Shown here one piece after another: positions 1 through 39,395 of a DNA stretch of 39,395 bases. Both the position numbers and the translations under genes were made by a program. Below the pieces are notes generated by a model. It had not been told where the DNA came from. It saw only the letters and a program-made list of their open reading frames with translations, and did no database searches. Source of the DNA: a virus; the IMG/VR virus record IMGVR_UViG_3300036770_000541, positions 1 to 39,395 of that record; one strand, given 5' to 3'. Each line of letters starts with the position of its first letter. Positions within the stretch are counted from its first letter, which is position 1.

Positions 1-110
1 TTATTGCGGAGCCAGTAAGCAAAGTCGTCCGCAGCACCTCGTACCTTTGGAGCTTCTAGGTACATCTGGGCCTCGTCTGCTGTCTCACATTTTAACAGTA
101 TCTCAATCAT
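1..110 (-). CDS. Small phage protein, N-terminal fragment cut by window edge
   Basis: Only the first 36 residues are present. They begin MIEILLKCETADEAQMYLEA and continue into a GAADDFAYWLRN segment that matches the intact 66-aa protein at 33197-33397 of the second copy. The start codon overlaps the end of the upstream gene by 8 nt, so it belongs to the leftward recombination operon. I do not recognise a function. In the full copy it sits directly upstream of the YqaJ-type exonuclease gene. Confidence 0.8.
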   Translation of the reverse strand, partial: MIEILLKCETADEAQMYLEAPKVRGAADDFAYWLRN

Positions 111-309
111 TTTGTTTCATCCCCCAGATTTGGATACAAGTAGACTCTAATCTTGCGTCTATCGGATTCAGTCGCAACAAGTCCTTACTTCCCTGCTTGT
201 AGGCTTGGATGACATCTGCGACCTCTGCGGACTGGTGGACAGGGGCTTCTACCCTGTGATAAATAAGACAGGACAGAATCCCCATTGTGAACCCCAAGAG
301 CCAGTTCAT
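103..309 (-). CDS. Small membrane-anchored phage protein
   Basis: A 68-aa protein with one hydrophobic N-terminal segment (about residues 3-17, WLLGFTMGILSCLIY) and a short soluble tail ending in LNPIDARLESTCIQIWGMKQ. The homologue at 33390-33611 (73 aa) has a different middle but an almost identical last 23 residues, so selection acts on the tail. The predicted topology is a single N-terminal membrane anchor. It lies between the annealing-protein genes and the gene cut at the window edge. Function unknown; holin-like activity seems unlikely because the gene is in the early leftward operon. Confidence 0.75.
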   Translation of the reverse strand: MNWLLGFTMGILSCLIYHRVEAPVHQSAEVADVIQAYKQGSKDLLRLNPIDARLESTCIQIWGMKQND

Positions 310-346
310 AAGAACATCAACCCAAAGAACAAGAGCATCAGAACGG

Positions 347-589
347 CTACCGTCCCAAGTCCGTCAAGCGTTCCAGCCTGTGCCTCCTTGCGTCTAAGGC
401 TTTGGCATACTCCATATCTAAAGCTGTCATAGCCCACTCTTGTAGATGAAACGCCTCTTTTTGGATTTCTATACATCGCGTTATTACCTCCTCAAGTTCT
501 TTTGTTTCCAACATAGATGAAGCGGTTAGGTCTCTAAGATCCGCACATAAGGCGGTAATCCTGACTACGTTTGCTCCGTGGTTTGACAT
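347..589 (-). CDS. Helical protein next to annealing protein
   Basis: An 80-aa, probably all-helical protein (ELEEVITRCIEIQKEAFHLQ) that overlaps the end of the annealing-protein gene by 25 nt, which suggests translational coupling. The copy at 33649-33894 is 81 aa and differs at few positions. No cysteine cluster, signal peptide or known enzyme motif is visible. Its tight coupling makes a partner or regulator of the recombinase plausible, but that is inference from context only. Confidence 0.8.
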   Translation of the reverse strand: MSNHGANVVRITALCADLRDLTASSMLETKELEEVITRCIEIQKEAFHLQEWAMTALDMEYAKALDARRHRLERLTDLGR

Positions 590-1080
590 ACCTGTTCCTT
601 TCGCTTTGTAAAAGTTTCCTGCATTACTTTCCTATCTGCTTCACTCATAGCCCCCCAGACGGTCTTAAGATCCGCAAGTGAGCCACAAGCATTTACAGCC
701 TTGGTCATCTTTTCTACTCGTGGGTCAGGCTTATTTTCTTGCTGGTAGATAGCGTTTTGTACTTCGTCCGCACTAGCAATCTCAGAACCTCCGTAACCCG
801 CAAAAGCCAATGCTCTTCCTACTGCTGAACTCTCGCAGTTTTCTAGGGCTGAGGTCTGGTTGATCTGGCTGGAGGAACGTCTTTCTTCTGCGTGGCCTGT
901 AGCAATAGTGACGCTTGCAGAATCGCAAATCTCTGCGCGGACTACAACGCGGTCTTCATCCATATCGATAATGTCCGTGTGGATCTGCCAGTCAGGGTGG
1001 TCTACGCGGAACTGCTTAATCCTGTAAGCGACCGTTAGGTACTCTTTACCTCGAATATTTACCTTGCCTGTATTAGTCAT
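565..1080 (-). CDS. Single-strand annealing protein (ERF/Rad52-type, DUF1071-like)
   Basis: A 171-aa protein with the layout of phage single-strand annealing or ssDNA-binding recombinases. It has an N-terminal GKEYLTVAYRIKQFR segment, a central beta region, then ENCESSAVGRALAFAGYG and EIASADEVQNAI (about residues 81-111), a motif I associate with ERF/DUF1071-like families. These proteins anneal ssDNA during phage recombination, usually together with an exonuclease; a YqaJ-type exonuclease is in the same operon at 32571-33200. The homologue at 33867-34379 is about two-thirds identical, and the last 30 residues are nearly invariant. The exact family is not certain. Confidence 0.75.
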   Translation of the reverse strand: MTNTGKVNIRGKEYLTVAYRIKQFRVDHPDWQIHTDIIDMDEDRVVVRAEICDSASVTIATGHAEERRSSSQINQTSALENCESSAVGRALAFAGYGGSEIASADEVQNAIYQQENKPDPRVEKMTKAVNACGSLADLKTVWGAMSEADRKVMQETFTKRKEQVCQTTEQT

Positions 1081-1243
1081 CTGATTCTCCCAGTTGGAAT
1101 GTAAGTGGTTCTTTGCTAAACATCTCTACACGTAACTCACCATCGCGGTGCTTGATAACAAGCGTGGTGTAGTGAGTATGCAAGCTGTCTTTCTTGTGTT
1201 GTATTAGGGATAACCCCTCTGTATGGTGTACGGTCAAGTCCAT
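1073..1243 (-). CDS. Small conserved protein upstream of annealing protein
   Basis: A 56-aa ORF starting MDLTVHHTEGLSLIQHKKDS whose stop overlaps the start of the annealing-protein gene by 8 nt. The second copy (34372-34542) has the same length. Most nucleotide differences between the two are synonymous, which is strong evidence of a real gene. It has a short beta-like pattern (HYTTLVIKHRDGELRVEMFS) and no recognised domain. Probably co-translated with the recombinase; function unknown. Confidence 0.8.
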   Translation of the reverse strand: MDLTVHHTEGLSLIQHKKDSLHTHYTTLVIKHRDGELRVEMFSKEPLTFQLGESDD

Positions 1244-1246
1244 TTG

Positions 1247-1402
1247 CTAAGCCTCCATGCTTTTGAAATACTGTATTTCATCGGTAAGTTCGTAGCCCTG
1301 TAAAACATATACAGGCGAAAACAAACCAGCATCCTCTTCAACCTTTTGCTGCCTAAGCAGGTCTTCTTGGTGAGCTTGCCCAGCGGCATCATAGTCCTCC
1401 AT
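1247..1402 (-). CDS. Small acidic protein, first gene of leftward operon (copy 1)
   Basis: A 51-aa ORF (MEDYDAAGQAHQEDLLRQQ, then a Gly-Leu-Phe-Ser-Pro turn and a C-terminal EIQYFKSMEA). A good Shine-Dalgarno (AAGGAGA) lies 6 nt before the ATG. The copy at 34543-34704 has 53 aa and shares most residues. Three nucleotides separate its stop from the next start. Function unknown. It is the promoter-proximal gene in copy 1; in copy 2 another gene (34716-35030) is inserted ahead of it. Confidence 0.8.
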   Translation of the reverse strand: MEDYDAAGQAHQEDLLRQQKVEEDAGLFSPVYVLQGYELTDEIQYFKSMEA

Positions 1403-1460
1403 CTAGTTCTCCTTAAAAAATAACCACAACTACATTTTGCCCGCCTGTGCAAGATATTGT

Positions 1461-1553
1461 TATTAGGACAAACCCTTAGTTGTTTATATGCAACAGTTTA
1501 ACAATCATGCTTAAGTCTTTGTTTTGTAAACATATCGTGATAAGGTAACGCCT
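1461..1553. promoter_or_regulatory. Divergent control region between leftward and rightward operons
   Basis: This 93-nt non-coding segment differs from its counterpart (35091-35183) at only five positions, much less than the flanking genes. It contains a hairpin GTTGT-TTATAT-GCAAC (1479-1494), whose stem changes from T-G to C-G in copy 2 and so stays paired. It also has a 13-bp inverted repeat TGTTT-TGT-AAACA (1520-1532) identical in both copies, a plausible operator, and AAGG as a ribosome-binding site before the ATG at 1554. I cannot place -35/-10 boxes confidently for either direction. Confidence 0.65.
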
Positions 1554-1895
1554 ATGAAACTGGTGACAAGATCTACTTGCATCGCAGTTTACGAGCTGCT
1601 GATCCAGTTGCCACCTGTAAAAGCGTGGAAACTTCCACCCAGTCAAGACCTGATCTTCTCTGTCAGGCATCTCCCAGATGTTTATGGTTTGTACGAGCCA
1701 GAGCCGCACAAGATAACCATTAGTTCAGCCAAACACGCGCACCTAGATACTTGTATCAGGACGATAGCGCACGAAATGATCCACCTCCACCTTTACATCC
1801 GCAAAGACCCAGACTGGGACAAACATACAAAAGCCTTCTTGGACTGCGCGGCTAAGGTCTCAAACACATTGGGTTTCGACCCCAAGGAGCTTTAA
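1554..1895 (+). CDS. SprT-like zinc metallopeptidase-type protein
   Basis: A 113-aa protein with the zinc-metallopeptidase signature HEMIH at residues 73-77, followed by LHLYIRKDPDWDKHTKAF, a spacing seen in phage SprT-like proteins. Preceding segments (VYGLYEP, KITISSAKHAHLDTCIRTIAHE) also fit that fold. The function in phages is not established; SprT-family relatives in cells act on protein-DNA crosslinks. It is the first gene of the rightward operon, and its stop abuts the next ATG. The homologue at 35184-35525 keeps the HExxH motif. Activity is inferred, not shown. Confidence 0.7.
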   Translation: MKLVTRSTCIAVYELLIQLPPVKAWKLPPSQDLIFSVRHLPDVYGLYEPEPHKITISSAKHAHLDTCIRTIAHEMIHLHLYIRKDPDWDKHTKAFLDCAAKVSNTLGFDPKEL

Positions 1896-2840
1896 ATGGC
1901 AACACCAGCTTGTAGTGACGAAGAGTTTGTAAAACTATTTAGAGAACTGGGTTCTCCCCAGGCGATTGCTGAAACACTAGGCATTTCTGTCCGCAACGTC
2001 TTTGCGAGAAGAAATCGTCTTACACAGAAACACGGGATAGAGCTTCTTTCGTTCTCCAAACATTTGCGAATCACAAACGTAACGCATGAGCAGAAGATTT
2101 ATACCGAGATTAAAGACGGAATTGTTGTGGTCTTTTCGGATGCTCACTACTGGCCTGGGCCTCCAACGGTCGCTCACCAGGCTTTGCTGGCGGTCGTAAG
2201 CAACCTAAAACCCGCTATCGTAATTGCCAACGGGGACGTTTTTGACGGGGCCAGAGTCTCAAGACACGATCCTATCTACAAGCACGAAACACCCTCAGCC
2301 AAGGAAGAGGTAGAGGCTTGTGTAGAACGCATGACCGAGATAGAGGACGCTAGTAAGAACAGTACGCTTCTGTGGAACGTAGGCAACCACGATCAGAGGC
2401 TGTGGCGGTACATTCGTGTAAACGCCCCAGAGGCTTCTGGTATGCCGCACACAGACTTGTTTGACTACTTTGCCAGGTGGAAGCAGACCTACGCTGTAGA
2501 CATAAACGGCAACACGCTTATAAAACACAGATGGCACAACGGTATCCACGCCACCTACAATAATGCTTTGCGAGCTATGGGAGCGCACGTTGTCACAGGC
2601 CACCTACATCGTTTACAGATTACTGCGGTTGCTGGCTACGGACACCAAAGATTTTACGGAGTAGACACAGGTACGCTAGCAGATGTAGACGGGCGGCAGT
2701 TTGCCTACCTAGAACACAACCCAGTCATGTGGGCTTCTGGGTTTGCGGTGCTTACTTACCGCAACGGGGTACTGCTGCCCCCAGAGCTTGTGGAAGTGGT
2801 GGACGGTGAGGCATTTTTCAGGTCTTGCAAAATAGCGTGA
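1896..2840 (+). CDS. HTH-metallophosphoesterase fusion (calcineurin-like)
   Basis: A 314-aa two-part protein. Residues 1-50 look like a DNA-binding helix-turn-helix (QAIAETLGISVRNVFARRNRL). From residue 78 on it carries the metallophosphoesterase signature: D82-x-H84, GD at 113-114, GNHD at 163-166, a later histidine pair in KHRWHNGIH, and GHLHR at 235-239. The family hydrolyses phosphodiesters with two metal ions and includes Mre11/SbcD nucleases, phosphatases and cyclic-nucleotide enzymes. The HTH suggests action on DNA. It starts directly after the HExxH gene and is paired with it again in copy 2 (35525-36466). The substrate cannot be assigned. Confidence 0.85.
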   Translation: MATPACSDEEFVKLFRELGSPQAIAETLGISVRNVFARRNRLTQKHGIELLSFSKHLRITNVTHEQKIYTEIKDGIVVVFSDAHYWPGPPTVAHQALLAVVSNLKPAIVIANGDVFDGARVSRHDPIYKHETPSAKEEVEACVERMTEIEDASKNSTLLWNVGNHDQRLWRYIRVNAPEASGMPHTDLFDYFARWKQTYAVDINGNTLIKHRWHNGIHATYNNALRAMGAHVVTGHLHRLQITAVAGYGHQRFYGVDTGTLADVDGRQFAYLEHNPVMWASGFAVLTYRNGVLLPPELVEVVDGEAFFRSCKIA

Positions 2841-2864
2841 ACTTTTCCTGATTTGTGGTATCCT
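2837..2864 (+). promoter_or_regulatory. Extended -10 promoter overlapping a stop codon
   Basis: GTGAAC (2837-2842), 16-bp spacer, then TG-G-TATCCT with the hexamer at 2859-2864. The first element contains the TGA stop of the metallophosphoesterase. The same arrangement, with shared TGAACTTTT and TGTGGTATC blocks, occurs at 36763-36790 in copy 2 even though the preceding gene there is unrelated. That conservation is the main evidence. Transcription would start near 2871 and enter the structured non-coding region. Confidence 0.6.
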
Positions 2865-2865
2865 A

Positions 2866-3285
2866 TAAGGGCTTAGGAAAAAGACTAGGCTGCGTGTGGA
2901 AGCGCAAACTGCAAATCACATTTAAGAACCTCTACGCATGGGTTTCGGTTTTTTAGGCGATTTTTGTGATTTCAGCCTCTTCCACCGCAACCTGGAACCC
3001 AGTCGTAGGGGTTTTTCTATTTCTAGGCTCGTCCGCGACACGATAAGTTGGTGGCCTGAATCGGCTGAATCGCAATAAAGACACCTAGCGTTTACACCCG
3101 CGTTTAGGTCTCAGCCTGTCAGAGAGGGACTGAGGTAGTCTACAGGGCCAGGGGTGACTATGACCAACCTGTAGATGAATGAATCTCTGCGTTCTGCGGT
3201 ATCTAGTCTGTAGCTTGTAGTCTTAGTTGCAGGTGGGATGGGAAGATAGCATGGGCTATCACCCTTGGGGGAGTTATGTCTAAAA
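2866..3285 (+). ncRNA. Structured non-coding region, candidate ncRNA or origin
   Basis: No ORF of note lies in this stretch. It holds a series of strong stems in order. (a) A nested stem: GTGGAAG 2896-2902 with CTTCCAC 2979-2985 (flanked by GCG/CGC), and inside it AAATCACA 2913-2920 with TGTGATTT 2965-2972. (b) ACCTA-GCG 3083-3090 with CGC 3099-3101 and TAGGT 3105-3109. (c) TCTACAGG 3139-3146 with CCTGTAGA 3168-3175. (d) GATAGC-ATGG-GCTATC 3245-3260. A near-direct repeat of TGAATCG lies at 3054-3072. No T-run follows the last hairpin. It does not match an RNA family I know. It could be a long leader, a free RNA or the copy-1 replication origin. Confidence 0.45.
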
Positions 3286-3338
3286 GATACAACACTAGTG
3301 AAAACCCTGATACAACACGATAAAAAAAGTGATACTGT
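3286..3338 (+). promoter_or_regulatory. Repeated operator-like boxes and promoter for the Mom-like gene
   Basis: GATACAACAC occurs at 3286-3295 and 3309-3318, and a third partial box GATAC begins at 3331. The spacings of 23 and 22 nt equal about two helical turns. The last box overlaps a TG-A-TACTGT extended -10 (hexamer 3333-3338) placed 6 nt before the ATG at 3345, and no Shine-Dalgarno is visible, so a leaderless transcript is possible. Spaced repeats like this usually bind a regulator; the protein is unknown. Confidence 0.45.
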
Positions 3339-3344
3339 TAATAC

Positions 3345-3956
3345 ATGACTGTGTTACCAATAAAACCAGAAGAGGCGTACCCTTGGATTCTGCAAAAGCA
3401 CTATGCCAAGCGGGTTCCGCAGATAAGCTATGCGTTTGGTCTTTATGAAGACAAGCAGCTAAAAGGTGTTGTGACCTACGGTATGCCAGCTAGTCCGTTT
3501 ATTTGTATGCATCTTTGCGGGCCTGAATACCGAGATCATGTCATAGAGTTAAACAGACTTTGTTTACAAGACAACAAAAAAAATGAGGCCAGCTTTCTTG
3601 TGGCTAACAGCCTAAAACTCCTACCCAAACCTAAAATTGTGGTTTCTTACGCAGACATGGGTATAGGTCACATTGGGTATGTTTATCAGGCTTGTAATTT
3701 TTTATTTACTGGTTTGTCAGCAGACAGAGTAGACAAAATTAGTTCTGACAATAAACACTCTCGTCACGCTAAAGATGCGACCCAAAAAATTCGTAGAAGC
3801 AGAAAATATAGGTATGTTTACTTTGTTGGATCAAAGCAAGACAAAAAGAAATTTGTTAACCTTTTGCGGTACGAAGTTTTGCCGTACCCAAAGGGAGATA
3901 ACAAAAAATACGATGCTGGTGGACAAGTTATGACCCAACCATTGTTATTTGCATAG
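3345..3956 (+). CDS. Mom-like DNA adenine modification protein
   Basis: A 203-aa protein resembling the phage family annotated as Mom-type adenine modification proteins. Conserved-looking segments are PWILQKHYAKRVPQISYAFGL, VVTYG, ELNRLCL, ASFLVANSLKLLP, VVSYADMGIGHIGYVYQACNF and a C-terminal KYRYVYFVGSK. In phage Mu, Mom has a GNAT-like fold and converts adenine to a carbamoylmethyl form that resists restriction. This copy lacks the 25-30 residue insertion I recall after VDK in some relatives, so it is slightly short. It lies in the replication cassette of copy 1 only. The family call comes from motif memory; activity is not shown. Confidence 0.7.
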   Translation: MTVLPIKPEEAYPWILQKHYAKRVPQISYAFGLYEDKQLKGVVTYGMPASPFICMHLCGPEYRDHVIELNRLCLQDNKKNEASFLVANSLKLLPKPKIVVSYADMGIGHIGYVYQACNFLFTGLSADRVDKISSDNKHSRHAKDATQKIRRSRKYRYVYFVGSKQDKKKFVNLLRYEVLPYPKGDNKKYDAGGQVMTQPLLFA

Positions 3957-3965
3957 GAGAGAGAA

Positions 3966-4358
3966 ATGCAAGACTTTGAGATGTTCTGGAAGGAGTACCC
4001 AAAAAAGGTAGCAAAGGGCGATGCGCGGAAAGCCTGGATACAGACAGAAGCGATAAGGCCCGACCTAGAAACAGTCCTAAAAGCAGTTAAGACCGCAAAG
4101 AAGCAAGAGGACTGGCGTAAGGACTCTGGTAAGTTTGTACCCTACCCTGCCACATGGTTGCGGGCAGAGAGGTGGGAGGACGAGTATGAGCTTGACATAG
4201 AGGACGCTGTAGAAGTCAACGGTCAAGTTATGAACTGGTGGGAGTCCGCAACAGGGATAGAAAAAAAGGGTGCGGAGGTCGGGTTAACCCCAGAGCAGTT
4301 TGCGTCCTGGCCTGAGTTTAAGGCTACCGTCCTGCGGCAACTTATGAGGGCGGCCTAA
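3966..4358 (+). CDS. Replication-protein C-terminal-type domain, stand-alone
   Basis: A 130-aa protein with the pattern FEMFWKEYPKKVAKGDARKAW, then KFVPYPATWLRAERWEDE (about residues 55-72). This module is usually found at the C-terminus of phage replication initiators and DnaT/DnaD-like proteins. Here it stands alone with no N-terminal winged-helix part. It has a good AGGAG site 8 nt before the ATG and ends one base before the next gene. It occupies the same slot as the DUF1376 and P-like genes of copy 2, which supports a replication role. Confidence 0.65.
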   Translation: MQDFEMFWKEYPKKVAKGDARKAWIQTEAIRPDLETVLKAVKTAKKQEDWRKDSGKFVPYPATWLRAERWEDEYELDIEDAVEVNGQVMNWWESATGIEKKGAEVGLTPEQFASWPEFKATVLRQLMRAA

Positions 4359-4718
4359 ATGAAGCGTGATACGGAAGTAGAAGCAGTCATCACTAGAAGT
4401 ATGTCTGCGGCTGAGATTATGGACCTCACAGGCCATAACAAGGGCAGTCTCTACGCAATACTGGATAGGCTTATAAGTGAAAACAAGATCAAGAAAACGG
4501 GCCTCAGATACGCCCCAACAGGATATTCTGACCAGCCGATTGTTAACGGAAGAGACGAGTTCTTCTGTGCCGACCCCTTCAATATGTCTGGACTGCGAAA
4601 CAATCGGAATCTTCAATCTCAACTGCGGAAAATGCAGACTAAGACTCATCAGACAGGAATCATGCAAGGTCTTGCGGTTGCAAGTGAAAGAAACAGCAGA
4701 AAGGTACGGTGGGCTTGA
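4359..4718 (+). CDS. Winged-helix/HTH protein (copy 1)
   Basis: A 119-aa protein. Residues 1-55 form a helix-turn-helix pattern (MSAAEIMDLTGHNKGSLYAILDRLISENKIKKTGLRYAP). In this part every nucleotide difference from the copy at 37945-38304 is synonymous, so this frame is clearly coding. The C-terminal half is basic and less typical, and another open frame overlaps it. Its TGA overlaps the ATG of the DUF3310 gene (TGATG), indicating coupled translation. Probably a DNA-binding regulator of early genes; target unknown. Confidence 0.8.
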   Translation: MKRDTEVEAVITRSMSAAEIMDLTGHNKGSLYAILDRLISENKIKKTGLRYAPTGYSDQPIVNGRDEFFCADPFNMSGLRNNRNLQSQLRKMQTKTHQTGIMQGLAVASERNSRKVRWA

Positions 4719-4794
4719 TGGAGACTGGAAAACCAACCATTGTGGCTGTGAAAGAGTCTGCCAACGCAGGGCAAATAGGCGGCAGTCATTATAA
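4477..4794 (+). CDS. Possible overprinted cysteine-rich protein (copy 1)
   Basis: An ORF in a different frame, overlapping the winged-helix gene and the start of the DUF3310 gene. It can start at GTG 4477, TTG 4540 or GTG 4567. Its C-terminal part has eight cysteines in zinc-finger-like spacing (CLDC, CGKC, C, CGC, C) around CKVLRLQVKETAERYGGLDG. All eight persist in copy 2 (38063-38380), and in the most diverged stretch the changes here are mostly conservative (Leu/Ile swaps) while the other frame changes more. The pattern looks like small phage zinc proteins I have seen, but the substitution evidence is mixed. Confidence 0.4.
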   Translation: MKTRSRKRASDTPQQDILTSRLLTEETSSSVPTPSICLDCETIGIFNLNCGKCRLRLIRQESCKVLRLQVKETAERYGGLDGDWKTNHCGCERVCQRRANRRQSL

Positions 4795-4972
4795 GAAGTT
4801 GACCATCCAGCCCTGGGACTACATCCTGGCTAACAGTATTGGCTACTGCGAGGGGTCAGCGATAAAGTATTTATCTAGGTGGAAGGACAAAGGCGGTATA
4901 CAAGATTTATATAAAGCAAAGCACTTTATAGACAAGCTAATAGAGTATGAGGAGAGCAAGAATGAGCATTAG
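4718..4972 (+). CDS. DUF3310 family protein (copy 1)
   Basis: An 84-aa protein containing the DUF3310 core IGGSHYKKLTIQPWDYILAN, then CEGSAIKYLSRWKDKGGIQDLYKAKHFIDKLIE (about residues 18-76). This small domain is common in phages, sometimes linked to nucleotide metabolism, but its biochemical role is not settled. I chose ATG 4718 because it overlaps the preceding stop; an upstream GTG at 4709 is in frame. Differences from copy 2 in the overlap with the cysteine-rich frame are synonymous here, so this frame is the constrained one there. Confidence 0.85.
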   Translation: METGKPTIVAVKESANAGQIGGSHYKKLTIQPWDYILANSIGYCEGSAIKYLSRWKDKGGIQDLYKAKHFIDKLIEYEESKNEH

Positions 4973-5486
4973 CGCAATGAAGCAAGCATTGGAAGTCATT
5001 GAGGCTGCAATTGAGGCTGGTGACTGGAAGGTGGATGGGGCCTGTGATCCAGACATGGCAATACATTCACTACGCCAAGCCATCGCAGAGGCAGAGAAGC
5101 AAGAGCCTGCCTTTTATGTGATACCAGCAACAGACAGATTCGGAGAGGGATATGAGCAAACCTACTGGGAAGACCCCGCTGGTTTTCCTGTTTATACCAG
5201 ACCTGTTTACGCCAGCGACATATCGCAAAAACCTGTCGATGAAACTGCAAAAGATCGACATAAGACTGATTGCAAAAAAGATTTTGACTTACTTTTTGAG
5301 GCAAATAGCGCAGATATAGAGGCGTTGCAAGACGCTCAATTTACCCTTGAAGCGATTAAAAGCGCAGATCCCGGAACGCATGACGAAATAATTGATGCGT
5401 CATTGCATTTAATAAAACTTGCATTAAGCAATTCTGTTTTTGGGCCAATAGAAAGAATTGCAGAAAGATATGGGGTTGAAATATGA
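4962..5486 (+). CDS. MKQAL-type accessory protein, long form
   Basis: A 174-aa protein starting MSISAMKQALEVIEAAIEAG, followed by SLRQAIAEAEKQEPAFYVI, a module I know from many environmental phage proteins of unknown function. The C-terminal half (from about residue 85) is acidic and helical (SADIEALQDAQFTLEAIKSA). A GGAG site precedes the ATG, which overlaps the previous stop. The copy at 38548-38871 lacks about 66 central residues, yet the rest from about 5250 onward is identical at DNA level. The next gene starts with the same MSISxMKQAL motif, so the two are N-terminal paralogues. Confidence 0.75.
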   Translation: MSISAMKQALEVIEAAIEAGDWKVDGACDPDMAIHSLRQAIAEAEKQEPAFYVIPATDRFGEGYEQTYWEDPAGFPVYTRPVYASDISQKPVDETAKDRHKTDCKKDFDLLFEANSADIEALQDAQFTLEAIKSADPGTHDEIIDASLHLIKLALSNSVFGPIERIAERYGVEI

Positions 5487-6049
5487 GCATTTCAATAATG
5501 AAGCAGGCATTAGATGTCTTGCGAGGAATGCACCCAGAACATGGCGGCAATGCTTTTACGAGGGCCGCTGACGAACTGCGGCGAGCAATTGATTTACAAG
5601 AGAAGCGACATATTTGCCCAGACTGGGACTTTATGGAAATTACGGTAAACGATGAAGAATTTAATGCCTGCTGTTGTTTCCCAAAAGAGCCAAGACCTAG
5701 TCTTTGGTTAGCAACCGCCCACGATGGGCGAGTGAAATATACAACCGATAGCGGTCGTGCATCAGATTGGAAAGAATCAGGCTCGTACAGGATGGTTCAA
5801 GACTATTACACTGAACCACTGCATGACTTTGGCAATGTTACGGATGATGCATTGATAGAAGAAGTCCGTAGTCGTGGCTTTACTATTCGTGATGCTCAGA
5901 TTTCACCAAAGCGTGAATGGGTTTGGCTGACGGACACGCAGATCGACGAAATCATGCGTCCGCTTACGCAGAATCAACCCTACTCGTGGCGGGTATTTGC
6001 TCGGGCCATCGAAGCCAAACTAAAGGAAAAGAATGTACCGCAACCCTAA
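5483..6049 (+). CDS. MKQAL-type accessory protein, full length
   Basis: A 188-aa protein starting MSISIMKQALDVLRGMHPEH with the arginine-rich helix AADELRRAIDLQEKRHICPDW. It has a mid-region ACCCFPKEPRP and a C-terminal section DTQIDEIMRPLTQN...WRVFARAIEAKLKEKN, which resembles C-termini of other phage hypothetical proteins. Its start overlaps the previous stop (ATGA). The copy at 38868-39395 is nearly identical for over 400 nt, then carries a 28-codon in-frame insertion after QISPK before rejoining at REWV. Function unknown. Confidence 0.75.
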   Translation: MSISIMKQALDVLRGMHPEHGGNAFTRAADELRRAIDLQEKRHICPDWDFMEITVNDEEFNACCCFPKEPRPSLWLATAHDGRVKYTTDSGRASDWKESGSYRMVQDYYTEPLHDFGNVTDDALIEEVRSRGFTIRDAQISPKREWVWLTDTQIDEIMRPLTQNQPYSWRVFARAIEAKLKEKNVPQP

Positions 6050-6323
6050 ACTGCTAAAAGCGGTTGCTTCCCTCCCCTGCCAGGAGTGCGGGAAAGAAGG
6101 CACGCAAGCGGCTCACGCTAACTGGTCGTGGAGTGGCAAGGGCATGGGTATGAAAGCCCACGATATGTATGTTGCGGCCCTGTGTCCTGAGTGCCATTAC
6201 GCCTTAGATCAAGGCAAGGATATGCAAAGGTGGGAAAGAGAAGAACTGTGGCTGCGGGCTTGGAGAAAAACAATATATGAGTTGTTTGAGAGGGGACTTG
6301 TAGATGTACGAGCTAAAACATGA
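6033..6323 (+). CDS. YbcO/DUF1364-like HNH-type nuclease
   Basis: A 96-aa protein with MYRNPKLLKAVASLPCQECG, a histidine in AAHANWSWSGKGMGMKAHD, and a second pair CPECHYALDQG (C-x-x-C-H). This matches the DUF1364/YbcO family of small phage nucleases with a zinc-bound HNH-like core, often located near replication and Holliday-junction genes. It overlaps the preceding gene by 17 nt. The likely role is DNA processing during replication or recombination; substrate unknown. Confidence 0.75.
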   Translation: MYRNPKLLKAVASLPCQECGKEGTQAAHANWSWSGKGMGMKAHDMYVAALCPECHYALDQGKDMQRWEREELWLRAWRKTIYELFERGLVDVRAKT

Positions 6324-6477
6324 GTGGACTAAGTGCAAACGATGTGCGGGCAGAATCCGCAAAGTAAGAGGACGCAAACTCTGCAACCCCTGTCATAAGG
6401 AAATACATGGCTACCTCCCCGACACAATTATCTCTGGCCTGGTTAAAAAAGGAGCTATAAATGAGCGAAATCGTTGA
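6304..6477 (+). CDS. Small zinc-ribbon protein
   Basis: A 57-aa ORF starting MYELKHEWTKCKRCAGRIRK. It contains CKRC and, 14 residues later, CNPC, giving a four-cysteine zinc ribbon in a very basic sequence. It overlaps the nuclease gene upstream by 20 nt and the homing endonuclease gene downstream by 17 nt. Small basic zinc ribbons like this usually bind nucleic acid or a partner protein; I cannot name it. The overlap with the homing endonuclease gene suggests that insertion occurred at its 3' end. Confidence 0.65.
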   Translation: MYELKHEWTKCKRCAGRIRKVRGRKLCNPCHKEIHGYLPDTIISGLVKKGAINERNR

Positions 6478-6967
6478 AATCCCTTTGTCTGGAGAATTGG
6501 TTGCAGTTGTTGATAAAGGTCAAGAATGGGTTTTAGAAGGCCCAAAGTGGCAAGCAAGCAAAACACAAAGCGGCAGGATTTATGTTAAAAGGATGCTGAA
6601 GTCAAAAGGTACAGTTACATATCAATACCTTCATAGGCTTATTTGTAATGCCCCAAAAGGCATGGTGGTAGACCATATCAATAGGAACCCACTAGACAAC
6701 AGGAAAGAAAACCTAAGACTTGTAACCACACAACAAAACTCATGGAACAGAGTTGGTGTTGGCGGTGGATTTAAGGGGGTCATTAAACATAAATACGGAT
6801 TTTGTGCGCGGCTTATGATTAACGGGAAAGGCGTTCATTTGGGGTTTTTTAAGTCAGCAGTAGACGCGGCAAAAAGATATGACGAGGCAGCTAAACACTA
6901 TTTTGGTCAGTTTGCTCTGACAAACGAAGATCTTGGCAAGTTTGAGTCCAACGCAACTTACGCTTAG
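6461..6967 (+). CDS. HNH homing endonuclease with AP2 DNA-binding domain
   Basis: A 168-aa protein. The HNH core spans about residues 58-96 (HRLI, VVDHINRNPLDNRKENLRL, QQNSWN). An AP2-type DNA-binding domain spans about 103-155 (FKGVIKHKYGFCARL, HLGFFKSAVDAAKRYDEAA). This pairing is typical of free-standing phage homing endonucleases, which cut intron-less or intronless-like target sites and spread by gene conversion. A GGAG site lies 4-7 nt before the ATG. Its 3' end overlaps the next gene, so it appears to have landed between the zinc ribbon and the nuclease-like gene. Confidence 0.9.
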   Translation: MSEIVEIPLSGELVAVVDKGQEWVLEGPKWQASKTQSGRIYVKRMLKSKGTVTYQYLHRLICNAPKGMVVDHINRNPLDNRKENLRLVTTQQNSWNRVGVGGGFKGVIKHKYGFCARLMINGKGVHLGFFKSAVDAAKRYDEAAKHYFGQFALTNEDLGKFESNATYA

Positions 6968-7250
6968 GTGGCTCCGAGAGGAGGGCTACTTAGCAGAAGT
7001 GGTTGAGAGGTTCATTCCAGGGGCGAACATCCGTAAAGACCTCTGGGGTTGGTGCGACATCGTAGCGATAAGAGAAGGCGAAACTGTTGCGGTGCAATGT
7101 ACCAGTTGGGACAACATTTCTTCTAGGTGCAAAAAGATTGCGGAAAGCGACACGGTAGGCCCAGTAAGAAAAGCTGGCTGGTCAATTTGGGTTGTGGGCT
7201 GGAAGAAAAAAAACAACAGGTGGGTACACAAACTTGTAGACTGTTCTTAG
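6933..7250 (+). CDS. PD-(D/E)XK-like nuclease-type protein
   Basis: A 105-aa protein: LSPTQLTLRWLREEGYLAEVVERFIPGANIRKDLWGWCDIVAIREGETVAVQCTS. The D...VAVQ pattern with nearby conserved-looking Glu/Lys resembles PD-(D/E)XK-fold proteins of phages, though Gln replaces the usual Glu of the E-x-K motif, as in some relatives. No ATG exists at the expected N-terminus. TTG 6933 or TTG 6942 are the candidates, and both lie inside the homing endonuclease gene, suggesting that insertion displaced the original start. The nuclease activity is inferred. Confidence 0.6.
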   Translation: MASLSPTQLTLRWLREEGYLAEVVERFIPGANIRKDLWGWCDIVAIREGETVAVQCTSWDNISSRCKKIAESDTVGPVRKAGWSIWVVGWKKKNNRWVHKLVDCS

Positions 7251-7273
7251 GTATACTGTTTAGATTCGTGGTG

Positions 7274-7282
7274 TGCTATTCT
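7274..7282 (+). promoter_or_regulatory. Extended -10 promoter candidate before short terminated leader
   Basis: TG-C-TATTCT at 7274-7282 matches an extended -10 and resembles the TG-G-TATCCT and TG-G-TATCTT elements at 2856 and 36782. No good -35 is visible (TACTGT at 7254-7259 with 17-bp spacing). A second possible -10, TATACT, lies at 7252-7257. Predicted start is near 7289, exactly at the first hairpin. Confidence 0.4.
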
Positions 7283-7288
7283 GGGAAC

Positions 7289-7332
7289 GCCTCATACCTC
7301 CGAGGCTTCTCCTCCGTCCCTCACAGGGACTT
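7289..7332 (+). ncRNA. Two-hairpin leader ahead of terminator
   Basis: Hairpin 1 is GCCTC (7289-7293), 8-nt loop, GAGGC (7302-7306). Hairpin 2 is GTCCCT (7316-7321), 3-nt loop, AGGGAC (7325-7330). Together with the terminator directly behind, this would be a short RNA of about 70 nt. Its position ahead of the late genes recalls lambda 6S RNA or HK022 put-type antitermination RNAs, but there is no sequence evidence for either. Confidence 0.45.
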
Positions 7333-7358
7333 AGCCCGCCACTCGCGGGCTTTTTTTT
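7333..7358 (+). terminator. Rho-independent terminator
   Basis: Perfect 7-bp stem AGCCCGC (7333-7339) with GCGGGCT (7345-7351), 5-nt loop, and eight consecutive T from 7351. This is the clearest intrinsic terminator in the window. It separates the replication-side genes from the regulator and late block; readthrough or antitermination would be needed if transcription continues into the late genes. Confidence 0.9.
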
Positions 7359-7367
7359 GGGGATGAG

Positions 7368-7580
7368 ATGAGCAAGAAAGACCAAATACTTAACTGTTGC
7401 AGAGACCAGGCTAGGAACGCGGGTGAGATTGCAAGTCTGCTTCAGTTGGACAAGACTGTTGTAAAGATCACTTTGCTTTACTGTTTTAAGAGGGGTCTGG
7501 TTACCAGGGAAAAGCGTGACAGACCGTCACAGGTTCGCGGCCCCAAACAAGAGTTCTTCTACCTATGTCAGCAATCGTAA
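7368..7580 (+). CDS. Small winged-helix DNA-binding protein
   Basis: A 70-aa protein with a helix-turn-helix pattern (ARNAGEIASLLQLDKTVVKITLLYCFKRGLV) followed by a wing-like REKRDRPSQVRGPKQEFFYL. It is the first gene after the terminator and overlaps the next gene by 16 nt. It is likely a transcriptional regulator, possibly of the late region, but the target is unknown. A nearby in-frame alternative start is absent; ATG 7368 has GGGGATGAG upstream. Confidence 0.7.
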   Translation: MSKKDQILNCCRDQARNAGEIASLLQLDKTVVKITLLYCFKRGLVTREKRDRPSQVRGPKQEFFYLCQQS

Positions 7581-8245
7581 TCGCGACCAAGAACGGTAAG
7601 TGCCTCCCAGTCTTGGCGGCATCTATAACCATGTACCTGCCAGACTTCTTTACAGTCTACCTATCAGGATCTGGCCTCATTCTTCCCAAGCACAGGACTA
7701 TCACAACTGATAATACTGCGGGCAACTTTGGGGATAGTTATAACAATGTTGTCCACCAGGCGATAGATGACGGACACCAAGATCTTTTAGTCTGTAACGA
7801 TGACATTGTTTTTACTCCCTACACCTGGCCTACTCTAGCTGAAGACCTAAAAAGAATCCCCGCAGAAGGCCGTGGTTGGGTTGCTACACGGTCGGACTAC
7901 GCTCGCGGCTACCAGAACATTAGGGTAAAGCACGAGGGCGATAGAGACGGCCTTAGACACGCCTCCGAAAATGCAATAGTTGAGGTGGATGTGATTGCCC
8001 CCATCTGTGCGTGGGTCGAGTCCAAGAACTGGGTAGACTTCCCCCCGATTAACTGGTACTCGGACGATGTGCAATGCCTGGATATGCAGGAAAAAGGTCT
8101 GAGGCACTATATCAGCAGGGCTTATGTCCACCATGTCGGAAGCCAGACCTGCGGGCCAGACTTTAGGCAATGTGTAGAGGATGCGAAGCCTTGGATACAA
8201 GCGAACAGACCAGAACTCGCGGAACTGTGGTTCAAGAGCAACTGA
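7565..8245 (+). CDS. GT-A-type glycosyltransferase-like protein (first)
   Basis: A 226-aa protein with a Rossmann-like start (IVIATKNG), NTAGNFGDSYNNVVHQAID, an acidic metal site LLVCNDDIVF (about residues 78-87), and a late YSDDVQCLDMQEKG and AYVHHVGSQT. This layout is typical of phage family-2-like glycosyltransferases. The acceptor could be a modified base, a virion protein or host surface sugar. It lies between two regulator genes, with its start inside the preceding gene and its end overlapping the Q-like gene. Donor and acceptor cannot be read from sequence. Confidence 0.7.
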   Translation: MSAIVIATKNGKCLPVLAASITMYLPDFFTVYLSGSGLILPKHRTITTDNTAGNFGDSYNNVVHQAIDDGHQDLLVCNDDIVFTPYTWPTLAEDLKRIPAEGRGWVATRSDYARGYQNIRVKHEGDRDGLRHASENAIVEVDVIAPICAWVESKNWVDFPPINWYSDDVQCLDMQEKGLRHYISRAYVHHVGSQTCGPDFRQCVEDAKPWIQANRPELAELWFKSN

Positions 8246-8571
8246 GAAACTGGGCCTGGTGGCTGGCAGGGTATGTCGGGCCTCCAGTCCAAGATAAAGC
8301 CGCAAGTGCGGAGGGGAACTATGTTTCTGAAGAAATCTGGGATGGACACGAACCCAAATACGAACCCGATCAGCTTGCGGGCGAGAGGGTGGAAGAGATT
8401 GTTAGAAACCTACCGCCTTTTACGCGCATGGTTCTCAAAGCCGCCTATGTGCAGTATCCCTACCATTTGGAACATAGCATTGCACAACGCCTTAAAATCT
8501 CCACAGACAGGTACAAGTCGGAGCTTAAAAAAGCACACGAACTGGTTGCCAAATCGTTAAAACTAGACTAG
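8227..8571 (+). CDS. Q/RinA-like late transcription regulator candidate
   Basis: A 114-aa protein starting at GTG 8227 (VVQEQLRNWAWWLAGYVGPP). The C-terminal half ERVEEIVRNLPPFTRMVLKAAYV...SIAQRLKISTDRYKSELKKAHELVAKSL resembles a sigma-70 region 4-like helix-turn-helix found in phage antiterminator Q and RinA/ArpU-type late activators. Its place just before the small virion-side genes fits late-gene control. An upstream TGT-initiated reading exists only with a poor start, so the start is inferred from the conserved-looking WAWWLAGY onset. Confidence 0.6.
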   Translation: MVQEQLRNWAWWLAGYVGPPVQDKAASAEGNYVSEEIWDGHEPKYEPDQLAGERVEEIVRNLPPFTRMVLKAAYVQYPYHLEHSIAQRLKISTDRYKSELKKAHELVAKSLKLD

Positions 8572-8618
8572 ACTTGGGGGTGGGAAACTTTACCCTAAAA
8601 TTTCGTAAGGAGTTGACC

Positions 8619-8666
8619 ATGTACGGTAAGAAGAAAAAACCCATGCCTGGGAAAAAAGGCAAATGA
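8619..8666 (+). CDS. 15-residue basic peptide
   Basis: A micro-ORF encoding MYGKKKKPMPGKKGK. It has a strong Shine-Dalgarno (GTAAGGAG, about 6 nt before the ATG), and its TGA overlaps the next ATG (ATGA), so it is very likely translated and coupled to the downstream gene. Similar tiny Lys/Gly/Pro peptides occur in other phages near structural genes, but I know of no role. It may be a genuine product or a translational coupler. Confidence 0.6.
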   Translation: MYGKKKKPMPGKKGK

Positions 8667-8998
8667 AGCAGCAGGACGGCGTTACCGTAATGATCGGACT
8701 GCTTGGTCCCAATAAGAAGATGGGTAAAGAGTCCGAGTCCCTTCTAGAAGACGATATGTCCGAGTGTCCTTTAGCGACTGCGGATGAGATCGTTAACAAG
8801 GGTAACAAGCAAAAAGCTATTCTGACTGCGGAGTACGGCCCCAAAGAAGATGAGCGTATGTGCGGCAATTGTGAATACGGCGAGAACCTAAAAGGCTGCG
8901 GGCTAAGCAAGGATGAAGTCTACTGCCAGATCTTTGAATTTAAGTGCGCTAAGAGCAATGTGTGTAATGCGTACGACAGCGGCGAAGAAGACGAGTAG
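8663..8998 (+). CDS. Cysteine-rich phage protein of unknown function
   Basis: A 111-aa protein. The first 55 residues are variable, with no clear motif. Residues 66-103 hold seven cysteines (CGNC, C, C, C, C, C) in EDERMCGNCEYGENLKGCGL and KCAKSNVCNAY, likely a metal-binding or disulfide-rich knot. It is coupled by overlap to the 15-residue peptide upstream and to the secreted-type protein downstream. Function unknown. Confidence 0.7.
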   Translation: MKQQDGVTVMIGLLGPNKKMGKESESLLEDDMSECPLATADEIVNKGNKQKAILTAEYGPKEDERMCGNCEYGENLKGCGLSKDEVYCQIFEFKCAKSNVCNAYDSGEEDE

Positions 8999-9195
8999 TG
9001 TGGTTGCCAGTCGTGTTCTTTTGCGCGGCTGGGTCTTGTCAATTCTGGTCAGATGATGCTTACACAAGTAAGCAAGAGTGCCTCCAGCGGGTCTCTGAGA
9101 TAACCCAAATCATAGAATCACACCCCGAGACAACGGTTGCGGGGATATGTCTGCCTGTTAAGCAAAGGTTTACAAATGCCAGCCACCAGTCGTAG
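8998..9195 (+). CDS. Small secreted or lipoprotein-like protein
   Basis: A 65-aa ORF from GTG 8998 that overlaps the upstream stop (TAGTG). The N-terminus MWLPVVFFCAAGSCQFW is hydrophobic with cysteines, like a short signal segment, followed by a helix with KQECLQRVSEITQII and a late cysteine (AGICLPVKQRF). Two or three disulfide-capable cysteines remain outside the leader. It may be exported to the periplasm; role unknown. Confidence 0.6.
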   Translation: MWLPVVFFCAAGSCQFWSDDAYTSKQECLQRVSEITQIIESHPETTVAGICLPVKQRFTNASHQS

Positions 9196-9337
9196 TCAAG
9201 CAAGACTTATGTATGCGGTTGCCAACAATCCCAAGTTAGCTAAAGAGACGGGCATTTCCCAAAAGGTAGCCAAAGAGTTTGTAAAAGAAACCAAGAGTAT
9301 GAAGGGTCTGCCTGAAAAGAAAAAGGCCAAGAAATGA
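9176..9337 (+). CDS. DUF3008-like small basic protein
   Basis: A 53-aa protein from ATG 9176: MPATSRSQARLMYAVANNPK, then ISQKVAKEFVKETK and a KGLPEKKKAKK tail. This matches the DUF3008 pattern found in many phages and bacteria (MPATS start, VAKEF core). Its biochemical role is unknown. It overlaps the previous gene by 20 nt and the next by 4 nt, within a run of small basic proteins ahead of the packaging genes. Confidence 0.75.
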   Translation: MPATSRSQARLMYAVANNPKLAKETGISQKVAKEFVKETKSMKGLPEKKKAKK

Positions 9338-9495
9338 AGAAAGAAGTATACGAAAAGCCCCGTCCCAAAGGATTAGGCAAGCCCAAGGCTTTATCTGCAA
9401 ACCAGAAGCGTGCGGCTAAGAGTTTTGCTAAGAAGTCGGGTACTGCTTACCCTTCTTTAGTTGCTAACATGGCGGGAGCCAGAGCTAAGAAATGA
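9334..9495 (+). CDS. Small very basic protein
   Basis: A 53-aa ORF beginning MKKEVYEKPRPKGLGKPKAL and ending in NMAGARAKK. Lys, Arg, Gly and Ala dominate. Both ends overlap neighbours by 4 nt (ATGA), the clearest sign it is translated. It could bind DNA or be packaged, but nothing in the sequence shows which. Confidence 0.7.
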   Translation: MKKEVYEKPRPKGLGKPKALSANQKRAAKSFAKKSGTAYPSLVANMAGARAKK

Positions 9496-9833
9496 AGGTA
9501 CGCGATGCAGCTAAGTTATTTGAGAAATACGATCAGAGAACTACTCGCAAGATGGCTGAACACAATCGGGCGGGCGGCTCTGTCCGCAAGCCAGTCCGTA
9601 GTACCAAAAATGCAAGTGCCGCTGACCAGTACGATAGAGCCAAGTTCATTTACAGAAAAGCCTCGCAAGCCCTCACCGCGAACCATCCACTCAAAAACGA
9701 TAAGGGCGAATCAACGCCAGCGGCTCTCCAATTCAAAAGGTGGGCAGCAAAAGTTCCCCAGAACCAAGAAGACCTTAGAGAGCTAAAAGCACTAGGAGCA
9801 AGACTAAAAGAGCGTTACAAGCCTAAAGATTGA
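9492..9833 (+). CDS. Basic helical protein of unknown function
   Basis: A 113-aa, strongly basic protein (MKVRDAAKLFEKYDQRTTRK...SVRKPVRSTKNASAADQYDRAKFIYRKASQ). Predicted mostly helical with no recognised motif. Starts by overlapping the previous stop and ends by overlapping a TTG start of the glycosyltransferase gene. Its place in the small-basic-protein run suggests a shared role with those genes. Confidence 0.7.
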   Translation: MKVRDAAKLFEKYDQRTTRKMAEHNRAGGSVRKPVRSTKNASAADQYDRAKFIYRKASQALTANHPLKNDKGESTPAALQFKRWAAKVPQNQEDLRELKALGARLKERYKPKD

Positions 9834-10756
9834 AACTTGTAATTTACATCCCAACCTACAACAGGTTAGGAAAGTTAAAGACCTGCCTAGAAAGCATTGC
9901 GCCACAGGCCGATGGGGTGAAGGTCTATGTATCTAACAACGCCTCTACGGATGGCACAAAAGATTATTTAGACGGGTTGGGCTACCCTTGGTTGATTGTC
10001 CACCATCAACCAGAGAATTATGGCGGGGCTTACAATCAAGCTGCGGCCTGGTATATACCTGTAGATACGGAGTATGTCTGGGTCATAGGTGATGACGACT
10101 ATTTGCTGCCTGGTGCGGTTGCAACGCTATTAGAGGCCACCAAGCACAACACAGACTTTATATTTTGTAACACACAGGCTTACCCTGCCAAAGATGAAGA
10201 GGCAGTTATGCGGGAGCCAGTTTTACCCAAGGGCAAGATTAAGGGCAGATACACGGAAAGTTTCTTGTGTCCGTTTTCTGATCTTGTAGACCCTGCGGTT
10301 GCGGACTCCTTGCTTTTAGAAATTATGTGCTTGTGTGTACGCAAGTCTGCGGTAAAAGAAATTGACTTAGATGGGCTAAAAGCAGAGCCAGAAGACACTT
10401 TTGCGTCTGCGGGGCGATACTATACTGGGATAACAGCACCTCTGTTAGAGTCTTTTACTGGGGGTACAAAAGGGCTTTATCTGCACCCTCCGTTAACCTT
10501 TAACTTTTGGAATCCTCACGGTTACTCTGGAAACTACGACTACATCTTTCCAGTTGCGATACTGTATATGATTGAGATGTATCGCAAAAACAAGATAATT
10601 GACCATGCGCGGTATCTGGGGCTTTTGCGGTACTACTTCCATCTCATGGGCGGGCCTCTTTATAGGCAGCTTATGAAAGAAACGAAGGCCAAACCTTTTA
10701 GTGATGAAATCTTACAAACGATAGAGTCGCACTATGAAGTGTTGCGGACTGCGTGA
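9830..10756 (+). CDS. Family 2 glycosyltransferase (second)
   Basis: A 308-aa protein with clear GT2 signatures: IYIPTYNRLGKL (residues 4-15), VSNNASTDGTKD (about 34-45), and the metal-binding GDDDYLLPG (about 87-95). A C-terminal helical part includes NFWNPHGYSGNYDYIFPVAILYMIEMYRKN. It transfers a sugar from a nucleotide donor; acceptor unknown. It starts at TTG 9830, overlapping the preceding TGA; no ATG lies near the conserved N-terminus. It is followed with 4-nt overlap by an unidentified gene that may act with it. Confidence 0.85.
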   Translation: MKLVIYIPTYNRLGKLKTCLESIAPQADGVKVYVSNNASTDGTKDYLDGLGYPWLIVHHQPENYGGAYNQAAAWYIPVDTEYVWVIGDDDYLLPGAVATLLEATKHNTDFIFCNTQAYPAKDEEAVMREPVLPKGKIKGRYTESFLCPFSDLVDPAVADSLLLEIMCLCVRKSAVKEIDLDGLKAEPEDTFASAGRYYTGITAPLLESFTGGTKGLYLHPPLTFNFWNPHGYSGNYDYIFPVAILYMIEMYRKNKIIDHARYLGLLRYYFHLMGGPLYRQLMKETKAKPFSDEILQTIESHYEVLRTA

Positions 10757-11433
10757 AGATCTACCAGGCGTACCATCAGGACTTCCATAAGAAACATTTG
10801 TTGCCAAATACAGAACATTTGGATGTGCGGGCATTTCCGACACCCAGACGAGAGTACGACATATTTGAGAGGCTCCGACCAGAAGGCGATTTTGGGGTTA
10901 TAAGCTGGAAGTTCACAGACAAGACTTGGCTGGATGAGTGGGAAGAAACAGCTAAAGAGAAGCTAAAGACTCACGATTGCGTGATGATAAATCCCTTTCC
11001 TGCGGTCTCTGCGGTCTCCTACAACTGTTGGCAGTCACATCCTAGTCTGATAGACACAGCAAAAGACTTAGTAGATGTAGACCAGTTCCAAGAGAAGATT
11101 GCGTTTTGCCTTTACATTCTGGCTAAGAAGGACTGGTGGACAAGATTCTTTGAGTTCGTAGAACCGATGCTCAAGCACCCAGGTATGCAAGCCCCAAGTG
11201 GGTATGCTCGCGGTGCGGATATACCTCAAGTCGGGTTTATCGTAGAGCGAGTTGTTAACCACATGCTGGATGGGGTGTACATCTGGGAGTACCCAGAAGA
11301 CCATCATCTGCGGAAGTACGGGACGACAGATTTTTTACTATTAGATAAGGTAAAGCACGATTTCAACACTTGGTCGCAGATTGCGGGCAGATACAACATA
11401 AACCATGTTGCGGCATTGGATGACAGGACATAA
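10753..11433 (+). CDS. Unidentified protein coupled to glycosyltransferase
   Basis: A 226-aa protein starting at GTG 10753 (MKIYQAYHQDFHKKHLLPNT). Features include aromatic-rich stretches (WKFTDKTWLDEWEE, AKKDWWTRFFEFVEPML), a central CVMINPFPAVSAVSYNCWQS and the late IWEYPEDHHLRKYG. I do not recognise the family. Overlaps at both ends with the glycosyltransferase and the ADP-ribosyltransferase-like gene suggest it belongs to the same functional set; a sugar-related enzyme is possible but unproven. Confidence 0.65.
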   Translation: MKIYQAYHQDFHKKHLLPNTEHLDVRAFPTPRREYDIFERLRPEGDFGVISWKFTDKTWLDEWEETAKEKLKTHDCVMINPFPAVSAVSYNCWQSHPSLIDTAKDLVDVDQFQEKIAFCLYILAKKDWWTRFFEFVEPMLKHPGMQAPSGYARGADIPQVGFIVERVVNHMLDGVYIWEYPEDHHLRKYGTTDFLLLDKVKHDFNTWSQIAGRYNINHVAALDDRT

Positions 11434-13028
11434 TGGACTTACGCTCTCTAATCTCACAGATACCTATGGAACCAGGGTATGTCCCTGCGCCTCCAGAGCC
11501 AGATTTGTCTGTGATCCAGAGGCTTATGGGTCTACCCCAGACGCTGCGGGCTGTGGGCCAGAACCTAGCGGTCGGTGCGGCCTCTCTTCCTGTGGGCATT
11601 TATCAAGGTTTCGGTGATCCCTCTGCGGGTGAGGCGGCTATGTCTCAGTTCCAACAGGAATACGGGTACACACCTACAAACCCTGCGGCTCAGAGGCAGT
11701 TACAGGGCTTAGGTGAGTTCCTGCAACAGCTAGAGACGGAATACAAGATTCCTCCCATTATGGCTCCTGTTGCGGCTACACCTGCGTTAGGTATTCGCGG
11801 GCTAACTCCGCAGACACAGACATTAGCGCGGGATTTAGTTAGGGAGATCCAGACAGAGCCTCCTACTGGCGCGGTTACGATGGGAGCAAGAGCTACACAA
11901 CCATCGCCAGAATTAAACTTGCAAATGGCAATGGAAGAGGCGCAAAAAATTGGCCTTTCACCAGATCGCGGCACAAGAATGTTGCAAATGGGGTTTGACC
12001 CAGGTTGGTATCACGGCACAACTGGCGATATAGAACGCTTTAGAACAGACTTGTTAGGCGAGGCTACTGGCGCGGCAAGTGCTAAAAAAGGGTTCTTCTT
12101 TGCCAGAGACCCAATTAACCCGCCACAGGAAATGCTGCAAAAGTCAAACGATCCCAAAGCAATAGAGTTGCTTAAGAAGGCGGGCAAAACAGATGATGAG
12201 ATTGCGGAGTTAAATAAAGGGCTTGAACCTGGCTCTGGTGCTAGAACTGCCTCTGGTTACTCGCTTATTGGTGGCGATAGAGAATACAGAGAGGCAATGC
12301 GGAAAGCGTCCTTGGCAGAGAAAAAACAAGACTGGGATGAGTACGAAAAACAGATGTCAATTGCGGAAGACTTTGCAATAGGAAGAATGAACAATTCTCA
12401 AGCCTTGGTTGCAAAATATGGTGACGCAAGAGATGTAATGCTTGATAAGGTGCAGGGCGCTTTCTTTAACAAACAACTGCCGCAAGCAGAGGCCGAGGCT
12501 TTAGACGCTAGATTTAGAGAGTTAATGCCTTATGGCTGGTACAACCAATTTGATGCAAACCAGTTTGAAACTGTTAAACAGGCAATACGAGATGTTGCAC
12601 CTAGCAAACAAGCAAAAGAGGCAGAGAAGGCAATAGACGACTTTATTAAAGTTAAGAATGAGCGAACCTTAGACGAAAAAACACAGAGTGGGTCTAATGT
12701 TCTTCCCATTGCATTGAGCTACAAAAATCCCCTCGTCTATGACTTTAAGGGTAATGCCTACAGAGAACACAGGTATGCGGATTTGGTTGATGAGGCAATT
12801 TACAACGGCAATGACGCTGTAATTATGCTTAACACATACGACCCTGGTGCGGGCAAGGCAGAGCTTGTGGATGTTGGCGTGGTATTTAATCCAAACCAAA
12901 TTAGAAGTCAATTTGCGGCATTTGACCCAAGCAGAGCTAAAGAAAGCGATATTCTTGCTGGAACTATTCCTTTAGTTAGCGGTGGCTTACTTGGTGCTGA
13001 AATGATGCAAGAAGAGGAACAATTCTAA
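11433..13028 (+). CDS. Putative ADP-ribosyltransferase (ART-PolyVal-like), probable virion cargo
   Basis: A 531-aa protein. Residues about 1-180 are Pro/Gln-rich and look like a linker or targeting part. From residue 190 an ART-like domain begins: GWYHGTTGDIERF (H194), then ASAKKGFFFARDP (about 216-228). The end carries VVFNPNQIRSQFAAFDPSRAKES, the typical closing block of ADP-ribosyltransferases in phage polyvalent proteins. Such enzymes move ADP-ribose from NAD to host proteins. It lies just before the terminase genes, so packaging with the DNA is plausible. The catalytic Glu cannot be fixed by eye. Confidence 0.65.
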   Translation: MDLRSLISQIPMEPGYVPAPPEPDLSVIQRLMGLPQTLRAVGQNLAVGAASLPVGIYQGFGDPSAGEAAMSQFQQEYGYTPTNPAAQRQLQGLGEFLQQLETEYKIPPIMAPVAATPALGIRGLTPQTQTLARDLVREIQTEPPTGAVTMGARATQPSPELNLQMAMEEAQKIGLSPDRGTRMLQMGFDPGWYHGTTGDIERFRTDLLGEATGAASAKKGFFFARDPINPPQEMLQKSNDPKAIELLKKAGKTDDEIAELNKGLEPGSGARTASGYSLIGGDREYREAMRKASLAEKKQDWDEYEKQMSIAEDFAIGRMNNSQALVAKYGDARDVMLDKVQGAFFNKQLPQAEAEALDARFRELMPYGWYNQFDANQFETVKQAIRDVAPSKQAKEAEKAIDDFIKVKNERTLDEKTQSGSNVLPIALSYKNPLVYDFKGNAYREHRYADLVDEAIYNGNDAVIMLNTYDPGAGKAELVDVGVVFNPNQIRSQFAAFDPSRAKESDILAGTIPLVSGGLLGAEMMQEEEQF

Positions 13029-13073
13029 ACTGTTGTAAAATAACCACGAACACCCCGTAGAGGATTCGACCAA

Positions 13074-13361
13074 ATGGAACATGAAAATTTAGAGAAATCA
13101 AAATCAAGTTGGGGCGGCTCCAGAGCAGGAGCAGGTAGACCACAAGGTGCTACCAATAAGATCCCCAAGCAGGTAAAAGAAAACATTGTTGCGGTCTTTG
13201 ATGAGCTAGGCGGCTTAGAAGAGATGGTGAACTGGGCCAAAGCTGACCCTAAACACCAAACAGAGTTTTACAGGTTCTACAGTAGGCTGGCTCCGATAGA
13301 GCAGAAAGTGACAGGCGACCCAGACCAACCCCTGCAAATAGGGATTGGATGGATAAAGTAA
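13074..13361 (+). CDS. Terminase small subunit-like protein
   Basis: A 95-aa protein beginning with the GGSRAGAGRPQGATNKIPKQ motif frequent at the start of small terminase and DUF5681-like proteins, followed by a helical body (FDELGGLEEMVNWAKADPK) and a Leu/Ile-rich end. In small terminases this region binds DNA at the packaging site and assembles a ring. It sits directly before the large terminase and overlaps it by 13 nt. The assignment is by motif and position; size is small for some families. Confidence 0.65.
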   Translation: MEHENLEKSKSSWGGSRAGAGRPQGATNKIPKQVKENIVAVFDELGGLEEMVNWAKADPKHQTEFYRFYSRLAPIEQKVTGDPDQPLQIGIGWIK

Positions 13362-14605
13362 TAACTATTCCTTACAGACCGAGGGAACACCAGCTTGCAA
13401 TCCATGATGCAGTTGATTCTCACAGATTCGCAGTTGCAGTCTGCCATCGCAGGTTTGGTAAGACAGTTGCGGCAATCAACCAGATCATTAAGGCTGCGGT
13501 GCTATGCGGACGGGACAATCCACGCTATGCCGTTGTCTGCCCAACATACACACAAGCCAAAAGAGTTGCCTGGGACTATGTAACCCAGTACACACAGCCA
13601 CTAGACCCCAAGGTAAACATAAGTGAACTGCGGGTGGACTTCATGGGTAGGCGAATCTCCTTGTACGGTGCGGATAACCCAGACAGTCTCCGAGGTATCT
13701 ATTTAGACGGTGTTGTTCTGGATGAAGTAGGGGATATGAACCCCAAGATCTGGACAGAGATTCTAAGACCTGCCCTTGCGGACAGAGGCGGGTGGGCATT
13801 ATTCATTGGAACTCCGAAAGGCCAGAACCACTTTAAGGAACTGCGAGACCGTGCTGATACGGAAGCTGACTGGGCATTACTGGAGTTCAAGGCTTCGGAG
13901 ACTAACATCCTCCCTCAAGCCGAGCTTGAAGCTGCAAGAAAAGAGATGGGGGATGACAAGTATTTTCAGGAGTTTGAATGTTCATTCTCCGCTGCGGTCG
14001 AGGGTAGTTACTACGGGACGATACTTAACGAACTCGCAGAAGAAAGATTTAAGGAAATCCCGCGAGACGACCTCTGCAAGACCTTTGCGGCATGGGATCT
14101 GGGGATGGGCGACTCTACGGCAATATGGGTTGTCCAAGTTGCGGGCCAAGAGGTTCGATGCATGGACTATATTGAGAACCACGGGCAGGGCTTAGACTGG
14201 TATGTGCGGGAACTAACACACAGAGACTGGCACAAGGCCACACAGTTGCTTCCCCACGATGTGCAGGTAAGAGAACTCACCACAGGCAAAAGCCGATTAG
14301 AAGTCTTAAGAGAGGCTGGCTTAGACTGTACTGTAATACCCAGGTTAAATGTAGACGATGGGATACAGGCGGTGAGACGACTCCTGCCTAGATGCTGGTT
14401 CAACCTACCCGCGGTCAAGCAGGGCTTAGATTGCTTGCGGAACTACAGGCGTGAATACGATGAGAAGAGACAGGTTTTCTATGCTCGCCCATTGCATGAT
14501 TGGAGCAGTCATGGGTCTGATGCTTTCCGCTATCTTGCTCTCGGCATTGAGACAAACTCTACCTGGGATAAACCCCTGAACATCAAAACCAAATGGATTG
14601 TATAA
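13349..14605 (+). CDS. terL: Terminase large subunit
   Basis: A 418-aa packaging motor. The ATPase has a Walker A-type CHRRFGKT (residues 32-39), Walker B VVLDE (D125, E126) and a coupling segment FIGTPKG. The RNase H-like nuclease follows with AAWDLGMGD (D250), a middle acidic stretch and the final SHGSDAFRY (D391). It drives DNA into the prohead and cuts the concatemer. Length is somewhat short for the family, with a compact N-terminus. Neighbours are the small subunit (overlap) and the portal gene, which starts immediately after its stop. Confidence 0.95.
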   Translation: MDKVITIPYRPREHQLAIHDAVDSHRFAVAVCHRRFGKTVAAINQIIKAAVLCGRDNPRYAVVCPTYTQAKRVAWDYVTQYTQPLDPKVNISELRVDFMGRRISLYGADNPDSLRGIYLDGVVLDEVGDMNPKIWTEILRPALADRGGWALFIGTPKGQNHFKELRDRADTEADWALLEFKASETNILPQAELEAARKEMGDDKYFQEFECSFSAAVEGSYYGTILNELAEERFKEIPRDDLCKTFAAWDLGMGDSTAIWVVQVAGQEVRCMDYIENHGQGLDWYVRELTHRDWHKATQLLPHDVQVRELTTGKSRLEVLREAGLDCTVIPRLNVDDGIQAVRRLLPRCWFNLPAVKQGLDCLRNYRREYDEKRQVFYARPLHDWSSHGSDAFRYLALGIETNSTWDKPLNIKTKWIV

Positions 14606-16717
14606 ATGGATGATCTAAAGCTAAAAACAGTAGTCCAAGGCGAGATAGACAATGCTTTGGGTTACATAGAGTCGGAGACGACTGAAGAGCGTAGGAAGGC
14701 GATCAATTACTACAATCGCGCCTTCTATGGCAACGAGGTCGAGGGACGGTCTACGATTGTTACGGGTGAGGTTGCTGAGGCGGTAGACGCGGCTTTACCT
14801 GCCCTGCTGAGAGTCTTTACCCAGGGTGACGATATTGTTCGTGCGGAGCCAGAAGGCCCAGGCGATGAAGAGATTGCCAAGCAGATCACAGCCTACCTGA
14901 ACTACATTTTTTACCGAGACAATCCTGGCTTTGCCATCCTGAACATCTGGTTCAAAGACGCTCTCTTACAGAAGAACGGCATTGTTAAGGTCTACTGGGA
15001 TGACGAGCGACAGGTTAACTCAGAAGAGTACGAGAACCTGACAGAAGAAGAATTAGCTTTGATGCTGGAGGACGAGACTGTAGAGATCGTTTCCCAGGAC
15101 AAGACAAAGGTAGGCGAGATTCAGGTTCCTCCTACGCCAGAAGAGATGATGGCGGCACAACAGACTGGGGTGATGCCAGAGCCGCGCACAGAGGCTGTGT
15201 TTGCCTACGATGTAAAGGTACGCAAGGTTAAGAAGTTTGGTCAGGTCAGAATTGAGAATGTGCCTCCAGAGGAGTTCATCATCTCCAAGAAGGCGCGGAC
15301 TATTACCGACTCGCCCTTCTGCGCTCACCGTAAACTTACAACCCGTTCTGAGTTGATTGCGATGGGTTTCGATGCGGACATAGTAGAGAACCTGCCTACT
15401 TATGAAGACTTAGAGTACACACCTGAGAGGGTGGCAAGGTATACGCAGGGTGAGCAACCACTTAACCAGACTTCTGCCATCGATAAGAGCATGGAAGAGG
15501 TAGAGGTTTTTGAGTGCTACATTCGTGCGGACTATGACGATGATGGGATTGCAGAGCTGCGCAAGGTTGTTTATGCGGGCCATGAGATCCTAGAGAACGA
15601 AGAGATAGACTATGTGCCGTTTTGTTCTGTCTGCCCCATCCCTATGCCGCACAAGTTTTATGGCCACAGCCTTGCGGACAGGACGATGGATCTTCAGCTT
15701 ATCAAGTCCACGATTACCCGACAGATCCTAGATAACCTTTACCTGACAAACAACGCCCGAGTCATGGCGGTAGACGGGCAAGTAAACCTAGACGACCTCT
15801 TAACCGTAACACCTGGTGGTGTAGTTCGGGTGAAAAGCCCACAGGCGGTTCAGCAGTTAACAGTTGCTCCTGTTGCGGGCCAGTCCTTCCCCATGTTGGA
15901 ATACTTAGACAGAATTCAGGAAAGGCGCACAGGGATTACGGCGACCTCACAAGGGTTAGACCCCAACATCTTACAGAACACGACTGCGGCGGCTGTGGCG
16001 GCTATGCAAAACGCTGCGGCTGGCAGGATGGAACTGATTGCCAGGACATTTGCAGAAACAGGCGTAAGAGACCTTTTCCTGAATATCCTTCACTTAGTTG
16101 GTAAGTATCAAGATAAGGCTCGTGTTGTGCGTTTACAGGGCAAATATGTGTCCGTAGACCCACGCGAGTGGAAGAGCCAGTACGATGTGCATATTAATGT
16201 GGGTCTAGGAACTGGTACGAGAGAGCAGCAGTTAACCATGCTTTCCATGATCTTGCAGAAACAGGAGGCACTCCTTGGCACACCCCTTGGTCAAACTTTG
16301 GTTGGCATCGAACAGTATAGATCCGTCCTGGGCAGATTTATCGAAAGTGCTGGTTTTGCAGATTCCTCAGAGTTCTTCCGTGAAGTTTCTCCTGAGCAAC
16401 TCCAGCAGATGCAGCAACAGAACGCTCCGCAGACAGATCCACAGACCCAGGCAATAATGGCCCAGATGCAAGCCCAGATCCAAGCAGATCAGGCTCGCGC
16501 ACAGTCAGACATCCAGGTTCAGCAAGCCAAGGCACAGGCAGACATCCAGCTTCAGAGGGAGAAGGCTGCGGCCTCCATCCAGTTGGAGAGGGAAAAGGCT
16601 GAGGCTACCCTACAGTTGAAGATTGCGGAGTTCCAAGCTGAGGCCCAGATGAAGGCGGCTAAGGTCGGTGCGGATATAACTGGGAATGTACAAATACCTG
16701 GGAGTTACAACATTTGA
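14606..16717 (+). CDS. Portal protein (P22-like)
   Basis: A 703-aa portal. The N-terminal YYNRAFYGNEVEGRSTIVTGEVAEAVDAALPALLRVFTQGDD, central KIWFKDALLQKNGIVKVYWDD and the later PHKFYGHSLADRTMDLQLIKSTITRQILDNLYLTNN are typical of P22-type portals. The C-terminal third is a long Gln/Ala/Lys coiled coil (about residues 595-690), as in P22 barrel-like extensions. It forms the dodecameric DNA channel and the docking site for the tail. It directly follows terL and overlaps a small protein. Confidence 0.9.
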   Translation: MDDLKLKTVVQGEIDNALGYIESETTEERRKAINYYNRAFYGNEVEGRSTIVTGEVAEAVDAALPALLRVFTQGDDIVRAEPEGPGDEEIAKQITAYLNYIFYRDNPGFAILNIWFKDALLQKNGIVKVYWDDERQVNSEEYENLTEEELALMLEDETVEIVSQDKTKVGEIQVPPTPEEMMAAQQTGVMPEPRTEAVFAYDVKVRKVKKFGQVRIENVPPEEFIISKKARTITDSPFCAHRKLTTRSELIAMGFDADIVENLPTYEDLEYTPERVARYTQGEQPLNQTSAIDKSMEEVEVFECYIRADYDDDGIAELRKVVYAGHEILENEEIDYVPFCSVCPIPMPHKFYGHSLADRTMDLQLIKSTITRQILDNLYLTNNARVMAVDGQVNLDDLLTVTPGGVVRVKSPQAVQQLTVAPVAGQSFPMLEYLDRIQERRTGITATSQGLDPNILQNTTAAAVAAMQNAAAGRMELIARTFAETGVRDLFLNILHLVGKYQDKARVVRLQGKYVSVDPREWKSQYDVHINVGLGTGTREQQLTMLSMILQKQEALLGTPLGQTLVGIEQYRSVLGRFIESAGFADSSEFFREVSPEQLQQMQQQNAPQTDPQTQAIMAQMQAQIQADQARAQSDIQVQQAKAQADIQLQREKAAASIQLEREKAEATLQLKIAEFQAEAQMKAAKVGADITGNVQIPGSYNI

Positions 16718-16944
16718 ACCAAGCAGAACGGGCGCAAGCCTACCTACAAGACGAATTTTTCTTAGATGTTGTGGAAAAACAACGGCAGTTGTATATTAGC
16801 AACATTGTGAACAGTAACGCAGAGGATGTAGAGGTAAGGGAAATGAATTACCTAAAGCTGCGGGTACTGGATGAATTTACAGCGTCTATCCAGTCTATTG
16901 CAAATGATAAGTTGGTAGAACGGAGACGCTGGAAGGTTTTTTAA
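16714..16944 (+). CDS. Small protein between portal and scaffold
   Basis: A 76-aa helical protein starting at TTG 16714, which overlaps the portal stop. Features: AYLQDEFFLDVVEKQRQLYISNIVNSNAEDVEVREMNYLKLRVLDEF. No recognised motif. Small head or portal-associated genes at this position are common in podoviruses; no role can be shown. Confidence 0.65.
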   Translation: MNQAERAQAYLQDEFFLDVVEKQRQLYISNIVNSNAEDVEVREMNYLKLRVLDEFTASIQSIANDKLVERRRWKVF

Positions 16945-16959
16945 CTAAAGGAGTAGTGA

Positions 16960-17904
16960 ATGGACACCAACCCACAAGGGAGTGCCAAGACGGTTAGCGA
17001 AGCAGCAAACGCATTTCTAGGAATGATGGAGCCAGCGGAGGCGCAAGCCCAACCAGAGGTTCCAGAAGAGCAGGAAGCCGAGGCTGTTGAACAAGAGTAC
17101 GAAGCGGAGTCATATGAAGACGATGCTGAAGAGGCTACTGAAGAAGAACCAACTCCCACCTACAGAGTAAAAGTAGGCAAGGATGAGCTTGATGTTCCTC
17201 TTGATGAGCTTCTTAAAGGTTACTCTCGTACTGCTGACTACACTAGGAAGACTCAGGAAATAGCAGAGACCCGCAAGGCAGTAGAAGCGGATAGGGCTAA
17301 GATTGAGGAAGCGGCGAAACTCCGAGACACCTACGCACAGAGGCTTTCTGTGATTGAGCAGATGCTTAATCAGGACTCTGGCGAGGACTTAGCAACGCTG
17401 AAAGAGACAGACCCTATTGGTTATGCGGTGAGGGTCGCAGAGCAATCAGAGCGTGAGAAGCAACTTGCGGCTGTGAGAGCAGAGCAACAAAGGCTTGCCC
17501 AACAACAACAGGCAGAACAAAGCGAGAGGCTAAAAGCCCACCTTGCTGCGGAAGCACAGAAGTTGTCTGAGGCAATTCCAGAGTTTGCTGACCCTGTAAA
17601 GGGGACTGCGGTAAAGGCAGACATTCGCAAGTACGCGCAAGGCTTAGGGTTTAGCGACCAAGAGCTTGCTCAAGCCTACGACTCCCGAGCTATTACGGCA
17701 CTCTATAAAGCGATGAAATACGATCAATTGGTATCTAACAAAGGCGAGGCAACCAAGAAGGTAAGCCAAGCACCAAGGATGCTGAGACCTGGAACTTCTA
17801 CGCCTGAAACGCGGACAAGCCAGGAAGTAAAAAACATGAGAGGCCGTCTCAAAAAGTCTGGAAGGGCTAAAGATGCGGCGGCTTTATTTGAACGATTCTT
17901 ATAA
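16960..17904 (+). CDS. Scaffolding protein
   Basis: A 314-aa protein with an acidic, low-complexity N-terminal region (residues about 25-70: EEQEAEAVEQEYEAESYEDD), then YRVKVGKDELDVPLDELLKGYSRTADYTRKTQE and a long charged coiled coil (about 100-220). Such an acidic and coiled-coil composition, placed directly before the major capsid gene, is characteristic of phage scaffolds, which template prohead assembly. AAGGAG precedes the ATG by 8 nt. Confidence 0.85.
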   Translation: MDTNPQGSAKTVSEAANAFLGMMEPAEAQAQPEVPEEQEAEAVEQEYEAESYEDDAEEATEEEPTPTYRVKVGKDELDVPLDELLKGYSRTADYTRKTQEIAETRKAVEADRAKIEEAAKLRDTYAQRLSVIEQMLNQDSGEDLATLKETDPIGYAVRVAEQSEREKQLAAVRAEQQRLAQQQQAEQSERLKAHLAAEAQKLSEAIPEFADPVKGTAVKADIRKYAQGLGFSDQELAQAYDSRAITALYKAMKYDQLVSNKGEATKKVSQAPRMLRPGTSTPETRTSQEVKNMRGRLKKSGRAKDAAALFERFL

Positions 17905-17916
17905 AAGGAAACAAAA

Positions 17917-18879
17917 ATGAGCGCAACCTTTTCCTCGTTTACCGTAGTCGGTATTCGTGACGACCTTAGCGATGTCATCTATGACATCTCCCCCCAAGAC
18001 ACACCCATTATGTCGAGTATCGGCAAGACCAAGGCTACCAATGTGTTCCATGAGTGGCAGACGGACTCTCTTGCTGCGGCTACTACTGCCAACGCACAGG
18101 TAGAAGGTGCTGATGCTACAGACGCAACTGTATCGGCTACAACTCGTATTGGTAACTACACGCAGATCGTTGGTAAGACCATCCGCGTATCGGGAACCCT
18201 TGAGGCTGTAGACAAAGCTGGTCGTAAGTCTGAGAAGGCTTACCAGATGGCTAAAGCTGCGGCTGAGATGAAGCGTGACATTGAGACCATCATTACTGCC
18301 AACCAAGGCCAGACTGCTGGTAACGCTACAACCGCCCGTAAACTCGGTTCACTCCTGTCGTACATCAAGACCAACTCTTCTGTTAACGGTACTTCCGTTA
18401 CTGGTGTTGATCCTACAACGATTGGTGTTTCTACCCGTGTAGACGGTACGACTCGCACCTTTACTGAGGCTCTCCTGAAGGATGTTATCCAGAAGGTGTT
18501 CGTTTCGGGTGGTACGCCTACTCTTGCTGTTATGCGTCCTGCGCTTAAGCAGAAAGTCTCTGGCTTCCAGGGCAACTCTGCCTACCGCGTTAACACCGAC
18601 AACAGCGTTGGTAATGTAACAGTCGTCGCAGGCGCCGATTTATATCAAAGTGACTTCGGGATTCTGAGTCTTATTCCTGATAGATTCCTTCGTTCTGACG
18701 ACCGCGAGGTTCTGATTCTCGATCCTGAGTACGCTGCCCTTGCTTACCTCCGTCCCTTCCAGACCAAAGATCTGGCTGTAAACGGTGACTCTGAGCGTTC
18801 GCAGTTGCTTGCAGAGCTTACGCTGGAAGTTCGTAACGAGGCTGCACACGGGATCGTTGCGGATCTTAACACGAACTAA
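17917..18879 (+). CDS. Major capsid protein (SU10-like)
   Basis: A 320-aa HK97-fold capsid protein of the SU10/DUF5309 type: DDLSDVIYDISPQDTPIMSSIGKTKATNVFHEWQTDSLAAA (about residues 16-55), RIGNYTQIVGKTIRVSGTLEAVD, and FLRSDDREVLILDPEYAALAYLRPFQTKDLA. Strong Shine-Dalgarno AAGGA. The gene is T- and C-ending codon rich with many ACT/GCT codons, suggesting high expression. An HNH endonuclease gene directly follows it, a known pattern of homing genes close to highly conserved phage genes. Confidence 0.95.
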   Translation: MSATFSSFTVVGIRDDLSDVIYDISPQDTPIMSSIGKTKATNVFHEWQTDSLAAATTANAQVEGADATDATVSATTRIGNYTQIVGKTIRVSGTLEAVDKAGRKSEKAYQMAKAAAEMKRDIETIITANQGQTAGNATTARKLGSLLSYIKTNSSVNGTSVTGVDPTTIGVSTRVDGTTRTFTEALLKDVIQKVFVSGGTPTLAVMRPALKQKVSGFQGNSAYRVNTDNSVGNVTVVAGADLYQSDFGILSLIPDRFLRSDDREVLILDPEYAALAYLRPFQTKDLAVNGDSERSQLLAELTLEVRNEAAHGIVADLNTN

Positions 18880-18888
18880 AACATACTA

Positions 18889-18897
18889 TGATACAAT
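18889..18897 (+). promoter_or_regulatory. Extended -10 promoter candidate for HNH gene
   Basis: TG-A-TACAAT lies between the capsid stop and the HNH start, with no strong -35. Predicted start near 18904, and a GGGGG site precedes the ATG. The similar TGATACAAC string upstream of the Mom-like gene suggests a shared element. Confidence 0.35.
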
Positions 18898-18927
18898 CTC
18901 CAAGGACTAACACTCTTTGGGGGTTGT

Positions 18928-19518
18928 ATGAAAAAGGTATGTTTGATTGAAGGATGTGGTGTTCAGGCAAGGGCTTTAGGATTTTGCGTAAAGCACTACA
19001 TTAGAAACAAGCGTTATGGAAACTCCTCTGGCGGGCCTAAAGCAAAAGGTTCGCTGGAGGAACGCTTTTGGAGGTTTGTTACTGAAGGCGAGAAACATAA
19101 CTGCTGGGAATGGCGCGGCAAGTTACTGCCAAACGGTTATGGGCGCATTAGTGTTGGAGAAAGAGATCTTGGTGCGATTGGCGCACATAGAGTTAGCTGG
19201 TCTCTGTTTAATAAAGCGGAGATACCTGCGAATATGGTTGTAATGCACTCTTGCGACAATCCATCTTGTGTTAACCCGCATCATTTATCCATAGGAACGC
19301 CCAAAGACAATACGCAAGACATGATTGCCAAAGGGCGTAAAAAAGTAGTTGCACCCCTTGGCGAAGGAAATGGCAAAGCAAAATTGACGGTTGAAAAGGT
19401 CAAGCTAATTAAACAAAGCAACCTTAAAACTGCGGAGCTTGCCAGACAATTTGGCTTATCTGAGAACTGTATTCGTGGCGTGAGAATAGGTAGAACCTGG
19501 TCTCATGTAGTGATATAG
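18928..19518 (+). CDS. HNH homing endonuclease with zinc finger and HTH
   Basis: A 196-aa protein. An N-terminal zinc-binding part has C5, C10, C20 and H23. The HNH part has NCWEWRG, AHRVSW (H87), MHSCDNPSCVNPHHL (about residues 106-120) and LSIGTPKDNTQDMIAKGR. A C-terminal HTH (LTVEKVKLIKQSNLKTAELARQFGLSENCIRGVRIGRTW) completes a typical mobile HNH layout. The gene lies between the major capsid gene and the capsid-adjacent 106-aa gene, with its own ribosome-binding site and candidate promoter. Confidence 0.9.
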   Translation: MKKVCLIEGCGVQARALGFCVKHYIRNKRYGNSSGGPKAKGSLEERFWRFVTEGEKHNCWEWRGKLLPNGYGRISVGERDLGAIGAHRVSWSLFNKAEIPANMVVMHSCDNPSCVNPHHLSIGTPKDNTQDMIAKGRKKVVAPLGEGNGKAKLTVEKVKLIKQSNLKTAELARQFGLSENCIRGVRIGRTWSHVVI

Positions 19519-19552
19519 TTAACAGCGGGCAATAGCCACTTCAAGGAAGCAA

Positions 19553-19873
19553 ATGAAACGACTAATGTCGCAAGACCTGAATACCCACACGGTTCAGATT
19601 GCACACGATGACGGTGAAGGCGGTCTCTACTTAGAGACGAAACAAAACATTGAGCCTTTCTTAGAACAGAACAAAAACTCCTACGCTCGTATAGATGAAC
19701 GAGCCAGATGGGGAGAGTTCACACATATTGCGAGTATTCCCTTTACTGTTATCCAACAGTTAAACAAAGAGGGGATACTAAAAGGGTTTCACATAGTCGA
19801 GCCTAAGAAGTTAAAGGCGTGGTTAAACGACTCTGACAATCGCTTTTTTAGAACTCGACCTGGGAGGATTTAA
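19553..19873 (+). CDS. Capsid-adjacent protein of unknown function
   Basis: A 106-aa protein (MKRLMSQDLNTHTVQIAHDDGEGGLYLETKQNIEPFLEQNKNSY, WGEFTHIASIPFTVIQQLNK, GFHIVEPKKLKAWLNDSDNRFFRTRPGRI). I recall related small genes right after capsid genes of this type; the function is not known. AAGGA precedes the ATG. Its stop overlaps the next ATG by one base. Confidence 0.65.
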   Translation: MKRLMSQDLNTHTVQIAHDDGEGGLYLETKQNIEPFLEQNKNSYARIDERARWGEFTHIASIPFTVIQQLNKEGILKGFHIVEPKKLKAWLNDSDNRFFRTRPGRI

Positions 19874-20568
19874 TGCGGGTAGCAATATGTATCCCTTCAC
19901 GCGGGGATATGATGATGGGGACAGCGTTTGACCTGGCAACACTCTGCGGATACGACTCTAGGTTTAGAGATGGTACGCAGTCCATCTACACGGTTGCGGG
20001 TACGCTGATATTTGACCAACGCAACAAGTTAGTAGAGGCAGCACTAAACGAGGGTGCGGATTACATCCTCTGGATAGACGCTGATATGCGGTTTCCTAAA
20101 AACACCATCGAGCGTTTACTGGCGCACGATAAAGACATAGTTGGGGTGAACGCCACAACGAGAAACTACCCTGTAGCACCTACCGCCAAGCATCTAGAGT
20201 GCGACTTTGAGGCAAACGAGAGTACCTGGCTTCCCGTGAATAGCAAGGGCAAGACAGGCATCGAGAGGGTAGCTGCAATAGGGTGCGGTGTGATGCTCTG
20301 CAAGGCAAAGGTCTTTCAGGACACGCCTAAACCTTGGTTCTGGTTTTACAGCCTGAAGAACGGCAAGACGCTAGGCGAGGATGTGCATTTCTGTATTGCG
20401 GCACATGACGCTGGATTTGAGACTTGGGTCGATCATGGCCTGAGCAATGAAATAGGACACATAGGCCAATACACTTACTCATGGCAGGATATAAAAGATG
20501 GCTCTGAACAACTACAGCGACCTGAAAAGCTCAGTCGCAAACTATCTAGGAAGAAGCGATCTAAGTAG
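19873..20568 (+). CDS. GT-A-type glycosyltransferase-like protein (third)
   Basis: A 231-aa protein. VAICIPSRGDMMMGTAFDLA, then YILWIDADMRFPKNTI with the DAD metal motif (about residues 73-76), IVGVNATTRNYPVAPTAKH and a late GEDVHFCIAAHDAGFETWVDHGLSNEIGHIG. This is the layout of small phage GT2-like proteins that sit in structural regions. A GGAGG site precedes the ATG. Its last 71 nt overlap the adaptor gene in another frame, so the C-terminal basic tail (RKLSRKLSRKKRSK) may be a by-product of insertion. Confidence 0.75.
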   Translation: MRVAICIPSRGDMMMGTAFDLATLCGYDSRFRDGTQSIYTVAGTLIFDQRNKLVEAALNEGADYILWIDADMRFPKNTIERLLAHDKDIVGVNATTRNYPVAPTAKHLECDFEANESTWLPVNSKGKTGIERVAAIGCGVMLCKAKVFQDTPKPWFWFYSLKNGKTLGEDVHFCIAAHDAGFETWVDHGLSNEIGHIGQYTYSWQDIKDGSEQLQRPEKLSRKLSRKKRSK

Positions 20569-21118
20569 CGTTATTCCTGACTTCATTACGCTTGCAGAGA
20601 TCCGTCTTGCCCGCCAGTTACGACTGCGGCAGATGCTTAAGACGGTCACAAGTAGCACTACAGGCGGTGATAACACGGTAGGGCTTCCAAGCGACTTCTT
20701 AGCCATTCGTGACATCTATGTAGACCAAAACCCACGACAAAGCCTCTCCTATTTATCACCGTCAGCTTTTACTCGGGACGCTCGCGCAGCCGAGTCTGGT
20801 CTGCCAATCTTTTACACGCAGAAGGGATCAGAGCTTGAGCTTGCCCCGATTCCTGACACAAACTACACGCTGGTGATGCTTTACTACGCAAAACCTGCGG
20901 TCTTATCTGACTCCAACCCCAGTAATGAATTTATGGCTATCTGCCCAGATGCGCTTCTGTATGGAGCCTTAATCGAAGCAGAGCCTTATTTGATGAACGA
21001 TGCGAGGCTTGCAGTCTGGACGCAGTTGTACCAGAACGCTGTCTCCTCTTTAGCTGAATCTGACAACGCCTCTGAGTATGCAGGGGTTCCTCTTACTATG
21101 TCTGTGACCTCTCGCTAG
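20498..21118 (+). CDS. Head-tail adaptor protein
   Basis: A 206-aa protein with LNNYSDLKSSVANYLGRSDLSSVIPDFITLAEIRLARQLRLRQM and central TGGDNTVGLPSDFLAIRDIYVDQNPRQSLSYLSP, a pattern common in phage adaptor or head-closure proteins next to portal-capsid modules. It links the portal to the tail and helps seal the head. The 71-nt overlap with the glycosyltransferase gene upstream is unusual for such a conserved gene. Confidence 0.75.
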   Translation: MALNNYSDLKSSVANYLGRSDLSSVIPDFITLAEIRLARQLRLRQMLKTVTSSTTGGDNTVGLPSDFLAIRDIYVDQNPRQSLSYLSPSAFTRDARAAESGLPIFYTQKGSELELAPIPDTNYTLVMLYYAKPAVLSDSNPSNEFMAICPDALLYGALIEAEPYLMNDARLAVWTQLYQNAVSSLAESDNASEYAGVPLTMSVTSR

Positions 21119-21127
21119 GAGTAAAAA

Positions 21128-21514
21128 ATGGCTGAACTATCCGATTACCTAGAAAACAAACTGTTAGACCATGTATTGCGTGGCACAAGCTACAACTCGC
21201 CCACCACGGTCTTTATGGGCCTTTACACCTCTGACCCTGGTGATGACAACTCAGGAACAGAGTGTACGGGCGGTGCTTATGCGCGGCAGGTTGTATCTGT
21301 TACGACTGCCACGGGTGGCATTGTTACCTCCTCTGCGGATGTGACCTTTCCTCAAGCAACGGATAACTGGGGAACGATTTCGCACATTGGCCTTTTAGAT
21401 GCGCTCACCTCTGGCAACCTTCTTATGCACACAGCCCTTACGACTTCTAAAACGATTGAACTGGGCGATATTTTCAAAGTACCTCTTGGCAACCTTACCG
21501 CAACGCTGGACTAA
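21128..21514 (+). CDS. Virion structural protein, tail type
   Basis: A 128-aa beta-rich protein: ELSDYLENKLLDHVLRGTSYNSPTTVFMGLYTSDPGDD, GAYARQVVSVTTATGGIVTSSADVTFPQATDNWGTISHIGLLD and KTIELGDIFKVPLGNLTATLD. This small family is widespread in phages and is annotated as tail or head-tail structural. It starts with a fair AGGAG site just after the adaptor. Confidence 0.75.
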   Translation: MAELSDYLENKLLDHVLRGTSYNSPTTVFMGLYTSDPGDDNSGTECTGGAYARQVVSVTTATGGIVTSSADVTFPQATDNWGTISHIGLLDALTSGNLLMHTALTTSKTIELGDIFKVPLGNLTATLD

Positions 21515-22108
21515 ATGGCAGACCAATGCGGGCCGTGGTCGATAGATCAGTTAGACCTATTTGGGACTATTGATTCTATCCAGATCACGCTGGATTCCCC
21601 TATTTGGGATTCTGCTGACACTTGTATTTTAGAGTTTGCGGGAGACATAACAGGTGAAGGAAGTGTCACGGTTGCGGGCAATTACACAGCACAAGGTGAA
21701 GGCCAGGTCTCGGGAACGGGAACTCTCGCCTCGGGAGCGCAAAGAGTACGCACAGTTGAGGGCATCATTACAGGAGCAGGAACGCTTGCAACGGCGTGTG
21801 TCCGAATCCGAGCAGATAACCTCGCAAGCATATTCGGAGAGGGAACGCTTACTGCTTTTGGGGGGCTAGAGCAAAACGCAATTGCCCTTGTATTGGGTGG
21901 CGGCGAGCTTATTGTTATCCCCAACATTACATTCTCGTCAATTGTAGCGTTACAGGCTACAGGGGCGTTATCTGGTAGCGGCTACATCTACGGTCAGGAA
22001 TGGTCGGATGTGGTTGAAGAAGTGAACACATGGACACCCGTTGCGGTTGAGTCGAATACTTGGACTCCCAGAACTGCGGGATCTAACACATGGGCGCAAA
22101 ATGGCTAG
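21515..22108 (+). CDS. Glycine-rich repeat tail protein
   Basis: A 197-aa protein with internal repeats: GEGSVTVAGNY, GEGQVSGTGTL, GAGTLATACVRIR and GEGTLTAFG (about residues 49-115), followed by a C-terminal triple of NTWTP-type repeats (VNTWTPVAVESNTWTPRTAGSNTW). The repeats resemble phage tail and fibre beta-repeat proteins. Starts directly after the previous stop and overlaps the next gene by 8 nt. Likely part of the tail; exact position unknown. Confidence 0.65.
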   Translation: MADQCGPWSIDQLDLFGTIDSIQITLDSPIWDSADTCILEFAGDITGEGSVTVAGNYTAQGEGQVSGTGTLASGAQRVRTVEGIITGAGTLATACVRIRADNLASIFGEGTLTAFGGLEQNAIALVLGGGELIVIPNITFSSIVALQATGALSGSGYIYGQEWSDVVEEVNTWTPVAVESNTWTPRTAGSNTWAQNG

Positions 22109-23525
22109 AACCAATGTTCAGTTTACAGAGTGGCTTCCTGACCAACCAGGGCTTATAGGAGCCTTGATTGAGGCCAAGAACATCTATCCTAAGGCGGTAG
22201 GGTATGGCCCCTTTCCAGAGGCTACGGACATTTCTGCGGCGGCTTCTCAAGACCTAAACAACGCAGTCGCAGCCAAGGACACTTCAACCACCAAGATATT
22301 TGCGGGCGGGTCTACAAAACTCTTTCTCTTAGACTCTACAGACTTGTCTTTGGATGATGTGTCTGCTACGACCTATACGACAACAGAGAACTGGCGGTTT
22401 ACCCAGTTTGGCTCTTACCTGATTGCGGCAAACGGTCACGAACCCCTCCAGTATTACGAGATGGGGGCCAGCACAACCTTTGCGAATCTGGATGCGGCTG
22501 CGCCTACTGCAAAGTTTATAACAGTTGTCAGGGACTTTGTGGTGGCAGGAAATACTGGGACTTCTTCTAGCGAGGTTGTCTGGTCGGGTATTAACAATCC
22601 TAATACTTGGTCATCTTCTGCGGTAACCCAGTCGGACTCTCAAGACATTCCTGATGGCGGTGAAGTCAGGGGGATTACAGGTGGTGAGTTTGGCCTGGTT
22701 CTTTTAGAGCGAAGCATCCAGCGGATGTCTTATGTTGGAACGCCTTTGGTATTCCAGTTCGATAATATTTCTAGGAATCTGGGCTGTTACGAAAGCCAGT
22801 CGGTTATCCAATGGCAGGGCATTACCTACTTCTTGTCGGATGACGGGTTTTATGCCTGTAACGGTGAACAGGTTGTGGGGATTGGTGCGGAGAAGGTAGA
22901 CAGGTTCTTCTTCTCCACTCTAAATGAGTCCTTGCTGTCCACCATGTCTGCGGCTGTAGACCCCATTAAGAATCTAATCGTCTGGGGTTATCCCAGTAAC
23001 GATGAGTCTTATTACTTGCTTATGTACCATGTACCCACTAAGCGGTGGAGCTACGCAGAGACGACTGTAGACCGTGTAGCGTCCTTTAGCACACCTGGTG
23101 TGACCTTAGAGGGTTTGGATACCTACAACGCCTCCATAGACGCTCTAGGTATCTCTTTAGACTCTAGGCAATGGATTGGCGGCAAGATGGTCTTTGGCGG
23201 CGTTAGAGGGGCCAAGATTGTGTCGTTTACTGGAGATCCCCAGGCTGCAAGTATTGTTACAAACGAGATCCACTCAGACAACAACGCCACGATGGTTACC
23301 CTTGCAAAACCGATTGTAGACGGTGGCTCTGCGAGTGTGGCTGTGGCCTCTCGGTTCCTGCTTTCTGACAACCCTACATTCAGCACAGATGTGGCTGCGG
23401 ACTCCGATAATAGGGTTGGAATTAGAAGCGTAGGCAGGTATCATAGGTTTCGGGTAACTCCCTCTGGAAGTTGGGAGACTGCGATTGGTTTGGATGTAGA
23501 CATTCAACCAGCAGGGATTAGGTAA
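22101..23525 (+). CDS. Podovirus tail tube/stabilisation-type protein
   Basis: A 474-aa protein from ATG 22101. ARTNVQFTEWLPDQPGLIGALIEAKNIYPKAVGYGPFPEATDIS is a pattern I link to podovirus tail tubular or P22 gp10-like plug proteins. The body shows beta-propeller-type repetition (FLSDDGFYACNGEQVVGIGAEKVDRFFF, IVWGYPSNDESYYLLMYHVPTKRWSY). It probably closes the head or forms the tail tube. The start was chosen because it overlaps the preceding TAG and follows a conserved-looking ARTNVQF onset. Confidence 0.75.
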   Translation: MARTNVQFTEWLPDQPGLIGALIEAKNIYPKAVGYGPFPEATDISAAASQDLNNAVAAKDTSTTKIFAGGSTKLFLLDSTDLSLDDVSATTYTTTENWRFTQFGSYLIAANGHEPLQYYEMGASTTFANLDAAAPTAKFITVVRDFVVAGNTGTSSSEVVWSGINNPNTWSSSAVTQSDSQDIPDGGEVRGITGGEFGLVLLERSIQRMSYVGTPLVFQFDNISRNLGCYESQSVIQWQGITYFLSDDGFYACNGEQVVGIGAEKVDRFFFSTLNESLLSTMSAAVDPIKNLIVWGYPSNDESYYLLMYHVPTKRWSYAETTVDRVASFSTPGVTLEGLDTYNASIDALGISLDSRQWIGGKMVFGGVRGAKIVSFTGDPQAASIVTNEIHSDNNATMVTLAKPIVDGGSASVAVASRFLLSDNPTFSTDVAADSDNRVGIRSVGRYHRFRVTPSGSWETAIGLDVDIQPAGIR

Positions 23526-23836
23526 TGTTTCGCGCATTACCTCCGTTCGGTGGTGACCCTCGCGCTGTTGCCGAAATTCTAAACGGCGTAATGAACGGCA
23601 AAACAAACAATACTGGCAGCTTTGAACTTACGACAGGAACTGCGCCGCTAACGGTTAACGATGCGCGGTGTGGTGCTGACTCTGTTGTGCTGCTTAGTCC
23701 AACAAATTCTAGAGCTTCACAGCTAATAAACCACATTTTTATTAGCAGCGTAGCAAACGGCAGCTTTGTGGTTGACTTACGAAGCGGCAGTTCTGGAAGC
23801 GGAACCGCAAACTACTCTTACATTTTAGTGGGATAA
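23525..23836 (+). CDS. Small beta-rich structural protein
   Basis: A 103-aa protein: MFRALPPFGGDPRAVAEILNGVMNGKTNNTGSFELTTGTAPLTVN and HIFISSVANGSFVVDLRSGSS. The PPFGGDPRAVAEILNGVMNGKTNN onset is common in phage tail-associated proteins. It overlaps the previous stop (TAATG). Probably a minor tail protein. Confidence 0.7.
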   Translation: MFRALPPFGGDPRAVAEILNGVMNGKTNNTGSFELTTGTAPLTVNDARCGADSVVLLSPTNSRASQLINHIFISSVANGSFVVDLRSGSSGSGTANYSYILVG

Positions 23837-23840
23837 AAAC

Positions 23841-24788
23841 ATGGCTGAACCAATTACACAATTTCCTAACTACGGTCTCCCAGAGCTACGCGGTGCTGCG
23901 GCTGGTGAATCTCGGATTGACCCAACCCTGCGGCCTTATCTTGGCATGGGCTTACAGCGGGCAGAACAGCTTTTCTTTGGGCAACAGCCTCAGTTCTTCC
24001 CTGGGCAAACCTTTGTCTCTCCATCTGAGCAGACGCTTGCGGCCTTACAGCAACAAGAGGCTTTAGCACAAGGGGCGCAACCTGCCCTAACAGCGTCTCA
24101 GGAAGCCTACATGGGTGGGTTACGGCAATTAGGCGAGACTGCTAGTGGCGCGTTCCTCTCTGGCTCTCCTTACCTTCAGAACCTTATTGAGACAGCAACT
24201 CGACCGATTGCGCGGCAGTTCCAAGAGCAGACCCTACCTAGCATTGCCTCGCAGTATTCTGCGGCTGGTCGGTATGGATCAGGTGCTATGGCAAGGACGA
24301 CAGGCCAAGCTCAAGAGGGCGCAAGTCGGGCCATAGGTGACATTGCTACCCAGTTGGCTGCGGCAGACTATGCAAGAGAGCGACAGGCCCAACAGCAAGC
24401 GATTGGCGCACAGATAGAGGCGGCGCGGTTAGCACCTCAGTTCTACCAGCAACAGTTCCTACCTTCTCAGCAGTTGGGGCAGATTGGTGCGGCAAGGGAA
24501 ACTCTTGCTCAACAACCTTTGCAAGAGGAAATGGCCCGCTTCCAGTTTGGTCAGCAGGTTCCTTATCAGCAATTGCAGGGCTTTCTTAGTTCTGTCTACG
24601 GTACGCCTCTTGGTTCTTCTCAGTTCCAGCAAATCCCACAGGCCGAAACAAATAGGTTTGGTCAGGCATTAGGTGGCGGTATTCTTGGCTCCCAGATTGG
24701 TAGTTTGTTTGGTGTTACGCCAACAAACCCAGGCGGGTACGGAACAACAGGCGCGATTCTTGGTGGTCTTGGTGGCCTTCTTTTTTAG
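23841..24788 (+). CDS. Ejection/internal virion protein 1
   Basis: A 315-aa Gln/Ala-rich protein. Helical segments (SEQTLAALQQQEALAQGAQPALTASQEAYMGGLRQL, ASQYSAAGRYGSGAMARTTGQAQEGASRAIGDIATQLAAADYARERQ) fit P22 gp7/gp16-type DNA ejection proteins. The glycine-rich C-terminus GGGILGSQIGSLFG...GAILGGLGGLLF looks membrane-active. Such proteins are packaged and ejected to form a trans-envelope channel. First of four similar genes. Confidence 0.75.
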   Translation: MAEPITQFPNYGLPELRGAAAGESRIDPTLRPYLGMGLQRAEQLFFGQQPQFFPGQTFVSPSEQTLAALQQQEALAQGAQPALTASQEAYMGGLRQLGETASGAFLSGSPYLQNLIETATRPIARQFQEQTLPSIASQYSAAGRYGSGAMARTTGQAQEGASRAIGDIATQLAAADYARERQAQQQAIGAQIEAARLAPQFYQQQFLPSQQLGQIGAARETLAQQPLQEEMARFQFGQQVPYQQLQGFLSSVYGTPLGSSQFQQIPQAETNRFGQALGGGILGSQIGSLFGVTPTNPGGYGTTGAILGGLGGLLF

Positions 24789-24796
24789 GAATATAA

Positions 24797-26215
24797 ATGG
24801 CTCAAGCGATAGGCCAAGAGGTAAATCTACAGGCAAGGCCAGAAACCAACATTTGGCGCAGGACTTACTTGCCCGTTGGAAGCAATATAAGTGGGCTTAA
24901 AAGTGTAGGCAACTTTACAGACGAAGAGTTAAAGGTAATTGCAGAAACGCCATTTCTTGCGTCTAGGATTCTTGCGGCTGCGCAGATGCCAACACCTATT
25001 GGCTGGAATGACACCTATAAAGGTGAAAAAGTAACAAGGTCTTTTACAGACGCAAGGCAGGCTTACAATTTTGCTGTTAACAATCCAACAGAATTTTTGA
25101 AGTCGGAGTTTCCTGCCTATCTTGGTTCTGGCAGTCCAGACGCTGCTACGCAACTTGTCTCAAAATTGGCAGAGGCTGGAGAGACACCAGAAAACATAAG
25201 CGCACTTTACGAGTCCTCTTTAGAAGAAGCACCAAAATATACAGAAAGTTTTGAAGAGTATTCCGCGAGAAAGGCCGCAGAGCGCGGTGGCGGTGGTGGT
25301 GCGTTTGGGTGGCTTGTTGATTATGTTGTTCCTTTATTTACTACTGCTGGTGCTATTGCTGGTGGGCCAATAGGCGCGGCAATTGCAAATTCGCTTGCAC
25401 AACTTTCCACAACAGGAAAGGTAGACCCCGTTCAAGCCGCTACTGCTGCTGCTACTGCATATGTTGGACAGGAAGTGCTTGGCCCCACAGCACCAGAGGC
25501 AGGTGGCGCAGATTATTCTCTTACTGGCGGCGGCACACCTGGCGTGTCTGAGGTTTACGCGGTTGCACCTCCAGGCGGTACATCTGCTCCACTACCCCCC
25601 CAGTCTTTTGGAACTGGTATATCTGGTGCAGGACTTACTAGCGCAGAGATGGCAGCTCTTAGAGGTAGTGCTGGATACGGAGAAACCGTACAAAGTCTTC
25701 TTAACCAAGACCTAGCATTTGTTGGCGCAGATGCCGCACAACTTTACAATACGACTGGAAGCGTAGCGGCAACACAGCAGAACCTACTTGCGGCTGGTGT
25801 AGATCCTACTATGGCGGCAGAGGCTTCTAACCTTGCGGCTTTGGGCGGCACAGGTACAAGCATTGCAAGCAGTTTAGGAACGGCTTTCCCAGGAGAAACT
25901 GTATTTACAAGCGAGGGTCTTCTAAGTAGCGGGGCAACCTTAGACCCGATTGCAAAAGAAATTGCGGGCATCTCTACAACTGCTGGCAGTTCTATCGGCA
26001 TCACAGACGCACTCAGGGGATTAAACCTTGCAAATCAGCTTATGGCTGGTCAACAACAAGCTATGGGTATGCCACAGCAACAAGCACCTTTCCAACCTGC
26101 GGGCGTGGACTATTCAGGAATCCTTGGGTTATTAGGTAGGCAAGCATCTGTGCCAGGGATTCAGGGATTACTTGGGCCAGCACAAATTAGGTATCCAAAT
26201 TCTTTACTAGGGTAA
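24797..26215 (+). CDS. Ejection/internal virion protein 2
   Basis: A 472-aa protein. The N-terminal 150 residues are helical and mixed; about residues 165-215 is a Gly/Ala-rich hydrophobic segment (GAFGWLVDYVVPLFTTAGAIAGGPIGAAIANSLAQL) resembling membrane-inserting parts of ejection proteins. The C-terminal half is Ala/Gly/Thr-rich and low in complexity, ending with FQPAGVDYSGILGLLGRQASVPG. Inferred virion protein from position and composition; no enzyme motif seen. Confidence 0.7.
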   Translation: MAQAIGQEVNLQARPETNIWRRTYLPVGSNISGLKSVGNFTDEELKVIAETPFLASRILAAAQMPTPIGWNDTYKGEKVTRSFTDARQAYNFAVNNPTEFLKSEFPAYLGSGSPDAATQLVSKLAEAGETPENISALYESSLEEAPKYTESFEEYSARKAAERGGGGGAFGWLVDYVVPLFTTAGAIAGGPIGAAIANSLAQLSTTGKVDPVQAATAAATAYVGQEVLGPTAPEAGGADYSLTGGGTPGVSEVYAVAPPGGTSAPLPPQSFGTGISGAGLTSAEMAALRGSAGYGETVQSLLNQDLAFVGADAAQLYNTTGSVAATQQNLLAAGVDPTMAAEASNLAALGGTGTSIASSLGTAFPGETVFTSEGLLSSGATLDPIAKEIAGISTTAGSSIGITDALRGLNLANQLMAGQQQAMGMPQQQAPFQPAGVDYSGILGLLGRQASVPGIQGLLGPAQIRYPNSLLG

Positions 26216-26219
26216 GACT

Positions 26220-27332
26220 ATGAATGACATATTAGGCGGCAGTCAGGTTTTGGGTTTACTTGGCCCTGAGATACAGGCACAGGCTGAACAGCGGGCTAGA
26301 TCTGCGGGTCTTACTAACCTCGGGTTTGCGTTACTGCAAGCCTCACAGGGGCAACCTGGGCAGCGTAGACCTGGTTTAGGCCAGATTATCGGGCAGGCAG
26401 GGCCAGTAGGTATGCAAGCCTACCAGGGGTCTTTCGACAAAACACTACAGGACATGCTTCGCGCACAGCAGATCCAAGATATGCAAAAGCAGAGGGCGCA
26501 GCAGGCGCAACAGCAACAACAGCTAGAAACTTTTGTTTCTGGGTTGCCTGAGTCTGAGCAAGCGCGATTCCGAGCTTTTCCGACACAAGCTGCGGAGGCA
26601 ATGTTTAGAGAGCAAAAGCCCCCTCCTGGTGATGTTGGTGCATACGAGGCCGCGCTTCAGAGGGGCTTTATTCCTCGTGGAACCACCTTTGAGCAGTTTG
26701 TAGCCATGAGAAAACCCGCCCCCGCAACAACCTCAGTAACCAACATTGTTGGTGGCGAAAAACTTTCTCCAGGGGAAATAGAGCAGGACAAAGATTTTGG
26801 CAAAGAGGTAGGTCAATGGAAGCGTGGTGGTGGGCAAGACATGGCTGCACAGATTGCACAACTAAAACCAGTTATTAAGGCGCTAGAATCTGGTGAACCA
26901 ATTACAGGTGTAAGTGTTGCCGTTCAGCCAGACATTCTTTTAGCCATGACAAACCCCAAAGCATTGCAGTCTCGTGAGCTTGTAGAGGAGGTAGTGCAAA
27001 GGAACTTAAGAACAATTCTTGGCGCACAGTTTACAGCCCAAGAAGGTGAGCGACTCATTGCTCGTGCGTTTAATCCTAAACTTCCCCCAGAGGAAAATGC
27101 CAAGCGTGTTCGCAGGTTGTTCTTGCAAATGAGTTCTGCCGCTGAACAAAAGCAAGCAATGGCAGACTATTTTGACCAGTTTGGAACATTGCGCGGGTAC
27201 AAAGGCAAAATGCCAAGTGTTAATGATTTTTATAGGGCAATGGAAGGCGATGCTGGAACCATGCAAATACCTGCTGGTGGCAACTTAATGGATGCGGCTA
27301 AGCGTGAACTTGAGCGCAGAGGGGTTAAGTAA
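26220..27332 (+). CDS. Ejection/internal virion protein 3
   Basis: A 370-aa protein. N-terminal LGLLGPEIQAQAEQRARSAGLTNLGFALLQASQGQPGQRRPGLGQIIGQAGPVGMQAYQ and a Gln-rich coiled coil (about residues 72-100: RAQQIQDMQKQRAQQAQQQQQ) are familiar from phage DNA-transfer proteins. A C-terminal helical domain (LREVVEEVVQRNLR...AKRVRRLFLQMSSAAEQKQAMADYFDQF) follows. No catalytic motif. Confidence 0.7.
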   Translation: MNDILGGSQVLGLLGPEIQAQAEQRARSAGLTNLGFALLQASQGQPGQRRPGLGQIIGQAGPVGMQAYQGSFDKTLQDMLRAQQIQDMQKQRAQQAQQQQQLETFVSGLPESEQARFRAFPTQAAEAMFREQKPPPGDVGAYEAALQRGFIPRGTTFEQFVAMRKPAPATTSVTNIVGGEKLSPGEIEQDKDFGKEVGQWKRGGGQDMAAQIAQLKPVIKALESGEPITGVSVAVQPDILLAMTNPKALQSRELVEEVVQRNLRTILGAQFTAQEGERLIARAFNPKLPPEENAKRVRRLFLQMSSAAEQKQAMADYFDQFGTLRGYKGKMPSVNDFYRAMEGDAGTMQIPAGGNLMDAAKRELERRGVK

Positions 27333-28987
27333 TGGATTTAACAAAGCTGTCAGAAAATGACTTAAAGGCACTTGCTGATGGAAACATTAGCGCAATGTCC
27401 ACAGAGGGATTGCAGCTTATTGCGGCATCACAGCAAGCACCGGAAAGTGCAATCTCACAAGTGTTGCGAACCGCACGAGAAGCACCAGAGCAACTTATGG
27501 AGCCGTTTACTCGCGGTGTTGCCGAAGGAATGTTTGTTGAGCCAGTTTTAGGTCTATCTCAGCTTGTAACCCGTGGTTTAGGAATGGGCGAGACCGAGTT
27601 AGATAGGTATATCCGGCAACGAGAACAGCGTATAGAAGAAACACCAGGCATGGAGTCTGGTAGGTTTGCTGGTTTGTTGCTTAGTCCTGCGGCTGCCCCA
27701 TTATCTAGGGTTCCAAGTCTTGTAAGTCGCGCCCCTGTTGTTGGTGGCTCTAGGGTGTTTCAATCTGCGGCTACTGGCGGTGCTGCTGCCGGATTTACGC
27801 CAGTTACAACAGAAGGTGACTTTGCTGAACAAAAGGCGATACAGGCTGGGGTTGGTGCGATTACTGGCCCTGCAATAGATATTGCCCTTTCTCCATTAGC
27901 TCGTATGGGCGCACCAGAAAGTGCAGAGGCTCTTGCATTGCAAAGGGCTGGCGTAGATGTCTCTCGGCTTACACCTGGGCAACAGCTTGGCGGTGTAATG
28001 AAGCGAGCAGAAGAAAGCCTCAAAAGCGTTCCGATTGTCGGTGAGACGGTAAGGCAAGCGGAGTTGCGTGGGTTTGAGGAGTTTAATCGCGGCCTTATAA
28101 ATAGTGTCGTGCAACGAGCCAACCCCAAAGCTACATTGCCCAAAGCGGTTAGTACAGCAGGTGCGATAGATTTTGCGGGCAAAGAGTTAAGTAGGGCTTA
28201 CACACGAGAGCTTTCTAAGATAGACATTGTTCCAGATGTAAATATGTTCGTTAGGCTCAATGGCGTTATCCCGCGATACTCTCAAACGCTTTCTGATGAA
28301 AAGGCAAACTTGCTAGAGAAGCTAATTAACAACCGAGTGATTAAGCAGATTCAAGTCAAGCCTGGGCAAACCCTTTCTGGAAAGGCTATTAAAAGAATTG
28401 ACTCTGAGCTTGGGGAGTTGGAGCGTAGATACAAAAAATCTGCAAATGCAGAAGAGCGCACAATTGGAGAGGCTCTTGGTGACGCAAAGGCTACTATCCG
28501 TGACTATATTGGTCAGCAAGATCCAAGCGGAGAGATCAATAAATTAAACAATGTATTTGCAGACTTCTTGCGGTTAGAAAACGCTGCGGCTCGATCTCAG
28601 CGGTCTGACAATGTATTTAGTCCAGAGCAACTACAAGCATCTGTAAGGGCAATGGATGAATCCCGCAGGAAGATGGGGTTTGCTCGTGGTCAGGCTCGTA
28701 TGCAACAGACAGCACAAGCTGGCAGAGAAATGCTTGGAACCCGTGTGCCTGATTCTGGAACACCAGAAAGGCTTGCTATCCCAATTACTACTGCTGGTGT
28801 GATGAGCGCACTTGGCGGCTCTGGTGCTGTTCCTTTAGAGCAATTGCTTATTCCAGGTCTTCTTGGTCTTGGTGCTGCTGGAGCTTATACAAGGCCAGGA
28901 CAGGCAACAATAAGAGGTTTAAGTCAACTCGCCCCAGGATTGCGGTCAACCGCGCCAATGGTGGCCCCACAATTTGCACAGGAGTAA
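27332..28987 (+). CDS. Ejection/internal virion protein 4
   Basis: A 551-aa protein starting MDLTKLSENDLKALADGNISAMSTEGLQLIA, a start I know from phage internal virion proteins (a repeated 'LTDADLKAL...' module). A Gly/Ala-rich part (about 140-195) includes RVFQSAATGGAAAGFTPVTTEGD, and a second hydrophobic Gly/Ala stretch near residue 490-520 (GVMSALGGSGAVPLEQLLIPGLLGLGAAGAY) could insert into membranes. ATG overlaps the preceding stop. The largest of the four, it fits the gp16 slot. Confidence 0.7.
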   Translation: MDLTKLSENDLKALADGNISAMSTEGLQLIAASQQAPESAISQVLRTAREAPEQLMEPFTRGVAEGMFVEPVLGLSQLVTRGLGMGETELDRYIRQREQRIEETPGMESGRFAGLLLSPAAAPLSRVPSLVSRAPVVGGSRVFQSAATGGAAAGFTPVTTEGDFAEQKAIQAGVGAITGPAIDIALSPLARMGAPESAEALALQRAGVDVSRLTPGQQLGGVMKRAEESLKSVPIVGETVRQAELRGFEEFNRGLINSVVQRANPKATLPKAVSTAGAIDFAGKELSRAYTRELSKIDIVPDVNMFVRLNGVIPRYSQTLSDEKANLLEKLINNRVIKQIQVKPGQTLSGKAIKRIDSELGELERRYKKSANAEERTIGEALGDAKATIRDYIGQQDPSGEINKLNNVFADFLRLENAAARSQRSDNVFSPEQLQASVRAMDESRRKMGFARGQARMQQTAQAGREMLGTRVPDSGTPERLAIPITTAGVMSALGGSGAVPLEQLLIPGLLGLGAAGAYTRPGQATIRGLSQLAPGLRSTAPMVAPQFAQE

Positions 28988-28990
28988 CAA

Positions 28991-30205
28991 ATGACGAAGG
29001 CAAAGATTTCTGAATACGATGCAGTAGCAGCCAACAACACAGATGTAAACGGTGTAAACATAGCTGAGAACTGCCCTCCCTCTGGGATGAACAACATGGG
29101 CCGTGAGATTATGGCGGCTCTAAAACGCTTCCAAGTGGGTTCAGACAGCGATGGCGTAACTGTAGGTGGGAATCTCGTTGTCTCTGGCTCCTCCACCCTT
29201 TCTACCACATCTATTTCTAGTGCGGACATCAACGCTGGAACGATAGACGCTACTGCTATCGGTGGTTCTACTGCGGCTGCGGGGTCATTCACCACACTTG
29301 CTGCTTCTTCTACGCTGACTGTTACTGGTGCTGGTTCTATTCAAGGCCTCACAGTAGGCCGTGGTGCGGGTGATATTTCCACCAATACTGCGGTGGGTGC
29401 GAGTGCGCTGGCTGCAAATACGACAGGGTCAAGTAATTCTAGCTTTGGATACCAAACGCTTGCGTCCGTAACAACCGGAGATTCTAATTCTGGTTTTGGT
29501 GTTCAAGCCTTAAATGCTGTTACAACAGCAACAAGCAATACTGCACTTGGTCGTGCTTCTCTTGGTAATACAACAACAGGTAATTACAACACCGCAGTAG
29601 GTCGAGACTCTCTTGTTAACAACACCACCGCCTCTAACAACACTGCTGTTGGTTATCAGGCTGGGTATGACATTACCACTGGTACGGGGAATGTATGCAT
29701 AGGGTATCTTGCTGGAAAAGATCAATTTTCAACTTCGAGTAACAACTTATTTATTGCTCGTTCAAATACTGGCGCAGGAAATGCCGCAACTTGGATTCAG
29801 GGTGATGGTAATGGCGCTTGTATTCAGGGTAATAACTCATCTTCTTGGACAACAGTATCTGACGGTCGCTTAAAAAATATTATCGGAGACTTTGGTAAAG
29901 GTCTTGATGCAATTAACCAATTAATCGTTAAAAAATTCAAATATAAAACTGCTGATGAAATGCCTGATTTAGTGCGGAATGAATTTGGCAAACTTACATT
30001 TGAACCAGACTCAACCATTGAATTTGTTGGTATTGTGGCTCAAGAACTGCAACCTGTAATCCCCGAAGCAATAAAAGAAAACGAAAAAGGAGTTTTGCAA
30101 GTAGATTCAGATGCAGTGTTTTGGGCAACTATTAAAGCAATTCAAGAACTCTCCGCAAAGAATGATGCACTTGAGGCCCGTATTGCGGCATTAGAAGGGA
30201 ACTAA
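28991..30205 (+). CDS. Tail fibre with S74 intramolecular chaperone
   Basis: A 404-aa fibre. The N-terminus (about 1-45, KISEYDAVAANNTDVNGVNIAEN) is an anchor, followed by GSSTLSTTSISSADINAGTIDAT. The middle (about 130-270) has YadA/Hia-like repeats with recurring TAVG, NTALG and NTAVGYQ units. The C-terminal peptidase S74 domain starts at SDGRLKN (S289), with IGDFGKGLDAINQLIVKKFKYK and FVGIVAQELQPVIPEAI. That domain trimerises the fibre and then autocleaves. This is the probable host-recognition protein and the last structural gene before lysis. Confidence 0.9.
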   Translation: MTKAKISEYDAVAANNTDVNGVNIAENCPPSGMNNMGREIMAALKRFQVGSDSDGVTVGGNLVVSGSSTLSTTSISSADINAGTIDATAIGGSTAAAGSFTTLAASSTLTVTGAGSIQGLTVGRGAGDISTNTAVGASALAANTTGSSNSSFGYQTLASVTTGDSNSGFGVQALNAVTTATSNTALGRASLGNTTTGNYNTAVGRDSLVNNTTASNNTAVGYQAGYDITTGTGNVCIGYLAGKDQFSTSSNNLFIARSNTGAGNAATWIQGDGNGACIQGNNSSSWTTVSDGRLKNIIGDFGKGLDAINQLIVKKFKYKTADEMPDLVRNEFGKLTFEPDSTIEFVGIVAQELQPVIPEAIKENEKGVLQVDSDAVFWATIKAIQELSAKNDALEARIAALEGN

Positions 30206-30207
30206 AA

Positions 30208-30420
30208 ATGGAACTAGAAATTACTGCTGAACAAATCGCCCAGCACTACTCTGCGGCTATGGACTCGGTCAACCTTATCAACGCAGGGCAACCCGAGGGT
30301 ATGTCTGATGAAGACTGGGCAGACTGTCTTGCGAGGAATAAAGAACACTTGCGGATCATGCTGGCTAAAAACTTTTGGACGACAGAAGATTTAACACCGC
30401 TTGAGCAGGCGGCATCTTAA
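30208..30420 (+). CDS. Small protein after the tail fibre
   Basis: A 70-aa acidic protein (ITAEQIAQHYSAAMDSVNLINAGQPEGMSDEDWADCLARNKEHL, then LTPLEQAAS). I recall related small proteins placed after fibre genes in phages, with unknown function. Three bases separate it from the fibre stop. Could be a fibre-assembly partner, which is not shown. Confidence 0.65.
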   Translation: MELEITAEQIAQHYSAAMDSVNLINAGQPEGMSDEDWADCLARNKEHLRIMLAKNFWTTEDLTPLEQAAS

Positions 30421-30457
30421 ACATTTTATTTGTCATCTGAATAGGGTTTAATTGGGT

Positions 30458-30703
30458 ATGGACTGCGGAACAAAACCTGAGTGCGCTGAGATTGCCGATA
30501 GAGCAGTCCGCAAAACTTTTGCCATCCTCGGTGTCAACATAGACAACCCAGAGTCTGTAGAGGAGTTCCGTCAGGATCTACGCTTTGGCAAGAAGCTAAG
30601 AAAGCTGTCAGATCATGGGACGATGGCCTTCTTTGCGGCTGTGGCTATAGCCATTGTTGGTGCTATTTGGATTGGCATTACCTCGTCTATTAAAGGTGAG
30701 TAG
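30458..30703 (+). CDS. Membrane protein of lysis region (DUF6127-like?)
   Basis: An 81-aa protein from ATG 30458 with an N-terminal soluble part (DCGTKPECAEIADRAVRKTFAILGVNIDNPESVEEFRQDLRFGKKLRK) and a C-terminal transmembrane segment (about residues 56-76, TMAFFAAVAIAIVGAIWIGI). The arrangement recalls a small phage family near holins; the exact family name is a guess. Probably inserted in the inner membrane with its N-terminus inside. The alternative start TTG 30452 adds two residues. Confidence 0.65.
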   Translation: MDCGTKPECAEIADRAVRKTFAILGVNIDNPESVEEFRQDLRFGKKLRKLSDHGTMAFFAAVAIAIVGAIWIGITSSIKGE

Positions 30704-31164
30704 TGATTGCGGAAATAGCTGCGGCAAACGCGGCTTTCCAGGTCATCAAGACTGCTATAAAAAACAGCGGAGAGATTGCTTCTGCTGGTAAGGCGGTCAT
30801 AGATTACTTCTCTGCGACTCATGCAATTGAAGAAGAAGTTAAAAAAACGCCAGAGCGAAAGCGTTCAGATCTAGAGGAGTTTCTAGCCCTAGAGCAACTT
30901 AGGAAACAAGAGCAGGAGTTAAAAGAACTCTTAATCTACCAGGGCCGTCCTGGGATGTGGGATGACTTCCAAGCGTTCAGGGTAAAAGCCCGCCAGCAGA
31001 GAGAAGCAGAGGAACGCGAGGTGCTGCGGAAACAACTCGCAGAGAAGGCCCGCAGGAAGAAGATGGCAGAAAATATTATGCTAGCCCTGTGGATGTTTGT
31101 GCTTGTTGTCGCAATTCTTGCAATTTCAGGGTTTGGTTTGTACTTATTTTTGGAGAACAAATGA
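30703..31164 (+). CDS. Coiled-coil membrane protein, i-spanin-like candidate
   Basis: A 153-aa protein from GTG 30703 (overlapping the preceding TAG). A helical N-terminus leads into a charged coiled coil (about residues 45-125; EEVKKTPERKRSDLEEFLALEQLRKQEQELKELLI). It ends with a C-terminal transmembrane helix (MLALWMFVLVVAILAISGFGLYLFL). A C-terminal membrane segment differs from classical i-spanins, which anchor at the N-terminus, so tail-anchored function is only suggested. Its position next to the holin supports a lysis-related role. Confidence 0.6.
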   Translation: MIAEIAAANAAFQVIKTAIKNSGEIASAGKAVIDYFSATHAIEEEVKKTPERKRSDLEEFLALEQLRKQEQELKELLIYQGRPGMWDDFQAFRVKARQQREAEEREVLRKQLAEKARRKKMAENIMLALWMFVLVVAILAISGFGLYLFLENK

Positions 31165-31559
31165 TTCCACTTACTGCCATTTTAGATGTTGGCTCTAAGC
31201 TGATAGACAAGCTAATCCCAGACCCAGAGGCTAAGGCTCGCGCACAGGTTCAGCTTTTAGAAATGCAGCAAAAGGGTGAGCTTGCACAAATCCAAGCAGA
31301 TAGCGCAGAGCAAGAAGAGCTTACCAAACGCCAGCAAGCGGATATGGCCTCTGACTCTTGGCTGAGTAAGAACATCCGTCCCATGACGCTCATTTTTATC
31401 CTGATGGCCTATACAGTCTTTGGCCTAATGTCTGCGTGGGAAATTGAGGTTAACCAAGCGTATGTAGAGCTTCTAGGCCAATGGGGGATGCTCATTATGT
31501 CCTTTTACTTTGGTGGACGAACGCTTGAGAAGATCCTAGCTATGAAAGACAAGAAATGA
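31161..31559 (+). CDS. Holin, 3TM-type
   Basis: A 132-aa protein from ATG 31161: amphipathic helical N-terminus (LTAILDVGSKLIDKLIPDPEAKARAQVQLLEMQQKGELAQIQ), then SWLSKNIRPMTLIFILMAYTVFGLMS (about residues 68-93) and a second membrane helix LGQWGMLIMSFYFGGRTLEKI. This matches the three-TM holin family named for gene-transfer-agent release. It lets endolysin reach the wall at lysis. The longer upstream start would overlap the previous gene heavily and lacks the family's MIPL onset. It overlaps the endolysin start (ATGA). Confidence 0.8.
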   Translation: MIPLTAILDVGSKLIDKLIPDPEAKARAQVQLLEMQQKGELAQIQADSAEQEELTKRQQADMASDSWLSKNIRPMTLIFILMAYTVFGLMSAWEIEVNQAYVELLGQWGMLIMSFYFGGRTLEKILAMKDKK

Positions 31560-31918
31560 ACTGGGACGACTACCCTAACTTTTCCGCACAAGAATTTAAT
31601 TGTTCTCATTGCGGGGCTAACGAGATGAAGCCTGAGTTTATGGCAAAGCTACAGAAGCTGCGGGAAACCTATGGCGCACCTATGAAAGTCACTTCTGGCT
31701 ACCGTTGCCCCCAACATCCCATAGAGGCTAAAAAAGCCGCACCAGGCGCACACGCCTCTGGTTTGGCTTGTGACATAGGGGTACAGGGGGAAGAGGCCCA
31801 CAGGCTTCTAGGGCTTGCGCTGGAGGCTGGATTCACGGGTATTGGAGTCCAGCAGAAGGGTACAGGTAGGTTCCTACACTTGGACACAAGGCCAGAAAAA
31901 GCCCTGTGGAGTTATTAG
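31556..31918 (+). CDS. Endolysin, M15-family peptidase
   Basis: A 120-aa protein of the peptidase M15_3 type. FSAQEFNCSHCGANEMKPEF leads to the motif TSGYRCPQHPIEAKKAAPGAHASGLACDIG and then FLHLDTRP. Zinc ligands by pattern are H66, D73 and H108. The family cuts D-Ala or cross-bridge peptide bonds of peptidoglycan. It completes the holin-endolysin pair and is the last rightward gene of the late block. Confidence 0.85.
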   Translation: MNWDDYPNFSAQEFNCSHCGANEMKPEFMAKLQKLRETYGAPMKVTSGYRCPQHPIEAKKAAPGAHASGLACDIGVQGEEAHRLLGLALEAGFTGIGVQQKGTGRFLHLDTRPEKALWSY

Positions 31919-31931
31919 GCCCGCAGTAGTC

Positions 31932-32063
31932 CTACCCCGTCGGGTAGTGTTCACCAGTCTACTGGATGCCAGTCGCTCGCTCGCTGCTGTGCTGCGCTGC
32001 GGTGACCTGCGGTGTGCCATTACTATATACAGTTAGTTGTTTTTTTGCAACAACTCCTTTTTT
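31932..32063. other. Convergent intergenic hairpins
   Basis: Between the rightward lysis genes and the leftward recombination operon lie CTACCC-CGTC-GGGTAG (31932-31947) and CCAGT-CT-ACTGG (31954-31965), then AGTTGTT (32035-32041) pairing with AACAACT (32049-32055), followed by CCTTTTTT. The last could act as a terminator for the rightward block, but it overlaps the end of the leftward gene. The first two lack T-runs. Confidence 0.4.
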
Positions 32064-32317
32064 AAGACGCTTATCCGCAGTTCGCTTAGGTCATCTTCTG
32101 ACATTAAGCTGCTAACCCACCTGCCGTACCTATTCTTACCCATACCGATTTTTAGCATCTCATCGTCCGACAAACACCTGCGGGCAGTAAAGTCTCCCAC
32201 GCGATGCTTGTCAAAAGCCTTTGAGGAGTTAAACACGGTAAAGCAGGTCGGGCATTGGTTAACATCGCCTCTAAAAGAGGGCTGCCCTGGCTTACCCAGT
32301 ATTTTTGTCTTTACCAT
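32033..32317 (-). CDS. FDXHR-type zinc-binding phage protein
   Basis: A 94-aa protein with a zinc finger core QCPTCFTVFNSSKAFDKHRVG then ARRCLSDDEM (C-x2-C ... H ... C). This matches a phage family named for the FDxHR motif. Its function is unknown. It overlaps the next gene by 7 nt and is the last gene of the leftward operon, so it is probably co-expressed with the recombination genes. Confidence 0.75.
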   Translation of the reverse strand: MVKTKILGKPGQPSFRGDVNQCPTCFTVFNSSKAFDKHRVGDFTARRCLSDDEMLKIGMGKNRYGRWVSSLMSEDDLSELRISVLKKELLQKNN

Positions 32318-32574
32318 GCTGGAATATCATCGTCTAGCTGGTCAAACGACTGGGCCTTCTTCTGCGGCGCAGGTGCTTGCTCTTTCGGGCTAACAGACAG
32401 GGAGAAGAACTTTCTGCCCGCCATCTTGCCCCCCTCCTTGCCCTCGCGCACCCAGGCACTCAGCCAGTAATCCACCCCATCTACATTTATGCTCCCCTTA
32501 AAGTCGGGGTGTTTCTCTGTCTCTTTTTTATCGTTGCGGGCCAGCATCCCCGAGTTGGTGTTGTCGTAGGTCAT
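32311..32574 (-). CDS. Single-strand DNA-binding-like protein
   Basis: An 87-aa protein: NTNSGMLARNDKKETEKHPDFKGSINVDGVDYWLSAWVREG, then AGRKFFSLSVSPKEQ and an acidic tail ending in DDDIPAW. I have seen this pattern in small phage proteins next to recombination genes. A beta-barrel followed by an acidic end with a terminal aromatic is SSB-like. It lies between the zinc-finger protein and exonuclease genes. No direct evidence of DNA binding. Confidence 0.6.
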   Translation of the reverse strand: MTYDNTNSGMLARNDKKETEKHPDFKGSINVDGVDYWLSAWVREGKEGGKMAGRKFFSLSVSPKEQAPAPQKKAQSFDQLDDDIPAW

Positions 32575-33200
32575 AGCATCTCCACTTTGGTTAGTTGGTC
32601 AAACATCTCTTCTACCTCCTGCAAAAACTTAACTGCCTCTGCTTCTACTTCCGCAATCTCTTCAGCAGTAGGCGTATACCTGCGTACAAACAACCTCTGC
32701 GGCTCTGGCATCCTTGGGTCATACGCCACAAAGTCAACCCAAGGCCGAGCAGTACAGGCGCATTGCAGGGCAAGCTGCGGCTTGTGTTCTTCTGGAACGA
32801 CACCCGCAAGAATCCAGCCTAGAAAAGTGCTGCTTGTAGGGCATTTGATTTCTATCAGGCCATCGTCCACCAGGCCATCAGGACTAGCTCCGCAGAACTC
32901 AATCTTGGGGTGGTCTACAAAACCCACATCTTTTATAATCCGACCTGTTTTTAGCTCGTACTGTTTCTTGGCCTCGGGTTCCTTCTCAACACCCCATTGC
33001 ATTGCGGTGTTTACGAATTTGTCCACAATGTTGCCTGTTAAGCGTTCGCAGAGAATCTCTGTCTTCAGAGCCTTGCGTTCCGCAGAATCGCCCCCACCTT
33101 TTAAATACTTCATGGCGTTCTTCACACGGGAGGCCGTTAGCTTGCCTGTGCGGGCGTTAAACCACGCACCGTTATTTTGCAGTTTGTTTTTCTCTCTCAC
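32571..33200 (-). CDS. YqaJ/lambda-type exonuclease
   Basis: A 209-aa alkaline-exonuclease-like protein with NARTGKLTASRV near the N-terminus, MQWGVEKEPEAKKQYELKTGR, and the catalytic block CGASPDGLVDDGLIEIKCP (D108, E117, K119 by pattern). Family members degrade one strand of dsDNA ends, giving the ssDNA used by the annealing protein. That partner is encoded further upstream in the same operon (33867-34379). Ends overlap both neighbours. Length is typical for the family. Confidence 0.9.
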   Translation of the reverse strand: MREKNKLQNNGAWFNARTGKLTASRVKNAMKYLKGGGDSAERKALKTEILCERLTGNIVDKFVNTAMQWGVEKEPEAKKQYELKTGRIIKDVGFVDHPKIEFCGASPDGLVDDGLIEIKCPTSSTFLGWILAGVVPEEHKPQLALQCACTARPWVDFVAYDPRMPEPQRLFVRRYTPTAEEIAEVEAEAVKFLQEVEEMFDQLTKVEML

Positions 33201-33397
33201 AGCATTTCTCCTACTCTGTCATAGAATTCCTTGCTAACCAATTCCAGCAAGGCGTGTTCTTCTTCCGTGTGGTCTCCGTGTTTAATCTTGTTTCGGAGCC
33301 AGTACGCAAAGTCGTCCGCAGCACCCCGCAATCTTGGTGCTTCCATGTACATCGCGGCTTCTGCTGGACTGTCACATTTTAACTTTATTTCAATCAT
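33197..33397 (-). CDS. Small phage protein upstream of exonuclease
   Basis: A 66-aa protein (MIEIKLKCDSPAEAAMYMEA, GAADDFAYWLRN, then KHGDHTEEEHALLELVSKEFYDRV). The homologous fragment 1-110 at the other end shows the same start. Overlaps the exonuclease gene and the membrane protein gene by a few nt. Function unknown; gene order in the operon is conserved between copies. Confidence 0.8.
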   Translation of the reverse strand: MIEIKLKCDSPAEAAMYMEAPRLRGAADDFAYWLRNKIKHGDHTEEEHALLELVSKEFYDRVGEML

Positions 33398-33611
33398 TTT
33401 GTTTCATGCCCCATATTTGGATGCAAGTAGATTCAAGGCGAGCATCTATCGGGTTGAGCTTCAGAATGTCTTGTGACCCTGCCTTGTAAGCCTCAATGAT
33501 TTCTGCGGTCTTAAAGCCACTTTCTCGTTTAGCCTCCTCCCGAATGTCCACAATCCTGTTGTAGCCCGCGGCAAGCAGGATGCCCATGACAAAACCCATA
33601 AGCCAGTTCAT
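33390..33611 (-). CDS. Small membrane-anchored phage protein (copy 2)
   Basis: A 73-aa homologue of 103-309. N-terminal membrane segment WLMGFVMGILLAAGYNRIV, then a different middle and the conserved LNPIDARLESTCIQIWGMKQ tail. The anchor region and middle have diverged while the tail has not, which points to the tail as the functional part. Confidence 0.75.
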   Translation of the reverse strand: MNWLMGFVMGILLAAGYNRIVDIREEAKRESGFKTAEIIEAYKAGSQDILKLNPIDARLESTCIQIWGMKQND

Positions 33612-33648
33612 AAGAACATCAACCCAAGGAAAAGAATCATAAGAACGG

Positions 33649-33894
33649 CTACTGTTCCAAGTCCGTCAAGCGTTGCAGCTTTTGCTTCCTCGCGTCTAAG
33701 GCTTTGGCATACTCCATGTCTAAAGCAGACATCGCCCACTCCTGTAGATGAAACGCCTCTTTTTGGATTTCGATACATCGCGTTATTACCTCCTCAAGTT
33801 CTTTTGTTTCTAAAAGGGATGCTGCTGTTAGGTCTCGTAAAGCCGCACATAGCGCGGTGATGCGTACTACATTGGCTCCGTGGTTGTTTTGCAT
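33649..33894 (-). CDS. Helical protein next to annealing protein (copy 2)
   Basis: An 81-aa homologue of 347-589; most differences fall near the N-terminus and the last ten residues. It overlaps the annealing-protein gene by 28 nt. No recognised motif. The conserved core ELEEVITRCIEIQKEAFHLQ is identical in both copies. Confidence 0.8.
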   Translation of the reverse strand: MQNNHGANVVRITALCAALRDLTAASLLETKELEEVITRCIEIQKEAFHLQEWAMSALDMEYAKALDARKQKLQRLTDLEQ

Positions 33895-34379
33895 ACCTGT
33901 TCCTTTCGCTTTGTAAAAGTTTCTTGCATTACTTTCCTATCTGCTTCACTCATGGCCCCCCAGACGACTTTAAGATCTTCTAATGAACCACAAGCGTTTA
34001 CTGCTGCGGTCATCTTCTCTACACGGGGATTGGACTGGCTCGATATAGCTGCAATCACTTCGTCCGCAGAAGCAATCTGCATCTCCTGAGAACCGTAGTC
34101 TAGGAAGCCTAGTGCGCGGCCTACAGCACTCGTCTCCGCAATCTCAACATAGGATGCCTGGTGCATCTTAGAGGCGTTACGGGTCTCAAAGGCGTGGCCT
34201 GTAGCCTGGTGGACACCCGCAGAGTCACAGATGTCACAGCGCATAACTACATGGTCTTCATCTAACCTGATGACCTCTGTGTGTATCTGCCAGTCTGGGT
34301 GTTCACCACGAAACTGATGTATCCGATAGGCTACGGTCGAATACTCTTTGCCGTGAATGTTTACTTTGCCGTTAGTCAT
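33867..34379 (-). CDS. Single-strand annealing protein (copy 2)
   Basis: A 170-aa homologue of 565-1080. It retains GKEYSTVAYRIHQFR, AETSAVGRALGFLDYG and QIASADEVIAAI; the region between residues 40 and 85 is diverged, and the C-terminal VWGAMSEADRKVMQETFTKR is invariant. In this copy the whole operon with the exonuclease is visible, confirming the exonuclease-annealing pair. Confidence 0.75.
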   Translation of the reverse strand: MTNGKVNIHGKEYSTVAYRIHQFRGEHPDWQIHTEVIRLDEDHVVMRCDICDSAGVHQATGHAFETRNASKMHQASYVEIAETSAVGRALGFLDYGSQEMQIASADEVIAAISSQSNPRVEKMTAAVNACGSLEDLKVVWGAMSEADRKVMQETFTKRKEQVCKTTTEPM

Positions 34380-34542
34380 CTGATTCTCCTAGTTGAAATG
34401 TGAGTGGTTCTTTGCTAAACATCTCTACCCTTAATTCGCCATCTTTATGCTTGATGACGAGCGTGGTGTAGTGAGTTTGAGTGCTGTCTTTCTTATGTTG
34501 AATTAGGGATAACCCCTCTGCGTAATGTACGGTTAAGTCCAT
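34372..34542 (-). CDS. Small conserved protein upstream of annealing protein (copy 2)
   Basis: A 56-aa homologue of 1073-1243 (MDLTVHYAEGLSLIQHKKDS). Nucleotide differences are mainly synonymous. It overlaps the annealing-protein start by 8 nt. Confidence 0.8.
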   Translation of the reverse strand: MDLTVHYAEGLSLIQHKKDSTQTHYTTLVIKHKDGELRVEMFSKEPLTFQLGESDD

Positions 34543-34704
34543 TTAGAAAGCCTCCATGCTTTTAAAATAGAATATTTCAGCGGCAAGTCGCTCGCCCTGT
34601 AGAACATATAAAGGCGAAAACAAACCAGCATCCTCTTCAGCCTCCTGCTGCCTAAGCAGGTCTTCTTGGTGAGCTTGCCCAGCGGCATCGTCATAGTCCT
34701 CCAT
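34543..34704 (-). CDS. Small acidic protein of leftward operon (copy 2)
   Basis: A 53-aa homologue of 1247-1402 (MEDYDDAAGQAHQEDLLRQQ). It directly abuts the next gene. One Asp is added and the C-terminal EIFYFKSMEAF differs slightly. GGAGG lies 7-11 nt upstream of the ATG. Confidence 0.8.
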   Translation of the reverse strand: MEDYDDAAGQAHQEDLLRQQEAEEDAGLFSPLYVLQGERLAAEIFYFKSMEAF

Positions 34705-34715
34705 AAAACCCTCCG

Positions 34716-35030
34716 TTAATTTTTGTTGGGTAGGTTGCCAAGAGCTTTGTCAATTGCCGCCCTTGCTTTGTCGTTCCACTTCCACAAATCGTCATCTGCC
34801 CAGGCCATAGATTGAGGAAATGTCATAAGAGCATCTAGCAGATCCGGAGCCGCAGAAATTAAACGAGCATTGGCCATAGCCTCTTCTTGTGAGATGGTTT
34901 TTCTGTATGGCATATTTGCAATCGTTGTTGAGTGAACCCCTGTTTTGCGAGTTGTAATACTAAATGGGTTTGTTTTCCAGTACTTAACATTATCGTTAAA
35001 CCGCCACGGGCCTGTTGTGTGTTTATACAT
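34716..35030 (-). CDS. Small phage protein absent from copy 1
   Basis: A 104-aa protein from ATG 35030 (MYKHTTGPWRFNDNVKYWKT, IANMPYRKTISQEEAMANARLISAAPDLLDAL). The AxARLISAAPDLLxAL block is common in phage and prophage proteins of unknown function. GGAG lies 8 nt before this ATG; an ATG two codons upstream is too close to it. Copy 1 has only about 60 nt of unrelated sequence at this spot, so the gene has been gained or lost between the copies. Confidence 0.75.
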   Translation of the reverse strand: MYKHTTGPWRFNDNVKYWKTNPFSITTRKTGVHSTTIANMPYRKTISQEEAMANARLISAAPDLLDALMTFPQSMAWADDDLWKWNDKARAAIDKALGNLPNKN

Positions 35031-35090
35031 TTGCATCTCTCCTTTTTTGTTAACCACAAGCACATCTTCTGCGTTTGTGCGCGAAATTTA

Positions 35091-35183
35091 TATTAGGAAA
35101 AACCCTTAGTTGCTTAAATGCAACAGTTTAACAATCATGCTTAAGTCTTTGTTTTGTAAACATATCGTGATAAGGTAACACTT
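35091..35183. promoter_or_regulatory. Divergent control region (copy 2)
   Basis: Counterpart of 1461-1553: same length, five differences. Hairpin GTTGC-TTAAAT-GCAAC here has a perfect stem, and the TGTTT-TGT-AAACA inverted repeat (35150-35162) is unchanged. AAGG precedes the ATG at 35184. Confidence 0.65.
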
Positions 35184-35525
35184 ATGAAACTGGTGACAAG
35201 ATCTACTTGCATCGCAGTTTACGAGCTGCTTGTCCAGTTGCCCCCTATAAAAGCGTGGAGACTCCCACCCAGTCAAGAAATAATTTTTGTAGTCAGGCAT
35301 CTCCAAGATGTCTATGGGTTGTACGAGCCAGACTCTCACAAAATAACCATTTCTTCAGCCAAACACGCCCATTTGGGTACTGTAGTACGAACAATGGCTC
35401 ACGAGATGATCCACCTCCACCTTTATCTCCGCAAAGATCCCGACTGGGATAAGCACACCAAGGTCTTCTTGGATGCTGCGGCAAAAGTTTCGCACACATT
35501 AGGGTTTGACCCGAAGGAGTTGTAA
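35184..35525 (+). CDS. SprT-like zinc metallopeptidase-type protein (copy 2)
   Basis: A 113-aa homologue of 1554-1895. HEMIH is retained at residues 73-77 and the flanking LHLYLRKDPDWDKH is nearly identical. The first 50 nt are identical to copy 1. Stop and next start overlap (TAATG). Confidence 0.7.
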   Translation: MKLVTRSTCIAVYELLVQLPPIKAWRLPPSQEIIFVVRHLQDVYGLYEPDSHKITISSAKHAHLGTVVRTMAHEMIHLHLYLRKDPDWDKHTKVFLDAAAKVSHTLGFDPKEL

Positions 35526-36466
35526 TGCCCGCACCAACTTGCACAGACGAAGAATTTATAGAGTTGTTCAAAAGGCTAGGTAGCCCGCAAAAGATTTGCG
35601 AGCACCTTGGGGTAACAGTCAGAAATGTCTATGACCGCAGGAACAGAATTGAAAAGCGGTACGGTATTAACCTGCTTTCTTTCAATGCCAAACAGGTCTC
35701 CATGACCAATGTTGTCCACGAGCAAAAGGCTTATGTGGAGCTTGCGAACGGAATTATTGTGGTTTTTAGCGATGCTCATTACTGGCCTGGGCCAGCTACC
35801 GTAGCCCACAGAGCACTATTAGAAGTCCTCAAAAACCTGCCTGTAGATGTTGTAGTTGCAAATGGCGATGTGTTTGATGGCGCAAGGGTCTCAAGGCATG
35901 ACGCACTCTACCGACACGAAACGCCCTCACCTAAAGAAGAGGTTGAGGCTTGCCAGCTAAGAATGGGAGAGATCGAGAACGCGGCTAAGAACGCAAAGAA
36001 GATCTGGACTTATGGCAATCACGACACGAGGTTATGGCGGTATATCAGGACAAATGCGCCAGAAGTCTCTGGTATGCCAAACACAGACCTCTATGACTTC
36101 TTTCCTGGCTGGCACACCTGTTATGCAATAGATGTCAACGGGAATACTGTAATTAAACACAGGTGGCACAACGGAATTCATAGCACCTATAACAATGCTT
36201 TGAAATCGGGCGTTAACTTCTGCACAGGCCACTTGCACAGGCTACAAGTAGCTGCGTGGGGAGACTACACGGGAAGGCGATACGGTGTAGACACAGGGAC
36301 GCTTGCGGAACCCGATGGGCCACAGTTTATGTACCTAGAACACAATCCAGTCCCGTGGGCTTCTGGGTTTGCGGTACTAACCTACCGAAATGGCGTACTC
36401 CTGCCCCCAGAGCTTTGCGAGGTGGTAAACGGAGAGGCATTTTTTAGGTCTTGCAAGATCGCCTAG
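35525..36466 (+). CDS. HTH-metallophosphoesterase fusion (copy 2)
   Basis: A 313-aa homologue of 1896-2840. HTH part (QKICEHLGVTVRNVYDRRNRI) and all metallophosphoesterase motifs are retained: SDAHYW, NGDVFDG, YGNHD, KHRWHNGIH and GHLHR. The HTH is more diverged than the catalytic core. In this copy the promoter that overlaps the stop codon in copy 1 is instead downstream of an extra small gene. Confidence 0.85.
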   Translation: MPAPTCTDEEFIELFKRLGSPQKICEHLGVTVRNVYDRRNRIEKRYGINLLSFNAKQVSMTNVVHEQKAYVELANGIIVVFSDAHYWPGPATVAHRALLEVLKNLPVDVVVANGDVFDGARVSRHDALYRHETPSPKEEVEACQLRMGEIENAAKNAKKIWTYGNHDTRLWRYIRTNAPEVSGMPNTDLYDFFPGWHTCYAIDVNGNTVIKHRWHNGIHSTYNNALKSGVNFCTGHLHRLQVAAWGDYTGRRYGVDTGTLAEPDGPQFMYLEHNPVPWASGFAVLTYRNGVLLPPELCEVVNGEAFFRSCKIA

Positions 36467-36489
36467 CAGGGAGAAAATTCCTCGTCTAT

Positions 36490-36520
36490 TTTTTCACGCT
36501 TTAGCGTTACCCGTGAAAAA
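36490..36520. other. AT-rich hairpin after metallophosphoesterase (copy 2)
   Basis: TTTTTCACG (36490-36498) and CGTGAAAAA (36512-36520) form a perfect 9-bp stem around a 13-nt loop. No T-run follows on either strand, so it is not a standard terminator. It may protect mRNA ends or be a protein-binding site. Confidence 0.45.
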
Positions 36521-36562
36521 GGGGGGATTAGTCCGTAGTAAAATCTCCTTTTGGAGGTGTAT

Positions 36563-36766
36563 ATGCATAAAGAAAACTACAGAGCTTTTTGTAAGTGGGC
36601 CAGAGAAAAAAAGTATCGGCTTACAACAGACGCAGAGAAATACTTTGTTAGCACCCATACCCAGTCTGCGTGGGATGCTTGGAACGGTGCGCTTATGTGT
36701 AAACACGCAGATAAATGGAATGATGAAGCAAAGCGTTTAAGCACGATGCTTAAGCAAATTTGTTGA
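36563..36766 (+). CDS. Small protein before replication promoter (copy 2 only)
   Basis: A 67-aa protein (MHKENYRAFCKWAREKKYRLTTDAEKYFVSTHTQSAWDAWNGALMC). GGAGG (36553-36557) lies 5 nt before the ATG and is buried in a CTCC-TTTT-GGAG hairpin (36545-36556), hinting at translational control. The SAWDAWNGALMC segment resembles small phage proteins of unknown function. Its stop lies inside the promoter at 36763. Confidence 0.65.
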   Translation: MHKENYRAFCKWAREKKYRLTTDAEKYFVSTHTQSAWDAWNGALMCKHADKWNDEAKRLSTMLKQIC

Positions 36767-36790
36767 ACTTTTTTCTGTCTGTGGTATCTT
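36763..36790 (+). promoter_or_regulatory. Extended -10 promoter overlapping a stop codon (copy 2)
   Basis: TTGAAC (36763-36768), 16-bp spacer, TG-G-TATCTT (hexamer 36785-36790). It includes the TGA stop of the 67-aa gene. It corresponds to the promoter at 2837-2864; blocks TGAACTTTT and TGTGGTATC are shared. Confidence 0.65.
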
Positions 36791-36796
36791 AGTATC

Positions 36797-36914
36797 TGTG
36801 CCGTGAGAAGCACAAAGTGGAGGCAGTAGCCAGTTCCTTTCAGATCGGCCCGCTGCCAGTTTTATACGCAATGTAGGCCTCCCGCTGGATTCTCACCCCG
36901 TGCGGGCCGACCTC
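36797..36914 (+). promoter_or_regulatory. Structured 5' leader of DUF1376 gene
   Basis: TGTGC/GCACA forms a hairpin at the predicted 5' end (36797-36801 with 36810-36814). TCGGCCCGC (36845-36853) pairs perfectly with GCGGGCCGA (36902-36910). Competing pairings exist: GGAGGC (36819-36824) with GCCTCC (36877-36882), which crosses the long stem, and GGCAG (36822-36826) with CTGCC (36853-36857). The ribosome-binding site lies just after the long stem, so a regulated switch or pseudoknot is possible. Confidence 0.45.
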
Positions 36915-36927
36915 AAGGGAATTGGTT

Positions 36928-37650
36928 ATGTACTACTACACCTTCAACATTGGCGATTACGCCAGTCACACCCGAAATCTTGGACTGCTTGAAGATCTAG
37001 CCTACCGCAGGTTACTAGACGAATACTATCTTCACGAACGACCGTTCAACGCCTGTTCAACGACCGTTGCACGCCAGATAGGAATGGCAGAACATAAAGA
37101 CGCGGTTGAGTTTGTTTTGCAGACTTTTTTTGTCTTGCAAGACTGCGGGTGGACAAACAAGCGGGCAGAAAAAGAAATCGCGCATTTTCGATCTAAGTCT
37201 GAGTCGGCTTCTAGGGCTGGCAAAGCGTCTGCTGAACGAAGGCTCAACGACCGTTCAACGACCGTTCAACCAACCAATAACCATAAACCAATAACCAATA
37301 ACCATAAACCAATAAAAAAACTACTTGCGCCTGAAGGCGTGTCTTTAGAGGTATGGGACTCATTTCTTCAGCAAAGGCAAAAGACGCGGGCAGTAGTGAC
37401 CGAGACGGTTATAAAGACAATCCAGAAGGAAGCTGACCTTGCGGGCTGGTCTTTAGAGAACGCTCTTTCCGAGATTGTGGCTCGTGGCTGGAGAGGGTTT
37501 AAGGCTGAGTGGGTGAAAGACAAGCCGCAGGATAAACTGTTAACATTTGCGGAAAGAGACGAGCTTGCCAAACGAAAGAAATGGGAAGAGATGACAGGGA
37601 GAAAGTGGCCTGAACCTGGGCAGCCTGTAGAAAGGTTGATGATCCTATGA
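36928..37650 (+). CDS. DUF1376 replication protein (copy 2 only)
   Basis: A 240-aa protein from ATG 36928 with AAGGGA upstream. DUF1376 core MYYYTFNIGDYASHTRNLGLLEDLAYRRLLDEYYLHERPF (residues 1-40), a linker with repeated asparagine/proline units (PTNNHKPITNNHKPIKK, about 115-131), and a C-terminal helical domain (EVWDSFLQQRQKTRAVVTETVIKTIQKEADLAGWSLENALSEIVARGWRGFKAEWV) typical of these replication proteins. DUF1376 proteins serve as initiator-type proteins in phages. The coding DNA carries iteron-like repeats, a likely origin. Confidence 0.8.
   Translation: MYYYTFNIGDYASHTRNLGLLEDLAYRRLLDEYYLHERPFNACSTTVARQIGMAEHKDAVEFVLQTFFVLQDCGWTNKRAEKEIAHFRSKSESASRAGKASAERRLNDRSTTVQPTNNHKPITNNHKPIKKLLAPEGVSLEVWDSFLQQRQKTRAVVTETVIKTIQKEADLAGWSLENALSEIVARGWRGFKAEWVKDKPQDKLLTFAERDELAKRKKWEEMTGRKWPEPGQPVERLMIL
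37037..37315 (+). other. Candidate replication origin inside DUF1376 gene
   Basis: Repeats of AACGACCGTT occur at 37037, 37059, 37245 and 37256. Two adjacent 21-bp repeats start at 37274 and 37295 (CCAATAACCATAAA followed by CCAATAA), then poly-A. Iterons next to an AT-rich segment inside an initiator gene are the layout of the lambda origin in gene O. Origin function is inferred. Confidence 0.55.
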
Positions 37651-37955
37651 ACCTATCCGCAATAGATGCTCTGTGGAACAAGATGCTTGTGGTCTACGGT
37701 CACGAGTGGACTCGCAAGTTTGACGGTATGCCTCTGGATGAAGTAAAGGGTGCGTGGGCAGATGAGTTGCGCGGCTATTCTGTAGAGCAGATCAAATACG
37801 GCCTGAGTATGCTAGGCGAGAGGCCACCCAACCTGATCCAGTTCAAAGACCTGTGTAAGAAGGCTCCACAGTATTTTGACTCACCACAATTAACTTATAG
37901 ACCAACGCCAAGCGAGGAGAAGCTGGCTAAATTTAGGAGGGCTTATGAAGCGTGA
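37647..37955 (+). CDS. P-like helicase-loader candidate (copy 2 only)
   Basis: A 102-aa protein: IDALWNKMLVVYGHEWTRKFDGMPLDEVKGAWADELRGYSVEQIKYGLSMLGERPPNLIQFKDLCKKAP. This resembles the conserved part of lambda P and similar phage replication proteins that recruit the host DnaB helicase. It overlaps the DUF1376 gene by 4 nt and the winged-helix gene by 11 nt. It is short compared with lambda P, so partial function is possible. Confidence 0.65.
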   Translation: MNLSAIDALWNKMLVVYGHEWTRKFDGMPLDEVKGAWADELRGYSVEQIKYGLSMLGERPPNLIQFKDLCKKAPQYFDSPQLTYRPTPSEEKLAKFRRAYEA

Positions 37956-38304
37956 TACAGAAGTAGAAGCAGTCATCACTAGAAGTATGTCTGCTGCGGA
38001 AATAATGGATCTCACAGGCCATAACAAGGGAAGTCTCTACGCAATACTGGATAGGCTTATAAGTGAAAACAAGATCAAGAAAACGGGCCTCAGATACGCC
38101 CCAACAGGATATTCTGACCAGCCCATTGTTAACGGAAGAGACGAGTTCTTCTGTGCCGATCCCTTCAATATGTCTGGACTGCGAAACAATCGGAATCTTC
38201 AATCTCAATTGCGAAAAATGCAGACTAAGAATACTCGTTACGGAACCATGCAAGGTTTTGCGGTTGCAAGTGAAAGAAACAGTAGAAAGGTACGGTGGGC
38301 TTGA
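37945..38304 (+). CDS. Winged-helix/HTH protein (copy 2)
   Basis: A 119-aa homologue of 4359-4718. The HTH part is identical in protein sequence to copy 1, with only synonymous changes; five of six residues differ in one block (about 91-96). The stop overlaps the DUF3310 start as in copy 1. Confidence 0.8.
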   Translation: MKRDTEVEAVITRSMSAAEIMDLTGHNKGSLYAILDRLISENKIKKTGLRYAPTGYSDQPIVNGRDEFFCADPFNMSGLRNNRNLQSQLRKMQTKNTRYGTMQGFAVASERNSRKVRWA

Positions 38305-38380
38305 TGGAGACTGGAAAACCAACAATTGTGGCTGTGAAAGAGTCTGCCAACGCAGGGCAAATCGGGGGCAGTCACTATAA
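38063..38380 (+). CDS. Possible overprinted cysteine-rich protein (copy 2)
   Basis: Second copy of the out-of-frame ORF at 4477-4794. All eight cysteines and CKVLRLQVKET are kept. In the variable block it reads LRILVTEPC versus LRLIRQESC. See the copy-1 entry for start options and doubts. Confidence 0.4.
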   Translation: MKTRSRKRASDTPQQDILTSPLLTEETSSSVPIPSICLDCETIGIFNLNCEKCRLRILVTEPCKVLRLQVKETVERYGGLDGDWKTNNCGCERVCQRRANRGQSL

Positions 38381-38558
38381 GAAGTTGACCATCCAGCCCT
38401 GGGACTATATTCTTGCTAACAGTATCGGCTACTGCGAGGGTTCCGCAATAAAGTATCTAAGCAGGTGGCGGGACAAAGGCGGTATACAAGATTTATATAA
38501 AGCAAAGCACTTTATAGACAAGCTGATAGAGCATGAGGAGAGTAAAAATGAGCGTTAG
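38304..38558 (+). CDS. DUF3310 family protein (copy 2)
   Basis: An 84-aa homologue of 4718-4972; the IGGSHYKKLTIQPWDYILAN core is identical, with two or three changes elsewhere (K to R in SRWRDKGG, Y to H near the C-terminus, and the last residue). ATG 38304 overlaps the previous stop. Confidence 0.85.
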   Translation: METGKPTIVAVKESANAGQIGGSHYKKLTIQPWDYILANSIGYCEGSAIKYLSRWRDKGGIQDLYKAKHFIDKLIEHEESKNER

Positions 38559-38871
38559 CGCAATGAAGCAAGCATTGGAGGCGTTGGATGCTTACGCCAG
38601 CGACATAAGCCAAGAACGTGTCGATGAAACGGCAAAAGATCGACATAAGACTGATTGCAAAAAAGATTTTGACTTACTTTTTGAGGCAAATAGCGCAGAT
38701 ATAGAGGCGTTGCAAGACGCTCAATTTACCCTTGAAGCGATTAAAAGCGCAGATCCCGGAACGCATGACGAAATAATTGATGCGTCATTGCATTTAATAA
38801 AACTTGCATTAAGCAATTCTGTTTTTGGGCCAATAGAAAGAATTGCAGAAAGATATGGGGTTGAAATATGA
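38548..38871 (+). CDS. MKQAL-type accessory protein, short form
   Basis: A 107-aa protein starting MSVSAMKQALEALDAYASD. Compared with copy 1 (4962-5486) it lacks about 66 internal residues, with the junction near the ASDIS tract, but keeps the frame. From about 38636 on it is identical to copy 1 at DNA level. GGAG precedes the ATG, which overlaps the DUF3310 stop. Confidence 0.75.
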   Translation: MSVSAMKQALEALDAYASDISQERVDETAKDRHKTDCKKDFDLLFEANSADIEALQDAQFTLEAIKSADPGTHDEIIDASLHLIKLALSNSVFGPIERIAERYGVEI

Positions 38872-39395
38872 GCATTTCAATAATGAAGCAGGCATTAGAT
38901 GTCTTGCGAGGAATGCACCCAGAACATGGCGGCAATGCTTTTACGAGGGCCGCTGACGAACTGCGGCGAGCAATTGATTTACAAGAGAAGCGACATATTT
39001 GCCCAGACTGGGACTTTATGGAAATTACGGTAAACGATGAAGAATTTAATGCCTGCTGTTGTTTCCCAAAAGAGCCAAGACCTAGTCTTTGGTTAGCAAC
39101 CGCCCACGATGGGCGAGTGAAATATACAACCGATAGCGGTCGTGCATCAGATTGGAAAGAATCAGGCTCGTACAGGATGGTTCAAGACTATTACACTGAA
39201 CCACCGCATGACTTTGGCAATGTTACGGATGATGCATTGATAGAAGAAGTCCGTAGTCGTGGCTTTACTATTCGTGATGCTCAGATTTCACCAAAGATTA
39301 AAGATGAGTATGAACTATGTTGCCAAAAGTATGACACCCGCACAGAGCCATGCACACCAAGAGGAAGGCATTTAGCAAAGCGTGAATGGGTTGGG
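38868..39395 (+). CDS. MKQAL-type accessory protein, cut by window end
   Basis: Homologue of 5483-6049. The first 143 residues differ from copy 1 at one nucleotide only (a Pro for a Leu). After QISPK a 28-residue insertion (IKDEYELCCQKYDTRTEPCT and on, with three cysteines) precedes REWV, then the window ends. The insertion is exactly 84 nt and flanked by CAAAG-like ends, so the reading frame is kept. Confidence 0.75.
   Translation, partial: MSISIMKQALDVLRGMHPEHGGNAFTRAADELRRAIDLQEKRHICPDWDFMEITVNDEEFNACCCFPKEPRPSLWLATAHDGRVKYTTDSGRASDWKESGSYRMVQDYYTEPPHDFGNVTDDALIEEVRSRGFTIRDAQISPKIKDEYELCCQKYDTRTEPCTPRGRHLAKREWVG

Follow-up and report, generated by a model that had tools for sequence, protein, structure and literature searches.

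The interval described here (positions 2,841 to 4,358 of a 39,395-base virus record, the whole of which we call the window) would be an early-operon control and replication-start module of a podovirus-like phage of about 33 kb, built from parts that recombine separately and including a pseudoknotted leader, U, that would act as an attenuator and a large structured RNA, X, that would act as a leader in cis; we put the probability of this reading at roughly 0.55. The data support a module opening with a promoter-like site and leader U, whose long stem includes a Shine-Dalgarno sequence in cassettes with a DUF1376 initiator and precedes a T-run and then a large conserved RNA element in cassettes with an FWK-type protein. 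The new part is RNA X, together with the interchangeable RNAs that lie behind a shared pseudoknot leader, and the roles given to them are those we infer from sequence.

Organization of the two ends

The first ~5.9 kb and the last ~6.1 kb of the window represent one locus, at 73-99% identity. Comparing the window with itself by blastn pairs positions 1-1402 with 33288-34704 (75.7%), 1421-2836 with 35051-36462 (72.7%), 4359-4993 with 37945-38579 (93.1%) and 5204-5911 with 38589-39296 (98.9%), while the stretches 2841-4358 and 36467-37944, both of which sit between conserved borders, show no mutual similarity (Table 1). This agrees with the first-pass annotation, which had described metallophosphoesterase and winged-helix borders around non-homologous stretches, and its account of the contents also stands: the structured non-coding region at end 1 is real and consists of two separate RNA structures, followed by a Mom gene of family PF25680 and a 130-aa replication-type protein, and end 2 carries a 67-aa gene, a different leader, a DUF1376 protein with iterons and a P-like protein, the last of these being a weak assignment. 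The winged-helix-type border gene has no Pfam family and takes its label from the earlier reading of the sequence. The 67-aa ORF has a counterpart of 98.6% identity in a single kin record, L005, and in a DNA comparison matching DNA was absent from L002, L003, L013 and L084.

Table 1. Features of the two ends of the window
Feature	Position	Strand	Basis
Metallophosphoesterase gene, left border of end 1	1896..2840	+	PF00149, phrog_221
Promoter-like GTGAAC-16-TATCCT, left cassette edge	2837..2864	+	Sequence reading, consensus match only
Leader U, end 1	2868..3020	+	Loop GTGGAAG (about 2896-2902) pairs with CTTCCAC (2979-2985)
Long stem of leader U, end 1, then T-run; terminator-like	T-run about 3012-3016		
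RNA X, structured RNA of about 255 nt	3030..3284	+	Covariance model R1 and covariation
Mom-like DNA modification gene, optional insert	3345..3956	+	PF25680; empty site in L007
Stand-alone FWK-type replication protein, 130 aa, tail 'W' (NWWESATGIEKKG..)	3966..4358	+	phrog_270/9327/9474; slot typing
Winged-helix-type gene, right border of end 1	4359..4718	+	94% DNA identity to end 2
Metallophosphoesterase gene, left border of end 2	35525..36466	+	Pfam and PHROG profiles
Optional 67-aa ORF between border and promoter, end 2	36563..36766	+	ORF call
Promoter-like TTGAAC-16-TATCTT, end 2, layout as at end 1	36763-36790		Consensus match only
Leader U, end 2	36793..36930	+	Loop GTGAGAA pairs with TTCTCAC (36890-36896)
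Long stem of leader U, end 2, sequestering initiator Shine-Dalgarno AAGGGA	36827-36853/36902-36928		
DUF1376 initiator: type-a N-domain, middle domain, tail 'P' from about 37540	36928..37650	+	PF07120
Iteron cluster 1, 11-bp repeats	37036..37068	+	Repeat analysis
Iteron cluster 2, 11-bp repeats, then AT-rich AACCAATAACCATAAACC repeats to about 37320	37234..37266	+	
P-like protein, putative helicase loader, 102 aa	37647..37955	+	phrog_1524, phrog_109
Winged-helix-type gene, right border of end 2	37945..38304	+	Identity to end 1

Two kinds of initiator

Viral contigs were searched with both border proteins, Mom, the 130-aa protein (FWK130) and the P-like protein, and the slot was typed by local profiles. 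The resulting typed set comprises 35 rows from 34 records in which the initiator adjoins the border genes or has a P-like protein close by. A DUF1376 domain with tail P and a P-like gene accounts for 19 rows, five of which (L021-L025) are nearly one phage; an FWK domain with tail P and a P-like gene for eight; an FWK domain with tail W, lacking a P-like gene, for six; and a DUF1376 domain with a third C-terminal domain, again lacking a P-like gene, for the remaining two (L026 and L029).

The DUF1376 gene matches PF07120 (E 5.1e-21) and, where it carries N-domain a, contains iterons in the form of 11-bp CAACGACCGTT-like repeats; N-domain b is accompanied by AACCCAGTCGG-like and N-domain c by ACAAGCAATGC-like repeats within the gene, with two repeat clusters about 176-202 b apart for N-domains a and b. 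The a repeat has 14 matches in the window at up to two mismatches against 7.0 expected, and six of these fall in the two clusters. Type-specific repeats inside the initiator gene are also found in L005, L084, L006, L013 and L002, and this is the pattern that joint exchange of a putative origin-binding domain and its sites would leave. The origin recognised by the DUF1376 initiator may lie within the initiator gene itself, and tail P would recruit the helicase via the P-like protein in the manner of lambda O and P. In 27 of 27 rows with tail P the P-like gene is present as well, and a P-like match is absent from all eight rows that lack tail P, an association much of which simple linkage may explain, since the two are neighbours. 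The 102-aa P-like protein itself matches phrog_1524, of unknown function, at E 1.2e-7, and the helicase loader family phrog_109 only weakly (E 6.5e-4).

The lambda O/P module, which lambdoid phages are known to exchange, has much the same layout: here too the initiator gene contains iterons and AT-rich DNA, its tail adjoins a putative P-like gene, and the N-domain and iterons are exchanged together. The present module differs in that its N-domain is DUF1376, that an FWK protein without DUF1376 can take its place, with or without a P-like gene, and that structured leader RNAs belong to the cassette.

FWK proteins are short and have neither a DUF1376 domain nor comparable iterons. FWK130 matches replication-initiation and primosomal PHROGs (best E 2.8e-20) and aligns to the C-terminal part of longer initiators; Pfam gives chance matches only, and no relative was found in the PDB by sequence. 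Its AlphaFold model is fair (pLDDT 83.3, pTM 0.56) and has no significant Foldseek match, and the best VIA-align row, lambda P on DnaB (9oa1_Y; Z 4.5, rmsd 3.0, 66 aligned), has a score that lies within the range of common arrangements and is too weak to count. A likeness of the model to lambda P would fit the lack of a P-like gene beside tail-W proteins, and FWK proteins may bring in the helicase through another contact.

A shared pseudoknotted leader

Both ends open with a similar promoter-like site followed by leader U, in which the loop of a short hairpin complements a stretch inside the next, long hairpin. At end 2 the leader folds with a z-score of -3.9. Among 14 DUF1376-type leaders a change in the loop is matched by one in its partner (GUGAGAA/UUCUCAC, GUGGAAA/UUUCCAC), pairing holds in 88.7% of cells compared with 39-50% for slid controls, and covariation reaches 0.286 against 0.165 in shuffled alignments, a value attained by none of 500 shuffles; the count of additional pair types is no higher than in shuffles. 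At the loci that carry X, loops with an exact complement of 6 nt or more are present in 69 of 114, compared with 66 of 570 mononucleotide-shuffled sequences, and the other 45 include some with one mismatch and some with another layout. A T-run lies in the last 50 nt before X at 89 of 113 loci, as opposed to 15 of 113 in the more distal 50 nt. In DUF1376 cassettes the long stem of U includes the Shine-Dalgarno sequence of the initiator, and in FWK cassettes U ends in the T-run; U may be an attenuator of translation in the former and of transcription in the latter.

RNA X, a covarying structured RNA

The DNA around 3030-3284 is 88-95% identical in L007, L012 and L027, in which the FWK gene is 66-83% identical in its DNA. 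The first signal of structure came from an alignment of seven X sequences made on sequence only, in which 23 of 61 pairs had changed on both sides. A covariance model, R1, whose seed includes the window, scores the window's X at 292.5 bits; it finds X in 10 of 61 sources in one run and in two of 63 in another (L008 and part of the L007 record), and it found no X over 69 Mom loci. A first pattern search for X had returned 11 loci, seven of them chance matches, and was discarded. The 3'-end pattern gives at least 120 loci, and 112 of the 117 new ones listed match R1 at E <0.001 (73 of 77 and 39 of 40 in two batches). Across 73 distinct sequences, pairing holds in 90.3% of cells, both sides have changed in 54 of 61 pairs, and covariation is 0.620 against 0.169 in shuffled and at most 0.089 in slid alignments, figures obtained from an alignment fitted to the model, which favours the signal. 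In a second, overlapping set covariation is 0.736 against 0.204 when shuffled. Pairing is poor in helix 3 at the closing end (64-68%), and the window's X by itself shows no unusual fold energy (z -0.02). A start codon that seemed conserved at the end of X was dropped as a feature, the pattern having forced an AUG that the unselected L346, L070 and L058 lack.

Among 37 whole records searched with R1, 23 have exactly one copy of X and 14 have none. A second model, R2, run over 100 sources, adds L346, L072, L075, L058/L176 and L297, and a 96-nt partial in L017. With cmscan, no Rfam 15 family matches the X of the window or that of L191, L192, L118, L305, L240, L290, L285 and L346, and Betaproteobacteria-1 has no match in positions 2700-4500 at E up to 1. 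By blastn, neither the cassette region nor the window's X has a match in a collection of named phages, and X has none in plasmids; two other X variants reach a single named record, MW202484.1, whose own X matches only itself. The strict 3'-end pattern is absent from the genomes of 84,980 bacterial and archaeal species, a search that requires the exact 3' end and so misses W1-like variants, and R2 finds no X in the named phages MEP301, NC_023841, OQ414635, OX241449 and AP014888, which share the capsid type. Within the library searched, the literature yielded nothing on X, U or Betaproteobacteria-1. X may already stand on one of the large published lists of candidate structured RNAs, such as that reportedly published by Weinberg and colleagues in 2017 and that said to have been compiled by Fremin and colleagues from viruses and phages.

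Position and likely role of X

Of 121 X loci listed, 77 have an FWK match within 4 kb downstream (62 of the 92 with at least 1.5 kb of downstream sequence and 15 of the 29 with less) and 44 have none. When 23 loci were read by eye, mostly ones without an FWK match, X was found ~180 nt before the major capsid gene in 11, and others preceded early genes; L230 and L314 proved to have an FWK protein that the profile had missed. Among whole records with X, 12 of 24 have an FWK protein and 12 give no match to one, and MW202484.1, the sole named genome in which X was found, has its FWK gene upstream of X. Given the 44 loci with no FWK match downstream, the positions at capsid genes and the 12 records without an FWK match, X is not initiator-specific.

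Our best guess for X is a cis-acting leader. A T-run within 120 nt behind X is seen at only 4 of 113 loci, which would fit a leader with no terminator directly behind it, and X might act in cis so that transcripts escaping U are extended or translated. A role in translation is weakened by the AUG at the 3' end of X not being conserved and by the low pairing (64-68%) of the adjacent closing helix. The HK022 put RNA (PMC9378689) is a structured nascent RNA of an early phage operon that acts on transcription by antitermination, and X may resemble it in these respects; X differs in its length of about 255 nt and in its place behind the terminator-like U.

The alternative that fares best, which we regard as a possibility of perhaps secondary rank and rather unlikely, is that X is a free-standing, trans-acting phage RNA (a regulator, a decoy or the RNA component of an RNP) that merely travels in the leader position. 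Such an RNA would suit the single copy per genome in all 23 of the 37 searched records that have X, its position next to unrelated genes, the filling of the same slot by non-homologous RNAs and the missing conservation of the AUG. It sits less well with the location of X behind U at most loci, and the rarity of T-runs behind X makes X look like part of a longer transcript.

Interchangeable RNAs and candidate RNAs in the same slot

Other RNAs, some of them putative, occupy the place of X in kin. Element Z, non-coding and unlike X, lies behind U in five FWK hybrids, in which it is 98-100% identical, and folds with a z-score of -3.3; counting homologues it occurs in 13 records, several of them near-identical and all with an FWK gene downstream. 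A pattern for Z returned 14 loci, four of which were judged on reading to be chance matches. Conservation and fold energy make Z a candidate RNA. A further element, V, is shared by L017 and L110. In L020 the Rfam family Betaproteobacteria-1 (RF02932) is found behind U and before the FWK initiator at 65 bits, in the slot that X takes elsewhere, whereas X in the window gives no match to that family. In the typed set, one of X, Z, V and Betaproteobacteria-1 follows U in 13 of 14 FWK rows, and the fourteenth (L093) is cut off. Conversely, R1 finds no X in 17 DUF1376-type records scanned (a scan that left out L022-L025), and blastn of X, Z, Y and V gives no match in any of 21 DUF1376-type records.

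This distribution raises the question of whether X, and with it Z, V and Betaproteobacteria-1, marks or primes the origin where the FWK initiator lacks a DNA-binding domain. The single copy per genome, the shortness of FWK proteins, their alignment to the C-terminal part of longer initiators only, their lack of a DUF1376 domain or comparable iterons, and the company that the large RNA keeps in the typed family, where it accompanies FWK rather than the DUF1376 gene with its iterons, would all fit; but half of the whole records with X (12 of 24) have no FWK protein match, and in many phages X precedes capsid genes, which leaves this explanation improbable. Similarly doubtful, in our estimation, is the broader scheme of two cassette logics, in which an initiator with a DNA-binding domain and iterons would alternate with a stripped-down initiator depending on an interchangeable RNA to supply specificity, of origin or of timing.

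The window as a probable permuted phage map

Terminase, portal, scaffold, head protein, fibre and holin genes, the structural genes scanned, each occur once in the window. Of 14 kin records, 12 carry the metallophosphoesterase locus once, and the other two, both of which are partial, lack it. Six kin records have the same gene order as the window, different start points and one copy of the locus each; in one record, of 35,580 bases, the border gene stands at both ends. Because the locus is single in kin and their maps are permuted, the two ends of the window are most likely two alleles of a single locus, on a phage map of ~33 kb that is circularly permuted; the premise of the first-pass annotation that the two copies belong to one genome is not supported. 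The simplest reading is of a permuted map read slightly more than once, the assembler having crossed into a second strain.

Headful phages are known for heterozygous terminal redundancy, and the ends of the window, about 6 kb each, do differ, so that the window might instead be a real molecule, either a heterozygous terminally redundant genome or a tandem array formed after mixed infection. We consider this very unlikely. The redundant ends of one concatemer are normally identical, no integrase was found in our search, and the identity between the ends ranges in steps over 73-99%, as expected of an assembler walking between strains.

A mosaic between fixed borders

Kin retain the metallophosphoesterase and winged-helix genes around the slot, and the non-homologous exchange at fixed borders proposed in the first-pass annotation is borne out by them. 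What is exchanged is another matter. In place of only two cassette types there are the four initiator/tail combinations of the 35 rows, and in place of whole-cassette swaps there are intermediates, the finding by which the first-pass annotation had itself proposed to judge its claim refuted, with breakpoints inside the initiator gene. An FWK domain fused to a DUF1376-type tail stands beside a P-like gene in L004, L009, L011 and L012, and likewise in L014, L015, L090 and L093; in these hybrids the similarity to end 2 begins, in frame, where tail P starts (37540/37546). End 2 shares with L005 and L084 its leader and first codons up to 36960 (92-93%), differs from them in the DUF1376 domain and resumes similarity at 37278, and L006, which has a third N-domain, is similar to end 2 only from 37316. 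The third C-terminal domain is of identical type in L026 and L029, in which it is paired with N-domains a and b, respectively. The slot is therefore supported as a mosaic of separately recombining parts between fixed borders rather than a two-way swap. Of the proposed exchange of an origin together with its initiator, DUF1376 cassettes bear out that the N-domain moves with its own iterons, and the module as a whole recombines piecewise. That two whole origin-plus-initiator cassettes, with Mom tied to one of them, were swapped between copies in one genome, as the fixed borders and two non-homologous fillings of the window could suggest, is hardly credible given a single locus and permuted maps in kin, breakpoints internal to the initiator gene, empty Mom sites, and Mom accompanying the initiator types 11:11.

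Mom and other cargo

The Mom gene belongs to PF25680 by profile (E 4.6e-38; 131.4 bits against a curated cut-off of 27.1), the family of Mu Mom, an adenine-modifying enzyme; here it is an optional insert within a replication cassette. L007 matches the window at 2655-3339 (88%) and 3952-4362 (83%) and has no Mom; both L007 and L008 have the leader of end 1 and an 88% identical 130-aa protein without it. Mom occurs in only one of the 14 FWK rows of the typed set. From 120 Mom loci found, 80 were kept, and 22 of these have an initiator match, a minimum, as flank lengths vary, divided between 11 DUF1376/mid and 11 FWK. The proposal that Mom is linked to one of the alternatives is not supported, in view of L007, L008 and the even division of initiator types. 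Mom is an optional insert and would be a passenger gene insertable behind RNA X.

Other cargo is found in the slot or behind the initiator, namely a GIY-YIG gene in L006, a GNAT gene in L013 and, in L007, a protein with partial similarity to DNA methyltransferases. L015 has a queuine-transglycosylase-like gene and a Vut_1 (YhhQ-type) transporter between leader and initiator, the position of Mom in the window. Genes for 7-deazaguanine DNA modification occur in phages, and the L015 pair recalls them, by family resemblance only.

Implications

Phages have long been known to exchange replication genes as modules, and the mosaic is a well-resolved new case of this kind, to which it adds resolved joints between N-domain and iterons, between tail and P-like gene and between leader and RNA, and with them predictions for hybrid initiators. 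RNA X adds a single-copy, strongly covarying RNA, present in many environmental phage records and lacking an Rfam 15 match. X shares its slot with the Rfam family Betaproteobacteria-1, and an orphan RNA thereby gains a genetic context that recurs and in which its function becomes directly testable. Were the reading of two cassette logics true, an RNA behind a shared pseudoknot switch would replace a missing protein domain and be swapped as such between phages.

Non-coding elements around the initiator

The RNA X, a structured RNA of about 255 nt, was found in a single named genome, MW202484.1, where it lies downstream of the gene for the FWK initiator (the short type lacking a DUF1376 domain) and is partly covered by an annotated hypothetical protein. 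In 11 further loci, this RNA lies approximately 180 nt upstream of the gene for a MEP301-type major capsid protein.

In other FWK cassettes, different non-coding elements take the place of RNA X. Element Z, which precedes FWK genes in 13 records, is 98-100% identical among phages that are more diverged elsewhere. The two copies of element V, both upstream of FWK genes, share 78% identity over 198 columns; in L017, the second covariance model of RNA X (R2) gives a partial match of 96 nt overlapping element V. In another viral record, L020, the Rfam Betaproteobacteria-1 RNA (65 bits) follows the pseudoknotted leader U, ahead of an FWK initiator.

Locations of the features described
Feature	Record	Positions
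RNA X region	MW202484.1	33113-33883
RNA X ahead of MEP301-type capsid gene	L305, L249, L265, L293, L261, L256, L282, L252, L244, L316, L338	
Element Z	L011	1327-1545
Element V	L017	7099-7360
Element V	L110	2635-2822
Betaproteobacteria-1 RNA	L020	5414-5535
phrog_887/Vut_1 pair	L015	1817-2945
MSWLFSQVLVEEYLGD.. protein	L007	7843-8766
MSWLFSQVLVEEYLGD.. protein	L003	7797-8459
phrog_11717 gene	window	565-1080, 33867-34379
Phosphoesterase gene	window	1896-2840, 35525-36466
Right-end alleles	window	38579-39395, 4993-6049

Possible modification-gene cargo

Between element Z and the initiator, the place held by Mom in the window, L015 carries a queuine-transglycosylase-like phrog_887 gene and a Vut_1 transporter gene, a pair that possibly represents another DNA-modification route occupying the Mom slot. 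Frequently found downstream of the initiator is the gene for a protein of variable length, MSWLFSQVLVEEYLGD.., which in L007 and L003 has partial similarity to phage DNA methyltransferases.

Probable alleles at the two window ends

Close to the right end, the alleles are 98.9% identical, being distinguished by a deletion of about 210 b and a short insertion near 39297. The phrog_11717 and phosphoesterase genes each fall into two allele groups, which assort independently in the related records G003 and G005, a sign of frequent recombination.

Follow-up and report, generated by a model that had tools for sequence, protein, structure and literature searches.

Short complementary RNA segments that control gene expression or specificity have been described in several mobile elements. 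In IncB/IncI plasmids a loop pairs with downstream sequence to form a pseudoknot next to the start of the replication gene repZ, and the CI RNA of phage P4 is analogous to the c4 RNA of phages P1 and P7. The c4 RNA decides heteroimmunity between P1 and P7 through short complementary segments (PMC12197685), and it appears among the phage RNAs listed in earlier comparative surveys (PMC2864571). The locus described here resembles c4 (RF01695) and P4 CI RNA in that it appears to specify a regulatory phage RNA whose short complementary segments may decide specificity between related phages, but it differs in that these strands, b and b', are interleaved with a terminator, in that the phages concerned are apparently not temperate, and in that action in trans is only hypothesised. 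With attenuators and riboswitches it shares predicted alternative folds, an output through a terminator or a masked ribosome-binding site, and a pseudoknotted upstream domain; unlike them, it has a hypervariable switch helix, four unlike types occupying one slot and a helix (P0) reaching beyond the terminator, and no known class matches it. One of the four types recalls the pseudoknot layout of IncB/IncI repZ near a replication gene start, although no antisense RNA has been identified at the locus, which is not a plasmid.

The window is an IMG/VR virus record of 39,395 nt. Upstream of its structured region is a metallophosphoesterase gene (1896-2840), and downstream of it are a Mom-family DNA-modification gene (3345-3956) and then replication-type genes. 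Nothing in the whole window reached the gathering score of any Rfam 15 model, and a relaxed search of 2830-3350 (E up to 5) gave only chance matches, to IBV_D-RNA and snoR24, which bears out the opinion of a first-pass annotation, made from the sequence alone, that the region belongs to no known RNA family. The c4 model RF01695 found no covariance-model match in the window; the feature that defines c4-type control, complementary segments within one predicted transcript that differ between related phages, is met by b:b'. No tRNA or tmRNA was found anywhere in the window. A self-cleaving ribozyme was considered and set aside, there being no Rfam ribozyme match. The region had also been described as free of genes, and there is indeed no open reading frame of at least 50 aa at 2841-3344, only a 15-codon frame, MSKRYNTSENPDTTR (3276-3323, plus strand), with a strong Shine-Dalgarno sequence, GGGGGAG, at 3267-3273; its translation has not been shown, and the ATG is kept in most of the relatives aligned for the second RNA module described below. 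The Mom-like gene that separates the RNA locus from the replication gene is absent from a relative with nearly the same RNA (L007), and apparently represents a recent insertion or loss.

The two ends of the window, 1-5911 and 33288-39296, match at 73-99% identity, the likeness rising toward the right, and represent one early region in two diverged forms. A true duplication seems less likely than an assembly that has run round a circular or terminally redundant genome of about 33 kb and continued into a second strain. The RNA locus is preceded by a promoter-like pair, GTGAAC-16-TATCCT (2837-2864, plus strand), with a predicted start at about 2871, and the same motif, TTGAAC-16-TATCTT, stands at 36763-36790 ahead of the second copy. 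A promoter conserved in both copies, as the first-pass annotation had it, is thus correct for the motif, but the second copy (36763-36928) carries a different type of RNA. A strict sigma-70 scan did not call the window promoter because it scores 8 of 12; among 93 related elements, however, a promoter-like pair of at least 8 of 12 lies just 5' of the element in 71%, compared with 17% in shuffles, and in most of them at one preferred distance.

The first of two RNA modules (2871-3028; all features are on the plus strand), which we call a type III switch RNA, is predicted to be a hairpin-loop pseudoknot, made by helices a:a' and b:b', interleaved with an intrinsic-terminator stem, c:c', together with the helix P0. 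From the 5' end the order is a hairpin with strand a in its loop, then b, c, a hairpin (d) whose loop contains b', and lastly a' and c'. P0 (GCUUAGGAA:UUUCUAGGC, 2871-2879:3020-3028) pairs the 5' end of the transcript with sequence just past the terminator and is present when 2866-3285 is folded freely to minimum energy. Hairpin P1a (CUUAG[GAAAAAGA]CUAGG, 2872-2889) uses the same 5' strand, so that only one of the two can form at once, and because the 3' strand of P0 lies beyond the terminator P0 can form only in transcripts that have passed that point. Hairpin P1b (UGCG[UGUGGAAG]CGCA, 2891-2906, with stem 2891-2894:2903-2906) presents strand a in its loop. The pseudoknot helix a:a' (GUGGAAG 2896-2902 with CUUCCAC 2979-2985) encloses b:b' (AAAUCACA 2913-2920 with UGUGAUUU 2965-2972), and hairpin d (2955-2958:2975-2978) holds b' in its loop. 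The terminator c:c', of 18 bp (2927-2936 and 2939-2946 with 2994-3001 and 3004-3013; U-tract 3012-3016), belongs to the minimum-energy fold and was partly recovered by a terminator scan. While a:a' and b:b' are nested, c lies inside b:b' and its partner c' outside, so the folds are interleaved.

Inspection of the sequence found the stems of the first-pass annotation where it had placed them, including the doubly nested pair a:a' and b:b'; what it had missed was the strongest stem, the 18-bp terminator, which crosses the nested pair and therefore implies either a pseudoknot or an alternative fold. Its view of the region as a unit needs correction, since there are two RNA modules and not a single RNA. 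Folding energy gave uneven support, with a z-score of -1.5 for 2866-3285 (9 of 100 shuffles folding as well) and -3.2 for 2870-3020 (1 of 200), and since such energies alone are no proof of structure, we looked for relatives.

Relatives were gathered through the phosphoesterase protein (80 contigs) and by sequence pattern. An exact search with a conserved type II pattern found 75 distinct elements on 91 viral contigs, and a conserved c-strand pattern gave 20 type III members including the window, once four chance matches had been removed; the type III pattern GCCTCTTCCACCGCAACC returned only chance matches beyond two contigs already known. What emerges is that in the closest relatives the slot after the phosphoesterase gene, behind a similar promoter, is occupied by four types of module 1 that are unlike in sequence and alike in layout. 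Copy 1 of the window is type III and copy 2 type I, while L004, L009, L011, L014 and L015 carry type II and L012 type IV; a single sample can hold different types (type I in L006, type III in L007). In copy 2 the type I element comprises P1 (36798-36801:36810-36813), a:a' (36803-36809:36890-36896), b:b' (36819-36824:36877-36882) and c:c' (36845-36853:36902-36910), and a further strand, UUCCUUU (36834-36840), pairs with the Shine-Dalgarno sequence AAGGGAA (36915-36921) of the DUF1376 gene. The same layout with different helices recurs in L006, L016, L021, L026, L085, L090, L102 and L103; in type I helices a, b and c are clear, and a hairpin d around b' is not. In types II-IV the c' strand ends in a U-tract, whereas in type I the next gene's Shine-Dalgarno sequence lies within it, and some type II (L140, L148, L218) and type III (L243, L249) elements have both the Shine-Dalgarno sequence inside c' and an AUG after the U-tract. 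The four types are linked by predicted layout and by location, without demonstrable sequence homology. A different leader RNA, GGCUAGG[hairpin]CGAAAAGCG..ACCUCC..GCCUGCC, one strand of which complements the Shine-Dalgarno region, was seen just upstream of DUF1376 or the next gene in L091, L100, L105, L107, L108 and L116, perhaps also L110 and L111; those scanned had no Rfam match.

The search patterns fix part of each element, so that conservation within them is not evidence; helix b:b', on which the main test was made, lies outside them. In 61 distinct type II elements b pairs with its own b' at a mean score of 23.9, against 12.3 when partners are permuted (maximum 14.3 in 10,000 permutations), and there are 56 distinct b:b' helices among 73 elements. 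The corresponding scores for type III are 21.6 and 12.0 (maximum 15.7 in 10,000 permutations), and its 20 members have 17 distinct helices. For a:a' the own-versus-other score is weak in type III (15.7 against 13.2) because the loops share a common core, and the claim rests on individual compensated changes: GUGGAAG:CUUCCAC, CGGAAG:CUUCCG, GUGAUGG:CCAUCAC, GUAGUAA:UUACUAC and GUAGCG:CGCUAC in type III, and UGAC:GUCA changed to UAGC:GCUA in type II element L020. Comparison of the window with L220 shows nearly every helix of module 1 changed in a compensated way: P1a, CUUAG:CUAGG in the window, becomes UCUGA[GAAAAAGA]UCAGG in the same place, P1b has the stem CACC:GGUG with CGGAAG as its loop strand a, b:b' is GCAAGGA:UCCUUGC, d is GAGCU:AGCUC, and the base of c is compensated as AGCCCUAUUACG:CGUAAUGGGGCU. 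As for P0, most type II elements carry CAUUUCCGAC just after the terminator, complementary to the 5' end GUCGGAAGUG. With one P0 pair common to most sequences the pooled own-versus-other score (18.4 against 17.2) is uninformative and only compensated variants count, namely ACUGGAAGUG:CAUUUCCAGU in L192 and L204, GUUGGAAGUG:CAUUUCCAAC in L179 and AGUAG:CUAUU in L020; in some members P0 is imperfect or absent. A lack of covariation would have refuted the first-pass proposal of a structured RNA. The alignments show it instead, strongly in both modules, and from these comparisons of sequence we regard the structured RNA, with its predicted helices and their covariation, as established.

Helix b:b' is also hypervariable. 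Among 17 close pairs of type II elements, defined by downstream identity of 93% or more across 600 nt or more, the mean difference is 44% in b and 42% in b', compared with 4.4% downstream, 9.9% upstream, 3.4% in c, 8.5% in P1 and 5.1% in c', that is, a divergence about tenfold that of the downstream DNA and about fourfold that of the upstream. The values for b and b' are somewhat too high, being edit distances between helices that differ in length, and b:b' is identical in 3 of the 17 pairs; c, although it lies between b and b', does not share their divergence. The type II elements L192 and L204 differ chiefly in b:b'. The pattern agrees with diversifying selection or with the swapping of alleles from a pool that is maintained, and a frozen structure with one racing helix is what is expected of specificity determinants. 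Neutral drift is the plain alternative, whereby any sequence would work in a simple helix, some pairs would reflect swaps of whole elements, and recombination with relaxed constraint would give the appearance of hypervariability. We hold this to be a minority possibility, given the contrast between b/b' and their flanks while c stays the same; the covariation, and hence the structure, stands either way.

Module 2 (module ii; about 3029-3275) is a separate, second pseudoknotted RNA adjoining module 1. Its predicted helices in the window are 3035-3038:3070-3073, 3054-3056:3063-3065, 3083-3087:3105-3109, 3110-3114:3130-3134 and 3139-3146:3168-3175, with a pseudoknot between CAGAGA (3120-3125) and UCUCUG (3184-3189). 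In an alignment of 14 sequences including the window, 98.6% of the cells of 31 pairs are paired, 20 of the 31 pairs change on both sides, and covariation is 0.535, against 0.19 when shuffled and at most 0.084 when slid. The pseudoknot takes the forms CAGCGA:UCGCUG and CUACGA:UCGUAG elsewhere, and the first helix is variable (GCGA, UCCG, UCCU, GAGG, GGCG, GACG), all compensated. Module ii is found behind types II, III and IV, and types II and III also precede other modules, from which we infer that modules are exchanged. One of these is the Rfam family Betaproteobacteria-1 (RF02932), which lies directly behind a type II or III module 1 in L020, L141, L147, L149, L170, L182, L253, L257 and L263. 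Its covariance model does not match module 2 of the window. Rfam lists Betaproteobacteria-1 as a lone sRNA gene, whereas here it is one interchangeable second module, and the locus gives this orphan family a genomic context. An unannotated copy (93 bits; L268, OM049504.1, 11856-11979) occurs alone in the gap behind the primase gene of the cultured Acidovorax phage AP1, the only cultured phage found with a related part.

Two further observations concern second modules. Downstream of the Betaproteobacteria-1 core, a variable word of 6-12 nt follows GGCUCCG and is repeated after a hairpin ending CACCA (L020, L141, L147, L160, L170, L248 and others; L268 3090-3155), the two copies matching when they belong to one element (they share a mean run of 8.7 nt, against 5.1 between elements) and differing between phages. 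Another second module, with 19 members, starts CUGCGCGAAACGCCAGC directly behind the type II terminator (L004, L009, L135, L153, L166 and others), and had no Rfam match in L004.

The distribution of the elements bears on the life style of their carriers. All type III (n=20) and module ii (n=14) members besides the window come from uncultured phages; the region had no match by DNA similarity among 50,697 annotated phages, and such searches with the relatives gave only short partial matches. A search of 84,980 bacterial and archaeal genomes for the exact patterns of type II and module ii gave nothing, which suggests that the carrier phages are virulent and not temperate.

In proposing how the locus works, we take the region to be a bipartite leader RNA transcribed from its own promoter in a phage early operon, in which module 1 changes conformation and so governs read-through or translation. 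We think this reading probable, though well short of certain while data on transcripts, structure probing and termination are lacking. Sequence comparison shows the helices and how they covary, the dual terminator or ribosome-binding-site platform and the exchange of modules; that the folds exclude one another, which way control runs and what P0 does are inferences. The pseudoknot of a:a' and b:b' could form during transcription before c' is made, and once c' exists c would pair with it instead to give an intrinsic terminator, or, in type I and some type II and III elements, to mask the ribosome-binding site of the next gene. It is because the same c' strand is either terminator or masked ribosome-binding site that we read the element as a switch. 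In read-through transcripts the 5' end would re-pair beyond the terminator as P0, opening the first hairpin and perhaps locking the open state, and the switch would thereby set how strongly module 2, and the replication genes that follow, are expressed. Given that order of synthesis, pseudoknot first and terminator second, anything occupying b or a would raise termination.

In 36 of 73 type II elements the gap between b and c is only 0-3 nt, too short to span an 18-bp stem, from which we infer, on geometric grounds alone, that b:b' and a full c:c' should not form together there; in elements with a longer linker, such as the window (about 6 nt), both folds might coexist. Constrained folding of the window as far as the U-tract gives -47.7 for the b:b' fold and -50.9 for the terminator, and -63.5 and -62.9 respectively when the P0 strand is included; the type II means over 70 elements are -46.0 and -47.5. 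These come from a nested model that cannot score pseudoknots. An attenuator would require its intrinsic terminator to compete with an alternative fold formed upstream; in the window the strands of the two interleave and, with that qualification and without read-through data, the folds are nearly iso-energetic. Bistability is not universal by the same modelled energies, since in L220 the terminator is favoured by about 15 kcal/mol (-57.5 against -42.3).

What would trip the switch is less clear. RNA made by a phage of the same type might do so, since it displays b' in a loop: the b' loop of a terminated RNA might pair in trans with b of a nascent transcript of the same type and force termination. 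The outcome would be negative feedback, or an immunity to superinfection whose specificity b:b' sets, much as in the heteroimmunity of P1 and P7, and the diversification of the helix would thereby be explained. This extends the switch reading and does not oppose it, and we offer it tentatively, as unlikely on present evidence. The hypervariable yet nearly always complementary b:b', the swapping of alleles and types at one locus among close relatives, which resembles loci under frequency-dependent selection, and the precedent of c4 (PMC12197685) are what commend it; yet there is no direct evidence of trans action, cis pairing should normally win, type I yields no terminated RNA, b:b' is the same in three of the 17 close pairs, and with no elements in the bacterial genomes searched there is no lysogen to be immune. 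The main rival for the trigger is a small molecule bound by conserved unpaired bases, tipping the balance between the pseudoknot and the terminator or ribosome-binding-site mask. A dual expression platform behind a pseudoknotted, sensor-like domain is what a riboswitch would have, and type III does contain conserved stretches, CGCAUGGGUUUCGGUU...CCGCGACCUG, although the first is fixed by the search pattern, and they are confined to type III and not shared between types. We find a ligand doubtful, since four types with almost no sequence in common are unlikely to share one, what lies downstream varies (DUF1376, GIY-YIG, Mom-like, second RNA modules) and points to no metabolite, an ordinary structural helix should not outpace its flanks in divergence, and no Rfam riboswitch matches.

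Two explanations would dispense with a switch altogether. The terminated module of 150 nt and module 2 could be stand-alone, protein-binding small RNAs (a decoy for a host factor, a polymerase-modifying or an assembly RNA), the terminator merely ending the transcript. An own promoter and terminator would suit this, as would the fact that modules can occur apart, Betaproteobacteria-1 being alone in AP1; we rate it somewhat lower than the ligand or trans-acting proposals, as it leaves unexplained the interleaving of terminator and pseudoknot, the position of P0 beyond the terminator and the presence, in some members, of the next gene's ribosome-binding site on c'. The first-pass annotation had also allowed for an origin, and an origin of replication or primer RNA locus would be natural beside replication genes. 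We found nothing to support it and think it very improbable: compensatory changes keep RNA-type pairing, the elements carry terminators or ribosome-binding sites and move between contexts, and direct repeats in the region are only short and two-copy.

The locus adds several undescribed and widespread phage RNA families, represented by 75 distinct type II, 20 type III and at least 14 module ii sequences. To our knowledge, virulent phages rarely have known immunity systems. Should self-recognition through b:b' operate, rare barcodes would escape, and barcodes would therefore diversify and be swapped as modules; it is at least conceivable, though we would not rank it as likely, that in virulent freshwater phages the barcode helix lets the RNA of one phage shut off transcripts with the same barcode, a heteroimmunity without lysogeny. 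If the helix does mediate recognition between transcripts, competition among virulent phages by means of RNA could be put to a direct test.
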